Source: a virus. Taken from it: a stretch of 60,012 nt of DNA. Made by a program: the position numbers and the translations under genes. Shown here piece by piece: positions 1 to 60,012 of the stretch (positions within the stretch are counted from its first letter, which is position 1; each line of letters opens with the position of its first letter). The DNA is taken from positions 1 through 60,012 of IMG/VR virus record IMGVR_UViG_3300037099_000042, one strand, 5' to 3'. A model generated the notes under the pieces. The model did not search any database. It was not told the origin of the DNA and was given only the letters and a program-made list of their open reading frames with translations.

Positions 1-127
1 TAATTTGGGGGCCGTTGTCAGCCCGGAAACTGTCGTGCATACCCTTCTTCTTAAACTTCGGAAACTTAGCCCGCCCCTCGAAGACGTTTTTGAACGCCAT
101 TCCCAGATTCTTGATTGCCTGTTGCGG
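1..127. repeat. Left copy of the 127-bp terminal overlap
   Basis: These 127 bases are identical to 59886-60012. A repeat of exactly 127 bases at both ends of a contig is the usual sign of a circular sequence closed by a k-mer assembler, rather than a biological terminal repeat. The tnpB reading frame runs through the join without a break, which supports a circular genome of 59,885 bp. Confidence 0.93.
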
Positions 128-349
128 TGCGTTCTTGGTAACCTCACCCATCCATGGGAATTGTTCATCTTTGATGGCGTTCAACTGCTTGCGCAAGGCC
201 ATCTCGTTCGGCTTTCCGCCGGCTTGGTACTGGTCACGCCACTGCCCTAGCGCCCAATTCCACGCGAACCGTGCCGTGCCCGCCGCCTTGGCAAAGTGCG
301 TTGCCTGCCGGTCGTTCGGATCAAGCGCGATTTTGTGGGCAAGGATCAC
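1..349 (-). CDS. tnpB: TnpB RNA-guided nuclease of IS607-type element, N-terminal part
   Basis: N-terminal ~116 codons of a 399-residue TnpB that continues at 59885 on the circle. The start is GTG at 349, overlapping the tnpA stop in a GTGA arrangement, which implies translational coupling. The N-terminal part holds the expected TnpB features: helix-rich start, RFAWNWALGQW, and an NAPQQAIKNLGMAF helix, equivalent to the NxxLQ(Q)xLxxLxxAF region of the family. The catalytic residues are in the other part. Confidence 0.9.
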   Translation of the reverse strand, partial: MILAHKIALDPNDRQATHFAKAAGTARFAWNWALGQWRDQYQAGGKPNEMALRKQLNAIKDEQFPWMGEVTKNAPQQAIKNLGMAFKNVFEGRAKFPKFKKKGMHDSFRADNGPQI

Positions 350-984
350 GACGGGTCTTTCTCAACAGAGCTAACGGCAGCCTTTAAGCCATCGAGCAAC
401 TTCTTGTTCTTGCGGGAACGCGAGCCGTACAGGCGTGCCGAGAATACGGTGATGATCTCAAGAACGTCTTTGGCCAGATCTTCCTCGAACGTGGCGTCCT
501 CACCCTTGTTGACGATAACGACTTCGACGTTTTTCGCTTCACAAATCGCAAAAACAAGTTCTGCACCGAATCGCAGTAATCTGTCTTTATGGAGCACCAC
601 AAGACGCCCGACTTTATCGTCGAGAATTGCCCGAAGCAAAAGCCGCAAGCCTTTCTTATGGTAGTTCATCCCCGAACCGAGGTCTGACACGATTTCAAAC
701 GTCCAGCCTTGAGATGCGCAGTAAGCCTCCAACACCTGCCTTTGCCTTTCAAGATCGTCTTTCTGATCATGGCTCGACACCCGAGCGTAGGCAATGGTCT
801 TCCTGTCGGCTGGATCGTTGCCTCGGAACATCTCCGGACGCAACCGCGCCAAGTCATATCGCCGCTGGCCTCCCGATGTCCGTTCATCTGGTTTGAGGCG
901 CCCCTCGGCTTCCCAGCGGCGCAACGTCTGCACCGAGACTCCAAGGGCGTCCGCCGCCTCACCTATCGTCACTAATCTGCTCAT
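346..984 (-). CDS. tnpA: IS607-family serine recombinase (transposase TnpA)
   Basis: A 212-residue protein with an N-terminal MerR-like helix-turn-helix (TIGEAADALGVSVQTLRRWEAEGR) and a resolvase-type catalytic domain (YARVSSHDQKDDLERQ, with the nucleophile Ser in ARVSS). This order, DNA-binding domain first, is the mark of IS607 transposases and not of phage integrases. Start at ATG 984 chosen because the family begins at this helix-turn-helix. The frame is open upstream and continuous with the interrupted KilA-N gene, so a 264-residue KilA-N/TnpA fusion starting at 1140 is also possible. It overlaps tnpB by GTGA. Confidence 0.92.
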   Translation of the reverse strand: MSRLVTIGEAADALGVSVQTLRRWEAEGRLKPDERTSGGQRRYDLARLRPEMFRGNDPADRKTIAYARVSSHDQKDDLERQRQVLEAYCASQGWTFEIVSDLGSGMNYHKKGLRLLLRAILDDKVGRLVVLHKDRLLRFGAELVFAICEAKNVEVVIVNKGEDATFEEDLAKDVLEIITVFSARLYGSRSRKNKKLLDGLKAAVSSVEKDPS

Positions 985-1037
985 TTCGGTAATGTATGAG
1001 CATGTTTGCGCAATGTCAATGCACTCTGTTAAAAACC

Positions 1038-1140
1038 CATTAGCTTGGCACATGGCGGTTGCATCCATATAGCCGTCGGCTCGGCGCTGGGAAATATTGG
1101 TCCCGTTGAACTGACGGATGGTAAGGTTGGTTCCGGTCAT
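1038..1140 (-). pseudogene. KilA-N antirepressor, 5' fragment (interrupted by IS607-type element)
   Basis: The first 34 codons (IRQFNGTNISQRRADGY..DATAMCQAN) match the start of the KilA-N DNA-binding domain, found in phage antirepressors such as P1 KilA. The coding sequence is cut after AATG at 1038 by the IS607-type element and resumes at 59030. The rejoined reading gives ..CQANGASLEERRLSSTNAF.., a normal KilA-N domain. RBS CGGAGA lies just upstream, at the end of a conserved leader (1141-1321). Confidence 0.85.
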
Positions 1141-1321
1141 TTTTTGTCTCCGTCGGGCAGGCGCTGGAAATCACCCTGCGCGACCATAGGGGAGCCGAAT
1201 TAACGACCACCTGCCCGACGGGTCTCTAAAACTCGGCAAACTGGTGGTCACGCTTACGTTCGGTTTCCAGTCGAACGGCCCCCGTATACCACACTTTGCC
1301 CCCTCGGAAAACACCTATCCC
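1141..1321 (-). promoter_or_regulatory. Conserved structured leader of the KilA-N gene
   Basis: About 180 nt between the primase stop codon and the KilA-N start. It shares with the Bro-N leader (56066-56243) the block GGGATAGGTGTTTTCCGAGG at the 5' end, GTGTGGTAT, GACCACCAGTTT followed later by GGTGGTCG, and CGGAGAC-AAA just before ATG. GACCACC can pair with GGTGGTC, and CGTTCG with CGAACG. Conservation with compensating inner bases suggests an RNA that controls translation or elongation. No known class is recognised. The start of the block overlaps the primase stop codon. Confidence 0.7.
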
Positions 1322-4017
1322 TTCAGCACCAGCGAGATCGGTATCCCGATTCCCTTCTTCGTAGCGTGCCCAAACCGCATGGTCTTACCAGGTGACTGCG
1401 CCCCAGGAGTCTGTAATAACGTGCTAGGCCACGAAGTCCCCCACGGTGATTTTTCGAATAACCTATCAATTGATGCATGAGGTTTTGCCAGCCACAGAAA
1501 AACAGCGTCGGTCTTAATCCCAGACTGCAACAAAATAGCCCGTGACTGTTCCTTACCGGGATCGTATATCTCATTGTCAGCCAAACCTAGCGAACACGCG
1601 ATGACATTGATTATCGGCATGTCAATCGTTGCCCCGGATTTTGGGACTTTGACCATCTGTTCAAGCAAATGATTCAGTGCTTTTTCATGATCCGGAACCG
1701 TTTCCGTCCGCGCCACCGCATCGGCCACCCACGAGCGGTCCTGAATAAATGCCCGCGCCTCATCGATCCCCACGATCCGGGTGTGATGCAGGGCCGCATA
1801 GCCAGCCAGCGCCGCGCCGATCGTGTCTCCCTGCCGGCGGCTGCCGTAGACCTCTGCAACGGCCTGTGCATAGGTCTCGGCGTTGTCCCGGATTGTCCTG
1901 AGCATCCCCATCGTCCTTGACAGCAGACAGCCAGCGTACTCCCTCGTCACCACCGCAGCGACCTCGGCACTGAGCTTCCGGAATCGCTCTGCCCGTGCAA
2001 ATTTTCCCTCTTCCGACAGATCGGCGACGGTAGGCAGCTTGATTGATATCGTCCTAGACTCATCGGCGGCCTGTGTGAGGCCAAGGTTGATTGACGAAAA
2101 GAAAAACGATGAACGAATACTATACCGTTTCGATCCGCCCGTTGCAGTCCCTTTGATAATCGCCGATCCATCCTCGGAATACGCCTGTCGCGCCAGATCG
2201 AGAATGAATTGCATCCTATCCCGATCTCGTTCCGACTGCGTTTCAGCCTCGTCGAATAGAATCGGCCGGCCATCTGAGCCGAGTTCCCCGCGGATCCCGG
2301 CCTCGGTGGTTTTCGATCCAACGCGGAGTGCGATATGCGAAAGCAACGGCCCGACGATGTTGTCGATAATCCAGGTTTTTCCGGACCCCGCCGACCCCGA
2401 GAGCCAGAGGTGCGGCCTCTGTCTCAGCGCCGCACAAACCGGCGCGATTACCAGCCAGCCTGCGAACAGCACGGCCATATCAGACGTCTCGAACGTGATC
2501 ATCGCGCAGAGATCGGCCAGCCGTTTCGCCGCGTGATTTTTCAACGGCTCGCCGTCCGGAACCGCCATTTTCCGGCCGCGCTCATAGACCTGGTCAGAAT
2601 CGGGCAGCAGCAACGGCGAGCGCACGCCGTCCACGATTAGCTCGTGCCCAAGGTGCAGTACAGCCCGGCCGGCATCAAACCAACATCCGCGACCACGCAG
2701 GCGGTCGGGATCGTAAATGCCGAATGATTTACAGGCAGATCGCAGGGAATCGGCGGCCTGTTTCCAGTAGACGCCCTTCTCCCCCATAAACCGAGTGCGT
2801 TCCCAATACTGCGCAGCGGACGCCAGGTGGCACAGCATCGCCTCGGTGTGTTTCTCGGCCGCGATATCCTCGACCTGACCGGTCTCCTGGCTCAGGTAGT
2901 AATAGACCCCATGATCGTACCCGAGCGGGATTGGCGCCAGGTCGGCGTGACGCTGCAACGCGGATGCCGCTGGCCGGGACCCCGGCTCGGCGGACGGCTC
3001 CGGGATGATCTCGTGGATTTCCCCCGTCTCATGGTCATAGTCGCAGTCATCGCGCGGCGGCTGGTTCTCCCATGATTCCTGCCGCGATGGCCGCTGCGTC
3101 GGTTCCGGTATCTGCCTCGGTTGCGCGATCCCGGCACGTAGTCCTGAGTTCAGCGTCGCCTCGATCTCGGGCACCGACAGTCCGGCATCGGACGCCGCAG
3201 CCGTGAGTGCCGACCGCACCAGGCTCTCGGTCAGGAACCCGGCACCGACCAGCGACCCGAGCGCCAGCGCCGCGTTGTTCAGCGTGATATTCCTGACGCC
3301 CTCGCGTGCCGACCGAACCGCTGACACCTCGCCATCGAACGCCGCCGCGGCGTACCTGATCGCATGACCCACCCCAGATGGCGCTGCGGAGGGTCGCTGC
3401 TGTGTATCTGGGGTGGGGGCCGGTTTGGCCCCGCACACGACATCGAGCAGCCATGCCGGCGCATCGGCGAGGGGAAGATCGTTGTCCCAGGCGTAGACGC
3501 CCCCCGACCAGTGGTTGGCCGGCGCGATGACGATGTATCCGCCGTCTCCCCTGACATCGAGGCCAGGGCCGAGCTTACGGCAGGAGTTCGGCACGCGCGC
3601 GGTAGCCGGCCACCGAAACAGGTAATGCCGTCCTCCTGACCCGGTGGTCGCCGTCAGCGTCGCCGGCAACGGACCATGCTCGGCCTCCAGCGCACCGAGC
3701 GTCGCGAGGCCGTCCGCGCCATCGACATCGAGCACCCAGAACTTGGACTCCGGCCCGGTGCGGGCGGCCCAGTTCGTGCCTGGCCACCGCGCGTCCCAAG
3801 CCGAGATCACCGACGGTTCGGCGCTGGCGTCCTTGAGGCCGTTCTTAGTGCGCGGGTGTTTTCCGGGGCTGCCGTTCGGTTTCCCCGATGCCGTCCGCTC
3901 CCAACACGTCGGTTTTTCGCACGAGCACGAGCCAGATGGCGTGATGGTATGAACGGGGAAGCGAAGCCAGGTCGCTGTCAGGTCGGGTGCGTGATGGGGG
4001 GGTATATAGCCCATCAT
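1315..4017 (-). CDS. Bifunctional primase-polymerase / helicase
   Basis: A 900-residue replication protein. The N-terminal third resembles the PrimPol domain: GKHPRTKNGLKDAS, the metal-binding VLDVDG, and SGGRHYLFRWP with the catalytic His. The C-terminal half holds a P-loop, SGSAGSGKTW, a Walker B-like LFDEAE, and the general form of DUF927/DUF3987-type helicases. It probably primes and unwinds phage DNA. The start ATG 4017 overlaps the stop of the gene before it (ATGA), preferred over a start 75 bases upstream that would read through that gene. It ends at the KilA-N leader. Confidence 0.85.
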   Translation of the reverse strand: MMGYIPPHHAPDLTATWLRFPVHTITPSGSCSCEKPTCWERTASGKPNGSPGKHPRTKNGLKDASAEPSVISAWDARWPGTNWAARTGPESKFWVLDVDGADGLATLGALEAEHGPLPATLTATTGSGGRHYLFRWPATARVPNSCRKLGPGLDVRGDGGYIVIAPANHWSGGVYAWDNDLPLADAPAWLLDVVCGAKPAPTPDTQQRPSAAPSGVGHAIRYAAAAFDGEVSAVRSAREGVRNITLNNAALALGSLVGAGFLTESLVRSALTAAASDAGLSVPEIEATLNSGLRAGIAQPRQIPEPTQRPSRQESWENQPPRDDCDYDHETGEIHEIIPEPSAEPGSRPAASALQRHADLAPIPLGYDHGVYYYLSQETGQVEDIAAEKHTEAMLCHLASAAQYWERTRFMGEKGVYWKQAADSLRSACKSFGIYDPDRLRGRGCWFDAGRAVLHLGHELIVDGVRSPLLLPDSDQVYERGRKMAVPDGEPLKNHAAKRLADLCAMITFETSDMAVLFAGWLVIAPVCAALRQRPHLWLSGSAGSGKTWIIDNIVGPLLSHIALRVGSKTTEAGIRGELGSDGRPILFDEAETQSERDRDRMQFILDLARQAYSEDGSAIIKGTATGGSKRYSIRSSFFFSSINLGLTQAADESRTISIKLPTVADLSEEGKFARAERFRKLSAEVAAVVTREYAGCLLSRTMGMLRTIRDNAETYAQAVAEVYGSRRQGDTIGAALAGYAALHHTRIVGIDEARAFIQDRSWVADAVARTETVPDHEKALNHLLEQMVKVPKSGATIDMPIINVIACSLGLADNEIYDPGKEQSRAILLQSGIKTDAVFLWLAKPHASIDRLFEKSPWGTSWPSTLLQTPGAQSPGKTMRFGHATKKGIGIPISLVLKG

Positions 4018-4292
4018 TCGATTCCGGCTGCGGATTTTACCAGCGGGACGACGGCAGCATAAAAGCGGTCGGCGGTATCGCGATCTCCCCAATCAAGGAT
4101 ATTCTGGTATTTCCGTTCGCCGTTCTGGGTGTATTCCTTTGACGGAAAAGCGATCCAGTCCCGTCCATTGGTAATGTGCCACATGCACCCTTTAATAATC
4201 AGGTTCATAGCCCGAAATTTCAGGTCGAATGTTCCTTGAAGTGTGTTTTTGTTGATGGGACGATAATTCGAGATTATGATCTTCGGTTCCAT
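4014..4292 (-). CDS. Hypothetical protein upstream of the primase
   Basis: 92 residues, soluble, with a central NGRDWIAFPSKEY and a closing stretch that ends at the primase start with an ATGA overlap. The pattern of a short protein with 'xWIAFPxK' resembles small phage or plasmid proteins that may bind DNA, but I do not recognise the family. The start ATG 4292 overlaps the stop of the gene fragment before it (TAATG). Its codon use is less GC-rich than its neighbours. Confidence 0.75.
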   Translation of the reverse strand: MEPKIIISNYRPINKNTLQGTFDLKFRAMNLIIKGCMWHITNGRDWIAFPSKEYTQNGERKYQNILDWGDRDTADRFYAAVVPLVKSAAGIE

Positions 4293-4373
4293 TATTGATA
4301 CTCCTCATCAACGAAAATCGTTTTTCTGTGTTCTACTTCGTTTTCGTACTCAAGATTCTCCCATATGTGAGAA
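4292..4373 (-). pseudogene. 3' piece of a small gene possibly split by a tnpB element
   Basis: Reads SHIWENLEYENEVEHRK and FVDEEYQ to a stop that overlaps the next ATG. There is no start codon of its own. The matching 5' piece is at 5654-5700. Joining them by removing 4374-5653 gives one 42-residue frame beginning MYSPIYNALFIDHLASS. The reconstruction is suggestive only, because the product is not recognised. Confidence 0.4.
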
Positions 4374-5653
4374 GTCAACCACTCGGCCCTAAAGGGCCGA
4401 GCTTGTGAGCAGGGATCACGCGACATGCGCAACCTCTCCCACGATATGCGCGTTGACGGTGCGCACGCCGGAGCCAGTCTTGCCAGCTTCGGCTTGGTAC
4501 TTCCATGCGATATTCCGGGAAGCGTTGAGATCGGCGTTGGCCTCATAGCCGCAGGACCGGCACTTGAACACAGACTGACTTCGCCTGTTGCTCCGGGACG
4601 TGTGCCCGCACTTGCAACACCGCTGGCTCGTCTTGCTCGGGTCAACGGCGACGACCTTATGGCCGGCACCCTCGCCCTTGTATTCGAGGAAGCTGCGGAA
4701 CTGCTCGTAGCTCCAAGAGTGATGGCGCCGGCGTTGTGCGGTGCCACGCTGCTTGGTGCGGCTTCGGATACCCTTGAGGTTCTCAATCACGATCACGCTA
4801 CCCGGTGCCGCGTTCTCAACAATCCTCTTGCTGAGAACGTGGTCGCAATCCCGGCGGAAACGTCCACGACGGCGAGCGATCTTCTTCAAGTGTCGCTTTG
4901 CCGACTTGGTGCCTTTAGCCTGGAGCTTGCGATTGAGCCGGAAGTACCTCTGTTCAATCTCCTTCCAGCGCCGTTCCCCAAGAAATTGGGGCTTGGACGT
5001 AACTGCTGGTCTGTTAATCCCGAGATCGACGCCGATAACGCTACCGCTGGCGACAAACGCGGGGGTTGGAATAGTCAGGACGACATGAAGCCACCACCCG
5101 GACCGGCTGCGCACGAGGTCGGCGATGTCGAAGCCGCTGGCATGGTTGATCAACGCTTGAGCTTGGTCGTAGGCACGGAACGGCAGCTTGATCCGGCCGG
5201 CGACAGTGGACAGGCCAACAACGGCAACTTCCATACGGTAGGACCGCGCGTCATAACGGATGGTGCTATTGCGTGCGGTTGGGACCGATACTGTCTCGCC
5301 CTTCTTCTCAAGGGCTATGGCCGACCGGAGTGCCTCGGTCGCCTTGGTGCGGGCCGAGATCACCAGTTGCGACGGCAGCGTCGGGTGTGCTGCCCTCAAG
5401 GCGTAGTAGGTGGCGTTGTGCAGCGTGACGCCGTTCTTCTCGCGCGTCGGCCAGCCATGCTCGGCGACGGCGTTGAAGCACGCTCGCGACTGCTCGGCCG
5501 TGTCTGCCAGGATCGCGTCCTGTTCGGCCGTTGTCTTGAGCTTGAGGCGGATTGTGCGTTGCATGGATCATATATACATGCTAGGTTCATGTTTGTCAAC
5601 GGCCATGCGCGGAATGGCACGCAATTCCTCCCCGCCCTAAAGGGCCGGGTTTC
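4374..5653 (-). mobile_element. Solo tnpB element A (IS200/IS605-like ends, no tnpA)
   Basis: About 1,280 bp. The left end near 5653 carries the hairpin CCCGGCCCTTTAGGGCGGG and the right end near 4374 carries CTCGGCCCTTTAGGGCCGAG followed by TGGTTGAC. Nearly the same two hairpins bound element B (8243-9535), so both belong to one family, probably moved in trans by a Y1 transposase. The edges are estimated from the shared ends. The next bases on the tnpB strand, TTCTCACATATGGGAG, would be the guide. Confidence 0.75.
4416..5564 (-). CDS. tnpB: TnpB RNA-guided nuclease of solo element A
   Basis: 382 residues with a complete RuvC set: D180 in VIGVDLGINRP, E261 in VIVIENLKG and D345 in ADLNASRNI, and a zinc motif CCKCG...CRSCG. 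The length is typical for TnpB. No tnpA is adjacent, so the element would depend on another transposase for movement. It is a different lineage from the other four TnpBs in the window, as the sequence around the motifs shows. It separates the VRR-NUC gene from a small gene ahead of the primase. Confidence 0.93.
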   Translation of the reverse strand: MQRTIRLKLKTTAEQDAILADTAEQSRACFNAVAEHGWPTREKNGVTLHNATYYALRAAHPTLPSQLVISARTKATEALRSAIALEKKGETVSVPTARNSTIRYDARSYRMEVAVVGLSTVAGRIKLPFRAYDQAQALINHASGFDIADLVRSRSGWWLHVVLTIPTPAFVASGSVIGVDLGINRPAVTSKPQFLGERRWKEIEQRYFRLNRKLQAKGTKSAKRHLKKIARRRGRFRRDCDHVLSKRIVENAAPGSVIVIENLKGIRSRTKQRGTAQRRRHHSWSYEQFRSFLEYKGEGAGHKVVAVDPSKTSQRCCKCGHTSRSNRRSQSVFKCRSCGYEANADLNASRNIAWKYQAEAGKTGSGVRTVNAHIVGEVAHVA

Positions 5654-5700
5654 CTTGCGAGGTGATCAATGAATAGGGCATTGTAAATAGGCGAATACAT
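5654..5700 (-). pseudogene. 5' piece of a small gene possibly split by solo tnpB element A
   Basis: Starts ATG at 5700, seven bases after the VRR-NUC stop, and reads MYSPIYNALFIDHLA up to the element's left end. The second piece is at 4292-4373. The reconstructed protein would be 42 residues. The reconstruction relies on placing the edge after AAG at 5654. Confidence 0.35.
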
Positions 5701-5706
5701 GGCTCA

Positions 5707-6015
5707 TCAATCTATCTCCCTAACTGCGCAGACGGCTTCATCGACCGACCGCACCACGACGTATTTCCCGCCTGCCCGCTCGAATGCGGCCTGATAGGCG
5801 CGTTGCTGCGCCGATTGCCGGCCCGTCTCGGTTTTGACCTCAATCTCAATCGCTCGGCCCTGATACACCACGGCGATATCGCCCTCTCCGGGCGTGCCGA
5901 ACCGAATGACCCCGGTCGGCGTTTTCGCCACCCCGACGTTCTGGCGCTTGACCAGCGTCCCGGGGATGGCCGAAACGGCGATCAGGCACGCGCGCATGAG
6001 TTCTGTCTCGCTCAC
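5707..6015 (-). CDS. VRR-NUC domain nuclease
   Basis: 102 residues. The core FGTPGEGDIAVVYQGRAIEI followed by EVKTETGRQSAQQRAY shows the VRR-NUC (PD-(D/E)XK) pattern GxxD...ExK...Q. Stand-alone phage VRR-NUC proteins cut branched DNA such as Holliday junctions. The GTG start at 6015 overlaps the stop of the helicase gene (GTGA), pointing to coupled translation with it. It probably resolves recombination or replication intermediates. Confidence 0.88.
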   Translation of the reverse strand: MSETELMRACLIAVSAIPGTLVKRQNVGVAKTPTGVIRFGTPGEGDIAVVYQGRAIEIEVKTETGRQSAQQRAYQAAFERAGGKYVVVRSVDEAVCAVREID

Positions 6016-7319
6016 GAAACCACCACGAGATGTTCGCTTGGCCTGGACGCAGCCACGTACAGTAGTTTCAACATTTCGACGCGGTTCCGGTTCTTGCAAA
6101 TATCCACCAAGTCCAGAAAAACCGTTCCAAACGTACTGCCTTGCGACCTATGAACCGTCATCGCATAAACCGGCTGCACGTTTGCATATAACTCTGAGAA
6201 CCAATAAAAAAACGGCCAATACATCCGCTCCTGACGTGCGATGATTTTAACGTCTTCGCACGCATGCGCGAATTTCTCCGCATCGTCTTCATGAATGACG
6301 TTCACAATCCCAGAGATGTCCTCGGATTCCATAAACAGTTCATGAACCGTGAAATTAGGCAACTCTATATCAGGCAACAGAATATCGTGCGGGATTTCAA
6401 TCGACGGCGCATGTAGTCCAGTCCGTATTGATGTAATCACAGCTTCTTCGTCGGTATTAAACAGAATTTTGCTCTTGCCCATCGACATGACGAATGCGGG
6501 CTTGCGGAATAGCAGTCGCTCTCCGACAATAAATCGGTCGGCACTCGGTCCATAGATTTCCTTGCGGACCATGGTGTTGATATTCTCGACGGCGCGGTTA
6601 GTCCAGGCCAAATATCGGAACTGATTGTTATCGTAGCGAAACGCTTCGGACTTGAAACCTTTTAATATCCATTCCCGCGAATTGCCATTAGGCCGATAAA
6701 TCCCAGTTTTGTCCTTGCCTTTTGCCGGGGCGAACACCGACATATCCGGCTTCTCCGCTTCGATCTGTCCACGAAGGGCCGCCGTCAGAGCCATGACCGG
6801 GTTATCGTCTCGCTGGCGCATGATTGCTGACAGGGTGGCTTTTTCTTTAACCTGGAAGGTCTCGGATAGCGTTTCTCCCACTGGTGGTAATTGTTTCGGG
6901 TCACCCACGTAAATAACGCATTTATTCCGCAAATGACGTTGCAGATACACCATGAGTTCAGAGCTAACCATACTACATTCGTCAATTACGATGACGCGAT
7001 ATGCTCCGGAACCGTCTTCGCCTTGTTTCCTCAGGCTACGCTTTTCATTGGAATTACTCGGACGAATTCCCATGAGTTTGTAGATCGTCATGCAATCGCA
7101 GGATAACCCTGCGGCAATTGCTTTCTCGCGTAGAACCTTGATGGCCTTGTTTGTCGGCGCGGTCATCGCGATTTCTGCGCCGAACTGGCGCGCGAACTCG
7201 ACGACAGTGACCGTCTTGCCACAACCGGCAAAACCCTCCAGCACGCACTGGCGATTGGCTGTAGCTACCGAGTTCAGTACGCCGAGAACGGCGCGCTGAT
7301 CGTGCGTGAGGGTGATCAT
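6012..7319 (-). CDS. SF1B helicase, Dda/RecD-like
   Basis: 435 residues. Walker A is EGFAGCGKTVTV near residue 30, followed by TAPTNKA (motif Ia) and VIVIDECSM (Walker B). The YVGDPKQLPPVGE motif III and a C-terminal AMTVHRSQGSTFGTV motif V complete a RecD/Dda-type 5'-3' helicase. Dda works with phage replication to remove proteins and start forks. The start codon overlaps the stop of the HNH gene (ATGA) and its own stop overlaps VRR-NUC, so the three form a tight operon. Confidence 0.92.
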   Translation of the reverse strand: MITLTHDQRAVLGVLNSVATANRQCVLEGFAGCGKTVTVVEFARQFGAEIAMTAPTNKAIKVLREKAIAAGLSCDCMTIYKLMGIRPSNSNEKRSLRKQGEDGSGAYRVIVIDECSMVSSELMVYLQRHLRNKCVIYVGDPKQLPPVGETLSETFQVKEKATLSAIMRQRDDNPVMALTAALRGQIEAEKPDMSVFAPAKGKDKTGIYRPNGNSREWILKGFKSEAFRYDNNQFRYLAWTNRAVENINTMVRKEIYGPSADRFIVGERLLFRKPAFVMSMGKSKILFNTDEEAVITSIRTGLHAPSIEIPHDILLPDIELPNFTVHELFMESEDISGIVNVIHEDDAEKFAHACEDVKIIARQERMYWPFFYWFSELYANVQPVYAMTVHRSQGSTFGTVFLDLVDICKNRNRVEMLKLLYVAASRPSEHLVVVS

Positions 7320-8227
7320 GCCGAAGCTCCCACTGCATGCTCTGCCCGTTCGCGGGCTCTGAACTCGCGCTCAGTCTTTCTGTCTCGCGTTATTTTTTTG
7401 GGGCCGATTGGAATGTGCTTCCAAGTCACCCTGCGTCGGATGCAACTTATTACCGATCTTGAGACGCCATAACGATCTGCTAAAACAGTTCCGTATTCTT
7501 CGGAATTAAGAATATCGATAACAATACTTTCGCTTAATTTTGCGCTTTGATGCCTTTCTCCGCATATAGAAGACGACTTTCCTTTATTCCATCCAGGCAT
7601 CAGTCCATTAGTATCCCCACGGCCTTTAGAAATCATGTCGATTACATTGTCATGATATGATCCAATGAACAAATGATCGGGATTCACACACGACCTATTG
7701 TCGCATTTATGGCAAACCAGCATACCTTCAGGTATGATTCCAAATGATATTTCATATGACACCCTATGCGCTAGGTACGTCTTATAGTTATGCCCTATAA
7801 CCCCATATCCATTTAAATGACGGCATCCGGCCCATTCCCAGCATCCGGCTCCTTTGTCAACTTTGTTCCAAAATTTGTCAGCTAAAGTCCTTTTCCCGAT
7901 CTTAGGCCATTGGCGGGATTTACGTTGTTCATCAGACAGAGTCCATCTCCCAGCCGATAGGCGATCAGCAATGTTATCGGAATGGCTCCCCGTTGCCAGA
8001 TGACTCGGATTAACACAAGTAGGGTTATGACAAAGGTGGCGCACAATCATTCCTTTCGGAATTTTTCCAAAATGTAATTCCCATGACATTCTATGGGCAA
8101 ACCTCTTGGCCCTGTCTTTACCAATTTTGCCATATCCGTCAAGGTCTCTATATCCCATCCATTCCCAGCATTCTGAATCACTAGCCTTGCTAACATTATT
8201 CCAGAACCTTTCTTCAAAAGTTTTCAT
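7316..8227 (-). CDS. Tandem HNH endonuclease with C-terminal helix-turn-helix
   Basis: 303 residues with two HNH_3-type domains. The first (residues about 1-95) has RHLCHNPTCVNPSHLATGSH and the second (about 115-205) has CHKCDNRSCVNPDHLFIGS. Each begins with a similar FWNxVxKxxxCWEWxG segment, so the protein arose by internal duplication. The C-terminal VLADRYGVSRSVISCIRRR looks like a DNA-binding helix-turn-helix. Base composition is clearly AT-richer than the flanking helicases. These are marks of a free-standing homing endonuclease. Its RBS and start form the predicted guide target of TnpB element B. Confidence 0.9.
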   Translation of the reverse strand: MKTFEERFWNNVSKASDSECWEWMGYRDLDGYGKIGKDRAKRFAHRMSWELHFGKIPKGMIVRHLCHNPTCVNPSHLATGSHSDNIADRLSAGRWTLSDEQRKSRQWPKIGKRTLADKFWNKVDKGAGCWEWAGCRHLNGYGVIGHNYKTYLAHRVSYEISFGIIPEGMLVCHKCDNRSCVNPDHLFIGSYHDNVIDMISKGRGDTNGLMPGWNKGKSSSICGERHQSAKLSESIVIDILNSEEYGTVLADRYGVSRSVISCIRRRVTWKHIPIGPKKITRDRKTEREFRARERAEHAVGASA

Positions 8228-8242
8228 AATGCGCTTCCTCTC

Positions 8243-9535
8243 GTGAACTACTCGGCCCTAAAGGGCCAAGCTTCAAGCTTCACTGGGGACCGCGCGTCCA
8301 GAAGTCTTGCGGCTTCTCTGGCGACTAACGTCCCCTCCACTTGCAGTGGCCGGAGTCCCTCCGGCCAATATCCGTAGACCTTCGTCACGGATATTCCGAG
8401 CCGCGTTGATGTCCCGATCATGGTGCGCGCCACAATGGGCGCAAGTCCATGATCGAACATCTAACGGCATCTTGTCACAGATGGAACCACAATCGGAACA
8501 AGCCTTTGAACTTGGGAACCAGCGACCGCACTTGACAAACGCTTTGCCAGCACGAGCCGATTTGTATTCCAGGAAGTTCGTTATCATGTTCCAACCAGCA
8601 TCGGCCGTAGCCTTTGCCAGACAGTGGTTGCTCATTATTCCCTTCACATTAAGGTCTTCGACGGCGATTACTTGGTTTTCGCTCACGATCCGTCGAGACA
8701 GCTTGTGGAGGTAGTCTTTGCGAGCGCACGCCACCCGCTCATGTACACGCGCTACTTTCTGGCGGGCTTTATCCCGGTTCTTTGATCCTTTTTTCTTCCG
8801 ACTAAGCGATTGCTGTTTACGCTTCAGGTTCCTTGCGGCTTTCCTGATATGGCGAGGGCTTTCAAACTTCGACCCGTCGCTGGTGACGGCGAGATGAGTC
8901 AGGCCAACATCGATGCCGATTGCCTTCCCGTCAGTCGAGACGGTCGGCATATCCACGCCATCGTCAGTCAAGATCGAGGCATAGAACTGTCCGCAAGCGT
9001 TACGGCTCACAGTTACAGTCTTGAACTTTCCAGCGACTTCACGATGGACGACGCACTTAACCCAACCGACTTTCGGCAGATAGATACGCGCCCCGTTGAT
9101 CTTTACGCGCTGCGGATACTGGATAGACTGTCGCCCATGCTTGGACTTGAACCTGGGATATCGGCCGCGCTTGGCAAAGAAGTTGTCAAACGCGCGAGCG
9201 AGGTTTTGCAACGACTGCTGCAACGCCTGGGAGTCGGCACCCTTAAGCCATTCAAACTCTTGCTTGAGCTTAGGCAGGCGAATCGCCATTGCGTGGTAAT
9301 TCAGGCCCTTGCCTGTGGCGCGGTAGAGTTCCCCGGTCGCGGCAAGGGCGTTATTCCATGCCCACCGCGCGCACCCGAACTGGACGGCCAAGGATTTGGC
9401 CTGCGTGTCGGTCGGGTAGATGCGGATACGGGTGGCGGTCAACATGGCTTAGATATATGGCATCTGCGTCTAAGGGGCAAGTGCTTTCGGCGTTGCCGAA
9501 CGTGCTATTCATCCCCGCCCTAAAGGGCCGGGTTT
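8243..9535 (-). mobile_element. Solo tnpB element B (IS200/IS605-like ends, no tnpA)
   Basis: About 1,290 bp. The left end near 9535 has the CCCGGCCCTTTAGGGCGGG hairpin and the right end has TTGGCCCTTTAGGGCCGAG then TAGTTCAC. Both ends match solo element A. The left end starts at the stop codon of the SF2 helicase, and the right end stops 16 bases before the HNH start codon. The predicted guide on the tnpB strand is GAGAGGAAGCGCATTA. Confidence 0.78.
8273..9445 (-). CDS. tnpB: TnpB RNA-guided nuclease of solo element B
   Basis: 390 residues. RuvC residues D179 (AIGIDVGLTHL), E263 (VIAVEDLNVKG) and D345 (DRDINAARNI) are all present, with a zinc motif CSDCG...CAHCG. The N-terminal NLARAFDNFF and YPRFK segments fit the guide-RNA binding domain. 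A 50-residue Gly/Ser/Arg tail follows the last motif and overlaps the region that would encode the guide RNA scaffold. No transposase is adjacent. Confidence 0.93.
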   Translation of the reverse strand: MLTATRIRIYPTDTQAKSLAVQFGCARWAWNNALAATGELYRATGKGLNYHAMAIRLPKLKQEFEWLKGADSQALQQSLQNLARAFDNFFAKRGRYPRFKSKHGRQSIQYPQRVKINGARIYLPKVGWVKCVVHREVAGKFKTVTVSRNACGQFYASILTDDGVDMPTVSTDGKAIGIDVGLTHLAVTSDGSKFESPRHIRKAARNLKRKQQSLSRKKKGSKNRDKARQKVARVHERVACARKDYLHKLSRRIVSENQVIAVEDLNVKGIMSNHCLAKATADAGWNMITNFLEYKSARAGKAFVKCGRWFPSSKACSDCGSICDKMPLDVRSWTCAHCGAHHDRDINAARNIRDEGLRILAGGTPATASGGDVSRQRSRKTSGRAVPSEA

Positions 9536-10986
9536 TACGCACGAGACTGGATAAAATCTTTCGCGGCATGCTGAGGCCATCCGCGTTTATAGCCCCGGCT
9601 TCTTGCAATCATTTTTAATCTATCGACTTTACCTCCTGCCCGCTCCAGCAGGGCTCGCCACTCGGCGCCGCTCGCCAGCGCCAGATCGATCCCTCCGGCC
9701 CACGCCAGCGGGTCTTCTCGCTTCGTCAGCCGGCCGCCGACACATTCCGGTGGAGCAATTGGTTCGCCACCGCCTTCGCGCTTCATCGGGCAGTCGTCGC
9801 AGGCTGCGCCGCAGTCCACCGCCTGACCGGCGGGGAAAATCTGGTAGCACTTCTTGCACTGACAGATACTGGCCGCGGTATGGCGTTTTGCCCTGCCATC
9901 GAGCGTCCATGCGCGGGGATCATCCGGCATGCCGAACCGCTCGACGTTTCCGACGTGATCGAGGATCACCGCGCGAGAACCATCGGATTTAGGCCGGAGC
10001 GCACGCCCTACCTGCTGGAGAAACATCGAGAGCGATCGGGTTGGCCGCAGCAAGATCGCCCCGGCGCAAACCGGAATATCGGTGCCCTCAGAAACCACGT
10101 CGCAGGAGGTGAGGACGTTCAGGCGTCCGTCTGCCAGGGCGGCGATACGGTCCCGGCGCGTTGTCCGGTCCATCGCGCCGTCGACCGACGCAGCCCGATA
10201 TCCGGCGGCACGGAATGTCTCGGCGACGTGCTCGGCGTGGGCGACGGTGACGCAGAACGCGAGTGCAGGTCGGCCACCCAGATGATCCCGATAGTGGTCG
10301 ACGGCGTCTCCGGTGATGGTCGCCCGATCCATGGCGTCGGCCAGGTCGCCGATTTTGTAGTCTCCCATGGCGGTTCCGACACCCGAGATATCGGCGATCG
10401 GCGGCGGCGCGAAATAGTCGAACGCGGCGAGATGGCCGGACCCGATCAGCGACCGGACGGACGGCCCGATTACCATGGCGTCGAAAACGTCGCCAAGACC
10501 GCGGCCATCGAGGCGTTCTGGTGTTGCTGTGACGCCGAGTACCTTGGCGGATGACCAGCGGTCCAGGATTTCGAGGTAAGTTTTACTCGGAGAGTGATGA
10601 GCTTCGTCTACAACCATAAGAGTAGGCGCCGCCATGCGATCGAGCCGCCGGCCAACCGTCTGAATCATCGCGACCTGTACCGGATCATCGGTATGCGTCC
10701 TACCCGGCATGATCAATCCATGCTGCACTCCGAACGCATCGAGCGCCCGGCTGATCTGATCGACAATCTCCTGCCTGTGCGCGACAATGGTGACGGTATT
10801 TCCGCGCGATGACGCCCCGAGTGCAATGTATGTCAGAACCACGGTTTTCCCGCTGCCGGTGGGGCTAACCGCCAGCACTCGGCGCTTCCGTGCGCCGAAC
10901 TCGGCGCGGACCCGCTGCACCAGGTCGTCCTGATAGCTGCGGAGTTTGACTCCAGCCATCGCCCCGGACACAATCGTCCCGTCCAT
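9535..10986 (-). CDS. SF2 DEAD/DEAH-type helicase with C-terminal zinc-binding region
   Basis: 483 residues. Walker A SPTGSGKTVVL, motif II VVDEAHH, motif III GVTATPERLDG, and QQVGRALRP (motif VI) define an SF2 helicase close to the RecG/UvsW/Rad25 group. Near residue 375 there is CQCKKC...CGAACDDC, a likely zinc ribbon. It may migrate or unwind branched DNA during phage replication or recombination. The ATG at 10986 is preceded by a GGGGGGA ribosome site. The stop codon coincides with the left end of tnpB element B, so the last codons may derive from the insertion. Confidence 0.88.
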   Translation of the reverse strand: MDGTIVSGAMAGVKLRSYQDDLVQRVRAEFGARKRRVLAVSPTGSGKTVVLTYIALGASSRGNTVTIVAHRQEIVDQISRALDAFGVQHGLIMPGRTHTDDPVQVAMIQTVGRRLDRMAAPTLMVVDEAHHSPSKTYLEILDRWSSAKVLGVTATPERLDGRGLGDVFDAMVIGPSVRSLIGSGHLAAFDYFAPPPIADISGVGTAMGDYKIGDLADAMDRATITGDAVDHYRDHLGGRPALAFCVTVAHAEHVAETFRAAGYRAASVDGAMDRTTRRDRIAALADGRLNVLTSCDVVSEGTDIPVCAGAILLRPTRSLSMFLQQVGRALRPKSDGSRAVILDHVGNVERFGMPDDPRAWTLDGRAKRHTAASICQCKKCYQIFPAGQAVDCGAACDDCPMKREGGGEPIAPPECVGGRLTKREDPLAWAGGIDLALASGAEWRALLERAGGKVDRLKMIARSRGYKRGWPQHAAKDFIQSRA

Positions 10987-11197
10987 CGGCTAATCCCCCC
11001 ATGGTCGCCGGCGGCACCGGGTTGGCCTGCGAAACTCGCCCGGTGCCGCCGTGTTTTATTATTCCGGCTGTTGCAGCCCAACCCGCGGTTTCCATCGCAC
11101 GCACGGCCTCGACCAGGTTAATGGCCTCGACTTGATCAATTCCAGCAGGGCGGAGCCGATCGATCAGCCGCACCAGGCGCAGTGCGATAGGGGTCAT
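10865..11197 (-). CDS. Hypothetical protein upstream of the SF2 helicase
   Basis: 110 residues. The first 45 look like real protein, with IDQVEAINLVEAVRAMETAG, while the rest is low-complexity and overlaps the helicase start by about 120 bases. The ATG at 11197 overlaps the stop of the decayed methylase (TGATG). The function is unknown. The true end may be earlier if there is a sequence error or decay in the overlap. Confidence 0.5.
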   Translation of the reverse strand: MTPIALRLVRLIDRLRPAGIDQVEAINLVEAVRAMETAGWAATAGIIKHGGTGRVSQANPVPPATMGGLADGRDDCVRGDGWSQTPQLSGRPGAAGPRRVRRTEAPSAGG

Positions 11198-11600
11198 CAC
11201 GGTGCATACTCCAACGTCGGCTTCCCGGTATTCGCCCAATCCCAAATAAACCAAGAAAAATTATGACGCGGCGACGTCTTTGTGTCTGAAAACCACCGCG
11301 GACGTTTAGTCAGAACCAACTTCATCTTAAACACTGGCAAGGTGAAAAGGTCTTTGCGACCGCTCGCGCAGTCCCATTCGTGGCGCAGCAGCATACCGCA
11401 CGAATTGTTCAGCTTTGTCGTATGGCGGATTAGTGATGATAGAAAACATCCCGGAAAAAGCAGGATACGGGTTAGTCCTGAGAAAGTCCGCGGACTCGAT
11501 GACAAGATCGCGCCAATCGCAACCGCACCCGCCGCAGCCAGTCCTAGAAACCCGACGCACACGGCGACCAGCAGCAGCCCGGTAATCGGCTCGTCTTATG
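11197..11600 (-). pseudogene. DNA adenine methyltransferase remnant with internal deletion
   Basis: One frame reads IESADFL...FSIITNPPYDKAEQFVRYAA, with the NPPY catalytic motif of N6-adenine methylases. A second frame then continues MLLRHEWDCASGRKDLFT...KRPRWFSD...FSWFIWDW to the stop at 11197. The two parts belong to one protein, but roughly 8-10 residues between FVRYA and MLL are missing, with a change of frame. The upstream AdoMet-binding part is also missing. A working relative is present at 23608-24237. A short hydrophobic stretch in the third frame is probably incidental. Confidence 0.72.
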
Positions 11601-11627
11601 GGTCGCGCGGTCGGCGCCAGTAGTTGC

Positions 11628-11825
11628 TCATGCTGCTGCGTCTCCCCGGCATTCCGCACACACGCGGTCCTGCCCGCGCTGGGCAACGGTCTCGACGGTC
11701 AGGCCGCAGGAAATGCGGCATCCGCTGTTGCGCAGACGGTCGATTGTGCGAGCGAACTCGTCGACGCAGGACGAACCGGCGGGACCGCCGCATTCGTCGC
11801 GGGCTAGGCAAGGTTGGCAGGTCAT
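11628..11825 (-). CDS. Small Cys-rich protein
   Basis: 65 residues with eight cysteines in pairs: CQPCLARDECGG, SSCVDEF, NSGCRISCG and CAECRGD. Such a layout suggests one or two zinc sites. The start ATG 11825 has an AAAGGAAA ribosome site 7-8 bases upstream. The family is not recognised. It lies between the PAPS-reductase gene group and the methylase remnant. Confidence 0.65.
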   Translation of the reverse strand: MTCQPCLARDECGGPAGSSCVDEFARTIDRLRNSGCRISCGLTVETVAQRGQDRVCAECRGDAAA

Positions 11826-11884
11826 GAGGCGTTTCCTTTCAAGGTTAGGGAATGGGTAGGGGATTGGGATTGGCGTATGCACTC

Positions 11885-12043
11885 TCAAGACGCGACCGCT
11901 CGGCATCCCGCCCATCGGGAGTCCCCTGGCTCTGGTGGGAAGTGGCGTCGGGGGCCGGTACTGCGTCCGTGGTGGACCCCGCCCCGGCCGGCGGGCGGTA
12001 TCTGATAGCGTGCGCGGAGCACGGGATTGTAGTTGCTGGTCAT
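11885..12043 (-). CDS. Small hypothetical protein coupled to the PAPS reductase
   Basis: 52 residues starting MTSNYNPVLRARYQIPPAGRGG. The start overlaps the stop of the PAPS-reductase gene (ATGA), which is the main support. It is rich in Arg, Gly and Pro and has no recognised domain. The following 60 bases (11826-11884) are AT/G-rich and hold no gene. Confidence 0.45.
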   Translation of the reverse strand: MTSNYNPVLRARYQIPPAGRGGVHHGRSTGPRRHFPPEPGDSRWAGCRAVAS

Positions 12044-12978
12044 TCGCATAAACCGTAGCTGCTGGAGCAGAGCGGCGCCGGGACGGACTTCAGCAGATCG
12101 TATTGTACCCCCCCCCTCGAAGTCTTGGCCCACTCGACCATGGTGCGGATATTGGAGTGCTGGAAAGCATGCTCGTCATCGCCTCCATCGGCACCGGCGT
12201 GGTGCAGCAGCGTCGATCGGCCCCGCTTACTCGCCGATCCGACCAGCCGCTCCCACTCGGCCACTCGCTCAACTTCGGCCGGGAACCGCTTGGCGATTTC
12301 GTGTAACTCGTCCTTGGCGACGTTAATGCAGGGCATGCAGCCGACGCGGCGCATGCCGAGCGAATAGAGCGGATTTAGACGCACGCCGCGGGAGCGGATG
12401 AACTTAACCACCTCATTGGCGGTCCACGCCGCGATGGGCCGCTCGATCCACCAGCCCTCGGCGCTAAACTCCCGATCCAGCGCGTCGGCGCGATTTCGGC
12501 TCTCGTCGCGTCGGATGCCCTGCCAGGACTCCGGCGTCTGGCCGGCGGCCATCAAATCGAGCATGCGCGCATCGAGCGGCCGGCGCTTCAGCTCCTGGGT
12601 GCAGAACTGCGCCATCCGGCTCGGGAAGCGCCCCTTCATCATGCACAAATCAAGAAACGGAACGCCGGTCGGGTGAAGAACCGCAATGGCGCGCGCGCAG
12701 ACATCGGCAGGGACGCCTTTGCCAGGCCATTTCTCGGCGATGTACCGGCGCTTGCGCTCCATGTCGGCCGTGAAGTCGGCCTTCACCGTCTCGACCCTGA
12801 CGCCGAAATCATCCTGGAAGGCACCAAACAGATATTCGAGGGTCAACGGCGATTCGTGCCCAGTGTCCGCGAACACGAACCGGCAGCGGTCACGGCCAAA
12901 GCGGTCCAGCGCCAGCAAAGCAGTCGCGGTGCTGTCCTTGCCACCGGAGACGGAGACGACGGCGATCGGGTCGGCCAT
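12040..12978 (-). CDS. PAPS reductase / ATP-pyrophosphatase family protein
   Basis: 312 residues. The PP-loop SVSGGKDSTATALLA at the N-terminus and later QELKRRPLD and a Cys pair CMPC define the phosphoadenosine-phosphosulfate reductase fold, as in CysH and DndC. Many phages carry such a protein of unknown role. Proposed roles are sulfur metabolism or DNA or tRNA thiolation, and the sequence does not settle which. It starts 4 bases after the repressor stop and so is probably transcribed with it. Confidence 0.85.
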   Translation of the reverse strand: MADPIAVVSVSGGKDSTATALLALDRFGRDRCRFVFADTGHESPLTLEYLFGAFQDDFGVRVETVKADFTADMERKRRYIAEKWPGKGVPADVCARAIAVLHPTGVPFLDLCMMKGRFPSRMAQFCTQELKRRPLDARMLDLMAAGQTPESWQGIRRDESRNRADALDREFSAEGWWIERPIAAWTANEVVKFIRSRGVRLNPLYSLGMRRVGCMPCINVAKDELHEIAKRFPAEVERVAEWERLVGSASKRGRSTLLHHAGADGGDDEHAFQHSNIRTMVEWAKTSRGGVQYDLLKSVPAPLCSSSYGLCE

Positions 12979-12981
12979 CCC

Positions 12982-13296
12982 TCAGCACTCCACGCCGTCG
13001 ACATCGTCACCGTCGCTCGGCGGAATGTAATCGGCCGGCGCATCGATCACGGTCGGCTGGCAGTCTGGTGATGGCGCATGGGGGCATTCCGCAGTCTGGC
13101 GCTCGAAGAGAACGTCATCAAGTTGGACGCCTTTCGCAGCCGCCAGCTTGGAGAGCCGCGGGATGTGGCGAGTTGGAATGGCACCGCGAGTTTTCCATAC
13201 CCAGATCATATTGGGACCAACGCCCAAGGCATTCGCCAGGGATTGGCGCCCTCCGAGTTCCGTGACCAGCCGGTCAATGTGCGTGATCGTTTCCAT
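12982..13296 (-). CDS. Helix-turn-helix repressor (CI/Cro-like)
   Basis: 104 residues. LGGRQSLANALGVGPNMIWV followed by WKTRGAIPTRH is a classic Cro/YdaS-type helix-turn-helix, with a short acidic C-terminal tail and no protease domain. The promoter upstream has an operator in its spacer (13308-13322) and its -10 box ends only 5 bases before the ATG, so the mRNA would be leaderless or nearly so, like lambda cI from PRM. It probably represses its own promoter, the Rha promoter and the rightward promoter at 14270-14298. Confidence 0.82.
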   Translation of the reverse strand: METITHIDRLVTELGGRQSLANALGVGPNMIWVWKTRGAIPTRHIPRLSKLAAAKGVQLDDVLFERQTAECPHAPSPDCQPTVIDAPADYIPPSDGDDVDGVEC

Positions 13297-13301
13297 GCCC
13301 T

Positions 13302-13331
13302 AACCTACTTGCGTAACGCAAGCTTCGTCAA
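13302..13331 (-). promoter_or_regulatory. Promoter of the repressor gene
   Basis: On the minus strand TTGACG (13331-13326) and TAGGTT (13307-13302) are separated by 18 bases. The perfect palindrome CTTGCGTAACGCAAG fills the spacer, so binding there would block this promoter. The start codon follows 5 bases after the -10 box. Confidence 0.7.
13308..13322. promoter_or_regulatory. Operator O1
   Basis: CTTGCGTAACGCAAG, a perfect 15-bp palindrome around a central A. Two related sites are at 14245-14259 and 14277-14291. It probably binds the helix-turn-helix protein encoded next to it. Confidence 0.78.
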
Positions 13332-13348
13332 GCTCGTTTTTGTCCAGT

Positions 13349-14185
13349 CTAATGCAGCGACAATTCCGGCTCATCGGGCTTGGCGCGGCGCTTTGGCTTC
13401 CCCGTTACCGCGTTCGGACCCAACACCAGCGCCAGCTTCGCTAACCCGGCCGGTGTAACCATCACTTGCTCGACCACCTTGTCGCCGCCATTCACGGTAT
13501 CAGCCACCGTCTTGACTTTGTGCTCAATGTAGCCTTGCCGGATCACATCATGGTGCGCCATCCAATTCTTGTTTCCGTTCCGCCGAAAGGTCCATTTGTT
13601 GGCGTGCAGCCAGTCAAACAGGTCCTTGATCCGGGTGCATTGAAGCGCCTTATCTGCCTCTGACACGCTCATAGAGCCGGTGGCGCTGGCGATCCGATCG
13701 AACCCATCAACCTTCGGCTTGGCGTGCTCAACGAGCCTCTCAGCCGTGAGAGCGCGGCGTTCCGCATCGATTCTCTTGCCGACGTGATCGGCCAGAAGCT
13801 GCTGGAGCACCTTCGGGTCCGAAAGGTCGGGCAGGGCGACGGGGCCGCGCAGCGCCTCTTCCATGGCGCTGAAGCGAGCCAGATAGGCCAGTTTGAAGCG
13901 AATCGCCTTCTGACCGTCATACCCCATGACCAGCAATGTGAATCCGTCCCTGGTCATATCAAAGGTGCGGCGCTCTATCCCATTCCCGTCAGGCGCTGCC
14001 TGTTCGGCGAAGAGCGAACTCCCCAAATCTGGGGAGTCTATTTGTTTCAACATGTTATCGATGTCGCGCAACACGTGATCGTGCCGCTTTTCAAAGAACG
14101 CCGCCACGTCGCGGCTGTTGGCGTAGATCGCCCCTTCCCGCTCAAAGACCACCGGTTCGTCACCGGCCGCAATGCTGTTCGCCAT
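13349..14185 (-). CDS. Rha-family regulator with ANT (KilA-C) domain
   Basis: 278 residues. The N-terminal 100 residues match phage Rha proteins: NSRDVAAFFEKRHDHVLRDI, and FDMTRDGFTLLVMGYDGQKA. The C-terminal half (CTRIKDLFDWLHANKWTFRR, then HHDVIRQGYIEHK, TPAGLAKLA) is the antirepressor/KilA-C domain. Such proteins interfere with lysogeny or lytic choice. The gene sits between operators O1 and O2/O3. Its own promoter overlaps O2, so it is presumably silent when the repressor is bound. Confidence 0.88.
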   Translation of the reverse strand: MANSIAAGDEPVVFEREGAIYANSRDVAAFFEKRHDHVLRDIDNMLKQIDSPDLGSSLFAEQAAPDGNGIERRTFDMTRDGFTLLVMGYDGQKAIRFKLAYLARFSAMEEALRGPVALPDLSDPKVLQQLLADHVGKRIDAERRALTAERLVEHAKPKVDGFDRIASATGSMSVSEADKALQCTRIKDLFDWLHANKWTFRRNGNKNWMAHHDVIRQGYIEHKVKTVADTVNGGDKVVEQVMVTPAGLAKLALVLGPNAVTGKPKRRAKPDEPELSLH

Positions 14186-14230
14186 GATGCTTGCTCCTAT
14201 CGACGCCAGCCCATCGGCTGGCTATGTCGC

Positions 14231-14258
14231 ACCATAACAAGAAACTTGCAAAACGCAA
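14231..14258 (-). promoter_or_regulatory. Leftward promoter for the Rha/ANT gene
   Basis: On the minus strand TTGCGT (14258-14253) and TATGGT (14236-14231) with a 16-base spacer. The -35 box lies inside operator O2. The gene begins at 14185, about 40 bases downstream, with GATAGGAGCAAGC as ribosome site. Confidence 0.6.
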
Positions 14259-14259
14259 G
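14245..14259. promoter_or_regulatory. Operator O2
   Basis: CTTGCAAAACGCAAG, matching O1 at 12 of 15 bases and keeping the outer arms CTTGC and GCAAG. It lies 32 bp (about three helical turns) from O3, a spacing that suits cooperative binding. Confidence 0.75.
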
Positions 14260-14269
14260 CGAAAGGTTA

Positions 14270-14298
14270 TTGACAGCTTGCAGCGCGCAAGCCACAAT
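14270..14298 (+). promoter_or_regulatory. Rightward promoter of the 14.4-24.6 kb operon
   Basis: TTGACA at 14270-14275, a 17-base spacer, then CACAAT at 14293-14298. Operator O3 occupies almost the entire spacer, so a bound repressor would exclude RNA polymerase. About 145 bases of untranslated leader with no gene follow before the first start codon at 14447. Confidence 0.75.
14277..14291. promoter_or_regulatory. Operator O3
   Basis: CTTGCAGCGCGCAAG, the third copy of the repressor site, with both outer arms intact, inside the spacer of the rightward promoter. Confidence 0.75.
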
Positions 14299-14446
14299 CC
14301 CTGACATCAACCCCGGCCAAGCGCCGGCCAGCCCCACGCAGACCCCCTAGCCAGCTACAGCCTCCGGGCCGACTGACGCAGCAGGGCGACCAAAGCAAGG
14401 GGACGGGCCGGCGGCGGTTTGGGGAACACAAAGCGGAGATATCAAC

Positions 14447-14719
14447 GTGAGTGACAGCAGCGAAATCCGGATCGTCATCGCCCAGCGCGGATGGGTGTTT
14501 GTCGGCAAGTACAGCACCGATGGCGATGATGTTGTGATCAGTGGTGGGTCCGTTATCCGCCGATGGGGAACGACAAGAGGAATCGGAGAGATTGCAGCCA
14601 ATGGGCCGACCAAGAGCACGATTCTCGACGCCAGCCCCGATATCTGGATTCACAAGCTATCGGTAGTCGCCTCGATCGTCGCCAATGCCGAGAAGTGGGC
14701 AAACTATGTTGTCCGGTGA
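14447..14719 (+). CDS. Hypothetical protein X, first gene of the rightward operon
   Basis: 90 residues, starting GTG at 14447 with a GGAG ribosome site 9 bases upstream. It reads SEIRIVIAQRGWVFVGKYST early and ends NAEKWANYVVR. I do not recognise the family. Its last ~14 codons and the ~30 bases after them recur at 15850-15900, fused to a hexamer array, so this gene's 3' end took part in the duplications of this locus. Confidence 0.72.
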   Translation: MSDSSEIRIVIAQRGWVFVGKYSTDGDDVVISGGSVIRRWGTTRGIGEIAANGPTKSTILDASPDIWIHKLSVVASIVANAEKWANYVVR

Positions 14720-14819
14720 TGGCGAAAGCCATGCCTTGACCGGCGACGGAAACGGCGACGGCTACGGCGGCGGCGACGGCTACGGAAACGACTACGGAAA
14801 CGGCTTCGGAAACGGATGA
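14706..14819 (+). CDS. Gly/Asn/Asp/Tyr-repeat mini-protein (array A1)
   Basis: 37 residues starting at ATG 14706, overlapping gene X by 14 bases in another frame. After MLSGDGESHALTG it consists of GDGNGDGYGGGD-type dipeptides encoded by GGC/GGA + GAC/TAC/AAC hexamers. Ends GFGNG and overlaps the next ATG (ATGA). Whether it is expressed is unknown. Confidence 0.4.
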   Translation: MLSGDGESHALTGDGNGDGYGGGDGYGNDYGNGFGNG

Positions 14820-15180
14820 ATGTCATGGACTGGATCGAAATCGAGCAAAACGGAAACGGCGACGGCATAGGCTACGGAAACGGCGACGGAAGCGGAAAAG
14901 GAAACGGCGACGGAAGCGGATACGTTTCAGGCGCAGGAAACGGCGCAGGAAACGGCTACGGAGACAACGACGGAGACGGCGCCGGCGCAGGCTACGGAGA
15001 AAACGACGGAGACGGAAAAGGAAACGGCTACGGAAACGACTACGGAAACGGCTTCGGAAACGGATGAATGTCATGGACTGGATCGAAATCGAGCAAAACG
15101 GAAACGGCGACGGCATAGGCTACGGAAACGGCGACGGAAACGGTTACGGCTACGGCTACGGCTACGGCTACAGAAAAGGG
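14736..15180 (+). repeat. Hexanucleotide array A (GGN-NAC units)
   Basis: Degenerate hexamers GG(C/A)(G/T/A)AC, coding Gly alternating with Asp, Tyr, Asn or Phe. The array is broken by two copies of a ~30-bp unique piece coding MDWIEIEQN (near 14825 and 15073), which is the start of gene Z at 16611. The two copies are 248 bp apart and continue identical into the hexamers, so a tandem duplication has occurred within the array. Confidence 0.85.
14816..15067 (+). CDS. Gene Z start fused to Gly-rich array (A2)
   Basis: 83 residues. It begins MNVMDWIEIEQN, matching the MSWIEIEQN start of gene Z (16611), then changes to GNGDGIGYGNGDGSGKGN-type repeats. It ends GNDYGNGFGNG like array A1. The ATG at 14825 may be the real start. 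This is a chimera of a gene's 5' end and hexamer repeats. Confidence 0.45.
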   Translation: MNVMDWIEIEQNGNGDGIGYGNGDGSGKGNGDGSGYVSGAGNGAGNGYGDNDGDGAGAGYGENDGDGKGNGYGNDYGNGFGNG

Positions 15181-15183
15181 TAA
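15064..15183 (+). CDS. Gene Z start fused to Gly-rich array (A3)
   Basis: 39 residues: MNVMDWIEIEQN again, then a short GNGDGNGYGYGYGYG stretch ending YRKG. Its stop and the AAAAGGG that precedes it also provide the ribosome site for gene Y1, which starts 5 bases later. Confidence 0.45.
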   Translation: MNVMDWIEIEQNGNGDGIGYGNGDGNGYGYGYGYGYRKG

Positions 15184-15187
15184 AATC

Positions 15188-15526
15188 ATGGACATCAACG
15201 AACTTACGATCGGACAAGCGAAAGAACTTGCCGCACTGTTGAATACTGGATCTACAAAAAACGGCGCTCATGCCTGGGAAATCGGGAAAAACTACCTCAT
15301 CCGAACAGTGACCATGATCGACACTGGCCGACTGGTGTTGGTGACCGAGCAGGAGCTGGTGCTGGACGAAGCCTCATGGATCGCCGACACCGGGCGCTTT
15401 AGTGATGCGTTAGAGACGTCGAATTTCACCGAAGTGGAGCCGTTCCCGAACGGTCGGGTTATCATCGGACGCGGCGCAATCATTGACGCTGTGTTGCTCC
15501 ACGATTTGCCCAGGAGCCAGAAATGA
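15188..15526 (+). CDS. Hypothetical protein Y, copy 1
   Basis: 112 residues: MDINELTIGQAKELAALL at the start, then KNYLIRTVTMIDTGRLVLVT, and GRGAIIDAVLLHDLPRSQK at the end. A second copy at 16134-16472 differs at only a few residues. This kind of small protein ('IGKNYLIRTVTMxxTGRL') occurs in many phages with unknown function. The ATGA overlap at the end couples it to the next repeat protein. Confidence 0.82.
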   Translation: MDINELTIGQAKELAALLNTGSTKNGAHAWEIGKNYLIRTVTMIDTGRLVLVTEQELVLDEASWIADTGRFSDALETSNFTEVEPFPNGRVIIGRGAIIDAVLLHDLPRSQK

Positions 15527-15882
15527 TCGCCGCAGTTTCTCGCGCAGGAGTTGATTCTGCATGGTCGGGGTCGCGTTCGGGTTCGGGTTCGGGGTCGTGG
15601 TCGGGGTCATGGTCATGGTCGGGAGCATGGTCGTGGTCGCGGTCGGGGTCGCGGTCGTGGTCGGGTTCGGGTTCGGTGTCGCGGTCGGGGGCGCGGTCGT
15701 GGTCATGGTCGGGTTCGGTGGCGGGTTCGGTGGCGCGGTCGTGGTCGGGTTCGGGTTCGGTGGCGGGGTCGCGGTCGCTGGCGCGGTCGCGGTCGGGTTC
15801 GCGGTCGCTGGCGCGGTCGCGGTCGTGGTCGGGTTCGGTGTCGGGGTCGAATGCCGAGAAGTGGGCAAACTATGTTCGGTGA
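15523..15882 (+). CDS. Ser-Gly/Arg/Trp repeat protein (array B)
   Basis: 119 residues. It starts MIAAVSRAGVDSAW, runs through about 48 dipeptides of Ser with Gly, Arg, Trp or Val, and ends NAEKWANYVR, the C-terminus of protein X. So its head is the natural gene downstream of Y (copy 2 at 16469), its middle is the array and its tail is borrowed from X. Confidence 0.45.
   Translation: MIAAVSRAGVDSAWSGSRSGSGSGSWSGSWSWSGAWSWSRSGSRSWSGSGSVSRSGARSWSWSGSVAGSVARSWSGSGSVAGSRSLARSRSGSRSLARSRSWSGSVSGSNAEKWANYVR
15564..15849 (+). repeat. Hexanucleotide array B (TCG-NGG units)
   Basis: Degenerate hexamers GGTC(G/A)(G/C/T) repeated about 47 times, for example GGTCGGGGTCGCGGTCGTGG. The longest simple array in the window. 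It is open in all three forward frames and in at least one reverse frame. Confidence 0.9.
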
Positions 15883-16129
15883 TGGCGAAAGCCCCGCCTT
15901 GACCGGCTACGGAAGAAACGGCGACGGCGACGGCTGCGGCTGCGGCTGCGGCTCCGGCGACGGAAACGGCTACGGCCACGGCGACAGCGACGGAAACGGC
16001 GACGGCTACAGGGACGTCTACGGCGACGGCTACGGCTACGGAACCGGCTACGGAAAAGGCGGCGGCGACGGCTACGGCGACGGAAACGGTTACGGCTACG
16101 GCTACGGCTACGGCTACAGAAAAGGGTAA
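15872..16129 (+). CDS. Gly-rich repeat protein (array C)
   Basis: 85 residues starting MFGDGESPALTGYG, the counterpart of the A1 mini-protein start, followed by GDGDGCGCGCGSGDGNGY-type units and ending GYGYGYGYGYRKG just like A3. It overlaps array B's frame at its start and supplies the ribosome site for Y copy 2. Confidence 0.45.
   Translation: MFGDGESPALTGYGRNGDGDGCGCGCGSGDGNGYGHGDSDGNGDGYRDVYGDGYGYGTGYGKGGGDGYGDGNGYGYGYGYGYRKG
15907..16126 (+). repeat. Hexanucleotide array C (GGN-NAC units)
   Basis: Same type as array A, with extra TGC, TCC and CAC second halves. Its last ~50 bases are identical to the end of array A. Confidence 0.85.
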
Positions 16130-16133
16130 AATC

Positions 16134-16472
16134 ATGGACATCAACGAACTTACGATCGGACAAGCTAAAGAACTTGCCGCACTGTTGAATACTGGATCTA
16201 CAAAAAACGGCGATCATGCCTGGGAAATCGGGAAAAACTACCTCATCCGCACCGTTACCATGATCGACACTGGCCGACTGGTGGCTGTGACCGAGCAGGA
16301 GTTGGTCCTCGAAGATGCCGCATGGATCGCCGACACCGGGCGTTTTAGTGATGCGTTGAAGACGTTGAATTTCACCGAAGTGGAGCCGTTCCCGAACGGT
16401 CGGGTAATCGTCGGACGTGGCGCAATCATTGACGCTGTGTTGCTCCACGATTTGCCCAGGAGCCAGAAATGA
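16134..16472 (+). CDS. Hypothetical protein Y, copy 2
   Basis: 112 residues, nearly identical to copy 1 (15188-15526), offset by 946 bp. Differences are conservative, such as KNGDHAW for KNGAHAW and LVAVT for LVLVT. Many are at third positions, so both copies have been under selection or split recently. Confidence 0.82.
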   Translation: MDINELTIGQAKELAALLNTGSTKNGDHAWEIGKNYLIRTVTMIDTGRLVAVTEQELVLEDAAWIADTGRFSDALKTLNFTEVEPFPNGRVIVGRGAIIDAVLLHDLPRSQK

Positions 16473-16582
16473 TCGCCGCAGTTTCTCGCGCAGGAGTTGA
16501 TTCTGCGTGGTCGCGGTCGTGGTCGTGGTCGCGGTCGTGGTCGTGGTCGCGGTCGGGATCGTGGTCGCGGTCGGGATCGTAA
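16469..16582 (+). CDS. Ser/Arg/Trp repeat mini-protein (array D)
   Basis: 37 residues: MIAAVSRAGVDSAW and then 12 dipeptides of Ser with Arg, Trp or Gly, ending at TAA 16580-16582. The same head as the array B protein, with a much shorter array. Overlaps the Y copy 2 stop (ATGA). Confidence 0.45.
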   Translation: MIAAVSRAGVDSAWSRSWSWSRSWSWSRSGSWSRSGS

Positions 16583-16610
16583 TTTCACCGATTGATCTGG
16601 AGGTTGCGCC

Positions 16611-16964
16611 ATGAGCTGGATCGAAATCGAGCAAAACAGCATCGTCATTGCCGGCTTGGAAATCGAAATCGATGTTCGCGCCGCCGGCTCCTACAGCCCA
16701 GGCTATCGCGGCGCTTGCGATCGCTATCAGCAGATCGAACCCGACGAGCCTGCATCGTTTGAGGTCAGCGCCGTCGAGTTTCGGACCAGCAAGCGGGACG
16801 CCACAACCAATGCGTGGGTTCCAACCAGCGACTGGCAAAGCATTCCGGTGGTCATGCTGCTGCCGGAGCACATGACCGCCATCGCCGACCAGTGCATCGC
16901 CTACCACCAGGATATGGACCAACGATCCCGCGAAGACGAGGCTGAAGCCCGGAGGGCAGCATGA
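16611..16964 (+). CDS. Hypothetical protein Z
   Basis: 117 residues starting MSWIEIEQNSIVIAG with a CTGGAGG ribosome site. Central ...GACDRYQQIEPDEPASFEV..., then HMTAIADQCIAYHQDMDQ. Soluble, family not recognised. Its first ten codons were copied twice into array A. It overlaps the next gene by 4 bases. Confidence 0.78.
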   Translation: MSWIEIEQNSIVIAGLEIEIDVRAAGSYSPGYRGACDRYQQIEPDEPASFEVSAVEFRTSKRDATTNAWVPTSDWQSIPVVMLLPEHMTAIADQCIAYHQDMDQRSREDEAEARRAA

Positions 16965-17155
16965 TGACCAGCGGAGACCACCAGCTTTCGGCGAACGCCG
17001 TCATGGAAGCTGCATTACGCAAGATCGCATACAAGCTCGACCAAAGCTACGGTCAGTTCAAGGACTCAGTCCCAAGGCTTTGCGCCGAAGATATTGCGGA
17101 GTCCTATACGATAGCCAGGGAAGCCATCGACGCACTAGAAACAGCGAGACGGTAA
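16961..17155 (+). CDS. Small hypothetical protein
   Basis: 64 residues, mostly helical (DHQLSANAVMEAALRKIAYK), start overlapping the stop of Z (ATGATGA). It ends 12 bases before the tRNA. No recognised domain. Confidence 0.65.
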   Translation: MMTSGDHQLSANAVMEAALRKIAYKLDQSYGQFKDSVPRLCAEDIAESYTIAREAIDALETARR

Positions 17156-17167
17156 ATAGTACAGAAT

Positions 17168-17253
17168 GCGCGCTTGGCGAAATAGGTAGACGCATCGGAC
17201 TTAAAATCCGATTCCTCATGGAGTGCTCGGTTCGAGTCCGGCAGCGCGCACCA
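17168..17253 (+). tRNA. tRNA-Leu (anticodon UAA)
   Basis: 86 nt including an encoded CCA. The acceptor stem GCGCGCT pairs with AGCGCGC. The anticodon stem TCGGA/TCCGA holds the loop CTTAAAA, with anticodon TAA. There is a long variable arm, as expected for Leu, and the T-loop is TTCGAGT. One T-stem pair (C-C at the stem base) is mismatched. It reads the UUA codon, which is rare in high-GC hosts. Confidence 0.93.
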
Positions 17254-17310
17254 CCACCCCCCAAACTCAGCCGGGGCTTCGGCTCCGGCACTTTTCCCCA
17301 GGAGGCTGCC

Positions 17311-17463
17311 ATGAACGACTTCACCCTAAAGCTCAAGGGCCGCGAGTTTGTCCTAAACAGCGGCGTCGTTTTTATCTCGCTCGGGACGGTGCGTCTGACC
17401 GACTTGCTCACCATGGGGCTGGTGCCGGTGCCGGGCAGCCGAGGGCGGTGGGTGTGGGGATGA
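17311..17463 (+). CDS. Small hypothetical protein
   Basis: 50 residues, starting MNDFTLKLKGREFVLNSG after a strong CAGGAGG ribosome site. It has a hydrophobic centre and a basic end. It overlaps the next gene by ATGA. Confidence 0.65.
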   Translation: MNDFTLKLKGREFVLNSGVVFISLGTVRLTDLLTMGLVPVPGSRGRWVWG

Positions 17464-17648
17464 TGAAGTCCTCTGGTGCAAGCGACATCGTTGATATTGA
17501 TCTCGATGTCATTACAGAAACCGAGAAAGCATACCGCGTCAGTAATAGCGAAAGGAGGTTTTGGCTCCCAAAGTCTCAAGTCGAATATGACGGCGCAAGG
17601 ACGTTCTCAATGCCGGAATGGCTGGCCCATGAGAAGGAGTTGATCTGA
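17460..17648 (+). CDS. Small hypothetical protein
   Basis: 62 residues. DIVDIDLDVITETEKAYRV and SNSERRFWLPKSQVEYD resemble short phage proteins that are widespread and uncharacterised. The start overlaps the stop of the previous gene. Its end touches the next start (17648). Confidence 0.7.
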   Translation: MMKSSGASDIVDIDLDVITETEKAYRVSNSERRFWLPKSQVEYDGARTFSMPEWLAHEKELI

Positions 17649-17863
17649 TGATGGTAACGAACACGCCGACCCGCAGGGCGGATCGGAAGCCCGCCCATCC
17701 CGCCGCAAAAGCTATGGCGGAGTGTGTTGTTTCTGATCATCCTAACCTCACTTGGAATAGCGTATCAGAAGAGATCAGGACGGCATTGATTAACCAAGCC
17801 GATAGGGTGATCGCTGCGCTAGATGTCGCAGGATGGTTAATCGTGCCTAATGATGGAGGTTAG
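17648..17863 (+). CDS. Small hypothetical protein
   Basis: 71 residues. After a basic N-terminus it reads AKAMAECVVSDHPNLTWNSV and ALINQADRVIAALDVAGWLI. The ATG at 17648 follows GAAGGAG. No family recognised. Confidence 0.68.
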   Translation: MMVTNTPTRRADRKPAHPAAKAMAECVVSDHPNLTWNSVSEEIRTALINQADRVIAALDVAGWLIVPNDGG

Positions 17864-17867
17864 CATC

Positions 17868-18047
17868 ATGCACAAACCAGACTTCACCGGATGGGAATGG
17901 TGGGCGGCTTTATCTTGGCATGTGATAGCCAACTATAAAGCGTCTACGGAAGAACTGCGCAGCTTTGAGTTCCCCGTGGTGCCGTCAAAACAGTTGCCGC
18001 CGACGGAATACGACTCTTTCGTTATTCACGAAAAAGCGGAGTGCTGA
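17868..18047 (+). CDS. Small hypothetical protein
   Basis: 59 residues, MHKPDFTGWEWWAALSWHV at the start, with four Trp residues in the first 20. The ribosome site TGGAGG lies 8 bases upstream and decides this start over the one 18 bases earlier. Function unknown. Confidence 0.65.
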   Translation: MHKPDFTGWEWWAALSWHVIANYKASTEELRSFEFPVVPSKQLPPTEYDSFVIHEKAEC

Positions 18048-18051
18048 AACG

Positions 18052-18555
18052 ATGACCTACATCACCGACCGCCGCCGCGTCGAGATCGCGGCAATCCCGC
18101 TACTGTTCCTCAAGGTCGCGTCCCGCATCGCTGTTCATTGCGTCGAGATCGGCGAGTGCGAGCGTGCCGAAGACCACACCGAACTCGGGCCGGCGATGCA
18201 CTATCTCGGCCTGGCTGCGGCCGAGGCATTACTCGATGGCCGTGACCGCCAGTCCGCCGATAAGTTGCTGCGCCGATCCAGCCGTCTCGCCAAAGACCTG
18301 ATGGAGAACAAGGCCCGCACGGGGGTTCTTCCGGCCTATCGGCACGCACAGCGCTTACTGACCGAGTTGCTGGAGAGCGAGCGGCTGGTCCTCTACGCCG
18401 GATCGTCGTTCGACCACGGATATGAGTTGCTCGACGCCGCAATCCTGTCCGAGCCGGCGAATGCTGAGGATCTGGAGCAAATCGACAAGTCCGCAACCAA
18501 ATCCGCGCGGCGCACGCTGCGGCGGATCGAGGAGAAGGGGCATTTCCATGCCTGA
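18052..18555 (+). CDS. Hypothetical helical protein
   Basis: 167 residues, rich in Ala, Leu, Glu and Arg, predicted to be almost all helix (AMHYLGLAAAEALLDGRDRQ; RHAQRLLTELLESERLVLYA). No recognised domain. It overlaps the following nuclease gene by 8 bases, so it may work with the recombination genes downstream. Confidence 0.72.
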   Translation: MTYITDRRRVEIAAIPLLFLKVASRIAVHCVEIGECERAEDHTELGPAMHYLGLAAAEALLDGRDRQSADKLLRRSSRLAKDLMENKARTGVLPAYRHAQRLLTELLESERLVLYAGSSFDHGYELLDAAILSEPANAEDLEQIDKSATKSARRTLRRIEEKGHFHA

Positions 18556-19534
18556 TACCGCCCAAACCCGCCAGCCGCTCATTACGGTTCCTGGCGGCTA
18601 TCCCGACATCCCGCCCGCCACCTACCACTCGCCCGGCATCACCCCCACCCCGGCCCTGTCGGCATCGTTGGCGGCGGCTCTGGCGGACCCGGACGGTTGC
18701 CCAGCCCTTGCCTGGGTGGACAGCCCGCTCAATCCCAATCGCCCCGAGCGCGAGACGGACGCCATGCGCATGGGCACCGGCGCCCACATGGCGCTACTGG
18801 AGCCGGCCCGGTTCGAGACCGCCGTCAAGGTCATCGCGGGCGGATTCACTAAAAAGGGCGATTGGTCCGAGGGGTGGGTTTGCGAAGACGCAAAGTCCCA
18901 GGTCGCCGCCGCCCGCGCCGCTGGCATCGTGCCCATGAAGCAAGACGAACACGACCGCATTCTCCAGATGCGCCTTGCGCTCCGCAACCAACTCCCCGGC
19001 GTCCCGTTCCGCACGGTGGACGAGGTACTCGACGGCGTATTCGATGGCGGACAGCCCGAGTTCTCGATGTTCTGGCAGGAGCCGGATCGCGACGGTATCT
19101 GGTGCAAGGCCCGCGTCGATTACATGCATACCCTGCCCGATGGCCGGCTGCTCATGATCGACTACAAGGCCACCGCCGACGTGACGACTGATTTCTTCTC
19201 CCGGCAGATCAATGACCGAGGTCACCACATCCGGGGCGCCCACTATCTCCGGGCCGGTGAAATGGCGATCGGACGCCATCCCGATCTTTACCTCTATGTC
19301 TGCCAGATGACCAAATTTCCGTTCCTCGCGCGGGCGTTCGAGGTTGACCCGAACGACCTGGAAACCGGCCGGAACCAATGGCTGTTCGCCACGCAGAAGT
19401 TCGCCGAGTGCATGAAGTCTGCCATCTGGCCGTCGTTCCGGAGCCACCCGCGCCGGGCCACCGTGGTTTCCATGCCGACCTGGGCGCGGATGAAGATTGA
19501 CGCGGCGCATGATGCCGCTGTGGGAGGTGCGTGA
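18548..19534 (+). CDS. RecE-like exonuclease, DUF3799/PDDEXK family
   Basis: 328 residues. YHSPGITPTPALSASLAAAL at the N-terminus, then MRMGTGAHMALLEPARFE, and a catalytic LPDGRLLMIDYKATADV (D-x-K) fit the PDDEXK nuclease domain of exonuclease VIII (RecE). It would digest one strand from double-strand ends for single-strand annealing recombination. The next gene encodes the likely ATPase/annealing partner. The stop overlaps that gene's start. Confidence 0.88.
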   Translation: MPDTAQTRQPLITVPGGYPDIPPATYHSPGITPTPALSASLAAALADPDGCPALAWVDSPLNPNRPERETDAMRMGTGAHMALLEPARFETAVKVIAGGFTKKGDWSEGWVCEDAKSQVAAARAAGIVPMKQDEHDRILQMRLALRNQLPGVPFRTVDEVLDGVFDGGQPEFSMFWQEPDRDGIWCKARVDYMHTLPDGRLLMIDYKATADVTTDFFSRQINDRGHHIRGAHYLRAGEMAIGRHPDLYLYVCQMTKFPFLARAFEVDPNDLETGRNQWLFATQKFAECMKSAIWPSFRSHPRRATVVSMPTWARMKIDAAHDAAVGGA

Positions 19535-20541
19535 TGGGAATACTTCAAATAGAGCCGGTTTCCAGGTCGGGGATGAAGCTGTTGATCAGCCTCTATGGCC
19601 TGAGCGAGACCGGAAAGACGCTGTCCGCCCTCAAGCTGGCCGCCGGCATTGAGCCGAACCCGGCCAAGCGCATGATGCTGGACACGGAAGGCGGTCAGCG
19701 CGGCCGGGCCTATGTCGATCTGATCGCGGGTGGGTATCTGTATGGCGCGCTCACGCCGCCGTTCACGCCCGAACGGTACATCGAGGCGCTGAACGAAATT
19801 GAGGAGCACGGCGTCAATGTATTGGTGATCGACAGCGTGTCGCACGCCTGGTTTGCCGAGGGCGGTGTCCTCGATATGGTCGAGGCCGCGACCGAGAAGA
19901 ACGATATGGCGAAGTGGGCGAAGCCCAAGCGCCGTCTTGGTAAGATGACCCGCCGTATGTTGTCTTCCGATATGCACATCATCCTGTGCAGCCGGGCCAA
20001 ACAGCCGCTCATTGAAGAGTACGTTGATGGACGCAAGAAGTTGACCCTTGGCCCCGTCGTTCCAGTTCAGGAAAAGACGCTTCGCTATGACATGACGATT
20101 ATGGCGCAGATGCTCGGTGACGGACGGTTCACCATCGCTGCCCCCGCCGGTAAATGCCCCGGATCACTGCGGCCGGCATTCGCCACCGAACTGATGAATG
20201 AGGCGATGGGTCAAAAATTGGCATCGTGGGTCTCCGGCGGTGAGTTCAAGACGGCCGGAGACCGGCATATCGAGATTGAGGCGCGCGAGGTGGCTGAACG
20301 CGGCACCGACGCATTTCGCGCATGGTGGAAGGCCGCGGCGCCCGGCCATCGCGACCACCTGAAACCGATGATGGCGAATTTCCAGTCTATCGCCAAAGCG
20401 GCTGACGATGACGCCGAAGCGCTCCGGCGTGGCGAAGGGAATGATGACGATTCCGACGCCGGGGGCGCGCCATTCCAGATGCCAACCTCTGTTTCGACCG
20501 ACCCGGACGGATACCCGGCGACCGCCCATAACCAAGGATAG
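19534..20541 (+). CDS. AAA/RecA-like ATPase (Sak4-like recombination protein)
   Basis: 335 residues. Walker A is YGLSETGKTLSALKLA, DTEGGQRG follows, and Walker B is VLVIDSVSH; IILCSRAKQ is a probable sensor. This is the RecA-core NTPase form (AAA_24) shared by phage Sak4 single-strand annealing proteins. Its position directly after a RecE-like nuclease supports that role. The C-terminal 100 residues are a charged tail ending in an acidic, disordered stretch. Confidence 0.85.
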   Translation: MGILQIEPVSRSGMKLLISLYGLSETGKTLSALKLAAGIEPNPAKRMMLDTEGGQRGRAYVDLIAGGYLYGALTPPFTPERYIEALNEIEEHGVNVLVIDSVSHAWFAEGGVLDMVEAATEKNDMAKWAKPKRRLGKMTRRMLSSDMHIILCSRAKQPLIEEYVDGRKKLTLGPVVPVQEKTLRYDMTIMAQMLGDGRFTIAAPAGKCPGSLRPAFATELMNEAMGQKLASWVSGGEFKTAGDRHIEIEAREVAERGTDAFRAWWKAAAPGHRDHLKPMMANFQSIAKAADDDAEALRRGEGNDDDSDAGGAPFQMPTSVSTDPDGYPATAHNQG

Positions 20542-20552
20542 GACATCGAACA

Positions 20553-20783
20553 ATGATGACCGAAGAGCAGGCCAAGACGAAGTGGTGCCCGAATGCCCGG
20601 CATGTGACGGAAGACGATGTTGGAATGCCGGTGGCGAACCGCTGTGGAGAACCGTGGAATGACGGTGGAATAACTGGCCTTCCATGGAATAAGTGCGTCG
20701 CCTCCGATTGCATGGCATGGCGATTCACCAGGCACATCCCGCTCGCTGGCTACTGCGGCGCGTTCGGCCGCCCGGAGAACTGA
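20553..20783 (+). CDS. Small hypothetical Cys-containing protein
   Basis: 76 residues. KTKWCPNARHV, then VANRCGEPW and NKCVASDCMAWRF, then GYCGAFGRPEN, with five cysteines that could bind metal. Small proteins of this kind often follow recombination genes in phages. It ends just before the left end of an IS200/IS605 element. Confidence 0.72.
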   Translation: MMTEEQAKTKWCPNARHVTEDDVGMPVANRCGEPWNDGGITGLPWNKCVASDCMAWRFTRHIPLAGYCGAFGRPEN

Positions 20784-20824
20784 TCCAAATTTTAGCGACG
20801 CAAACCCGGTCGTTCAGGGCCGGG

Positions 20825-21307
20825 TTAGTCGCGTCCGGTTTGCTTCCGCTTGCGCGGCCCTCTAACGGTGTCTGAGCGTTTCTTGCGACCAGTCTCCGTC
20901 GTCTCGTCCCGCTGTTGGGCGACGTACTGAGCGATCACGCTCAGAGGCGCGCCGCCACAGGACGCGGCGAAGTAGCTTGGCGACCAGAGGTGCCCACCCC
21001 AGAGCTTCTTGGTCACTTCCGGAAACTTGTGTTTTCGTAGAAGTCGGCTTGAGACGCCTTTGAGGCTGTTCACCATCTTGGAAAGTTGGACGGTCGGCGG
21101 GTACTCGATCAGCAGGTGAACGTGGTCATCCTCGCCGTTGGCCTCTTTCAGGACGGAGTTGAACTCGGCGCAGACGCCGCGAAAGGCGTCGTTCAGGACC
21201 GCGTGCGCACGGTCAGTTAGGACGCCACGCCGGTACTTGGTGACGAATACCAAATGAACATGCAGGGCGCTTACCACGCTGCGACCCCGCCGATATTCTA
21301 ATTCCAT
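20825..21307 (-). CDS. tnpA: Y1-HUH transposase TnpA (IS200/IS605)
   Basis: 160 residues. The HUH motif is in GEDDHVHLLIEYPP, and the catalytic Tyr in VIAQYVAQQ. HLVFVTKYRRGVL near the N-terminus and SPSYFAASCGG are also typical. It cuts and rejoins single-stranded element ends. Start ATG 21307 chosen to match the family's MELEYRRG beginning. A 25-residue basic C-terminal tail is longer than usual. Confidence 0.93.
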   Translation of the reverse strand: MELEYRRGRSVVSALHVHLVFVTKYRRGVLTDRAHAVLNDAFRGVCAEFNSVLKEANGEDDHVHLLIEYPPTVQLSKMVNSLKGVSSRLLRKHKFPEVTKKLWGGHLWSPSYFAASCGGAPLSVIAQYVAQQRDETTETGRKKRSDTVRGPRKRKQTGRD

Positions 21308-21347
21308 GGGCTTGACTCCTGTCGTTAGACCGACTATACTACAACCC

Positions 21348-22547
21348 ATGAAGACGCTCAAGGCATACCGCTATCGCGTGTACCCAACCCCCGAACAGGA
21401 AATCCTGTTTCGGCAAACGGTCGGGGGTTGCCGGCTCGTCTACAACCTCGCCCTGGACCAGCGGAAGCTCAACTGGCATCGGAGCAAGCCGCTTCGGCTG
21501 ACCAGCTACGACCAGATTAAAGAGTTGCCGGCACTGAAGGACGAAGTGCCGTTTCTGCGCGACGTGCCGAACCATCCGTTGCAGCAGGCGATTGTCGATC
21601 TCGACAAGGCGTTCAAGAACTTCTTCGAAGGTCGGGCGGCCTATCCCCAGTTCCGCAAGCGCGGCGACCGGGACAGCTTCCGCTATCCCGATCCGAAGCA
21701 GTTCAAGATTGCGTCGGAGCGCATCTTCCTGCCCAAGGCGGGATGGGTCAGTTGGGTGCAGCATCGTCCTGTTCAGGGCACGCCCAAGACGGCGACGGTC
21801 TCCCGCACGGCGGATGCTTGGTTCGTCTCGATCCAGTGCGAGGTTGAGGCCGCCGACCCGGTCCCGGTGACGGGCGCTGCGGTCGGGATCGACCTTGGTG
21901 TTGCCAAGCCGATGGCCCTGTCTACCGGCGAGATCATCATGCTTCCCCGCACGACGGAGACGGAACGGCGGCGCCTCGGCACCCTGCAACAGCGGGTTGC
22001 CCGGCGGACAAAGGGATCACGAAACCGGCGCAAGGCTCAGGTGGCCGTCGCCCGGTATCAGGCGAGACTGGCGCGGCGTCGGAAAGACGCTGCCCATAAG
22101 GCAACCACGAGGATCGCCAAAAGCCACGGCGTCATCTTCGTTGAAAACTTGAAGGTGCGCAACATGACGGCGAGTGCGGCGGGCACGGTCGAAGAGCCGG
22201 GACGGAATGTCCGGGCCAAGTCCGGGCTGAACCGCAGCATGCTCGACGTGGCACCTTCGCAAATCAGGCAAATGCTGGAATATAAGTCGGTCTGGTACGG
22301 CTCAACCGTTATTGCCGTCCCGCCAGCCTATACCAGCCAGCGGTGCAGTCATTGCGGCTTTGTCCATCCGGACAACCGCATCACTCAGGCCGAGTTCGTG
22401 TGCCGCTCTTGCGGCTACACTGAAAACGCCGACGTGAACGCTGCCTGCAATATCCTTCAGCTTGGAACCGGAGGACTTCCGGGGATGGTCTGCGAATCGA
22501 ACCGTGCTACAGGTCGGAAGCAGAAACAGCAGCGCCGCAAGGCGTGA
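21348..22547 (+). CDS. tnpB: TnpB RNA-guided nuclease (IS605-type element)
   Basis: 399 residues. RuvC residues D182 (AVGIDLGVAKP), E266 (VIFVENLKV) and D362 (ADVNAACNIL) and the zinc motif CSHCG...CRSCG are intact. The scaffold hairpin lies at the 3' end and the predicted guide is AATGCCTATCACCGAA, the start of the next phage gene. It is the most diverged from the solo TnpBs of this genome by its central region. Confidence 0.94.
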   Translation: MKTLKAYRYRVYPTPEQEILFRQTVGGCRLVYNLALDQRKLNWHRSKPLRLTSYDQIKELPALKDEVPFLRDVPNHPLQQAIVDLDKAFKNFFEGRAAYPQFRKRGDRDSFRYPDPKQFKIASERIFLPKAGWVSWVQHRPVQGTPKTATVSRTADAWFVSIQCEVEAADPVPVTGAAVGIDLGVAKPMALSTGEIIMLPRTTETERRRLGTLQQRVARRTKGSRNRRKAQVAVARYQARLARRRKDAAHKATTRIAKSHGVIFVENLKVRNMTASAAGTVEEPGRNVRAKSGLNRSMLDVAPSQIRQMLEYKSVWYGSTVIAVPPAYTSQRCSHCGFVHPDNRITQAEFVCRSCGYTENADVNAACNILQLGTGGLPGMVCESNRATGRKQKQQRRKA

Positions 22548-22579
22548 ATCTCGGCCCTTTAGTGCCAGGAGTAGTCACA

Positions 22580-22969
22580 ATGCCTATCACCGAAAAAACC
22601 GCCCACGGCATTCTTATCAGCCACCACGACATCGCGGTCGGGAAGAAGCTGCTGGCCGATATCGAGAAGAGCATCGAGGAAAAGCCGCGTTCCTTCCATG
22701 ACGATTTCCGGACGTTGCGGCGCGTTACCATGGGCATCCCAAGTGGGTCGAACGGCGAGCGCATTTTGGACGTCCCGCTCACGCTGGCGGTTAGCGTCAT
22801 CAGGGCCACGATCGCCGAGCATGAGCGGCGCCTGGTCGAATTGAACCAATGCGCCGCGATCGAATTACAGACGATTCTGGCGCCCGAGCGGGACGCGAAA
22901 ATTGATTTTTTCGCGGCGTTCGGCCCGGTGCGTGAAGCAACCCGTTCAAAATCCGGTGCTGGAGAATAA
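22580..22969 (+). CDS. Hypothetical protein directly behind an IS605 right end
   Basis: 129 residues starting MPITEKTAHGILISHHDIAV. No recognised domain. The IS605-type element ends one base before the ATG, so the only available Shine-Dalgarno (CAGGAG, 22566-22571) lies inside the element. The gene therefore now depends on the transposon for translation signals. Confidence 0.75.
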   Translation: MPITEKTAHGILISHHDIAVGKKLLADIEKSIEEKPRSFHDDFRTLRRVTMGIPSGSNGERILDVPLTLAVSVIRATIAEHERRLVELNQCAAIELQTILAPERDAKIDFFAAFGPVREATRSKSGAGE

Positions 22970-22972
22970 ACA

Positions 22973-23515
22973 ATGACCGACATCACCCTGACCCTATCCC
23001 CACGCGCACTGACCGCGCTCGCCGAGATATCCCGCCGGCATATCCGATCGGCCGGTGTAATCGTCACCACCATCCACCGGGCCGAAGCGCCTGACATTTT
23101 TGACGCCCTTGTCGAACGGCTGTCCGAGGAAGACGCGATCATCCGGGCCAGCGAACTGGGGCTGCCGGAATGCGGGCCGATCGCAACCACGCCACCGGTA
23201 GCCGCGCCCGACCCGACGCCCGAGCCCCGCGAGCGACAGAGTTTGGTCCCCGAGTGGGTGGCCGCCGGACAGGACGCCTATCGCGATGGGGTTGCTCGGG
23301 ATGCGTTGACCGGCGGCCGGCGGCAACTGCCGCACATGCAGGCCGGATGGGACCACGCCAAGGCCGAGGCTGAGCATGCGCTGGCAGCCGCCAACGCGAC
23401 CATGGAAGAGCCGGCCGGGGAGATGGATCAGTTTGCCGGAGACGTCGCAGCCGGCGAGCGGCTATTGGTTGAGGTGGTTAAGCCTGCTCCGGCCAACGAC
23501 GAAGTGCTGTTTTAG
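22973..23515 (+). CDS. Hypothetical protein
   Basis: 180 residues: an N-terminal domain TDITLTLSPRALTALAEISR, a Pro-rich linker (PPVAAPDPTPEPRE), and an acidic C-terminal region. GGAGAA lies 8 bases upstream of the ATG. No family recognised. Followed by a hairpin with a GAAA tetraloop (GCCGGGGA/TCCCCGGC, 23544-23563) in the 90-base gap before the methylase. Confidence 0.72.
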   Translation: MTDITLTLSPRALTALAEISRRHIRSAGVIVTTIHRAEAPDIFDALVERLSEEDAIIRASELGLPECGPIATTPPVAAPDPTPEPRERQSLVPEWVAAGQDAYRDGVARDALTGGRRQLPHMQAGWDHAKAEAEHALAAANATMEEPAGEMDQFAGDVAAGERLLVEVVKPAPANDEVLF

Positions 23516-23607
23516 GGTCGCAACCGTCTGACCACCAACTACAGCCGGGGAGAAATCCCCGGCCTCCACCTCACGGATTTAACTCCACTTCATTTGCGGG
23601 GGACGCG

Positions 23608-24237
23608 ATGCAAAACACTTCTCATGCCGTTATGGCACAGCGAACCGAGGCGAAAAATAGCCCGGACTATTTTCCGACACCTCCATGGGCGACCCGCGCT
23701 TTAATCGAGTATATTCTGGATAATCAGCAAGAGCTGTCCAAGAAGGTATGCCTTGAACCAGCCTGTGGTGCTGGACATATGGCGCGGGTTATCAAGGAAT
23801 ATTTCGGGACAGTTATGTGCTCAGATGCATTCAACTACGGATATGGACCAGTAAGAGATTTTATTACACATCCGTTTGAAACAAACTCCGTTGATTGGGT
23901 TATCACAAATCCACCATTCCGTCTAAGCGAGGAATTCACAATTCGTGCGCTCAAGGTCGCTCGGGAAGGAGTGGCAATTTTAGCTCGGACGGTATTTATC
24001 GAAAGTGTTGGCCGGTACCGTAATCTATTCGAACGGATGCCACCGACCAAGTTTGCTCAATTCACTGAGCGAGTCCCCATGGTAAAAGGGCGGTTGGATC
24101 GAAATGCATCGACAGCAACTGGCTATGCTTGGCTTGTTTGGGAAAAGAAGACAAAACCCGCACATCCGCGCCTCATGTGGGTTCCGCCGTGTCGCAAGCA
24201 GCTTGAGCGTGATGACGACTACAAGTTCGTTAATTAA
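23608..24237 (+). CDS. DNA N6-adenine methyltransferase
   Basis: 209 residues. VCLEPACGAGHMARVI is the AdoMet-binding motif and WVITNPPFRLSEEF holds the NPPF catalytic motif. The C-terminal LVWEKKTKPAHPRLMWVPP matches phage Dam-like enzymes. It probably protects phage DNA from host restriction. Compared with it, the remnant at 11197-11600 is clearly deleted. Composition is AT-richer than its neighbours, which hints at recent acquisition. Confidence 0.88.
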   Translation: MQNTSHAVMAQRTEAKNSPDYFPTPPWATRALIEYILDNQQELSKKVCLEPACGAGHMARVIKEYFGTVMCSDAFNYGYGPVRDFITHPFETNSVDWVITNPPFRLSEEFTIRALKVAREGVAILARTVFIESVGRYRNLFERMPPTKFAQFTERVPMVKGRLDRNASTATGYAWLVWEKKTKPAHPRLMWVPPCRKQLERDDDYKFVN

Positions 24238-24282
24238 ACCATCCGGTCAGGCGGCGTTGTGCTTAACCGTGATGTCAATGGC

Positions 24283-24308
24283 GCCCGAGGGATATTCCTT
24301 CGGGCTTT
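24283..24308 (+). terminator. Hairpin after the methylase
   Basis: GCCCGAGGG and CCTTCGGGC form a 9-bp stem (one mismatch) around ATATT, followed by only TTT. A weak terminator or attenuator ahead of the last rightward gene. Confidence 0.5.
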
Positions 24309-24331
24309 GGTAGATCAACCCTGGCTAAGAA

Positions 24332-24622
24332 ATGAGCGGTGACATGAGCATCACAAAACGCCTTCGACACCACGCAGAACCAGCGGACGCGCCGATCGGT
24401 TGGCCTTCATCATTGATGCTCGAAGCTGCCGACGAGATCGACCGCCTGGATGCCGAAGTCGCACGCCTAACCGCCGGCATCAAGAAATACTTGGATGAAG
24501 GCATCCAGGAGACGAGTGGCCCCTATGGGCAGTCCAAGAACAACCGATGTGAGCACAATCGGTTCGGTTTCGAGGTCTGCGAGCAATGCACAGACGCATA
24601 TTTCGAAAAGCTGTTGAAGTGA
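24332..24622 (+). CDS. Hypothetical protein with a C-terminal Cys cluster
   Basis: 96 residues. A helical start (MLEAADEIDRLDAEVARLTA, probable coiled coil) is followed by NRCEHNRFGFEVCEQCTDAY, a likely zinc-binding CxH...CxxC site. Start may be ATG 24332 or 24344. It is the last gene of the rightward operon. Confidence 0.65.
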   Translation: MSGDMSITKRLRHHAEPADAPIGWPSSLMLEAADEIDRLDAEVARLTAGIKKYLDEGIQETSGPYGQSKNNRCEHNRFGFEVCEQCTDAYFEKLLK

Positions 24623-24631
24623 GAGTGATCA

Positions 24632-24663
24632 AAAAGCCGCTCCGGTTTCCCGGAGCGGCTTTT
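24632..24663. terminator. Bidirectional terminator between the convergent operons
   Basis: Perfect 14-bp stem AAAAGCCGCTCCGG/CCGGAGCGGCTTTT with loop TTTC. It has T-runs on both strands, so it can stop the rightward operon and the leftward late operon, which meet here. Confidence 0.88.
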
Positions 24664-24721
24664 ATCGCTGGATTTTCCTCTGCCCGGATTTGCCGTCCGG
24701 GAGTGCGTAGTCCTCAGCGAA

Positions 24722-25210
24722 TCACGGCCCGGCCTTCAGCGCCGCAGCGCACGCGGCCGACAGACCAGCATAGGCCGCTTCATCGGCCACCGCACCCGGC
24801 ACCCCGCCAGCTGCCGTTGCCGCTGCTAGGATTTCCGGGTGAGCGGCCTGATCCGCCGCACAGGCTGCCGTCACCACGGCCGACTGCTCCGCCGGGGTGC
24901 AGGCGGACAGGGCGAGTCCGACGCCGATCACCAGGGAAGCAGCCACCGAAGCAGCCGCACCGCCAGATGGGGGGACAGATGGGGGGACAGACCCCCGCGC
25001 CTTTGTGACCACAATATCCAGGGCATCGAGGGCGGGCTTGGCCTCTGGGCACAGGATACCCCCGAGGGCCGATACGGACACCAGAGCGATGGTGACGTAA
25101 TCACCGCCAGAGACCACCGCCCCGACCGTGGCGGTGAGCCACGAGGCTAAGGCCGCGCGGGTGGTGGGCTCGGAGAGACGGGAGATGAGGTAAGCGAAGA
25201 TCGTTGACAT
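24722..25210 (-). CDS. Holin-like membrane protein with an internal lipoprotein-like segment
   Basis: 162 residues, last gene of the late operon. The N-terminal half has two likely membrane segments around WLTATVGAVV and YVTIALVSVSALGGIL, as in small phage holins. In the middle, SLVIGVGLALSACTPAEQ resembles a lipoprotein signal with lipobox LSAC, followed by an Ala-rich tail. The whole may be a fusion of a holin and a spanin-type lipoprotein, or the second half may also be started internally. AAGGAGG precedes the ATG. Confidence 0.6.
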   Translation of the reverse strand: MSTIFAYLISRLSEPTTRAALASWLTATVGAVVSGGDYVTIALVSVSALGGILCPEAKPALDALDIVVTKARGSVPPSVPPSGGAAASVAASLVIGVGLALSACTPAEQSAVVTAACAADQAAHPEILAAATAAGGVPGAVADEAAYAGLSAACAAALKAGP

Positions 25211-25273
25211 GGTGCCTCCTTGGGTGGCCGCTCGCTGGCGGCCCTGGGGTGAACTCGGAAAGTGGCTTGAAGT

Positions 25274-26065
25274 TTATGACAATCTGACCTGGTGCAAGGT
25301 TGCGACGTCGGCGACGCCAGTCGGCGGCAACATCGTGTCGACCTGGTGGGTCCAGACCGAGACCATGGTTCCGGTGCCGAAGATGCCGTCGGCTTTCAGC
25401 TTCAGAGCGGTCTGCAACGGCTTCACCGCGTCGCCCCGGTCGCCCTTGATCAACGCTCCGGGCAACAGCCCGATGCCCCGCAGGCCGCGGGCGAACAGCG
25501 CCGCTTCGGCCAGTCGTCGGCCACTCAGGTTGGACGCGGTCGGCTTGCCCGGCCACAACCGAACCATCTTGGCGATTTGAACGACGACCTCGGGCCACTG
25601 GTCGGGACCGGCGGCAACTGCGGTTCGGGCTGCCTTCATTTCGGTGCGTCGCTCGCCTTCCATGCTCGTTCCACGGTTGTAAACCAGCGAAACTAGGGCT
25701 CCCAGACTGTCGGGGGGCAGCTTGTCCGAGCCGGGGAACGCCTTTAAGGTAGTCTTGTTTTCCTCTGGGAGGGTGTAATTAACGAATACCGTCTCGGCAT
25801 CTTCGGCACGAATCGCAATGTCTTTGACCGAAGCCAGGGCGTTGCGGGCGGCTTGACCGGTCATGCCTTTGACCGCCTCAAGCCGCATCAAGTCGCCAGG
25901 TGACAGCAGGCCAGTCCATGCCGACAGACTGCGAGGGTCGGCCCCGATGTCACAGCCGTAACCCAGGGTGACGCCGCTCCCGCAGCCGGGCCATTCCGGG
26001 TGAGGCGGGCAGCCTTCGAAGGATTTGATCAGGTCGATGGCGGCGTCGGAAATCGGTTGAACCAT
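25274..26065 (-). CDS. Endolysin: GH24-like lysozyme with peptidoglycan-binding domain
   Basis: 263 residues. AIDLIKSFEGCPPHPEWPGC carries the catalytic Glu typical of T4-type lysozymes and VTLGYGCDIG follows. LVSLVYNRG continues the fold. The last 60 residues (LIKGDRGDAVKPLQTALKLK, then ADGIFGTGT) are a PG_binding_1 repeat, here at the C-terminus. It cuts the cell wall for lysis. Start ATG 26065, chosen because lysozyme domains begin a few residues before this Glu. Confidence 0.92.
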   Translation of the reverse strand: MVQPISDAAIDLIKSFEGCPPHPEWPGCGSGVTLGYGCDIGADPRSLSAWTGLLSPGDLMRLEAVKGMTGQAARNALASVKDIAIRAEDAETVFVNYTLPEENKTTLKAFPGSDKLPPDSLGALVSLVYNRGTSMEGERRTEMKAARTAVAAGPDQWPEVVVQIAKMVRLWPGKPTASNLSGRRLAEAALFARGLRGIGLLPGALIKGDRGDAVKPLQTALKLKADGIFGTGTMVSVWTHQVDTMLPPTGVADVATLHQVRLS

Positions 26066-26130
26066 GAGAACATCCTGTCGGTTTGGCGGTTTTCTGTGCC
26101 CGAAGCACGGCGAACCGGTGTCATTTGCGG

Positions 26131-26427
26131 TCAAGGGGCGTCTTCTTCGACGGGGAATGGTCCGACGCTTTCCTCGCAGTGGTTCCTCGCGCCAAGCAAC
26201 TCCCGTGCAGCGAAGTTGACTGGATACCAGATCGGCGATAGCATCCAGTACCAGACGCGGCCTAGCGTCCCGGCTTCGGCTTCCCCGCACCAGCACGAGA
26301 TGGTCTTGGTCCTGGCGCCGGTGAAAATGCACGCGATCAAGCAATCGAGCTGGAACGCGACATTGACAAGATAAGTCAGGATGCACCCGGTGCCCGGTGG
26401 AGCAGCGAGGGGATCAGATGAGGACAT
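26131..26427 (-). CDS. Small protein of the lysis cassette
   Basis: 98 residues: MSSSDPLAAPPGTGC, then YLVNVAFQLDCLIACIF, then WCGEAEAGTLGRVWYWML. The middle resembles small proteins next to endolysins in many alphaproteobacterial phages ('GxPDETLSxxxGR' type), role unknown. Upstream starts exist, but the ATG at 26427 gives the best match. Confidence 0.55.
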   Translation of the reverse strand: MSSSDPLAAPPGTGCILTYLVNVAFQLDCLIACIFTGARTKTISCWCGEAEAGTLGRVWYWMLSPIWYPVNFAARELLGARNHCEESVGPFPVEEDAP

Positions 26428-26545
26428 GCTGGTCACCGTAGACGGAAGCCATGGGAGGTCCAATCGGTTAGAGGGGGAGGACGTGGCTGAGCCAGATCCC
26501 AAGCCAGAAGAAACCACCCGTTAGGGCTTCACCCCCTTCCCTTGG

Positions 26546-26869
26546 TTAGAATTGAACGCCTGAGGCCGAATACGCAAAGAACGCGGCCCCGACCACCGTT
26601 GCAGCGAGGGTAGCGCCAGCGGGGACAAAGATCGACCCCGAAACGCTGGTCCCTGTGGTCGCGGTTGCAACCGTCGCCCCGCCCACGGTCAGCACCGTTG
26701 AGCCCCCCGTCCCTACTAGCACATACGCCAGATAGATCGACTGATTGATGACGGTCGATGAAAGCGAAGACGTTAGGTATTTTGTGAACGGCACAGGGTT
26801 CGGCGGACAAACAAACCCGCCGAGGAAGTTAGCCCCAAGTCCATAGCCCGCAGGCATCGGGATTGACAT
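26546..26869 (-). CDS. Small fibre-like protein, paralogue of the big fibre's C-terminus
   Basis: 107 residues. SLSSTVINQSIYLAYVLVGT then GGATVATATTGTSVSGS and GATLAATVVGAAFFAY. The last 80 residues match the end of the gene before it (26881-28599) in order and spacing. It probably arose by duplication of the terminal domain and may bind it or replace it on the virion. Confidence 0.7.
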   Translation of the reverse strand: MSIPMPAGYGLGANFLGGFVCPPNPVPFTKYLTSSLSSTVINQSIYLAYVLVGTGGSTVLTVGGATVATATTGTSVSGSIFVPAGATLAATVVGAAFFAYSASGVQF

Positions 26870-26880
26870 TCTGCGTGCTC

Positions 26881-28599
26881 CTAGAAATAGGGGTATGGGG
26901 CGTTGTAGGCGAACGATGCCGACCCGACGACAGTTGCCGCGAAAGTCGAGCCCCCCTGGACATAGGTTGTCCCGGTCACGGTGTTACCAGCGGTCGCGGT
27001 TGCGATCGTAGTTCCGTTGACGCTAAACAGCGTCGATCCGCCTGAGCCTGTCAGAGAGTAGGCGATGGTGGTTGACTGCGGGATCGCGGTCGAAGAGATC
27101 GACGCGGATGTGTAACGAAGCTGCGGCGAGGGTAGAAGTTGGGTTGCTGCGGAAGTATAGGAGAGGATCGCTATACCTCCTTGACCACCACCTACGACTG
27201 CATTAGTTGCGACATAAATACCGCCTGCACCGGGGTATAATGTGGAGCCTCCTGTGGCGCCCACCGACGCGGTATAGCCCCCACCCGGGTTACCGTAACC
27301 ACCTCCGCCGCTTGCGCCGCTAGCTCCGGTCCCACCGGTCGCCCCTTGCCCCCCCGAAGAGGCTGTCCCGTAATAATTATTGCCCCCTGTGTATTGGCTC
27401 CCCGGAGTCGCGCTACCCCCCGTGCCCGCCGCTCCGCCGACGGACGATCCGCCTCCACCAGGGGTTGCCGCGCCACCACCATAGCCAGCACCACCACCGC
27501 CATACCAACCAGACCCGCCCCCACCGCCCCCACCGCCGCCGCCTCCTCCTCCCACATAAACAGCGATGGTCGCCCCGGCCGGAACGTAAACAGAGCCGAC
27601 AACGGTGACCCCGGCAGTCCCGGGAGAACCCGGACCACCACCATTCCCGCCGTTCGCGATGATGGGTACCCCGTTAATTACGACAGCCGTAGACCCGCCA
27701 CCGCCCCCGCCACTACCGCCCGAGTTGCCCGCGCCACCACCACCACCGATCAGCGTATATCCCAGATACCCGCTGACCGGCATCACGCCAGAGTATGACG
27801 ACGTAACGGTGATTTCCGTGACTTGCGTCGGCGCTGGAATTGGGACTGATGATTGCGCGACGAAAGTCAGGATCGCTATACCTCCTTGACCACCACCTAC
27901 GACTGCATTAGTTGCGACATAAATACCGCCTGCACCGTGGTATAATGTGGAGCCTCCTGTGGCGCCCACCGAGCTTACATAGCCCCCACCCGGGTTACCG
28001 TAACCACCTCCGCCACCTTGTACTCCAGATCCGGTCCCACCGGTCGCCCCTTGCCCCCCCGAAGAGGCTATCCCGCTACCATCATTGCCCCCTGTGTATT
28101 GACTCCCCGGGGTCGCGCTAGCCCCCGTGGCCGCCGCTCCGCCGACGGACGATCCGCCTCCACCAGGGGTTGACATGCCGCCACCACCACCACCACCACC
28201 GCCATACCAACCAGATCCGCCCCCGCCTCCATATCCCCCGCCCCCACCACCGACATATACGGCGATGGTCGCCCCGGCCGGAACGTAAACAGAGCCGACA
28301 ACGGTGACCCCGGCAGTCCCGGGAGAACTCAAACCGCCGCCATTCCCGCCGTTCGCGATGATGGGTGCCCCGTTAATTACGACAGCCGTAGACCCGCCAC
28401 CGCCACCGGTATTGACCGTGCTGCCCGCCCCCCCACCGCCCCCAATCAGCTCATAACTGAGCACTCCAGCCTGGGCAAAAGTCGTCGTCAGCGTCGAGGT
28501 AACGGTGATCTCGATCGGGATTTGCAGTAACGGTGGGGTCATGGCTGAGGTATAGAGTAGGTTCCCGAGACCCCCTCCGAGCGGCTGGCCCATGCTCAT
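26881..28599 (-). CDS. Glycine-rich tail fibre / adhesin
   Basis: 572 residues. Two long direct repeats (residues about 25-250 and 255-470) consist of Gly runs around GSTAVVINGAPIIANGG, TVVGSVYVPAGATIAVYVGG, and GGIYVATNAVVGGGQGGIAI. The C-terminal 90 residues form a different domain, also found alone in the next gene. Poly-Gly blocks recall the polyglycine-II adhesins of some phage receptor-binding proteins. Near-identical DNA between the two repeats indicates recent duplication or gene conversion. Confidence 0.8.
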   Translation of the reverse strand: MSMGQPLGGGLGNLLYTSAMTPPLLQIPIEITVTSTLTTTFAQAGVLSYELIGGGGGAGSTVNTGGGGGSTAVVINGAPIIANGGNGGGLSSPGTAGVTVVGSVYVPAGATIAVYVGGGGGGYGGGGGSGWYGGGGGGGGGMSTPGGGGSSVGGAAATGASATPGSQYTGGNDGSGIASSGGQGATGGTGSGVQGGGGGYGNPGGGYVSSVGATGGSTLYHGAGGIYVATNAVVGGGQGGIAILTFVAQSSVPIPAPTQVTEITVTSSYSGVMPVSGYLGYTLIGGGGGAGNSGGSGGGGGGSTAVVINGVPIIANGGNGGGPGSPGTAGVTVVGSVYVPAGATIAVYVGGGGGGGGGGGGGSGWYGGGGAGYGGGAATPGGGGSSVGGAAGTGGSATPGSQYTGGNNYYGTASSGGQGATGGTGASGASGGGGYGNPGGGYTASVGATGGSTLYPGAGGIYVATNAVVGGGQGGIAILSYTSAATQLLPSPQLRYTSASISSTAIPQSTTIAYSLTGSGGSTLFSVNGTTIATATAGNTVTGTTYVQGGSTFAATVVGSASFAYNAPYPYF

Positions 28600-28602
28600 G
28601 AC

Positions 28603-29037
28603 TTAATAATCCTTGCGTTGGGCATTGAATCGGATACCACCAGCGTTCGCGACACCAATAGCCGCATAGAGGGACTGCCCGGACTTCAGTCGGAGCGGGT
28701 TCGATTCCGTGACCGCTGTGCCGTCGATATGGGTCAATGGAACCGGCCAAACCGCAGTAGTGGTGCTGAGCGTCTGCGCAGTCATCACGGCCATGCCGAT
28801 GAGCGCGTAATTAGTTCCGTCGAAGATGTAGAGCTGGAGATTAGTCAGAACGCTTGTTGCCACAGGGATCGCGGCAATGTGGGCATACTCGGAAAATCCG
28901 CCCGCCCCCGTCCCCGCTGTCGAAAGAAGGACGCCGTTAGGGAGTGACGTCCCGGTATACGTCGTGTTCGCCGCGGTGCAGACGCAGGTGTCGTTCGCCG
29001 CCAGTATGGGGAATGAACTTGTCGGTGAGGTTGACAT
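28603..29037 (-). CDS. Virion-associated hypothetical protein of the fibre cluster
   Basis: 144 residues, beta-rich: NDTCVCTAANTTYTGTSLPN, VLTNLQLYIFDGTNYALIG, and SLYAAIGVANAGGIRF. Similar compact proteins sit among tail-fibre genes in related phages. No catalytic motif. Probably a fibre tip or head-fibre-like structural protein. Confidence 0.65.
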   Translation of the reverse strand: MSTSPTSSFPILAANDTCVCTAANTTYTGTSLPNGVLLSTAGTGAGGFSEYAHIAAIPVATSVLTNLQLYIFDGTNYALIGMAVMTAQTLSTTTAVWPVPLTHIDGTAVTESNPLRLKSGQSLYAAIGVANAGGIRFNAQRKDY

Positions 29038-29061
29038 GGTAGACTCCGATCAAGAAAAATA

Positions 29062-29571
29062 TCAGTTCCACTTCGCGGCATCGATCTGTGCTGAGGTCGT
29101 GATCGTCCCGGCATTGATGCCGGCGATTACCGCGGCCAAGTCCTGCCAAAGCGCAGTGACCCAAGCGCCAACGGCACCACCGAACTCAACCATCTGCGTT
29201 GGCGTGATCGTGTGCTGACTGTAGTCGCAATCAACGTAGATCTGCGTAGGAGTTGCGGCCGTCATCGTTCCGTTGCTTGCCCACGCCATCAGACTATTGA
29301 TCCCGCTGATAGACACCGGGTCACACTCGGTGGTGAGGGTCACGGCGCTGCCAGACAGGGTATGGCTGTAGATCCCCGACAAGACGGCGGCTTGTTTGGC
29401 GCTGGCATAGTTCAAAAGCGCTGTCTTGCTTTGCGCAGCCAAGTGTCCGGTCCATCGCGGGTCAGTGTCGGGCATCTCGACGTAGCCAGTCGGCGGATTG
29501 AGTGCCTGAGATTGGGGAAATACGGCGTTGATCGTTCCGTCAACGCCATAAGAACAAAAGATCGTAGCCAT
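29062..29571 (-). CDS. DUF4376-like tail protein
   Basis: 169 residues. After an N-terminal segment with GYVEMPDTDPRW it reads YASAKQAAVLSGIYSHTLSG and INSLMAWASN, typical of DUF4376 proteins that accompany tail fibres and may help attach or fold them. Confidence 0.7.
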   Translation of the reverse strand: MATIFCSYGVDGTINAVFPQSQALNPPTGYVEMPDTDPRWTGHLAAQSKTALLNYASAKQAAVLSGIYSHTLSGSAVTLTTECDPVSISGINSLMAWASNGTMTAATPTQIYVDCDYSQHTITPTQMVEFGGAVGAWVTALWQDLAAVIAGINAGTITTSAQIDAAKWN

Positions 29572-29585
29572 GATTTCTCGCCTCT

Positions 29586-31007
29586 TTAGACGGAGTATGA
29601 TGTGATCGAGATAGCACCAGACGTGACGTTTGCTGATGCCGAGTAATACAGCGTCTGCGCAGCGGCGAGGGGCAAGAAAAAGTCCCCGTTCGGCCCTCCT
29701 GTGACGCTACCAGAAATATTCGCCCCCACGTTCTGGCCACCGAAGCTTGCTGTCGTCGCCGCTACTGTGATGTTGGCCGTACCGTTCGAGCTACCTACGA
29801 CGCCGATAGTGCCGGAAATGGCTTTCGCATTGACGGGAACGATGCTTGAGATGCTCGTAGCCGTCAAACTTGCAGCGCCTGAGATCGTCACTGCGGTCGC
29901 AGCCGAGAACACTGACCACCCGCCTACCTGATTTGATGCTGTGGCGTACTTGACTGTTCCAAGATAGAGCGAAACAGTGTATCCGCTCGGGGCGTGGCTG
30001 CCCGCGTAAACAGCCGAGCCATTACCGTTGCTCGCCAAGGTCGCGATGGCACTGACGCTTGAGCTTGTTGGGTTGTAGATGGCGTAGATATCGTAGAACG
30101 TCCCAGAGATCGGCGTGCCGTAGTCCAGGGCTGCTGTGCCGGTCGTCGCAAAGTTGACGGACTGATCGAAGTTTGACAGGGTGTAGGCCGTTCCGCCGAC
30201 GGCAGTCGCGGCAATACCGCTATCAAACGAAGTGGTGACTACAGACGCTCCCGCGTACCCGATGAGCAGGTTGCGGATTGCACTCGGGGCACTGACCGGC
30301 GGCTGAGCGACCGTAGCCGGGATTGCTTGCGGGCCTGCGTAGATGTTAGTGCCGTCCCCCCAGACGGCCGATGTCGAGGACTGTCCAATCACAACGCCCG
30401 TACCCGCAGAAGTCTTGCAAGTGACGGTGTAGCTGCCGGTAGTGTTGTTGAACAGCTGCCAAGATCCAACAATTGTGGGGAATATAATCTGGACATTTGC
30501 AGTCAAGCTGCCAGAGAGTACGAAGAAACCGCGATTATACTGAACCGCAGTCAAGGTTACATTGGCGTTGCTCAACGAAAGAGAAATCAGACCATACGCT
30601 GTTCCGCTAGGTATCCAATTTGAGCCTCCTGTGTCTGGGTTTGACGTATTGCTGTCTGCCGTGGATCGCCAGAACCCCGTCCCGTCCAGGGACTGTAGAA
30701 CGGCGCCGGCAGGATACCCACCGATCGTAGAGGCGTAGGCGGCGTTGTAGACGGGTCGTCCGCCAACCTGCACCCACTGGAGTCCCGCAGTGGTCTGGTA
30801 CAAAATTCCGTTGAAATCTTGCCCGAACGGAGGCACTCCGCCCGCCGAAATCGGGAGGAACGTCAGCGGGGGGAACCCGTCATTGAGCGACGCCGCGCCG
30901 GGAGTCACGCCGATCTGGGAGGCGGTTGGGATCGTTCGGATGTACCCCGCCGCGGCGTTGACGCCGAACGGTTCAACAAACGAGGTAGGCGCGGAGGCTG
31001 CGAGCAT
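29586..31007 (-). CDS. Tail fibre protein
   Basis: 473 residues. The N-terminal SFVEPFGVNAAAGYIRTIP and FPPLTFLPISAGGVPPFGQD through GGRPVYNAAYASTIGGYPAG form the conserved phage-attachment part of many tail fibres. The remainder is Ser/Thr/Ala-rich beta structure. Recognition of the host surface is the expected role. Confidence 0.85.
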   Translation of the reverse strand: MLAASAPTSFVEPFGVNAAAGYIRTIPTASQIGVTPGAASLNDGFPPLTFLPISAGGVPPFGQDFNGILYQTTAGLQWVQVGGRPVYNAAYASTIGGYPAGAVLQSLDGTGFWRSTADSNTSNPDTGGSNWIPSGTAYGLISLSLSNANVTLTAVQYNRGFFVLSGSLTANVQIIFPTIVGSWQLFNNTTGSYTVTCKTSAGTGVVIGQSSTSAVWGDGTNIYAGPQAIPATVAQPPVSAPSAIRNLLIGYAGASVVTTSFDSGIAATAVGGTAYTLSNFDQSVNFATTGTAALDYGTPISGTFYDIYAIYNPTSSSVSAIATLASNGNGSAVYAGSHAPSGYTVSLYLGTVKYATASNQVGGWSVFSAATAVTISGAASLTATSISSIVPVNAKAISGTIGVVGSSNGTANITVAATTASFGGQNVGANISGSVTGGPNGDFFLPLAAAQTLYYSASANVTSGAISITSYSV

Positions 31008-31025
31008 AGCGTTGATCCCTCAGGA

Positions 31026-31763
31026 TTAGAAGCTGAATGGTATGGCGTGGAGAGCAGCAGTAGAAACGCCACCCCCCGACGAAGCCTGCCTGATTTGAAA
31101 GTATGTGCCGTCGTAGAACGCCTCCACGACTTGGCCTGCGACGATATCGCCTGTGGTAAGCGCGCTTGCTCCATCCTGGTGCTTGATTGCCGCCGCGCCC
31201 AGGCCGTTGACATTGAGGGTGCTGGCTCCCGTACAGGCGTTCGCGGCCTTGAACCTGACGGGGGCACCGATAAGCGCAGTCAGCGATGCCGGGACCGGGG
31301 AAAGCGTCACGACATAGGCATTCGCCGTGCCAGTATCCGCCGAATAGCTCGGTACCTGCGATTGGAGGTCGGTCTTATTGACCAGCGTTCCGGACGTTGG
31401 GAACGTCACCGCAGTCGTGGCCGTCAGCGTCCCGGTGAAACTATAGGCCCCCGCCAGGGTAAGTGCGCCGGCCAGCGTGACCGCCTTACCGCCGACCGAC
31501 CCAACGGTCACTGCGCCTGCGTTGGTGACCGTCGCATCCCCCGACACAGAAACTGCCGTGGCAACTCCGCCCGCACTCCCGACGAATATCTTGTTGTTGG
31601 CGAGCGGAAGAAGAGATGCGGCAATTGCGGCAAGCTGAGTTCCGGTGAACTGGACAACGTAACCGCTCGCAGCCTGATATCCAAGAACAGTATCCAGCGG
31701 CTGCATCGCGCTACCGGCTGGGTATTGGTAGAGCGCCTTATATCCGGCAGGGGTAGCCATCAT
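31026..31763 (-). CDS. Tail fibre / collar-type protein
   Basis: About 245 residues. YQYPAGSAMQPLDTVLGYQA, then repeated GSVGGKAVTLAGALTLAGAY segments, and a C-terminal LNVNGLGAAAIKHQDGASAL that often occurs in phage fibre head-binding regions. GAGG precedes the ATG pair at 31763/31760. Placed between DUF2612 and the main fibre. Confidence 0.75.
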   Translation of the reverse strand: MMATPAGYKALYQYPAGSAMQPLDTVLGYQAASGYVVQFTGTQLAAIAASLLPLANNKIFVGSAGGVATAVSVSGDATVTNAGAVTVGSVGGKAVTLAGALTLAGAYSFTGTLTATTAVTFPTSGTLVNKTDLQSQVPSYSADTGTANAYVVTLSPVPASLTALIGAPVRFKAANACTGASTLNVNGLGAAAIKHQDGASALTTGDIVAGQVVEAFYDGTYFQIRQASSGGGVSTAALHAIPFSF

Positions 31764-31768
31764 GGACC

Positions 31769-32659
31769 TCAATTGGTTGTAAGTGCGAACCCGTTCTGGT
31801 CAAGTATCTCTAGGTTGAACTGATCCATGACGCCAGAACCACGGTCGGCAGCGTCAACGATGCTGAACCCGGGGAACAGGGCTCCTTGGTTGAACGGTAC
31901 TGCGCAAGAGATCCCGGCTTCATTAAATCCAAACACCCCGCCCAAGAGGTCCACATCCATGATCTCTACTTCGACGCCTGTTGGCATCGGGATCAAACCA
32001 GACTGCGACAAGATCGCGATATCGAGTGGCTGGAGCAAAAACTCGGCGGTGATGCGGACATTCATTCCGCCGGTATCCTGATAAACCACCGGCTGGTCCC
32101 ATGTGCCGTATAGGGGAGCCTGATTAAACCCGGCAATCGTGCTCGTTACTCCGGCGCCAACCGCTTCCGCAAAGCCGAATGTCGCGAGCGCGAGTTGGTT
32201 GACTGAGTTTCGATCCGAAATGTAGACATTGCCCCCCCGCCCAGCAAACAATGATCGGAGCAATGTATTGTATGTTGGGATAGAAGTCTTGGATATATTC
32301 ATCAATGCTTTTAGCAGGATGAGCGACTGGTACTGCGCGTCTCCAATGGTGTAGTTCTGAGTTGCCGGCGTGCCGGAATAGAGCGGAGACTGCCCAAACG
32401 GATCGGCAGATACCGACGTGGCTTCCTCGTACCCTAGGAACTTGCTGCCGCCGGAGATCGTAAGCTTGCGGGTGATGCCAACAATCCGGCCCCATACGTC
32501 CAGTCCGTAGCCGGTCGCGGTCTGGACGTTCCATACGCTGTTGTAAAACGCCGTGATGTTCGTCGCGGGATCAATACAAGCATTGAACTCCTGGATCAGA
32601 GCCAGTATGCGCGGACTATTGGCGTATTGGCTCAGTATTGTTTGTTGCCAGTTTTCCAT
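31769..32659 (-). CDS. DUF2612 baseplate/tail-fibre connector protein
   Basis: 296 residues. WQQTILSQYANSPRILALIQ and TGYGLDVWGRIVGITRKLTI are DUF2612 marks. In phages this family follows baseplate J and occupies the position of gpI (P2) or gp48 (Mu), linking the baseplate to fibres. The start overlaps the stop of baseplate J. Confidence 0.88.
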   Translation of the reverse strand: MENWQQTILSQYANSPRILALIQEFNACIDPATNITAFYNSVWNVQTATGYGLDVWGRIVGITRKLTISGGSKFLGYEEATSVSADPFGQSPLYSGTPATQNYTIGDAQYQSLILLKALMNISKTSIPTYNTLLRSLFAGRGGNVYISDRNSVNQLALATFGFAEAVGAGVTSTIAGFNQAPLYGTWDQPVVYQDTGGMNVRITAEFLLQPLDIAILSQSGLIPMPTGVEVEIMDVDLLGGVFGFNEAGISCAVPFNQGALFPGFSIVDAADRGSGVMDQFNLEILDQNGFALTTN

Positions 32660-33873
32660 TATCTGAACACCACGCTGATGTTGGCGCTCGATATAGTTGG
32701 GACTTGTCCTATTCCCATAGTTATGGAGTTATTGACCGCCGACGTAAGCCCGATCTGGACTGAATAGATGAACGCCCACGGTCCTAGGGAGGCAATGCCA
32801 GCATAGAACCGACTGGCGAACAGCGTTGATCCGATGCGCGCGCGCGAACCCCCGTCCGTGCCGGTGAACGCCGCCGTGATCGCAGCTTGGATCAGCGCAA
32901 TCGCATTGGCCGGGACATTGGCGTTGTTCTGCATTGCTACATTGAACAGAACCGGCGTGGCAGTCGGAGTTTGAAACGTCACTGGATAGGTTGGGTAGGG
33001 GGCACTATACCCTGATGACGAGTCTTGAATATAGACCGTGGTGTTTCCGGTATAGTTGCATCCCGGCGACTTCTTGTTCCATATCGCCTGAGCAACGGCT
33101 GTTGCGTTGCCCCCGTAGACGCACACATAAATGCTATTCGGTACGAGAGTTATGCCGCCAACATTGGCCGACACCGGAGTCACATTCTCGGTGACGTAGG
33201 CGTCGAGTACGCCAGGGACCTGGAACACCGCCCCCAGAACGCTGGGGAGGCTCCCCTGTGCGTTGAGCGCAACCGATGCGGCACGCCGGTATTCAAAATC
33301 GGAACGGCTCTCCACGACGTTGCCAAGCACGCCTGCGCTGGCGTTGCCGACCCGGTCCCATCCGGGGATTGCCTGATAGATTGCGTTGAGGTATCCGGCT
33401 GGACACGCGAGGGGTCCGGTGCTCTGCGCTGCAAACGTCAGATCGACAGTGCCAGACGCAGGGATAGCGCCGGTCTGTGTGCAGAGATAAATGTTGCCGC
33501 CCTGGTCCTGGGCTTTTGCCCCAATCGGAATCACAGTCCCGAACAGACCGACGCAGGTGGCGGTGACCACAGTGCTCTGAGCCGGGTTGCGTGTCATGAA
33601 ATAAATGCGGCCGATGGCGTCCTGCATCCTGCCGCTGGCGTAGGACGGATCGACGCCCTGGGTCAGCGCCAGGAACTGATTGTTGCAGTCACCTATGATG
33701 GCCGTGAGCGATTGCGCAAGCTGCCCCTGGGGCGTGTTGAGGCCGAGATTGAGATTGCCGCCGAAAGCGAGGTTCTGGTCGGCCTGGACGCCTGCTAAGA
33801 TTGACGCCTCGGTCGGGGCAATAAAGCCTGTGGGTCCGAACGTGGGGGGCGGAACTGCTGTCGTGAAGGCCAT
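32659..33873 (-). CDS. Baseplate J-like wedge protein
   Basis: 404 residues. FGPTGFIAPTEASILAGVQ and TPQGQLAQSLTAIIGDCNNQ at the start, GIYFMT-type helices, and SRSDFEYRRAASVALNAQGS in the middle match the baseplate_J family (Mu gp47, P2 gpJ). Structural role in the baseplate wedge. Confidence 0.9.
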   Translation of the reverse strand: MAFTTAVPPPTFGPTGFIAPTEASILAGVQADQNLAFGGNLNLGLNTPQGQLAQSLTAIIGDCNNQFLALTQGVDPSYASGRMQDAIGRIYFMTRNPAQSTVVTATCVGLFGTVIPIGAKAQDQGGNIYLCTQTGAIPASGTVDLTFAAQSTGPLACPAGYLNAIYQAIPGWDRVGNASAGVLGNVVESRSDFEYRRAASVALNAQGSLPSVLGAVFQVPGVLDAYVTENVTPVSANVGGITLVPNSIYVCVYGGNATAVAQAIWNKKSPGCNYTGNTTVYIQDSSSGYSAPYPTYPVTFQTPTATPVLFNVAMQNNANVPANAIALIQAAITAAFTGTDGGSRARIGSTLFASRFYAGIASLGPWAFIYSVQIGLTSAVNNSITMGIGQVPTISSANISVVFR

Positions 33874-33876
33874 GGA

Positions 33877-34227
33877 TCAGAACCCCAATGCGACGATATT
33901 ACCGGTCGAGTTCGTTACCTGAACTTGCCCAGAGACCTTCCGACCATTAAAGTCAGAAACAAACACCTGCGCGGCAGTAACTTCCGGTACCGTGAGCGCG
34001 GCTGCGACCCACTGCGCCTTCAACTGTGCCAACGGCTGTTGCTTACCCAAGGTCTGTGTCCAGTACGGCACGCCAACTGTGGTGTCGTACCAACACTCTG
34101 ACTTAAAGCACCGAATAGCTGATGCGGCGTCTTGCGCCAATGAATAGACATCGCTTGCTTTTGCAAAGTTTCCTGAAGAGTCTAGCACCATATCCCATGC
34201 TGCCGGATCAAGATACACTGTGTCCAT
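33877..34227 (-). CDS. gp25/W-like or Mu gp46-like baseplate protein
   Basis: 116 residues. AQDAASAIRCFKSECWYDTT and GVPYWTQTLGKQQPL, then VPEVTAAQVFVSD, fit the small wedge protein that precedes baseplate J. Position and length agree with this role. Confidence 0.78.
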   Translation of the reverse strand: MDTVYLDPAAWDMVLDSSGNFAKASDVYSLAQDAASAIRCFKSECWYDTTVGVPYWTQTLGKQQPLAQLKAQWVAAALTVPEVTAAQVFVSDFNGRKVSGQVQVTNSTGNIVALGF

Positions 34228-34237
34228 CTTTGATCCC

Positions 34238-34951
34238 CTATGCGGTAAACGGGCTCACGGTGACTGTGGGTTCCGGCGGTCCCGACGTCCCAGTCCCCGG
34301 CATCGTGTTGATGTGCGTGTGAGCGATGGCACTGACCCCTCCAGCCACAACGTCATGGACCACGCTCACCGGTCCGGTCAGCGACACCGCGCTGCCATCG
34401 GCACCGCCGGCCTGGGTGACCATGCCGTTGAGGGCAATCAGCGGTGCGTTCAGGGTGATCCGTGTCGGGGACGTGATCGTGATGCCCTTGCTATCCCCGG
34501 CCGTCACAAACTGGATGTACTGTTCAGGCGTGTCGTTGCAGAACCCGCCGATATAGAGCGCATCTGCCATGTCAAACCTGCGTCGGCTTCCTGGATTGGA
34601 CTGCGCCTGGTTGGCGACCGCGCTTGAAATATCCCGGTCAGCGAAAACCGCGATGCCGATGTCGCCGACTTCCGGGTCAATAATGACCGCGTTGGCGCCG
34701 CCCTGAAGGCGAAAGTAGGGGCAGTGACGAACCTCGCTATGCTGCGTCGCAATGTCATTTCCATCGAGCATATTGACCATGGGCAGGATATCAACAAATC
34801 CGACGGGTACGACCCCGCCATCGTTGGTGACGGCCTGAACCTGCACGAGCGTCGCAACGCATATACGCGACATCATCATTTTGACAAGAAACTGTGTCGC
34901 GTGGAAGTGAGACGCAGAACTATTCAGCTCTTGGAACCCATTAGCATCCAT
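34238..34951 (-). CDS. Gp138-like baseplate puncturing (spike) protein
   Basis: 237 residues. VATLVQVQAVTNDGGVVPVG and FVDILPMVNMLDG followed by GDIGIAVFADRDISS fit the Gp138 N-terminal OB domain. A beta-helix-like C-terminus (SKGITITSPTRITLNAP) ends with IAHTHINTMPGTG. The ATG at 34951 overlaps the previous stop by one base. Confidence 0.85.
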   Translation of the reverse strand: MDANGFQELNSSASHFHATQFLVKMMMSRICVATLVQVQAVTNDGGVVPVGFVDILPMVNMLDGNDIATQHSEVRHCPYFRLQGGANAVIIDPEVGDIGIAVFADRDISSAVANQAQSNPGSRRRFDMADALYIGGFCNDTPEQYIQFVTAGDSKGITITSPTRITLNAPLIALNGMVTQAGGADGSAVSLTGPVSVVHDVVAGGVSAIAHTHINTMPGTGTSGPPEPTVTVSPFTA

Positions 34952-35811
34952 CACCCACCCCCTGCCATCATTCGACCCGTCGCCTGTGTAAACCACGAGC
35001 CGTTTGGGGTGTAGCTTTCGATGTGGTGCATGATCCCACCGTTGGTAATCATCGTTCCATTTGCTGCATGAAAGCCCGTTTTGATCACAACTTTAGTTCC
35101 AAATTTTATCAACGGATTATAGAGCGTTGTCACCGTGACCGATTGACCATCAAATGACGGATATCCAACAAGTCCTGTCTCGGCCGACACCTGAACCGAC
35201 GAAAGCCCGTTGTCCCCGTTAGACGGCCAAATGGCGAGCCATCCGCCGCCGTCAGCAGTCGAAAATATTCTAGTCTCTATGTGCGCCGCTTCCGCACATT
35301 GAATCATTTGAGCATATGGCGTTCCCCAGAAATGTGGCTTGTGAAGAACCGAAGACACCCCATTATTGTGAAGTTTCAGCCCCATCAATCCAGCAACAGT
35401 TGCCATAAAGTCGGCAACAGCTACGTCGCCAGGATATGAGTTGTCAGATGTCGGAAGAATTCCGTCGATAGGGATGCCGTGGGCGATAATTTGAAGCGCC
35501 ACATCCGGCATGCCAACCATATCAGCCCACGACGCAGCCACAAGACCGCAGAACGCTACTGGCATCCCGTGCTCAGCATCGCCCGCGTAAACGGCGACGG
35601 TCGTCTTCAACAGACGGTCAGGCGCGTTCGGTTGGAAAGTTGACAACGCGGCCATGTGATCTTTACTGACGCCGTGGATGCGAATACTCGCGTTTTTCGG
35701 AACAGGACCGCCGAAGTCTTCCATTTGAACGGATGTTCTAAGGCCTGCAAAGCTGTACGACCCGCCCGGCGCTACGAGATCGACCCTGATCTCTTTCTTG
35801 GTAAAGGCCAT
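34951..35811 (-). CDS. Baseplate hub protein (gpD/gp44-like)
   Basis: 286 residues. VDLVAPGGSYSFAGLRTSVQ and VAVYAGDAEHGMPVAFCGLV, then YAQMIQCAEAAHIETRIFST. The position between the plug and the spike and the general form fit a gp27/gpD-type hub. Family assignment is by context and weak similarity. Confidence 0.72.
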   Translation of the reverse strand: MAFTKKEIRVDLVAPGGSYSFAGLRTSVQMEDFGGPVPKNASIRIHGVSKDHMAALSTFQPNAPDRLLKTTVAVYAGDAEHGMPVAFCGLVAASWADMVGMPDVALQIIAHGIPIDGILPTSDNSYPGDVAVADFMATVAGLMGLKLHNNGVSSVLHKPHFWGTPYAQMIQCAEAAHIETRIFSTADGGGWLAIWPSNGDNGLSSVQVSAETGLVGYPSFDGQSVTVTTLYNPLIKFGTKVVIKTGFHAANGTMITNGGIMHHIESYTPNGSWFTQATGRMMAGGG

Positions 35812-36161
35812 CAGCCTATCCCGTTCAAGTCGGATAGTTCCAAATAGACCAACTGATATCGCACGCCAAGGCCGGGGCTGGTCGGATCGAGACTTCCCTG
35901 GGTGTCAAAAAACACGATATCGCCAGAGAACCCAAGATATACGTCTCGGACTATCTTGTTGTTGTTCTCGCAGATCACGCCGCCGATGATTAGTGCGTTA
36001 TTGACATAGACATCACAGAACAGCGACACGATAAGATTGGGGCTGGTCGGGTTCGCTGTGTCCGTATATTGCTTTTGATAAATGTTTATGGTGCAGTTCT
36101 GTCCGTCAAGAGAGACCTGAAGTATCTGTGCATAGACATCGTTGATCGGAATGATCTGCAT
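35811..36161 (-). CDS. Baseplate plug protein
   Basis: 116 residues. SLDGQNCTINIYQKQY, CDVYVNNALIIGGVICENNN and GLGVRYQLVYLE fit a small family often annotated as phage baseplate plug (DUF6983). It starts where the tail protein before it ends, with a few bases between. Confidence 0.75.
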   Translation of the reverse strand: MQIIPINDVYAQILQVSLDGQNCTINIYQKQYTDTANPTSPNLIVSLFCDVYVNNALIIGGVICENNNKIVRDVYLGFSGDIVFFDTQGSLDPTSPGLGVRYQLVYLELSDLNGIG

Positions 36162-36166
36162 TACCT

Positions 36167-36766
36167 TTACGCCCCCGCGCCAGCTACGGCCGGAGTTGCC
36201 GGTTGAGGCTGCACCGTGCCGGTAGTTGTTGGGCTTGCCCCGCTTGGCGATGCTGGATTAGCAACACCGCCCGTCGCGTTGGGCGCGGTCGGTATCCAGA
36301 CGAACCACACCTCGACGGTCAGCAATCCGACGCCGTTGGTGGCGGATCGTCGGTAGTCGTAGTGATGTATCGTAAAGTTTGGATACACACGCTCCGGCGT
36401 CCAGATATCATAGAGCGGATCGACGACGTTCGTAATTTGCTCAAGCGATGATATAAATGCAGACCTATCGTCTTCTGACCCGCCCTTCGTCATGGTTAGT
36501 CGTATTTCAACGGGAACTTGCACTTTGTTGTAGGCTTGAAATCCGTCTGGTTCCATTGGATAGTCTGAAACCCGAAGCTCGTCTTTAATCTCGAATGAGA
36601 TCACGGAATCAGGCTGGAGAACAAACGAGCTACTGCCCGCCTCAGCAACACCCCATTGCGGCGGCGCAAACAGACTCTGAATGTAGAGTGCGTCCGACAC
36701 CAACAGCGACACGGTATTTGCAATCGCCGTGGCTTGGTTCAGCAGCGGCGGGACGCCATTTGCCAT
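36167..36766 (-). CDS. Tail protein between tape measure and baseplate plug
   Basis: 199 residues. SYDYPMEPDGFQ-like RVSDYPMEPDGFQAYNKVQV and VPVEIRLTMTKGG, then TPERVYPNFTIHHYDYRRSA. A Pro/Ala/Thr-rich tail of about 40 residues closes it. Position corresponds to Mu gp43 or T4 gp53-type proteins. Start overlaps tape measure stop (TGATG). Confidence 0.7.
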   Translation of the reverse strand: MANGVPPLLNQATAIANTVSLLVSDALYIQSLFAPPQWGVAEAGSSSFVLQPDSVISFEIKDELRVSDYPMEPDGFQAYNKVQVPVEIRLTMTKGGSEDDRSAFISSLEQITNVVDPLYDIWTPERVYPNFTIHHYDYRRSATNGVGLLTVEVWFVWIPTAPNATGGVANPASPSGASPTTTGTVQPQPATPAVAGAGA

Positions 36767-38772
36767 CAGCTGACACCCCCATACGCAAAGCTGGCTTGGT
36801 TGGCGTACAGGTGCCGCTTCAGCGCCGACGCGACGCTCTTAGCCACCCCGTCGCCGTCAGTCGCCGCCGTGTGAACGACCACAGTCTGGATGTTCACTTC
36901 ATTGCTCGACGTGTGGGTTCCGCCGGCGGCGGGCGGGGTCGCGCCTTGCGCGGCGGGGCGGGCGCCTGTGGCCAGGGACGGGTCGGGGCGCGGCCCGGAA
37001 CTCGAGGTCGCGGGCGCGCGATCCAGCATACTGTTGATGGATTTGATGTAGTCCCGCGTTTCTTTGAACGGGATGCTCTTGCCCCAGGCATCATCAGAAA
37101 TGCCACCCTTGCGCGGGTCGCCGTACGCATTGAGCCACTTATCGACATTTCCGGCTCCGGCATTGTACGCAGCAAGCGCAAGCGTCCTGTCACCGCTGTA
37201 GCGGTTCAAGTCCCATGCAAATTCATTCTCTCCAAGCTTTCTATTGTACGCAGCATCTGTCTTTAGCTTTTCAAGATCATATTCAATGCCAAGTCTCTTT
37301 GCCGCATCTTCAGCCGCCCCAGGCGTGAGTTGCATAATGCCAATGGCGCCCTTTGAACTGGTCAACGCCTCGCCATTCTTGTCGAACTGCCGCCCGCCGG
37401 ACTCTTGCTGAATGATCGCATCAATGACGTTGCTGGCGGGAAGCGTTGACGCGGTTGCTTGCGAAAGCCCAAGGTGCCGAGCAATCCAATCCTGGACTCC
37501 TGAGAATGCCCCACCGGGCCGCGCGGCGTCCGGAGCGTATGGAACGCTAGGTGCAGCCAAGCCGCGCCTAGCGAACCAGTCATTGAGCGTAGACATCCAT
37601 GGAATGTTGCGCTCAATCCAATGCCCGAAGTCGTCACTCGGGTCCAGGGCACCCGCTATTGCATCAGCAATTCCAACTTTAAGCGCAAGCCCCAATCCGC
37701 TTTTCAAGACACCAGCGAACCGTGCGAGCAGCCCCGCCCCTACGGCAGCGCCGATTTCAGCACCAACCTCCGCAGCCGCAGGGGCGCCGAACAGTCGCGT
37801 CAACAGCCCTCGCACCCCGAGCGCACCCATCACGGTAAACGTCGCCACGCCAATAGCTGCAATACCAGCCGCGATCTTTGGGTTCGCCTGTACCCACTCA
37901 TTCACATGGCTTAGTATTGACTCCATGTGCTTCAATACCCAATCGAGCGGCGGGTATAGTGTCTCGGTTATGGCGTTGCCGACGCCACGAATCAGGTTGC
38001 CTATGTGCTCCCACCGTTGTGATATTTCCTTGGCCTTTTCAGCACCACTGTCGGTGATGCCGTTTTCTTTCTGCACCTTCTCCAGAAGAGACGAGAAGTT
38101 TTTGACCTGCCCCATGGCCGCGATCATGTCATCGGTGTACCCCAACTGATGACCGACCGTGTATGCCGATGTCCGCCCCGCTTTCCCGGAGTTGTAAAGT
38201 TCGTAAATATAGGGCTGGACCTTGCCTAGTTTTGCCAGGAGGTCTCCCTTTGGATCAAGATAATCCTGATAAAAGCTGGAGTCAGGAACTGACTTTCCTG
38301 CGTTTTGTAAGGCGCGAGTCAATCCCTGGAACTGCGTCACCGCCGAAGCATCGCCGTTCGATCCAACCCAGAACTCGTTAATCTTTTCCTGCGCGCTTCG
38401 GAGTACCGGGTTGATATCCACCAACTTACCAACGGTAGTGCTAATGGCCGATCCCCACGCAGCAATATCAGACGCGCTTGAATTGATGATGCTGGAGAGT
38501 GCTTGCAGTGCGCTTTCGGAGCCGATGACCCGCTCTACCGTTCCTTTGACGGCATCGAGACTCAAGAATGCCGCGGTCAACTCAGCGACCGACTTCATAA
38601 TGTTCCCGAAGAACTCTGCGGCCTGCTTCCCGCGCCGCTCCATTTCTTTTGCGGTGCTGGTAGCCTGTTCCTCCATCTTCTTGAGAGCTACTACGGCATC
38701 CTTCTGCCCCTGTGTGAATTTAGTTGGGTCAAGACCCAATTCGACCAACAAGGAATCTATCACAGTAGCCAT
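36766..38772 (-). CDS. Tape measure protein with lytic transglycosylase domain
   Basis: 668 residues. The N-terminal part is helical (QKDAVVALKKMEEQATSTAK). Hydrophobic stretches near residues 300-360 (PKIAAGIAAIGVATFTVMGA) may span membrane. Residues about 445-575 are an SLT domain: IIQQESGGRQFDK with the catalytic Glu, GAIGIMQLTPG and LALAAYNAGAGNVDKW. The short length means a tail of roughly 100 nm or less (about 0.15 nm per residue). It sets tail length and helps cross the cell wall. Confidence 0.9.
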   Translation of the reverse strand: MATVIDSLLVELGLDPTKFTQGQKDAVVALKKMEEQATSTAKEMERRGKQAAEFFGNIMKSVAELTAAFLSLDAVKGTVERVIGSESALQALSSIINSSASDIAAWGSAISTTVGKLVDINPVLRSAQEKINEFWVGSNGDASAVTQFQGLTRALQNAGKSVPDSSFYQDYLDPKGDLLAKLGKVQPYIYELYNSGKAGRTSAYTVGHQLGYTDDMIAAMGQVKNFSSLLEKVQKENGITDSGAEKAKEISQRWEHIGNLIRGVGNAITETLYPPLDWVLKHMESILSHVNEWVQANPKIAAGIAAIGVATFTVMGALGVRGLLTRLFGAPAAAEVGAEIGAAVGAGLLARFAGVLKSGLGLALKVGIADAIAGALDPSDDFGHWIERNIPWMSTLNDWFARRGLAAPSVPYAPDAARPGGAFSGVQDWIARHLGLSQATASTLPASNVIDAIIQQESGGRQFDKNGEALTSSKGAIGIMQLTPGAAEDAAKRLGIEYDLEKLKTDAAYNRKLGENEFAWDLNRYSGDRTLALAAYNAGAGNVDKWLNAYGDPRKGGISDDAWGKSIPFKETRDYIKSINSMLDRAPATSSSGPRPDPSLATGARPAAQGATPPAAGGTHTSSNEVNIQTVVVHTAATDGDGVAKSVASALKRHLYANQASFAYGGVS

Positions 38773-38775
38773 CGA

Positions 38776-39015
38776 TTATCCTTTCGCTTCTGCAAGCTGT
38801 CGGTTGTAATTGTCAACTGACAGTATCTCCAGCAGCAGATACAGGTCTTCAGCCCCAAGTACGGAGTCCAACTCTGCCAGCGTCGCCAGCCGACTTGAGA
38901 CTACCGCGCCGATGGAGTGCGGGACGTTCAGGTATTCAGCCCAAGTCCGGTCTTGCCCGCCGCCTCCGGGGTTGAGGTCGAGTTGGCGGCGGGAAAAGAA
39001 AAACCCGTATGAAGA
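38776..39015 (-). CDS. Frameshift extension of the tail assembly chaperone (-1 frame)
   Basis: In the -1 frame relative to the chaperone gene the sequence is open from upstream of 39015 to a TAA at 38776 and reads QDRTWAEYLNVPHSIGAVV, then RLATLAELDSVLG and LYLLLEILSVDNYN. The frame has no good start of its own and its content is clearly protein-like. Contractile and long-tailed phages commonly make a long chaperone by -1 frameshifting just before the tape measure gene. A T-rich stretch near 38990-39005 (GGTTTTTCTTTTCCC) is the likely slip site, though it is not a perfect heptamer. Confidence 0.72.
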   Translation of the reverse strand, partial: SSYGFFFSRRQLDLNPGGGGQDRTWAEYLNVPHSIGAVVSSRLATLAELDSVLGAEDLYLLLEILSVDNYNRQLAEAKG

Positions 39016-39383
39016 GTGAACAACTCGGCCCGCAACTTAATCCTGGTCGCCACCTCTTCAATGTCATCCTCGATCAATCCACGGACGATATTCGGACGCA
39101 TTGGATCAGGGACAAAGGTGATGCACCGGAACATCTCGTCGAGCAACGGCTCCGCATCATCAAACCGAAGCCCGGCAAACGCCTTGATGCCGAGATAGGC
39201 GATACCTGCCAGCCCCGCCGAGGCGATGTTGTCGGGGATCTCGACGCCGGAACGCGCGAGCGCCAGGAGCGCCCGAGCGGCCCATTTCTCGGCCTGCGAC
39301 GCAGGCATTTCACGGAGGGTAAATACTTTGCCCTGGTCGCGACCCGGAGCGTCAATCGTGACGGTAAGCGTCTTGCGTGCCAT
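38928..39383 (-). CDS. Tail assembly chaperone
   Basis: 151 residues. TLREMPASQAEKWAARALLA, ALARSGVEIPDNI, and IVRGLIEDDIEEVATRIKLR fit the tail chaperone that lies between the tube and tape measure genes. The last ~25 residues (TSTPEAAGKTGLGLNT) are low-complexity. The end is probably replaced in a frameshifted long form (38776-39015). Confidence 0.8.
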   Translation of the reverse strand: MARKTLTVTIDAPGRDQGKVFTLREMPASQAEKWAARALLALARSGVEIPDNIASAGLAGIAYLGIKAFAGLRFDDAEPLLDEMFRCITFVPDPMRPNIVRGLIEDDIEEVATRIKLRAELFTLHTGFSFPAANSTSTPEAAGKTGLGLNT

Positions 39384-39386
39384 GGA

Positions 39387-39830
39387 TTAGTCCCCCGTCG
39401 AGATCGGAACCGCCGCGACAGCGCCCCATTCCAGCATGTATTTGCGAGGATTGAGGGTCTTCTTGACATCGGCAATCGGGGTGTGGGACTTCAGGATGCC
39501 GTTAATCAAGGTGTAAGCCTTGCCGACCGACGGCAGTGTGATCACAGCCTTGGCCCAGTAGACATCTTTGGCCGCAATCTGTGCCTGATACCACGTCTCG
39601 AACAGCGTGTTGCTGGCCGAGTCCGCTTGCAGGTTGATGGTCTGCTTGATGATCTGGGGGATCCAGCCAGCACTGAACACGCCATCGACACCCATCTTGG
39701 TCTCGGCGATCTCGATAGCCTCGGTCGAGAACGCATCGTCGGAGGCGTAGCCTTGGAGTGCCTGCGGGACCGTATACAGCCCCGCGATCGACAAGACGAA
39801 GGTGCTGTTGGCGGAAGTGATAGATGCCAT
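39387..39830 (-). CDS. Tail tube protein (DUF3277)
   Basis: 147 residues. FSTEAIEIAETKMGVDGVFS, QTINLQADSASNTLFETWYQ, and KKTLNPRKYMLEWGAV match DUF3277, the tube protein of DUF3383-sheath phages. It lies directly after the sheath gene. Confidence 0.9.
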   Translation of the reverse strand: MASITSANSTFVLSIAGLYTVPQALQGYASDDAFSTEAIEIAETKMGVDGVFSAGWIPQIIKQTINLQADSASNTLFETWYQAQIAAKDVYWAKAVITLPSVGKAYTLINGILKSHTPIADVKKTLNPRKYMLEWGAVAAVPISTGD

Positions 39831-39831
39831 G

Positions 39832-41985
39832 TTACATTACCTCAGTGCTGGAGAGGGAGATCTGCTGCACCGACTGCCCGTCCATATACCACACGGTAAT
39901 CGGAGGGGACTGGCGCAGCGCCCGCACCGCGGCGGTCGCCGGCAGGACTTGGATATAGTAGCCCTGAGAGTACAGGATTTGGTCAATAGGCAACCCAGCC
40001 GCAGCGTTGACTTCCGCGGCCTGAAGTGCTGACAGGGGGACGCCGGCACGCATCGCGCCGTAGTTCAGCGCGGCGTTGATCGGATCGGTCAGGGCCGAGC
40101 GGATCAGGCCGTAGCCCAATGAGTTATAGGGCACGCTGTTGACGGTGGTCAGGAGCGCCATCAGCGAGTTTTGCAGGGCGTTGTTCAGCCAAATCTGATT
40201 GACGTAGCTATCGGCCCATTTGAACTTGCCGGTGATGCTGCCGGGATAGAGGAACTGCCAAGAATTGTTGGCGTTGGCATAATTCCCGTAGAAATTATAT
40301 CCGTTGGCAATCAGGTTCGCCGCAGTCACCGGGTCGTTGACGCTGGTCCCAAGACCGGACTGACCTTTGAACGCCAAAGTCGGGCGGCCATTGGTCTGTG
40401 TGAAGTTGATGGCCGCGACCATGCCGCAGACGAACGGCGCCAAATAAAGGTCAGTCGGTTCATAGATCAGGATAGTTCCCGAAGTGCTATTTTGGGTCAA
40501 GATATAGCCAAGGCTCGACGTAGCTGCCGTGCTGGCTGTTGGGGTGATATCCGCGTCCCAACACACATATGCAAACTCATTGTTTTGAGTGGCGTTCCAT
40601 GCCGCGAACAACTGCTTCTGCGCATTGCCGGTACTGCCCAGAGCGTCGGGATCGAATGCGGTCATGAATGTTGCGAAGTTGGTGGTCTGTGCGATGACGC
40701 TCGACATGAACGCCGACGGCGTGGCGGCGGCGGCCCCCTGGCTGAGCACGGCGCCGGTTGCGCTGGTCAGGTACAGGGAGACTGCAAGAACGCCGCTAGC
40801 GTAGGCGATGGTAGACGCGGTGCCGGCGATCCCCGACGTGACAACGAACGACTGAGCAGTGCTGTCGTAGGTCACAGCCGGGGCGGTGGCTGACGCCACG
40901 AGAGCCTCCGACGCGACGTAGTAGGCGCCTGCCGCCGCTACGGTATAGACGCCAACACCGCCAGCCGTACCCGATACCTGAGCGGTGATGACGGCACCGG
41001 CCGGGATGCTGGTGCCCGTGATGGTTTGGCCGACCGCCAGGACGCCGCTCGACACCGCCGAAACGATCAGATTGGTTCCGGTTGCGTTGACGGTCTCGCT
41101 GGCGACGGTCTGGCTGACGGACACAGCGTAGGTGCCCGTGCCGCCCGTGCCCGTGCCAAGCGCGGTAATCGTGGTGCCGGCGGTGACACCCGAACCGGTA
41201 AGGGTTTGGCCGACCGCCAAAGCTCCGCTCGTCACTGCGGACACCGTAAACCCGCCGCCAGTCGCGGTGATCGTCTCGGACACGATGGTCTGGCTGATGC
41301 TGACCAGATAGGTGCCCGTGCCGCCCGCAGTGCCGGTAAGCTGGCTGACTATGGTGGTGCCGGCCGCGACGCTGGTGCCTGTGATGGTTTGGCCCGGAGC
41401 CAGGACGGTGCCCGCCACGACGGCCGAGACGGTCATCACGGTATTGGCGATTGCCGCGGTGCAGGAGTTGGCCGCGATGGCGCCAGTAACGATACCGCCG
41501 AGGGTGCCTGTGACGTTGGCCTGCACCGGCTCGCTGGCGGTGATCGCGGCGTTGAGAAGGGTGGCGGCGGTCGAGAACGATGACGCCGACGCAAGGCTGA
41601 CAGACCCGGTGTGTGTGTAGCCGTCAACCACGACCGAGAACGTGCCGTTGATCGCCTGGATTTGCGACAGGCTCAAGCCCGATACGGTGCCGCCCCGGAG
41701 CCACGCGGCCTGTGCGGCCTGGGGATAGGTAGCGAGCAGGATCGACCCCGGCGACAGGGTGGCGCCGTTGTAGCCAGCGAAGTAGACCGACGCGATGGCT
41801 GCTTCTTTGCTGTTGGCGCCGAAATAACCGGCGACCGAAAGCGCAGTAGGGAACGACAGGATTGACCCAATCGGGACGCGGCCAGAATTGGACAAGACAA
41901 GGCCATTCATGACCAGTCCATTACCGCTCGCCGAGATGACGTTCGGGACTACGTTAACGATCTGTGAGGCGGGGATGGTGGACAT
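39832..41985 (-). CDS. Contractile tail sheath protein (DUF3383) with inserted repeats
   Basis: 717 residues, larger than the usual ~350-500. The N-terminal ~115 residues (IVNVVPNVISASGNGLVMNG; SVAGYFGANSKEAAIASVYF) and the part after residue ~450 (NNEFAYVCWDADITP; FKWADSYVNQIWLNNALQNS) are DUF3383. Between them lie about three ~62-residue repeats with GQTITGTSVAAGTTI and TGTYLVSISQT-type cores, likely surface domains on the sheath. Similar repeats occur in the capsid cement protein. ATG 41985 chosen for the MSTIPASQIVNV beginning. Confidence 0.9.
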   Translation of the reverse strand: MSTIPASQIVNVVPNVISASGNGLVMNGLVLSNSGRVPIGSILSFPTALSVAGYFGANSKEAAIASVYFAGYNGATLSPGSILLATYPQAAQAAWLRGGTVSGLSLSQIQAINGTFSVVVDGYTHTGSVSLASASSFSTAATLLNAAITASEPVQANVTGTLGGIVTGAIAANSCTAAIANTVMTVSAVVAGTVLAPGQTITGTSVAAGTTIVSQLTGTAGGTGTYLVSISQTIVSETITATGGGFTVSAVTSGALAVGQTLTGSGVTAGTTITALGTGTGGTGTYAVSVSQTVASETVNATGTNLIVSAVSSGVLAVGQTITGTSIPAGAVITAQVSGTAGGVGVYTVAAAGAYYVASEALVASATAPAVTYDSTAQSFVVTSGIAGTASTIAYASGVLAVSLYLTSATGAVLSQGAAAATPSAFMSSVIAQTTNFATFMTAFDPDALGSTGNAQKQLFAAWNATQNNEFAYVCWDADITPTASTAATSSLGYILTQNSTSGTILIYEPTDLYLAPFVCGMVAAINFTQTNGRPTLAFKGQSGLGTSVNDPVTAANLIANGYNFYGNYANANNSWQFLYPGSITGKFKWADSYVNQIWLNNALQNSLMALLTTVNSVPYNSLGYGLIRSALTDPINAALNYGAMRAGVPLSALQAAEVNAAAGLPIDQILYSQGYYIQVLPATAAVRALRQSPPITVWYMDGQSVQQISLSSTEVM

Positions 41986-42020
41986 GGATTTTGGCTCCAA
42001 GCGGTGCAGAGTCGTCTAGA

Positions 42021-42563
42021 CTAGGGTTGATATTCAGCGTCCACACTGATGACACCAGCAACCAGAGAAGCCGCGAAATCCTGCGTGGTTGTAACGACAG
42101 GATTGGTCTGCATCACAGCATCTATGACCCAGCGGATCTCAACCTGTTGCTCTCCGTTCAGATACGGCAGCTGCTTCGGTTCGTCCGTGTACAGAGGAAC
42201 TACGTCATACCCGGAAGCGGCAAACTGGATAGTCGCCCATTCCGAGCGCCAAAGTGTGGTGATGATTTGAGTGTTATCCGCTGCTTGTGGTCCGTGTACA
42301 TCGATCTGAACAGTTAGCTTTATTGGCTGAAGGTCTGTTCGCAGTCCAGCAGACACCGGATAGTTGTCCTGGAACGTCGTAGTGTTAGTCTCCAGCCGTG
42401 CACGCAAGACGGGAGTCATGACTACGAAGTTGACGCCGGACGGTTCCGGTACGCGATTATCAAGTCCGCGCACAACTTCGGTTCCGGTCGGCAAGACCAG
42501 CATCAGGAACGAGCGCAGCGCTGTCAGGACTTGAGTTTCAGTGAGGCTGAGGGAGGCGCTCAT
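42021..42563 (-). CDS. Neck terminator protein (gp12-like)
   Basis: 180 residues. LRSFLMLVLPTGTEVVRGLD and FVVMTPVLRARLETNTTTF, then DVHGPQAADNTQIITTLWRS. This matches the 'phage neck terminator' (LIC_12616) family found just before the sheath gene. Start ATG 42563 overlaps the gene before it. Confidence 0.85.
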   Translation of the reverse strand: MSASLSLTETQVLTALRSFLMLVLPTGTEVVRGLDNRVPEPSGVNFVVMTPVLRARLETNTTTFQDNYPVSAGLRTDLQPIKLTVQIDVHGPQAADNTQIITTLWRSEWATIQFAASGYDVVPLYTDEPKQLPYLNGEQQVEIRWVIDAVMQTNPVVTTTQDFAASLVAGVISVDAEYQP

Positions 42564-42937
42564 GATTGCCTTGTCACCGCCACCTTGACCCAACCATCAA
42601 CCGACGCCCAGTTCTCAAGCACCATTGCCACCAGCCAAACGCTTCCATCCGGCAGCGTAATGAGATCGCCCCCAGTTTGATCGGCGCGGACTACGCCGTC
42701 CCAATTGCCATTGATGTACATCGCCCGGCGCTCGCCCTGGATATCGAGGCCGTCCGTCATGATCAAATCATTGTACTGGAGCGATTGAACCTGGACTTGA
42801 ACCCGTGCCGGCTTGGCATAGGATGGGGTCCGCGAGCCATCGTCCGCAGTCGTGTAGCCGGTTGATCGCCGGATGGTCGCCGTGACGCACGGGTTGATCG
42901 CGGCGACGGCTGATAGGGCGATGGCGTGCAGGTTCAT
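42560..42937 (-). CDS. Head-tail joining protein
   Basis: 125 residues. CVTATIRRSTGYTTADDGSR, QVQVQSLQYNDLIMTDGLDI, and LPDGSVWLVAMVLENWASVD. Position and form are those of small head-closure proteins. Overlaps both neighbours by 4 bases. Confidence 0.72.
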   Translation of the reverse strand: MNLHAIALSAVAAINPCVTATIRRSTGYTTADDGSRTPSYAKPARVQVQVQSLQYNDLIMTDGLDIQGERRAMYINGNWDGVVRADQTGGDLITLPDGSVWLVAMVLENWASVDGWVKVAVTRQS

Positions 42938-43482
42938 GACTTCACCGTGTACTTGACGCTCTGCCAGAGGTGGCCGGTGTCGATAAGGGGCTTCTCGGAT
43001 TGACCACTGTAGTCGTCGCCGGCCTTCACCCGCGCGGCGGCCTCACCAACTACCTTGCCGGTAACGACAAGACTTTGGTCTTTGCTGCGCATCTTCTTGA
43101 GCATCAGCGTGATCGGCGAGAGTGGCGGGCTGTCAACGGCCTGGATGGACTCCTGAAGCTGCCCGGAGATTTCCTCGCCCATGCGGCCGAGCGTGGCGTC
43201 GGTGTCGTAGTTCGTGGCGACAAGCTGTTTTTCGATGGTGTCGCCCCAGCCGCCGCTTTCCTTGGCGATCATCGGCCGAAAGAACGGGCGCGGAGGAATA
43301 GATGCTCCGGGAGCGCCGAACTCTTGAATTGCGGCCACCATAGCGGTGTTGGTGCCATCGGGATAAACATCGGTATCCGCCATCCACCCGACCTCAAGCG
43401 TCCCCTTCTTGTTCAGCTTCGCGGCCATCTCGTTGAGCTGCGCGGTCAGCTTGTCGCCGCCCGTGAATGCCTTAGCTACCAT
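42934..43482 (-). CDS. Neck/tail-completion protein (HK97 gp10 / Mu gpG-like)
   Basis: 182 residues. FGAPGASIPPRPFFRPMIAK is the hallmark 'PPRPF' stretch of virion morphogenesis proteins, and IDTGHLWQSVKYTVKS ends the protein like 'DTGxLRxSI' of gp10-like proteins. ATG 43482 overlaps the previous stop by 7 bases and is preferred over longer in-frame starts that run through the DUF4054 gene. Confidence 0.82.
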   Translation of the reverse strand: MVAKAFTGGDKLTAQLNEMAAKLNKKGTLEVGWMADTDVYPDGTNTAMVAAIQEFGAPGASIPPRPFFRPMIAKESGGWGDTIEKQLVATNYDTDATLGRMGEEISGQLQESIQAVDSPPLSPITLMLKKMRSKDQSLVVTGKVVGEAAARVKAGDDYSGQSEKPLIDTGHLWQSVKYTVKS

Positions 43483-43913
43483 CTGCGGCCAAGCCCGTTG
43501 TATTGGGCGCGCGGGCCGTGGACATAGCGAGCGGTGCGGAACTGGGGCGTTGCCGCCCAGAACGCCGCGCCGTATTTGGTCTGCTGCCACCACTGAACGG
43601 TGCCGGCCGGATAGTCGTTCTGGGTCGCCACCGTGACGCTGCCCTCGGTCGCGTTGCTGATCCGGCCGACCAGGGTCGAAGCCGGCTGGCCGTTCAGCGG
43701 TGCGTTGATGGCGGCAATGTGGGCAGTCACCATGCCGAGCAACATCGCCCGCTGACCGCCCGCACTGTCGTCTGTGATGACGCTGCATGCCGTGTTGTCG
43801 CAGTAAAGCCCAGCCTCTGCCCAATACGCTGCGGCCGTCGCCGGCTGCACGGATGCCGCCAACTCGGGGTAACGTGCGGACCACAGGCTGTAGTCGAATG
43901 CGACAATCGCCAT
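43476..43913 (-). CDS. Head-tail connector (DUF4054)
   Basis: 145 residues. FDYSLWSARYPELAASVQPA, AAYWAEAGLYCDNTACSVI, and GAAFWAATPQFRTARYVHGP fit DUF4054, the adaptor protein in DUF3383/DUF2184 phages. Confidence 0.88.
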   Translation of the reverse strand: MAIVAFDYSLWSARYPELAASVQPATAAAYWAEAGLYCDNTACSVITDDSAGGQRAMLLGMVTAHIAAINAPLNGQPASTLVGRISNATEGSVTVATQNDYPAGTVQWWQQTKYGAAFWAATPQFRTARYVHGPRAQYNGLGRRW

Positions 43914-43916
43914 GAT

Positions 43917-44360
43917 TTAGGCCGCCTTCGCCGGTTGGATGCGCGCGGGGAGGTTCTCGGGGTCAATCGCCTCGAACCCGCTGCGGACCCTGAGCTTTTC
44001 CTTGGCTTCGGCGGTCGCGTGCAGGCTGCGGTCGTTGGCGAAAATGAGGTTGTTCTTGATGAAATCGCTGTCTTTGTTCTGCGCGTACCAGTGATCCCAG
44101 AAGTCCTTCGGAACGTCGTGGGTGATGCCGTAGCCTCCGACGATTTCGTGATCCGGGACTTTTTCCAGGTGGCGCGCGAATCCATTGAGCGTCACGCGCT
44201 CCGGGCGCTCTGCGGCCTTGGTGATGGTCCGCCAGCCGCCGCCAAACATCGGCTCGCTGCTTTCAACCATGTCGAAGACGCGCAGAATGAGGCCGTGCGG
44301 GAGCTTGCAAGCAACCGTGACGGTGTTGGTCGAGGTAATGGTGCTGGGCTGGGTGGCCAT
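43917..44360 (-). CDS. Hypothetical head-region protein
   Basis: 147 residues. VACKLPHGLILRVFDMVE near the start and KVPDHEIVGGYGITHDVPKD, then SDFIKNNLIFANDRSLHATA. It is typical of a small family located between the major capsid and connector genes, function unknown. Confidence 0.75.
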   Translation of the reverse strand: MATQPSTITSTNTVTVACKLPHGLILRVFDMVESSEPMFGGGWRTITKAAERPERVTLNGFARHLEKVPDHEIVGGYGITHDVPKDFWDHWYAQNKDSDFIKNNLIFANDRSLHATAEAKEKLRVRSGFEAIDPENLPARIQPAKAA

Positions 44361-44428
44361 ATGGGCAGTCTCCTGTGGATGGGGTTATCTGAAGCCCGCC
44401 CGGCGATTAACCGGGCGGATTCCAGGCA

Positions 44429-44452
44429 CAAAAAAACCCGCCAGCGGCGGGG
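44429..44452 (-). terminator. Terminator after the major capsid gene
   Basis: On the minus strand CCCGCC-GCT-GGCGGG followed by seven Ts. It lies just downstream of the capsid gene and can set its high mRNA level relative to the neck genes. Confidence 0.75.
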
Positions 44453-44476
44453 TGGATTTCCGAGATGTTGGAGCGT

Positions 44477-45547
44477 TTACACGCCGATCATCTGGGCGAT
44501 GGCGAACGGCTGACGGATGATCGCGCCCCACGAACCCTGCGTCATCTTCTGTTTGAAGGACGACATATCGCGGATGATGGCCCCGGCGCGCAGCTTCTCG
44601 TTGAAAGCGGCATAGGCCGACTTCTGGCCCTCCACGTCCTTGGCGATCAACTGCACGACTTCTCCGGCGGCCGAACCCTGCGGGTTCTGAGCCGAGGACG
44701 CCCCGTACTGGATGGCGGTCTTGACCTCCAGGCTGGGGAAGTTCTTGCGGATCAGGTCTTCGACGTTGACGTTGTACTGGTTGGTCGCGGTCAGAGCGGC
44801 GCGGCTCTTGGGCGACAGGGCCAGCACGAGCGGGGTCTTCTCGTCGATGTTGCCGGACGACTGACTGACCAACTGCACGAACAGGCTCTGGATGTCAGCG
44901 AAGATTTCGTTCGCGGTGGCGTTCAGCGCCGTGCCGTTCCACCACTTCAGGCCACCGGCAGCCTTGGTCGCCGGGGCAATCGGGGTGGGCAGGCTCGGGT
45001 CGTTCAGCAGGCCGTAATTCTGCAAGCCGCTGACGCCGTAGAAGTAGGTCAGGTTCTGGAACTTGTTCAGAATGTTGACCGATGAGGTCTTCAGCTCCGA
45101 AGCCCAGTTGATGCGGGCGCGGCCGGCCTGCTCCAGTTCGCGCTCGCCGTATTCCACCACGACTTGGTAGAGATACGCCTGACGCTGCGGGAAGTTGCTG
45201 TTTGCCTTGGCCCGGCCGTTGGCGCTGAAGTCGCCATAGCTGGAGACCTCGCCAGTGTGCTCAACCATCGGGAAAATGGCGGTGGTGTCCACCCAATCGC
45301 CCTTGCGCACTTCGTCGATGATCTCGACGGCCGCATTCTTGGCCGTCAGGACGCGCAGAAGGTCGGGGTCAACGAAGGTGGTCAGGAACGCGGGAATACC
45401 GCTGTTCGGGGTGGAAATCAACGTCGGCTGGGCGTCCATCGCCAACTCGAAGTCGTACTTCCACTCGGGCTTGAGGTAGTCGACAGCGCCAGTGAAGCTG
45501 ATGCCCCACTCACGCTCAAAGCGCCTAAAATCAGGGTGGCGGTTCAT
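44477..45547 (-). CDS. Major capsid protein (DUF2184)
   Basis: 356 residues. FRRFEREWGISFTGAVDYLK, STPNSGIPAFLTTFVDPDLL, and VKTAIQYGASSAQNPQGSAA, then MSSFKQKMTQGSWGAIIRQP. This is the DUF2184 capsid of myophages. ATG 45547 chosen since the family starts with a short helical arm. Confidence 0.9.
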   Translation of the reverse strand: MNRHPDFRRFEREWGISFTGAVDYLKPEWKYDFELAMDAQPTLISTPNSGIPAFLTTFVDPDLLRVLTAKNAAVEIIDEVRKGDWVDTTAIFPMVEHTGEVSSYGDFSANGRAKANSNFPQRQAYLYQVVVEYGERELEQAGRARINWASELKTSSVNILNKFQNLTYFYGVSGLQNYGLLNDPSLPTPIAPATKAAGGLKWWNGTALNATANEIFADIQSLFVQLVSQSSGNIDEKTPLVLALSPKSRAALTATNQYNVNVEDLIRKNFPSLEVKTAIQYGASSAQNPQGSAAGEVVQLIAKDVEGQKSAYAAFNEKLRAGAIIRDMSSFKQKMTQGSWGAIIRQPFAIAQMIGV

Positions 45548-45561
45548 AGCGGGGGGTGTCC

Positions 45562-46719
45562 TTAGTTGGAGATCTTGACCAGTTCGCCAACGGCACCAGC
45601 CGACGACGCGCGGAAAGGGGTTTCGGTGGTGCTGTTGACGCTGATGGTCTGAGCCGTCAAAGCGGTTTGGTAGCCGTTGGTCAGGTAGGTGCCCGAACCG
45701 CCCACGCCGGTCAGGTTGGCGTTGGTCGCGCCAGTGGCAGAGATGGACTGAGCAACCACGCTGGAGCCGGTCAACAGATCGTTGATCGCCCAAACGCCCG
45801 ACGAACTGGCATCAACCGTCAGGTACATCGCGTTGGTGGCGGTGATGGTCGAGGCGGTGGCGGCGGTCGAGGCCGGGCGGTCGGTGTAGTAGGTGCCCGC
45901 GCCGCCGGCAGTGGCGGTGCCATAGCCTAGGATGGTGGTGCCGGTCGGGATGTTGGTGCCGCTGATGACCATACCCGGAGCGAAGACGCCCGAGGTGTTG
46001 GCGCCGGTCAGGGTCAGGCCGCCGCCGCCGATGGTCAACGCCGTCGAGGCCACAGTCTGCGACACGTTCACCGTATATGTGCCCGTGCTGCCGGCGGTGC
46101 CGGTGAGCTGGTTGACAATCACGGTGGCGGTATCAACGCCCGTGCCGGCAACGGAGAGCCCAGCGCCAAGAACGGAGCCGGTGCCAACCGCAGTAACGGT
46201 CAGGACGGTGCCGGCGATGGAGCCGGTAGCGGTGTTGGTGGTCGGAAGCGCGCCGCCGGTCGCGGCGGAAACGACCTTGGCGAGAGTGGCCGATGTAGCA
46301 GTCGCGCCAACGGTCGGGTTGCCGGTAGCCGCGAAGCTCACCTGACCCGTGACGTTGTTGGCATAGGCTTTCTGCCCGATGGTGGCGGCAGTGGTGCCGT
46401 CGTTCTTGACCCAGAAGTCACCCGCGAAATACAGGGTAACGGGCAGGCCGGTCGGAACAACCATCGTGCTCTCGCCGAGATAGGCGGTGATGATCGCCTG
46501 CTGATCGCGGGCCAGGATGCCGGTCGGGGCAAGCGTGCCGGTGTTGCTGACGGTGATGTTGTTGGCATCGGCCCACGCGAAGCGGCCGACAGTGACGCCG
46601 TTCGGGCCAGCAACGAGGGCGCCGGGGCCGGCGTCAACGGACGAACGGGGATTGGTGGACGCGAAGTCACCGACAACCGCCGGAGCCTGCACCACGTTTA
46701 CAGCGGAGGGGAAAGGCAT
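45562..46719 (-). CDS. Structural cement (decoration) protein with inserted repeats
   Basis: 385 residues. The first 150 (FASTNPRSSVDAGPGALVAG; GRFAWADANNITVSNTGTLA; LYFAGDFWVKNDGTTAATIG) match Gp24-like cement proteins that stabilise capsids. The remaining ~220 carry about three repeats of the type VNQLTGTAGSTGTYTVNVSQ that also occur in the tail sheath. These would be exposed on the head surface. Confidence 0.85.
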   Translation of the reverse strand: MPFPSAVNVVQAPAVVGDFASTNPRSSVDAGPGALVAGPNGVTVGRFAWADANNITVSNTGTLAPTGILARDQQAIITAYLGESTMVVPTGLPVTLYFAGDFWVKNDGTTAATIGQKAYANNVTGQVSFAATGNPTVGATATSATLAKVVSAATGGALPTTNTATGSIAGTVLTVTAVGTGSVLGAGLSVAGTGVDTATVIVNQLTGTAGSTGTYTVNVSQTVASTALTIGGGGLTLTGANTSGVFAPGMVISGTNIPTGTTILGYGTATAGGAGTYYTDRPASTAATASTITATNAMYLTVDASSSGVWAINDLLTGSSVVAQSISATGATNANLTGVGGSGTYLTNGYQTALTAQTISVNSTTETPFRASSAGAVGELVKISN

Positions 46720-46728
46720 CGTAAATCC

Positions 46729-47982
46729 TTAGATAGAGCGGATGCGGGCCGCGTTGGGGAACCGCGTTTCGAAGTCGGCACCGCCGGCACTGTCGCGGGC
46801 CATGGTGGAGCGGTCGCGCTCACCGGGCTTCGGGGCGGTGGACAGGATGGCGCGATAAGCGGAGGGGTGGACGCCATCGACGGGGATGCCGATGCTGTCG
46901 AGGGCGAGCTTGTAGACGGCCTCGGCGCTGTCCTGGGCAACGGCGATCTCGCCGATGTAGGGGCGAACCACCTTCTCGGCGTCGGCGATGTCACGCAGAC
47001 GCTTGACGGTGGCGGATTCGGCTGCCTTGACGGCTCTGGTGATGGCGGCGTCCATGGCGGCTTTGGACGGCTTGTCATCCTCGTCCAGCCGGTCGGGCTT
47101 CTCTTTGCCTTCCAGCTTCACCACGTCGTCATCCTTGGGGGGAACGGGCGGCTCGTCTTCGGCCGGCTTGTCGAGTTTGGCGACAGCGGCCTCAAGACGC
47201 CGCACGAGCGCCTCGATGCGGCTGGCCTGGTCGTCTTCCTTCTTCTCGGCAACGGCCGGCTCGTCGGTGTCAACGACCAGGTCGTCGTCGGGAAGGTCTT
47301 TCTCGTCAGCTTTGTCGAGCAGGTTGACAAGATCATCAACCGTCGCGTCCTGTGCCAACTTGGTGCGGAGAGCCGTGATAGCTCCCTTGACCATAGCGGC
47401 CTTTTTGTTGGGGGCCTTGCGAGCCATGAGGTTCTCCTTGAGTTTAGAATCTCCGACAACCACGTCGGAACCAGCGCGGCCATGGGGCACCAAAGCCACA
47501 TGGTTTCCGCGTATTTCAGTCATGCGTCCGTCGTAGCGGACACCCTGATAGGTGCCCGGCTCCATCACCGGGACGTAGCGATAGGCGCAGGACAGTTCCC
47601 GCTGCTCTCCGCTTTCGATGGCTTCGATTGCGTCCCGCGCCCAGACCACCAGCGAGTTGCGCAGATAGGGCGCGACGAACTCGGCGTCGGTTCCTGTCGC
47701 CCCAACCACGATGTCCGGCCTGTGATCGTCGGCGGAAACGGGAACATGGACGTTCAGCAGGGGAAGACTGTTGAATGAGGCTGCCGCCTTTTCGAGTTCG
47801 GCCGGGTCGCGCAACAGGTAGTAAACGCGGTCCCGATCCAGGCCGAGCCGGTCGGCGTCGGGGATTTCGTGGCCGTAGTAGGGGCAGACATTCGCCTTAG
47901 AGATGTTGGTAACGGCGACATGCAGGCGGCCGTCCTCATCCACCGAACGAACGGTGGAGCGGTCTAGGGCGAGAATTGTCAT
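46729..47982 (-). CDS. Prohead protease with scaffold-like C-terminus (DUF2213)
   Basis: 417 residues. The first ~165 (ISKANVCPYYGHEIPDADRL; GTDAEFVAPYLRNSLVVWAR; ELSCAYRYVPVMEPG) are DUF2213. After NHVALVPHGRAGSD, with the H of the protease, the rest is highly charged and helical, as expected of a scaffold fused to the protease. Confidence 0.88.
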   Translation of the reverse strand: MTILALDRSTVRSVDEDGRLHVAVTNISKANVCPYYGHEIPDADRLGLDRDRVYYLLRDPAELEKAAASFNSLPLLNVHVPVSADDHRPDIVVGATGTDAEFVAPYLRNSLVVWARDAIEAIESGEQRELSCAYRYVPVMEPGTYQGVRYDGRMTEIRGNHVALVPHGRAGSDVVVGDSKLKENLMARKAPNKKAAMVKGAITALRTKLAQDATVDDLVNLLDKADEKDLPDDDLVVDTDEPAVAEKKEDDQASRIEALVRRLEAAVAKLDKPAEDEPPVPPKDDDVVKLEGKEKPDRLDEDDKPSKAAMDAAITRAVKAAESATVKRLRDIADAEKVVRPYIGEIAVAQDSAEAVYKLALDSIGIPVDGVHPSAYRAILSTAPKPGERDRSTMARDSAGGADFETRFPNAARIRSI

Positions 47983-47988
47983 GGTTTA

Positions 47989-48816
47989 TTATCCCGGCAG
48001 TATGCTTCTACTAACGCATCTGCAATTTATTTCCCGGCCAGGGTAAGTCCATTTACCCTCTAGGAACATTCCTTTATCAACATCGTAAATCTTGCCGTTG
48101 GCCGCGACGTGTTCCGGCCTTGGATGCTTCCCGGCATGACTATGCAGCCACTTTGCTTGCTTGATCCCAAGCTGCGACTGACGCACGATTGTTATTGTTG
48201 ATGTCGCTTTATTGTTCTGGTCTCTGGCGATCAACTCAGCCCGGCGCCGTGTGACGCCGTACCGCTTCTGTAGTTCCTTGCTCAACTCGGCGAGATTTCC
48301 GCCCTGCGCCACGCTGCGCATCACAAGCCCATCGACCTCGGCCAAATGCTGCGACGCGATGGACTTGATCAGCCCGACCTGCTCGCCAATGGTGGCCTGC
48401 ATCACCTCGTTGGCTTCGCGGGTCATCTTCCATTCGATGGCAAAGCCGGACTTCTTCAGCGCCGCCTTCATCGCCGCGTCGGAGCGGTCGATTGCCGCCG
48501 TTGCAAACCACCGGGCCATGAACGGCGCGAGGTCGTTGATCTTCTTCATCCGCCGCCGCGCCAGCTTCGCCAGGGCTTCACGCATTGACGCTGCGGCGCT
48601 CATGCCATCGGTCCAGTGGCCGCTAACGTCCGTCGCGTCCTGGGCCATTAGCGGCGGGTTGGCCTTGTAGGTGGCCTCGACCCAGTACACGACGCTATTG
48701 TGCAATTCGTCCACCAGCTTCGTCAGCTTCTTGCGGTAGGCCGCCTCGATGCCCTGGTTCGGATGGATCGGGGGCAGGGTGATCGGCTTGCCGGTGGGAG
48801 AGCGGAGCGCAGTCAT
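47989..48816 (-). CDS. Head morphogenesis protein (Mu gpF / SPP1 gp7-like)
   Basis: 275 residues. WLHSHAGKHPRPEHVAANGK and YPGREINCRCVSRSILPG carry the His and Cys pattern of the Phage_Mu_F domain. The N-terminal part is helical with LIARDQNNKATSTITIVRQS. Minor head protein attached to the portal; overlaps the portal gene by 4 bases. Confidence 0.88.
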   Translation of the reverse strand: MTALRSPTGKPITLPPIHPNQGIEAAYRKKLTKLVDELHNSVVYWVEATYKANPPLMAQDATDVSGHWTDGMSAAASMREALAKLARRRMKKINDLAPFMARWFATAAIDRSDAAMKAALKKSGFAIEWKMTREANEVMQATIGEQVGLIKSIASQHLAEVDGLVMRSVAQGGNLAELSKELQKRYGVTRRRAELIARDQNNKATSTITIVRQSQLGIKQAKWLHSHAGKHPRPEHVAANGKIYDVDKGMFLEGKWTYPGREINCRCVSRSILPG

Positions 48817-50285
48817 GGACGCCGAGCGGACGTGGCCTGTGGCGGCTCGTCGTCTTCCTCGGGATCATCATGCTCATGCTCGGGATCGTCGCCACCGCCG
48901 CCATCAGGCGGCTCCGGGTCCGCATTCAGATCAATCGCCGCATAGGGGCTGTCTTCCTGCTCGGCCAGCCGGACCCGCACCTCATGCGGCGCCAGGACGC
49001 CCGCGTTGATGTACTCAATGTCGGTGTCAGCTTCGACCTTGCGGACGTTCGCCATCGCGGTTTCGTCCAGGCTCCACAGCGGCTCCCAGCGGAAGGTAAT
49101 CTCGGGGTCAATCTCGCCGAACAGCGAGAGCTGGATGATTCGCAGCAGCTTGGTCAGGGCCGGCGAGAACAGGGCTTCTTGCTGCGCCTCGATCCAGTCG
49201 TAGAACGCCCGCATTTCGCCGTCACTTGAAGCGTTCAGGCCGCTCGGGGTGATGCCGAGTAGCTTGACCAGCGGGATACCTGTGACCGCAGCCATATGCT
49301 CCTGGGACTGCGCCTGGAGATGGTCCAGGCTGGACAGCGGCACCGAAATATTATCGAGTTCCTCGGTGTCCTTATCGAGCAACATGATTCCGCGATTGTC
49401 GCGAAGCCGGTTGAACAGTTCAGCGCGGCTATACATCGCCTCGCCGCCCCCGCCATTCAGGACGCCGGTCATGTTGGTCTTGAGCGAGAACACCGTGAAC
49501 GAGTGCAATAGATCGCTCACAGACTGCCGGGTACGGAGCCAGTTGTCGATATAGGGCTTTGCCATCTGCGACAGCGACAGGCCGCCAAACGCATATGCCG
49601 GCTTGAGCAAATCCGGGACTTCTCGGGAGACGAACGTCAGCAGGCGGGATGCGTGGATTTCCCGGCCCTGCACGTACCAGGAGGTCGGCTTGTAATAGTC
49701 GGCCCGCAATGGGTCGTTGCTGTTGTAGACGTTCGGGTAGGTCCACACCGGCTCGATGGTGGCGATGCGCTTCAGCGCGCCCTTGGCGATCTTGGCCGGG
49801 CTGATGGTGAGCGGCGTCTTCAGCTCAACCGGGTCGTCGGTGGCGCCCGTGTCGAGATAGATTTGCGATCGCCCGAAGAAGCCGTCCTGCTCGGCGGCTT
49901 CCCGGAACTTGGCCTGGACGCCGAGGCGGGTCATCTCGGTTTCGATGGCCTTCAGCTTGTCGCCCTTGTCCTCGCCGCCGGACGCCTGGAGCTTAACCCA
50001 CTTCCGGGTCATCTCTTTGGCGATGATCTCGGACGGCCGGCGATACTCCGGGCGCTGGGCAAGTTCGGCCAGATACGGGTAGCCGACGAACCCCATCACC
50101 TCGGCGCCCATGCCGACATACCCGCTCATCTCGCCAAAGCCTTCGTCCATCGCCAGCGCGGCACCCTTGGGCACAACTCCGGGGGCCGGGCGGGCCGGGC
50201 GGAACACGTCAAACTCGGCCGGCTCGCGGCACGCGCGGGCGATGGCCTCGTATCCGATCTTCATGGCGGGGCGAGGTTCGGTCAT
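48813..50285 (-). CDS. Portal protein (DUF1073)
   Basis: 490 residues. GFVGYPYLAELAQRPEYRRP and SEIIAKEMTRKWVKLQ, then KLLGITPSGLNASSDGEMRA and FYDWIEAQQE are typical of DUF1073 portals. An acidic tail (DGGGGDDPEHEHDDPEEDDE) ends it. ATG 50285 chosen over an upstream in-frame one because it matches family length. Confidence 0.9.
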   Translation of the reverse strand: MTEPRPAMKIGYEAIARACREPAEFDVFRPARPAPGVVPKGAALAMDEGFGEMSGYVGMGAEVMGFVGYPYLAELAQRPEYRRPSEIIAKEMTRKWVKLQASGGEDKGDKLKAIETEMTRLGVQAKFREAAEQDGFFGRSQIYLDTGATDDPVELKTPLTISPAKIAKGALKRIATIEPVWTYPNVYNSNDPLRADYYKPTSWYVQGREIHASRLLTFVSREVPDLLKPAYAFGGLSLSQMAKPYIDNWLRTRQSVSDLLHSFTVFSLKTNMTGVLNGGGGEAMYSRAELFNRLRDNRGIMLLDKDTEELDNISVPLSSLDHLQAQSQEHMAAVTGIPLVKLLGITPSGLNASSDGEMRAFYDWIEAQQEALFSPALTKLLRIIQLSLFGEIDPEITFRWEPLWSLDETAMANVRKVEADTDIEYINAGVLAPHEVRVRLAEQEDSPYAAIDLNADPEPPDGGGGDDPEHEHDDPEEDDEPPQATSARRP

Positions 50286-50317
50286 TAGCTGCCCTTGGGC
50301 ATGGCTGTGCATCCTTA

Positions 50318-51646
50318 TCATGCCCGCGCTATGACGCTGGGCGAAATTGTCATTGCGGCCTTGGTTCCGAGCATTGCGAAGGCGCCGCTTACAGCGTCCA
50401 CTTGGTCATCGTGGGCCGCTTGCGGGAATGCCTCGATCTCATCGAGGAACGCGCCGCACCACGTACCCCGCACCAGCCGGACATTTCCACGCTCGGCGGC
50501 GGCGGATACTGGTCGCGCCATCGTGGTTTTATCGCCTGTCTTTTTATCGCCCTTAAAGTCGAACCCAACTAGAACCCGGCGAGCGTAGTGGTCGATCATG
50601 CCGACGCCAGACGATCCCGGCTCTTGTTCCATCCGAATTGGAATGCCGCGCCCGTCTATGTCTGCGGTTTGTCGAATAACAGCCTCGATCTTCTGCGGTG
50701 TGCCACGGAGCCGGATGATGTCCTCAACAAACCATATCCCGTCTTTGACCGTAACCTTAGCCCCGACTGTCCAGTCTGGGTCTTTTCCGGGGGCGGCAGC
50801 GGTCGCGGCCAAATCCCAGTAGCGCAGTGACCGCCCGCCGGATGGCGCGGCATTGACGATCTCGAACCACTCCCGCTCGAATAAGCCGCCGCAGGGCAGC
50901 ACGTCCCAATCGCCATTGAGCAGCTGCGCGCGGGTCAGGTGGTCAAGTTGATCGAGTGAGCGTCGGTACTCTGCTTGGTCCAGGCCGGGGTTGTCTTCCA
51001 GCCGTGCGGGGATGAACGGTCGGCCCTTGTCGCGGCCCTCGACCACGAACCGCTGCCGAACCCACTCATGGCCGTGTCCGCCGGGGTTACTGGCTAGCCG
51101 GGCGCGGAGCGGAACCTGGACGCCGGCTTTGCGGCGCAGGCGTGATAGCAAGTAGCGGTACTGGCTCTCGCTGAACTGTGTTGCTTCGTCAATGCCGATG
51201 AACTGGAGTTCCGCGCCTTGGTAGCGGTATTTGTCCTTTTCGGTTTCCAGATATCCAAAATTGATGGTCGCTCCCGATGGGAATGACCACTGCTTGTCTT
51301 GAGCGTTCCACTTGGCGTCACTGCCTGCGAGCCATTGCTCGGCGCGATCCATCAAAGCGCCCGGCAATGCCAGATCAGCGTAAGTTCTGCGAAGCAAAAG
51401 AGCGGAATAACCGGGGACGTGGACGTATTGCAGCGCTGCCATAAGCAGACATTCCGACTTACCACCGCCGGCCGCTCCTCCGTAAAGCGCCTCCAGATGC
51501 GGCAGTGCCAGGAACGCCAGTTGCGGCGGAAACGGTTTATTCGGGCAGTATTTAGTCAGTACCGCCGGAGTCTTTACTATCAAACCCAATGCCTGTTGCG
51601 GCGAGAATCTGGGCCGCTCTGGCGGCTGTTCCGGCGTCCACAACAT
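50318..51646 (-). CDS. Terminase large subunit
   Basis: 442 residues. Walker A GGAAGGGKSECLL near residue 57, Walker B LQFIGIDEATQFS, and the nuclease half with LRYWDLAATAA and AAHDDQVDAVSGAFAML. It packages DNA by ATP hydrolysis and cuts it. The start overlaps the small subunit by about 95 bases, which is unusual but a later start would lose conserved sequence. Confidence 0.92.
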   Translation of the reverse strand: MLWTPEQPPERPRFSPQQALGLIVKTPAVLTKYCPNKPFPPQLAFLALPHLEALYGGAAGGGKSECLLMAALQYVHVPGYSALLLRRTYADLALPGALMDRAEQWLAGSDAKWNAQDKQWSFPSGATINFGYLETEKDKYRYQGAELQFIGIDEATQFSESQYRYLLSRLRRKAGVQVPLRARLASNPGGHGHEWVRQRFVVEGRDKGRPFIPARLEDNPGLDQAEYRRSLDQLDHLTRAQLLNGDWDVLPCGGLFEREWFEIVNAAPSGGRSLRYWDLAATAAAPGKDPDWTVGAKVTVKDGIWFVEDIIRLRGTPQKIEAVIRQTADIDGRGIPIRMEQEPGSSGVGMIDHYARRVLVGFDFKGDKKTGDKTTMARPVSAAAERGNVRLVRGTWCGAFLDEIEAFPQAAHDDQVDAVSGAFAMLGTKAAMTISPSVIARA

Positions 51647-51998
51647 GGTGCGTTAGTTCCATTTTCATAGCCGGGGCCTCATCGCTGCCCCCATGGCGTA
51701 GCTCTGTCGGTGCTTCTTTCCAGCGGGCGCGGGTCTTGAGCCAGAAGATCTGCGCCGCGACGTTGTTGCTGTCAACGGCGTTCTTGTAGAGCGCTCCCGC
51801 CACCCGCGCGTTTGCCTTGGTCGTCCCGGTGTCCAGCTCATGGCGGAAGTTGTCCGCCAGCGTCTGCTCGTCGATCTTCCGGCCCGATTCGGGATTGATG
51901 ATCATGGCGCAGATGTCGGCCTGGGGGATGCCATAGGCAGATAGCTGCTCGACCAACTTCCGGTGCTCAGGGGTGGGGCGAAAGGGTTTGCGGGCCAT
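51552..51998 (-). CDS. Terminase small subunit
   Basis: 148 residues. RKLVEQLSAYGIPQADICAM is a helix-turn-helix for DNA recognition, and NVAAQIFWLKTRARWKE follows, as in many small terminases. It lies directly before the large subunit. Confidence 0.85.
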   Translation of the reverse strand: MARKPFRPTPEHRKLVEQLSAYGIPQADICAMIINPESGRKIDEQTLADNFRHELDTGTTKANARVAGALYKNAVDSNNVAAQIFWLKTRARWKEAPTELRHGGSDEAPAMKMELTHHVVDAGTAARAAQILAATGIGFDSKDSGGTD

Positions 51999-52152
51999 GG
52001 TTGCTGTCCGGAATAGGTCTGCTTGCGATCACGCCATAAGCCGCGTGCGGTCCCGACTGCGGGATCAGCGTCCAGCCGTCGTCGAGATAGCGTTGCTGGT
52101 CGGCGTAGCTGATGTATCGGCACTCGGTGATCTCGGTGATGTCACCGGCCGG
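51967..52152 (-). CDS. Small hypothetical protein upstream of terminase
   Basis: 61 residues: MPAGDITEITECRYISYAD, then LDDGWTLIPQSGPHAAYGVI. The start lies within the end of the methylase remnant, and the stop overlaps the terminase small subunit by about 30 bases. Such short 'YADxxxDDGWxL' proteins occur in phages, of unknown function. Confidence 0.6.
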   Translation of the reverse strand, partial: PAGDITEITECRYISYADQQRYLDDGWTLIPQSGPHAAYGVIASRPIPDSNHGPQTLSPHP

Positions 52153-52842
52153 CATTCTTGATCTCATCGAACGTGCGGCCATCGCCTTCGAGTGTTGCGG
52201 TCTGGCCGGTAAAGTCCTGCCAGCGCTTGCATGCTACGTCGACGTAAGCCGGGTTCAGTTCCACGGCGTAAACGCAGCGGCCAGTCATTTCCCCAGCGAT
52301 GATCGTCGTGCCGGAACCGCTGAACGGTTCATATACCGCTTGACCGGGACTGCTGTTGTTCTCAATCGGGCGTTTCATGCACTCGATGGGCTTTTGAGTG
52401 CTGTGCCCAGTCTCGGACTTCTGCGGCTTGGGGATTTGCCAGAGCGTCGTTTGCTTGCGGTCGCCGCAATAGTGGCCTGAAATCCGGTAAGCGACAGATC
52501 GAAGTCGCAAGCGGCAAGCTCGCCCAACTCCAGCGCCAGCAGCTCGTCGTCCCACTCAGCCCAGTTTGCCGACTTGTTCGCCAGCAGGCGGAACGCTTTG
52601 ATCTGGGCATCGGTCAAGTCGTCGGCAAGCGCAACGGGGACAGTCTCCAGTCCGAGCTTCCTTGCTTCCTTTAATCGCAAGTGTCCGTCTACAACAGAGC
52701 CATCAGATTTCGCGACGATTGGAATGCGGAAGCCGAACTCGCGGATGGCAGAGCACATCTTGTCAACAACGGCGTCGTTCTTGCGCGGATTCCGAGCGTA
52801 GTCAATAAGACTATCTGTGTGCACATTTTTAACAATGAGCAT
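52142..52842 (-). pseudogene. ParB-like nuclease/DNA methyltransferase fusion, internally deleted and frameshifted
   Basis: The 5' part reads LIDYARNPRKNDAVVDKM, VVDGHLRLKEARKLGLETVP and AFRLLANKSANWAEWD, a ParB/sulfiredoxin-type domain that often leads a DNA methylase. The 3' part, in another frame, reads HSTQKPIECMKRPIENNSSP, VYEPFSGSGTTIIAGEMTG and VELNPAYVDVACKRWQ, the AdoMet motif at the end of the methylase. The middle, including the DPPY catalytic motif (some 200 residues), is missing and the frame changes near 52470. It is very unlikely to be an active methylase. Confidence 0.82.
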
Positions 52843-53590
52843 TTATCCGAGCCTTTATTACCGTAGCAGTTACCATAGCGCGTTCCATCAACATAGCGCC
52901 CAATGCCACTTTCATATCCTGGCAACTTGATCCGGTTGACTCAATGTCATGAGTTATTGACTCGACAAACTTGTGATGCTTTATACATAAAGTTATTAGA
53001 TTTTGCTGACTATTATCAAAACTAAGTCTAAATGGTGCTATATGATGGACCTGCAATAATTTCGTTGTTCCGCACATTGCGCAAAATGGCATACGCTTTT
53101 TTGCTTTTAATCTTATCTTGTTCCACTGTGACCCACGGCCAGTTATTCTGTCTGTCTGGCACATCCAGTTTTCATAGCATGGTCTGCTGCAAAAATTACC
53201 TTCGGCATTCGTATTTGCGCCTATAGAACTCTTGTAGACATCAAACTGTTTCAAGCAGTGCTTGCATTGACGATTTTCATGTGTGTTAGCGTGTCTACAT
53301 TCTAATGAGCAAAACTTCTGCCCAAGAGATGCCCGCATCATCTTTCCACACTCCGCGCAGGATACTTGATCGGATCGAACAGACCCCTTTCCCGATCTCC
53401 CTCCACGACTGCTTGCGCACCTTCTGCAAACTACTGGGTTAGTGTCGCGTCGCACTGTGGAAATTATCCCACAATCGGCACATACACAGTTTTTCATCCC
53501 ATTCTTGCGTTGTGCTTTACTAAGATGCAGCAACTCATGTCCGGGGATTGCGCGCCACTCTTCGTCAGGTGTATAGGAATCGTCAGCCAT
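52829..53590 (-). CDS. HNH endonuclease with several zinc fingers
   Basis: 253 residues. CVCADCGII, CRRCASSR, CAECGKMMR...CSLECRH, CKHCLKQF and CSRPCYENW are zinc pairs in the first two thirds. CAMCGTTKLLQVHHIAPFRL and NLITLCIKHHKFVE form the HNH domain. Its base composition is much richer in A+T than the flanking genes. This fits a homing endonuclease. It is the first gene behind the late promoter and overlaps the ParB-methylase remnant by 14 bases. AAAGGAG precedes the start. Confidence 0.9.
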   Translation of the reverse strand: MADDSYTPDEEWRAIPGHELLHLSKAQRKNGMKNCVCADCGIISTVRRDTNPVVCRRCASSRGGRSGKGSVRSDQVSCAECGKMMRASLGQKFCSLECRHANTHENRQCKHCLKQFDVYKSSIGANTNAEGNFCSRPCYENWMCQTDRITGRGSQWNKIRLKAKKRMPFCAMCGTTKLLQVHHIAPFRLSFDNSQQNLITLCIKHHKFVESITHDIESTGSSCQDMKVALGAMLMERAMVTATVIKARINAHC

Positions 53591-53658
53591 GACCGCAGCT
53601 CCTTTCAGCTCGGTTAGGTTAGGGTCGAGAGCGGGGTTCCAGCCTGCTTTCGGCCCGA

Positions 53659-53687
53659 ATTATATCACAAACCTCTGTCTTTGTTAG
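53659..53687 (-). promoter_or_regulatory. Probable late-operon promoter
   Basis: On the minus strand CTAACA (53687-53682), a 17-base spacer and a perfect TATAAT (53664-53659). The leader before the HNH gene is about 65 bases. The -35 box overlaps one arm of a 12-bp inverted repeat, suggesting control by a binding protein or by readthrough from the preceding operon. Confidence 0.65.
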
Positions 53688-53740
53688 GAAAAATCCGCAA
53701 CTGCGCGCTGTTCTAGCTTCATAGTTCCGATTTTTCCTAA
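53684..53740. repeat. 12-bp inverted repeat between the two leftward operons
   Basis: TTAGGAAAAATC (53684-53695) and GATTTTTCCTAA (53729-53740), perfect, 33 bases apart. One arm covers the stop of the gene at 53737, the other the -35 box of the late promoter. Either a terminator for the upstream operon or a two-site operator. Confidence 0.7.
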
Positions 53741-53916
53741 TGCATCCCAAAAAACGGCCCCACAACCGAGGCCGCCAAATTGCCCAGTACTCCGAGCACG
53801 AAGTCCCCGAACACCACAATCACCGTCCCGACCATCGCCGCGCTGACCGTGATCGTGTACCGCCGCCGATGCGCCTGGACATGCCGCACGACGCGGCGCT
53901 TGTGGGTCTCGGTCAT
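53737..53916 (-). CDS. Small membrane protein
   Basis: 59 residues. A basic start (MTETHKRRVVRHVQAHRRR) then ITVSAAMVGTVIVVFGDFVL, then a second hydrophobic part. One or two membrane spans with a positive inside end. Start overlaps the previous stop (ATGA). Confidence 0.7.
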   Translation of the reverse strand: MTETHKRRVVRHVQAHRRRYTITVSAAMVGTVIVVFGDFVLGVLGNLAASVVGPFFGMH

Positions 53917-54179
53917 TTCGGCGCGAACTTGGCTTTGAACACCGCATCGGTGGCGGACGACACAACCCCGCGTCGGCCCTTGATGACCCACGAACCCCGG
54001 CTGATGTAACCGATTGGCGTCAACAGCCCGGCCTCGGTATTCATGATGCCCCTGGTCCCTATCATGTTCATGATCCTGTTAGCGGACGCGGACGATCCAT
54101 CGTACTGCACGGCGTAAACCGTCGCGCCGTCGGCCTGTCTTGTGTAGATCACCCCGGAAACTTCCCGCGAGCCGGGCAA
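53913..54179 (-). CDS. Small hypothetical protein
   Basis: 88 residues. VIYTRQADGATVYAVQYDGS and NMIGTRGIMN, then GYISRGSWVIKGRRGVVSSA. A compact beta-rich protein, family not recognised. Overlaps both neighbours. Confidence 0.68.
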   Translation of the reverse strand: MPGSREVSGVIYTRQADGATVYAVQYDGSSASANRIMNMIGTRGIMNTEAGLLTPIGYISRGSWVIKGRRGVVSSATDAVFKAKFAPK

Positions 54180-54511
54180 TCCACTTGATGCGCCATCAAC
54201 TCGACCCGACCGCTTGCCGTATCGTTCTGCATTTTATCCAACTGGTCTCCGAGATGCTGGACCTGCCTGGTCAACTCGGTGATCGCGTGCTCCAGCGACT
54301 TGATGGTTGCCTCGTACTCCCGCCGCGACACCACCACCGCCGGCAGGCCGTCCAGACGCTGGTGCAGGTGGTTGCCGGCGGCCACGGACTCGGCGCGGGC
54401 ATCGCGCACCTCGCGCAGCAGGGTCGTGAACATCCAGGTCGCGGCCGTGATCAGGACCGCGACCACCGCCGCCGCCGCTTGCAGCCAGGTCCCGGCATCG
54501 CCGGCCGTCAT
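54149..54511 (-). CDS. Membrane-anchored coiled-coil protein
   Basis: 120 residues. An N-terminal membrane segment (AAAAVVAVLITAATWMFTTL) and a long coiled coil (YEATIKSLEHAITELTRQVQ). This topology is like inner-membrane spanins or superinfection-exclusion proteins. The sequence cannot separate these. Confidence 0.7.
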   Translation of the reverse strand: MTAGDAGTWLQAAAAVVAVLITAATWMFTTLLREVRDARAESVAAGNHLHQRLDGLPAVVVSRREYEATIKSLEHAITELTRQVQHLGDQLDKMQNDTASGRVELMAHQVDCPARGKFPG

Positions 54512-54801
54512 GATCCGCGCCCGACGAGGTGAGCGAGGTGCTCCGGCACGGGCGGTGGGACCCAGTCGATTGGGATGCCGTGGTGGTCAGGCCAGCCGGG
54601 CGTGCGAATCGCGCCGCTAGATAGTCGGGGGCGTGGGTTCATGCGGGCCTCGGAAATTTGGGTGCGCGACCATGCTGCGCTGCTATAGGCTCTCGGGGAT
54701 TCCGGAGCCGGGGGCGCGGTTCGCGAAACGGCCGTAGCCGTCGTCATCTCGTCCCATATTTTGTAGGCCCGCGTGGCGTACCCACTATTTCGAACCTGCA
54801 T
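54508..54801 (-). CDS. Hypothetical protein
   Basis: Up to 97 residues from ATG 54801, which touches the previous stop (TAAATG). A shorter start at 54645 gives 44 residues, MNPRPRLSSGAIRTPG and HHGIPIDWVPPPVPEHLAHL. The C-terminal part is the more convincing. It overlaps the next gene by 4 bases. Confidence 0.5.
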   Translation of the reverse strand: MQVRNSGYATRAYKIWDEMTTATAVSRTAPPAPESPRAYSSAAWSRTQISEARMNPRPRLSSGAIRTPGWPDHHGIPIDWVPPPVPEHLAHLVGRGS

Positions 54802-55497
54802 TTAACGTATTTCACGGATTTGCAGCGGCGTCAATGAGATTTTTGTGCCGTTCCGATATTTTTTTGGACTGATTGACACCACCACGCGGGGCTTCGGCCG
54901 CCGTGACATGACGGCGATCACGGTGTCGACCCCTGACAGCAGCGCCGTCTTCACCCGGTCGGCGTCGGGGTTGGCGCCCGCCACGAACCCCAACAGGGCC
55001 GGTGGAACCACGTCGTCGAGACACACGCTCTCCAGCACCGAAATCGCCAGACCACACAGAGGCAACCGGTGCAGCGCGCCCATAACCGCTGACATCCGGT
55101 CATCGCAGGCGCGCCACGCGTCCTCGGACAGATCGGCGCCCGTCGGTGCGACCTCGGGATGCCACCGCCGAGACCCCGACATCGCCGACCAGGTCACCCA
55201 CAGCGTCCGATATGCCGACAGCGCATCCCGCCGCTTCCTGCCATCACCGTCCCGATAGCCGAGCAGCCCGCGCACCCAGAGCGCATCGATCGCCGTCGCG
55301 GCCTCTTGCCCCGGAGCCAACCCGAGCCGCGCCCGCTGTTGCTCGATCGTCTGTGGCAGGATCACCGGCCCGCGATCGGCCACCTGGATGCGGCGCGCGA
55401 CCGAGCCGTCGGGCTGGCGGTCGACGTTAGCGCGGCGTTTCCGGCCGGAGCGGCGTTTCGCCATGCTGCTGGATTTGGTTTTTTTGGTCTCTGTCAT
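54802..55497 (-). CDS. Hypothetical protein
   Basis: 231 residues. A basic N-terminal 40, then TIEQQRARLGLAPGQEAATA and IDALWVRGLLGYRDGDGRKR, and a C-terminal VVVSISPKKYRNGTKISLTP. Its RBS and start are within a 32-bp repeat also found at 56266-56297. It overlaps the Bro-N gene by about 70 bases. Unknown family. Confidence 0.7.
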   Translation of the reverse strand: MTETKKTKSSSMAKRRSGRKRRANVDRQPDGSVARRIQVADRGPVILPQTIEQQRARLGLAPGQEAATAIDALWVRGLLGYRDGDGRKRRDALSAYRTLWVTWSAMSGSRRWHPEVAPTGADLSEDAWRACDDRMSAVMGALHRLPLCGLAISVLESVCLDDVVPPALLGFVAGANPDADRVKTALLSGVDTVIAVMSRRPKPRVVVSISPKKYRNGTKISLTPLQIREIR

Positions 55498-56065
55498 GCT
55501 GTTTCCCTCCCCATATCTGCCCGCTGAGTACGATCCCAGACACAAACAGCTTTCCTCCAGTTATCAGGGTGTTCCTGGAAACGCCATTTGGCCCGCTTTT
55601 ACGTATCGCCTCATATGTCGTCATGAGATATTCCGGCACGGTGGATTTCGACGGCGCTGGCAATGCTCGGGACTGCGCGGCAAGCGCCTTACGGACAGCG
55701 CGATCGATCATTTCGTCGATTTGCAGCGACGGGGCATTCGGAGCCTCGAACCGCCCGGTCTTGCGGATGGCTGGGAGAACGTCGTGGGTCACGAACCGCT
55801 GGAACGGCTTGGCTTGAGGCTTGTCCGAGCGCATGACGAGGCGCCACATGCCGGGCTCGGAAATGATGTTGGCCTCGCGTTCGCCCCTGTTCCCCTGAAT
55901 TGAGGTTAGGGCGCGCTCATCGGCGTCGAGCGTCATAATCGCCTTCGTTGGATTCTCAAGGTCCAGAACCGCGCAGACATCGGCGGCCACGAACCACGGC
56001 TCGCCATCCACCTGGATGACGCGTACAGGTTTTCCTTCGTACTCAAACGGTATGATGCTTGGCAT
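55427..56065 (-). CDS. Bro-N domain antirepressor
   Basis: 212 residues. FEYEGKPVRVIQVDGEPWFV and AADVCAVLDLENPTKAIMTL, then ANIISEPGMWRLVMRSDKPQ and FQRFVTHDVLPAIRKTG are the Bro-N (P22AR-like) domain. A C-terminal helix region follows. It probably counters a repressor and favours lytic growth. The gene has the conserved leader and overlaps the next gene at a 32-bp repeat. Confidence 0.9.
   Translation of the reverse strand: MPSIIPFEYEGKPVRVIQVDGEPWFVAADVCAVLDLENPTKAIMTLDADERALTSIQGNRGEREANIISEPGMWRLVMRSDKPQAKPFQRFVTHDVLPAIRKTGRFEAPNAPSLQIDEMIDRAVRKALAAQSRALPAPSKSTVPEYLMTTYEAIRKSGPNGVSRNTLITGGKLFVSGIVLSGQIWGGKQHDRDQKNQIQQHGETPLRPETPR
55495..55526. repeat. 32-bp direct repeat, copy 1
   Basis: Identical to 56266-56297. 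On the minus strand it contains GGGGAGGGAAACAGCATG, a strong ribosome site with its start codon, used by the gene at 55497. With copy 2 it flanks the Bro-N leader and gene. Confidence 0.9.
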
Positions 56066-56243
56066 TGCTTTGGTCTCCGTTGAGGCCGGTGCTGGCACGC
56101 GCCCGGCACGACAACAGGAGGTCAATTTCTCGACCACCGGCCCCAACGAAGCGAGGAAACTGGTGGTCGTGCTTCAGGTCGTCCGGTGCCAGCCGAACCT
56201 CCTTTGCATACCACACCCTGGCCCCTCGGAAAACACCTATCCC
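56066..56243 (-). promoter_or_regulatory. Conserved structured leader of the Bro-N gene
   Basis: About 178 nt, aligned end to end with the KilA-N leader (1141-1321): a 22-bp identical 5' block, GTGTGGTAT, the CGACCACC/GGTGGTCG stem and CGGAGACCAAA before the ATG. Inner sequences differ but keep pairing potential. An AGGAGG in the middle and another CCTCC-complementary segment could compete for pairing. Probably a cis-acting RNA that controls antirepressor synthesis. Confidence 0.7.
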
Positions 56244-56261
56244 ACCTACCCGACCGCGGCG

Positions 56262-56528
56262 TCAACATGCTGTTTCCCTCCCCATATCTGCCCGCTGGAT
56301 GGCCTCTGTCTTGTCCGCTACCCCAGTAGCCAAATCTGAAATCATCGCATCAGGCGCCAATCCTAGCGGGTGCGGCACGTCGTGAAACCCGCCCGCCTGA
56401 GCCTCAGCCACCAAAACGTCTAGAACCGCCCGCCTAGCAGCCATCCCGCGCCGATCCGGCACATCCGCCACGATGATCCGCGCCTCCGTGGCGGTCTCAG
56501 TCCAGCAGTCGGGCATAGTCGCGCTCAC
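56262..56528 (-). CDS. Small hypothetical protein
   Basis: 88 residues, GTG start at 56528 with GGGAGGCGG upstream and overlapping the previous stop (GTGA). EARIIVADVPDRRGMAARRA and GFHDVPHPLGLAPDAMISDL. Its last codons are in the 32-bp repeat copy 2. Function unknown. Confidence 0.65.
   Translation of the reverse strand: MSATMPDCWTETATEARIIVADVPDRRGMAARRAVLDVLVAEAQAGGFHDVPHPLGLAPDAMISDLATGVADKTEAIQRADMGRETAC
56266..56297. repeat. 32-bp direct repeat, copy 2
   Basis: Identical to 55495-55526. Here it lies at the 3' end of a small gene. The ATG in it opens only a 48-codon frame (MLTPRSGRWDRCFPRG...) running into the Bro-N leader. Confidence 0.9.
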
Positions 56529-56790
56529 GATCCGCCTCCCTCCGCTCCTGGAGCTTCGGCCCCATGTCCTGCCTGCGGTTCCGACAGCACCATTTGGAGC
56601 ACGGATGTCGCGTCCTGGCTCGTATCTGCGGCATCGGCACCGTCGGCAACAGCAGCTTGACCCTGGCTATCAGCCGACGGCGATGATGTCGTCGCAACGC
56701 TCTCGACCTCGATTTCCCGCTGGCCTCGGGGGTGTGGAATTTGGCGGAAGCGAGGATCATGTTTTGTCCGAAATGTTGAGCCGTCACAAA
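56525..56790 (-). CDS. Hypothetical protein, probably frameshifted
   Basis: The frame that ends at TGA 56525 (overlapping the next GTG) reads EIEVESVATTSSPSADSQGQ, then DAADTSQDATSVLQMVLSEP, but has no start codon upstream. Another frame supplies a start and MILASAKFHTPEASGK before ~56725. Together they look like one gene of about 85 residues broken by a single-base shift, or a sequencing error. Confidence 0.45.
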
Positions 56791-57000
56791 GTCACACACT
56801 TATCACATCTAACATACTGATATATATAATATGTTACTATGTGACTAATGTGATATGTATAGATATACGTCTATGTGCCTATATGCGCCTATGTGCGCAT
56901 ATGTGTGTATCCTGCGCAGTCACAACCGTCACGTCGTCACAAACCAATCGCGCCAATATGTTAGGCGTGACGGTTGTGTGACGATGTGACAACTCAACGA
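56780..57000. other. AT-rich region with GTCACA repeats and inverted repeats (possible origin or control region)
   Basis: The core 56800-56910 is strikingly AT-rich. TATCACAT (56801-56808) faces ATGTGATA (56848-56855), and TAACATA faces TATGTTA inside. A perfect 13-bp inverted repeat CACAACCGTCACG (56921-56933) and CGTGACGGTTGTG (56966-56978) lies beside it. GTCACA or its complement occurs about seven times. No coding frame is convincing from 56800 to 57092. This looks like a replication origin or a multi-site operator. Confidence 0.6.
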
Positions 57001-57134
57001 TTTTATGTTTTTTCTGCCAAGCACGGTTGGCCGCCTGACCCGAACCGGTATCACGGACCACGCCCCGGAGAAAGGGGGAAAATACCTACGCCGTGAACAC
57101 TCCGTCGGCTAAAGCCGGCGGCTTCTGTGACAAG

Positions 57135-58280
57135 TTATGCGGCAACCCGCTGACTTGACGCCACAAGGCCCGCTCCAGGCCCCTGAAAGTTAGGAAAGCC
57201 ACGATGCAGTATGTTCAAGGCAGCGTTGACATCGCGATCCAACACCAGCCCGCATTCAGGGCAGTGGTGGGTTCGCGTTGCCAGCGTTTTCTTGACGATA
57301 GTACCGCACTCGGAGCATTCTTGGCTCGTTCTGCGCGGGTCAACCAACTCGACTATCCCACCAGCATATTCTGCTTTGTAGGTCGTCATGAAGATCAACT
57401 GATTCCACGCAGCATTATGAACAGACTTGGCAAGCATGCCGCTCGCAAGCCCTTTGATGTTCAAGTCCTCAAACGCGATATGCGTAAACTCGTCTGCAAG
57501 CCTGTTGGACAGCTTGTGCAAAGAGTCGCGGCGACGATTGGCGATCTTGCTCTGGTATCGCGCGACAACCTTCTTGGCTCGCTTCCAGCCCTTGGAGAAC
57601 CGCTTGCAACGAGCCAGCGCGCGCTGACGGCGACGAAGTCCTTTGGCTGCGGTCTTGGTGATCTGCGGCGTCGGCACTGTTTCCCCGTTAGACAGAGCCA
57701 CCAAGGAAGTCAGGCCGACATCAATGCCCACCGGATTGACGGCCCGCTCTGCAACCTCGGCCTCGGGCCGTTCAAGTTGGAAACAGATGTACCAGCGGCC
57801 AGCGGATCGCGAGAGGACCGCAGCAACCGGCTTGGTCGGAAGTTCCCGGTGCCACTTGACCTTGATCTCTCCAGGAATGCCGACGATGCCGATTTTTCCG
57901 GACTTGCGGATCGTCAGGCCGTCACCAACGCGGAAATCGGCGCTGTCATAGCGGGACTTCGACCGGAACCTCGGGTACCCGGCTTTTTTGGTGGTCTTAA
58001 CACGACGAAAGAACGCCTTGAACGATTTGTCCAGTCTGCGGAGAACCTGCTGTTCAGTCGAAAACCCGTACTTCACCAAGCGGTCATCGGCAAGCCTGAC
58101 AGCTTTCAACTCGTTGGCCTGGTCGGCATAGCTGAGAGACTTTCCCTGACGCCGATAAGCCTCAATGCGCTGCTGCAGTCCGGCATTGTAGAGGTCGCAA
58201 AAAGCCCCCAGCATCTCGTCCAGAGCAGCCTGCTGCGCTCCGTTCGGTCGAATCAGATACTTGTAAGACCGGATTGCCAC
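57135..58280 (-). CDS. tnpB: TnpB RNA-guided nuclease (element in KilA-N)
   Basis: 381 residues. D187 (PVGIDVGLTSL), E271 (HIAFEDLNIKG) and D350 (DRDVNAALNIL) with zinc motif CSECG...CPECG are all present. It follows tnpA by 3 bases and starts at MAIRSYKYLIRPNGAQQAAL. The predicted guide is GGCGTAGGTATTTTCC, the flank that would belong to the intact target site. Confidence 0.94.
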   Translation of the reverse strand: MAIRSYKYLIRPNGAQQAALDEMLGAFCDLYNAGLQQRIEAYRRQGKSLSYADQANELKAVRLADDRLVKYGFSTEQQVLRRLDKSFKAFFRRVKTTKKAGYPRFRSKSRYDSADFRVGDGLTIRKSGKIGIVGIPGEIKVKWHRELPTKPVAAVLSRSAGRWYICFQLERPEAEVAERAVNPVGIDVGLTSLVALSNGETVPTPQITKTAAKGLRRRQRALARCKRFSKGWKRAKKVVARYQSKIANRRRDSLHKLSNRLADEFTHIAFEDLNIKGLASGMLAKSVHNAAWNQLIFMTTYKAEYAGGIVELVDPRRTSQECSECGTIVKKTLATRTHHCPECGLVLDRDVNAALNILHRGFPNFQGPGAGLVASSQRVAA

Positions 58281-58283
58281 AGG

Positions 58284-58685
58284 CTATTTGCCCTTCTGGT
58301 TCTTGATATATTGCGTAATAGCTTCTTCGGAAACGCCACCAATCGATGCAGCAAAGTAACTTCTGCTCCAGAGAGTTGGAAGCCGGGACCGGAGACCTGG
58401 AAATTCCTGTCTCAGTATTCTGCTGCTCCTGCCCTTGAGGCGGTTAACTATCTCTGCGACACTGAGCGTCGGATCGGCTTCGACAAACACATGAACATGA
58501 TCTGGCATGACTTCCATTGCGTGGATCATCATGCTGTGTTCAGCGGCAACCTCGCACATCAGTTCCTTCAGCCTCGCGTCGATTGGGCTCACCAGCACGC
58601 TGCGCCGATATTTTGGGCACCAAACGATGTGAAACTTCAGGGAAAAGACTGCCCCAACGTTCTTTCTGTACCTTGGCTCTGACAT
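58284..58685 (-). CDS. tnpA: Y1-HUH transposase TnpA (IS200 type)
   Basis: 133 residues. FSLKFHIVWCPKYRRSVLVS at the N-terminus, HUH in MPDHVHVFVEADP, WSRSYFAASIGGVSEE, and the catalytic Tyr in AITQYIKNQKGK. The start MSEPRYRKNVG fits the IS200 family. It probably serves this element and might also move the solo tnpB elements. Confidence 0.94.
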   Translation of the reverse strand: MSEPRYRKNVGAVFSLKFHIVWCPKYRRSVLVSPIDARLKELMCEVAAEHSMMIHAMEVMPDHVHVFVEADPTLSVAEIVNRLKGRSSRILRQEFPGLRSRLPTLWSRSYFAASIGGVSEEAITQYIKNQKGK

Positions 58686-58789
58686 AAGGAGAGATATATG
58701 CTTGACGGAAGGATAACGCAAGAGGTATCTTTGCCCTACGGGCAACCGGCATTCCGCCGTCGCCTGAAGGCGACGGTCCCCAGCCGGAG

Positions 58790-59030
58790 GTCATGATGGG
58801 TTTTGCCGAAAACCGATCGATGACCCACTGCGAAACCTTTGCCGCGAACGATGGGCTGCACCACTGTCCGAGGTTGACGGCGACGTAAGGATGAACAAAG
58901 GTGCCCTGCCTCTGAGCCGCGCCACCCTGAACGGTCTGGACGATTTCCGTTATGGGAATCCCCATAACGCTCGATATCTCGTCCAGGAACGCATTGGTAC
59001 TGGAAAGGCGCCGTTCTTCCAGACTTGCTC
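58790..59030 (-). pseudogene. KilA-N antirepressor, 3' fragment (between two transposable elements)
   Basis: Reading from 59030 leftward gives SLEERRLSSTNAFLDEISS, then MGIPITEIVQTVQGG, then GTFVHPYVAVNLGQWCSPSF and AKVSQWVIDRF. These are the second half of the KilA-N domain, including the conserved VHP and NLxQWxSP parts. It is cut again near 58790 by the IS200/IS605 element that ends at 57093. Any C-terminal residue stretch must lie below 57093, but no clear match to it is visible there. Confidence 0.85.
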
Positions 59031-59034
59031 AAAC

Positions 59035-60012
59035 CTACGCATAGGTAGGTTTGACGCTGGATTTCTGCTTCACTGAGGCTGGTTTCGTGGCCGGCTTGCG
59101 CCGACCGCCAGAGCCTTCCTCTCCACAGGCTGACACCGTGGAACTCACGGCCAATTTCACGAGGTTCTTCGCCGCGTTCACGTCCCGATCGTGAGCGCGG
59201 CCACAGGCCGGACAAGTCCACTCTCGCACCGACAGCGGCAAGACTTCCATCTTGTATCCACATGTCGAACAGGTCTTGCTCGAAGGGTACCAGCGGTCCG
59301 CCACGATAATCCGGGCACCGTTCAGCTTGGCCTTGTACTCGATCTGCCGCCGGAACTCATGCAAACCCACATCGGCGATGGCCCTTGATAGTTTATCATT
59401 CGCCATCATGCCCCGCACGTTCAAGTCTTCGATCACGATGACGCCGTGGTTTTTGGCTATCGCCGTGGTCGCTTTGTGCGTAACATCATTGCGGATATTG
59501 CCGATGCGGGCGTGTAATCGGGCTATCTTCAATTTGGCCTTGCGCCGATTGCTCGATCCCTTGACCTTGCGGGACAGGGCGCGAGAAGCCCGACGAAGTT
59601 TCTTCAGGTTCTTGCGCAGCGCCTTCGGGCCTTCGATGACGCTGCCGTCGCTCAAGGTCGCCAGTGCCTTGACACCGAGATCAACACCAACCGCCGGTCC
59701 TTGGTTTTCGGACACGGCACGATCGGGCCTCTCGACCTGGAGACTGACGAACCAACGATCGGCGGTACGCGACACCACCGCCGACTTGACCTGACCGGCA
59801 AAGCGCAACGGCTCGCGCATCCGCACCCAACCGATCACCGGCAAACGAACGCGCTTGCCGTCAACGGCAACCGCATCAGCACCTCTAATTTGGGGGCCGT
59901 TGTCAGCCCGGAAACTGTCGTGCATACCCTTCTTCTTAAACTTCGGAAACTTAGCCCGCCCCTCGAAGACGTTTTTGAACGCCATTCCCAGATTCTTGAT
60001 TGCCTGTTGCGG
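59035..60012 (-). CDS. tnpB: TnpB RNA-guided nuclease of IS607-type element, C-terminal part
   Basis: C-terminal part of the same 399-residue protein. All RuvC residues are visible in full-length numbering: D185 in VGVDLGVKAL, E269 in VIEDLNVRG and D351 in DRDVNAAKNL. The zinc motif CSTCG...CPACG lies between the last two. TnpB proteins of IS200/IS605/IS607 elements are DNA nucleases guided by an RNA made from the element's right end. By that rule the guide would be the KilA-N sequence just beyond the element, GAGCAAGTCTGGAAGA. The C-terminal tail is rich in Lys, Ser and Thr. Function is inferred from motifs. Confidence 0.92.
   Translation of the reverse strand, partial: PQQAIKNLGMAFKNVFEGRAKFPKFKKKGMHDSFRADNGPQIRGADAVAVDGKRVRLPVIGWVRMREPLRFAGQVKSAVVSRTADRWFVSLQVERPDRAVSENQGPAVGVDLGVKALATLSDGSVIEGPKALRKNLKKLRRASRALSRKVKGSSNRRKAKLKIARLHARIGNIRNDVTHKATTAIAKNHGVIVIEDLNVRGMMANDKLSRAIADVGLHEFRRQIEYKAKLNGARIIVADRWYPSSKTCSTCGYKMEVLPLSVREWTCPACGRAHDRDVNAAKNLVKLAVSSTVSACGEEGSGGRRKPATKPASVKQKSSVKPTYA
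59886..60012. repeat. Right copy of the 127-bp terminal overlap
   Basis: Exact duplicate of positions 1-127. It lies inside the IS607-type tnpB gene. Position 60012 is followed on the circle by position 128. Confidence 0.93.

What the first reader, a model, noticed from the sequence alone, without database searches (positions are those of the whole stretch)
13302..14298. Compact genetic switch with three 15-bp operators inside promoter spacers
CTTGC-N5-GCAAG occurs at 13308, 14245 and 14277. Each overlaps a promoter: the repressor promoter (TTGACG-N18-TAGGTT), the Rha promoter (TTGCGT-N16-TATGGT) and the rightward promoter (TTGACA-N17-CACAAT). O2 and O3 are 32 bp apart. One helix-turn-helix protein could control its own gene, the Rha/ANT antirepressor and the rightward operon at once.
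Basis: partly seen in the sequence, partly recalled or inferred. Interest (0 to 1): 0.7.

Follow-up and report, generated by a model that had tools for sequence, protein, structure and literature searches.

The report
Phage Cro-type regulator with three operators
A small DNA-binding protein of an uncultured tailed phage very probably shuts off its own gene and two other early phage promoters through three copies of one 15-letter DNA word; comparison with about twenty related phages shows that this is the standard wiring of its protein family, here with an unusual gene (rha) where the usual main repressor gene should be.

Summary
CTTGC-N5-GCAAG occurs three times in the 60-kb record (0.10 expected), only at 13308, 14245 and 14277, always over a promoter-like sequence. 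The 104-residue protein belongs to the YdaS/'carph-isopro' family of Cro-like helix-turn-helix proteins. Relatives supply the link that the window alone cannot. Phage-type genes of this family often carry a 15-bp dyad (5-5-5) ending 8-13 bp before their own start codon: in a held-out set 10 of 30 do, against 0.4-0.7 expected, and 0 of 37 controls do. The half-site changes together with the recognition helix. The same word often recurs as a distal cluster 0.8-1.9 kb upstream. In relatives the two clusters flank a CI-type repressor, as lambda OL and OR do. By that map O1 is the OR-like autogenous operator, O2/O3 are the OL-like pair, the rightward operon is the PL-like recombination operon, and the protein is a Cro. 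Unusual: no CI is found; rha sits in its place, co-directional with cro. The bare word is also the operator of host HxlR regulators (83 of 120 genomic pairs), so it does not identify its binder alone. Binding, promoter activity and Rha's antirepressor role are untested.

The parts
12982..13296 (-). cro-like regulator gene, 104 aa, YdaS / carph-isopro helix-turn-helix family
   Evidence: NF046037 47.9 bits (cut-off 38) and PF15943 YdaS 34.5 bits (cut-off 30); AlphaFold model (mean pLDDT 67, about 80-85 over the HTH region) has N15 Cro and Xfaso 1 Cro as nearest folds in PDB, no match at E <= 0.001
13308..13322 (.). O1, CTTGCGTAACGCAAG: autogenous operator (OR-like), ends 11 bp before the start codon
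   Evidence: same position relative to ATG in relatives
13326..13331 (-). -35-like hexamer TTGACG of the cro-like gene
13302..13307 (-). -10-like hexamer TAGGTT, 5 nt before ATG; transcript would be (nearly) leaderless
   Evidence: inference
13349..14185 (-). rha: pRha domain plus KilAC/ANT domain, 278 aa; sits between the two operator clusters where relatives have a CI gene
   Evidence: PF09669 5e-25, PF03374 6e-21; phrog_63 5e-45
14245..14259 (.). O2, CTTGCAAAACGCAAG: covers the -35-like hexamer of the leftward rha promoter
14253..14258 (-). -35-like hexamer TTGCGT of rha (weak)
14231..14236 (-). -10-like hexamer TATGGT of rha
14277..14291 (.). O3, CTTGCAGCGCGCAAG: inside the spacer of the rightward (PL-like) promoter; 32 bp from O2
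14270..14275 (+). -35 hexamer TTGACA of the rightward promoter
14293..14298 (+). -10 hexamer CACAAT of the rightward promoter
14447..20541 (+). rightward (PL-like) operon: 90-aa ORF, low-complexity repeat ORFs, exonuclease VIII-like 18422-19534, Sak4-related 19531-20541
1315..12978 (-). leftward (PR-like) genes after the cro-like gene: PAPS-reductase-like 12040-12978, helicase 9535-10986, Dda-like helicase 6012-7319, primase 1315-4092, with TnpB-like insertions

Best explanation
O1, O2 and O3 are operators of the 104-residue protein, a Cro-type dimeric repressor. Inferred mechanism: after infection the rightward promoter (recombination genes), the rha promoter and the autogenous promoter fire. 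As the protein accumulates, dimers on the 15-bp dyads cover the promoter DNA and exclude RNA polymerase, turning down rightward early transcription (O3), rha (O2) and the protein's own operon (O1). O2 and O3 lie about three helical turns apart and may be filled together. In lambda terms O1 is OR-like and O2/O3 are OL-like. The segment between them, which in relatives holds a CI repressor gene facing away from cro, here holds rha, facing the same way as cro and able to read through into it. Shown: sites, promoter-like hexamers, protein family, conservation of the layout, co-variation of half-site with recognition helix. Inferred: binding, repression, order of filling, any action of Rha.
For: Family and fold: YdaS/carph-isopro above curated cut-offs, Cro proteins as nearest structures. 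Independent phage L030, found by the DNA pair motif alone, has the same word 3 times exactly plus 2 one-mismatch copies, beside its own carph-isopro gene; apart from a ParB-like domain that gene is the only one it shares with the window. Other members have their own dyads in the same place: TTTGC (Methylobacterium), GCTAC (Bradyrhizobium phage and ctOK67), and others. Operator-in-spacer pattern in 9 of 26 phage-type or other family genes vs 0.045 expected, 0 of 37 in large chromosomal members. Held-out set: 10 of 30 with a 5-5-5 dyad 8-13 bp before ATG vs 0.4 (shuffles) and 0.7 (other offsets). Half-site follows recognition helix: Mantel p 5e-5 for 18 systems, 0.0075 with one per near-identical helix; held-out alone p 3.5e-4; Met-type helices all have half-sites ending TAC, p 6e-4. 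Distal copies of the same word 0.8-1.9 kb upstream in eight relatives, as a pair or cluster in seven, around a CI-type gene, S24-bearing in several. ctOK67 has a matching OL-like site upstream of a similar repeat-protein/recombination operon.
Against: No binding or expression data. About two thirds of held-out family genes show no perfect dyad at the autogenous position. The word itself is also the HxlR operator. The rha promoter is weak. The window gene is second in a possible rha-cro transcript, not first in its operon as in relatives. Model confidence is only moderate (pLDDT 67) and no PDB match is significant on its own.
Confidence: 0.78

Rival explanations
1. The 104-residue protein is the maintenance (CI-like) repressor of a one-repressor switch, and Rha/ANT is its antirepressor.
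For: No other CI-like gene was found: no Peptidase_S24 and only a sub-threshold HTH_3 match at 901-969. Rha carries an ANT/KilAC domain and is under the same operators.
Against: By family and position relatives of this protein are the Cro, next to a separate CI. The experimentally studied YdaS of CP-933P is a Cro analogue (PMC8630535). No tyrosine integrase was found, so lysogeny itself is unproven. Rha relatives lie in other contexts.
Confidence: 0.2
2. The sites are bound by a host HxlR-family regulator whose operator they mimic, so the phage promoters answer to host redox or electrophile stress.
For: 83 of 120 genomic loci with two such dyads lie next to HxlR genes; the extended HxlR consensus RCTTGCRNNNYGCAAGY fits all three window sites; pair spacings overlap (31-38 bp).
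Against: No HxlR gene in this phage or in L030; relatives of the phage protein have other half-sites in the same positions, following the recognition helix. Most other viral contigs with the pair are coding or tandem repeats or hairpins.
Confidence: 0.06
3. The three dyads are chance or only mark RNA structure such as terminators.
For: O2 scores as a terminator-like hairpin in a simple scan.
Against: 3 vs 0.10 expected; the only clustered dyad family in the window; conserved position in many relatives. The O2 'terminator' has a 7-pair stem with only 3 G-C pairs and lies in the promoter region.
Confidence: 0.03

Closest known systems
YdaS / PaaR2 immunity region of E. coli prophage CP-933P (PMC8630535)
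   Same: YdaS-family Cro analogue binding palindromic operators over its own and the divergent promoter; OL/OR-like control
   Different: CP-933P has four 18-bp palindromes and a CI analogue (PaaR2); here 15-bp dyads, one at the autogenous promoter and two distal, no CI found, rha between them
Myovirus ctOK67 (MW202613, Manatee Spring)
   Same: carph-isopro gene with a dyad in its promoter spacer, an OL-like site upstream of a repeat-protein ('lamprin') plus Erf/exonuclease operon
   Different: half-site GCTAC, 14-bp dyad, and a normal S24/HTH CI-type gene between the clusters
Phage contig L030 (IMGVR_UViG_3300037755_001324)
   Same: identical operator word CTTGC-N5-GCAAG, pairs 33-34 bp apart, carph-isopro protein with a similar recognition helix
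   Different: CI-like gene present and divergent; otherwise almost unrelated phage
Phage lambda cI/cro with OL and OR; N15 and Xfaso 1 Cro
   Same: Cro fold (nearest PDB matches), two operator clusters flanking the immunity gene, recombination genes on the OL side and replication genes on the OR side
   Different: no CI found, different dyad length and word, rha in the immunity position
HxlR-family operators in bacteria
   Same: same DNA word, often paired 31-38 bp apart
   Different: winged-helix regulator not present in this phage; other genetic context

Membership tests
carph-isopro / YdaS (NF046037, PF15943) | profile score above curated cut-off | tested here: met
   47.9 vs 38 bits and 34.5 vs 30 bits
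Cro-type repressor | Cro-like helix-turn-helix fold | tested here: met
   N15 Cro, Xfaso 1 Cro and XPH1 fill the top eight Foldseek matches, E 0.02-0.06, model pLDDT 67
Cro-type repressor | operator over its own promoter | tested here: met
   O1 in TTGACG-N18-TAGGTT, 11 bp before ATG; conserved position in relatives
Cro-type repressor | binds operators and represses | not testable with these tools
   needs gel shift, footprint, reporter
lambda-like immunity region | two operator clusters of one word flanking the immunity gene | tested here: met
   O1 and O2/O3 about 0.94 kb apart; same layout in L030, L300, L357, L368, L372, L376, L379
lambda-like immunity region | CI repressor gene between the clusters, divergent from cro | tested here: not met
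   rha there, co-directional with cro; no S24 in the record
lambda-like immunity region | integrase | tested here: inconclusive
   no PF00589 match; a 264-aa protein at 346-1140 matches transposase, integrase and invertase phrogs; whether the record is complete is not known
Rha/ANT antirepressor | pRha plus KilAC domains | tested here: met
   PF09669 and PF03374 above cut-off
Rha/ANT antirepressor | relieves repression | not testable with these tools
   needs co-expression assay
HxlR regulon | HxlR gene adjacent | tested here: not met
   no PF01638 match in the window or L030 contig

The most novel reading that the evidence does not exclude
A lambda-type OL/OR region that has lost its CI and works with only a Cro and a Rha/ANT protein seated in CI's place, with operators whose word also fits host HxlR proteins, so that a host stress regulator could share control of the phage's early promoters.
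Probability: 0.07. Interest if true: 0.75.

Novelty: new variant of a known kind. Interest (0 to 1): 0.5.

Why it matters
The region itself is a CI-less variant of a familiar switch. The comparison it triggered is of more general use: phage-type members of the uncharacterised carph-isopro family (no paper in the held library names it) often announce their operator by position, so the DNA word can be read straight from the genome, and word and recognition helix change together. That gives about 18 protein-operator pairs for testing a recognition code in Cro proteins, a group known for fold changes (Xfaso 1 and Pfl 6). It also warns that an identical dyad can serve two unrelated regulator families.

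Tried and rejected
Close homologues of the 104-residue protein in viral contigs: none by single sequence or two-row profile. Single-site scan ACTTGCGNNNCGCAAGT: 59 loci; apart from two marginal helix-turn-helix neighbours (L047, L059) no relatives, so treated as chance. Viral pair scans: apart from L030 the examined hits were coding, tandem repeats or hairpins. The genomic pair scan led to HxlR, not to phages. Rha relatives show no conserved neighbourhood with this switch. Family search by NF046037 in Alphaproteobacteria returned mostly large chromosomal proteins, kept as controls. The CTTGC site 150 bp upstream of the L330 gene is not at its promoter and was not counted. O2 as terminator: rejected.

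Full report
Observation. The record is an IMG/VR virus contig of 60,012 bases and equals the window; it encodes a tail sheath and terminase, so it is a myovirus. Chance is excluded both for the exact motif (3 vs 0.10) and after allowing for free choice of the palindrome. O1 and O3 sit between promoter-like hexamers; O2 covers the first hexamer of a weak promoter-like match.

Protein. The 104-residue protein scores above the curated cut-offs of NF046037 (carph-isopro) and PF15943 (YdaS). Its model, built from only two sequences, is moderate (pLDDT 67, about 80-85 over the helices), and its closest PDB neighbours are N15 Cro, Xfaso 1 Cro and XPH1. The YdaS of prophage CP-933P has been shown to be a Cro analogue that binds its own promoter and the divergent one (PMC8630535).

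Motif first. In 2.9 million viral contigs only 8 loci have two exact dyads 2-32 bp apart; the one with separate intergenic operators is L030, and there the sites flank a carph-isopro gene. Its 33.8-kb contig has three exact and two meaningful one-mismatch sites, all in that region. So the word alone cannot name the binder.

Protein first. Reading upstream of relatives settles it as far as sequence can. Methylobacterium (L300) has TTTGC dyads starting 59 and 24 bp before its gene and a second pair about 0.75-0.8 kb away; the Bradyrhizobium phage (L299) and ctOK67 (L298) have GCTAC dyads; others have other words, but in the same place. A pattern TTGAC + short gap + dyad occurs in 9 of 26 phage-type or other family genes against 0.045 expected, and in none of 37 large chromosomal members. 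Five of the nine helped to form the hypothesis; the other four alone exceed the expectation of about 0.04. A new sample of 397 Hyphomicrobiales genomes gave 30 further genes: 10 have a 5-5-5 dyad ending 8-13 bp before ATG against 0.4-0.7 expected. The half-site follows the recognition helix (Mantel p 5e-5, or 0.0075 with one system per near-identical helix; held-out set alone 3.5e-4). Helices ending in Met-Lys/Arg have half-sites ending TAC in 6 of 6, the Trp type in 1 of 11.

Layout. In L030, L300, L357, L368, L372, L376 and L379 the same word recurs as a distal pair or cluster 0.8-1.9 kb upstream, and in L360 as a single exact copy. Between proximal and distal sites lies a CI-type repressor gene facing away from the cro-like gene, with HTH and/or Peptidase_S24 domains in those tested (L030, L300, L357, L376; also L299, L359, L366). 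ctOK67 has the same plan, with an OL-like site in front of a left operon of repeat proteins, Erf and exonuclease, much like the window's rightward operon. Mapped on this plan, O1 of the window is the OR-like autogenous operator, O2/O3 the OL-like pair, the rightward operon the PL-like recombination operon and the leftward genes (helicases, primase) the PR-like replication genes. The odd feature is the middle: rha, co-directional with cro, instead of a divergent CI. No S24 repressor and no tyrosine integrase were found.

Mechanism. Most likely the protein is an early-gene turn-off repressor acting by promoter occlusion at all three promoters; read-through from rha into it would make O2 part of its own feedback too. 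Whether the phage is temperate, and whether Rha opposes the protein, cannot be told from sequence. Binding and repression themselves remain untested.

Noticed in passing
L240 1492-2862, L336 182-1585 (minus), L265 1495-3012, L345: In some Alphaproteobacteria the carbamoyl-phosphate synthase small subunit CarA (L240, L336, L265; L345 by its N-terminus) carries an N-terminal carph-isopro helix-turn-helix domain and has GGGAA-N5-TTCCC-type dyads upstream: a candidate self-regulating enzyme.
   Followed up: partly
window 14741-16580: Long imperfect arrays of 6-bp units on the + strand encoding GNGDGYG-type and GSWSGSW-type sequence in several frames, between near-copies of a 112-aa ORF (15188-15526, 16134-16472); weakly similar repeats in Rheinheimera, Eggerthella and ctOK67 phages.
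   Followed up: partly
120 loci L095-L214: Paired RCTTGCRNNNYGCAAGY dyads 31-38 bp apart are a very widespread operator of HxlR regulators across phyla (83 of 120 loci).
   Followed up: partly
window 4416-5564, 8273-9445, 21306-22547, 57135-58280, 59035-59985: Several TnpB-like (IS200/IS605-type) genes in one phage record, recognised by eye from the translations only.
   Followed up: no
L218-L238: Large chromosomal proteins with an N-terminal FGGIRPMA..KL helix-turn-helix domain of the same family, without the autogenous dyad.
   Followed up: no
window 55427-56146: A second antirepressor-type gene (phrog_130, anti-repressor Ant) far from this region.
   Followed up: no
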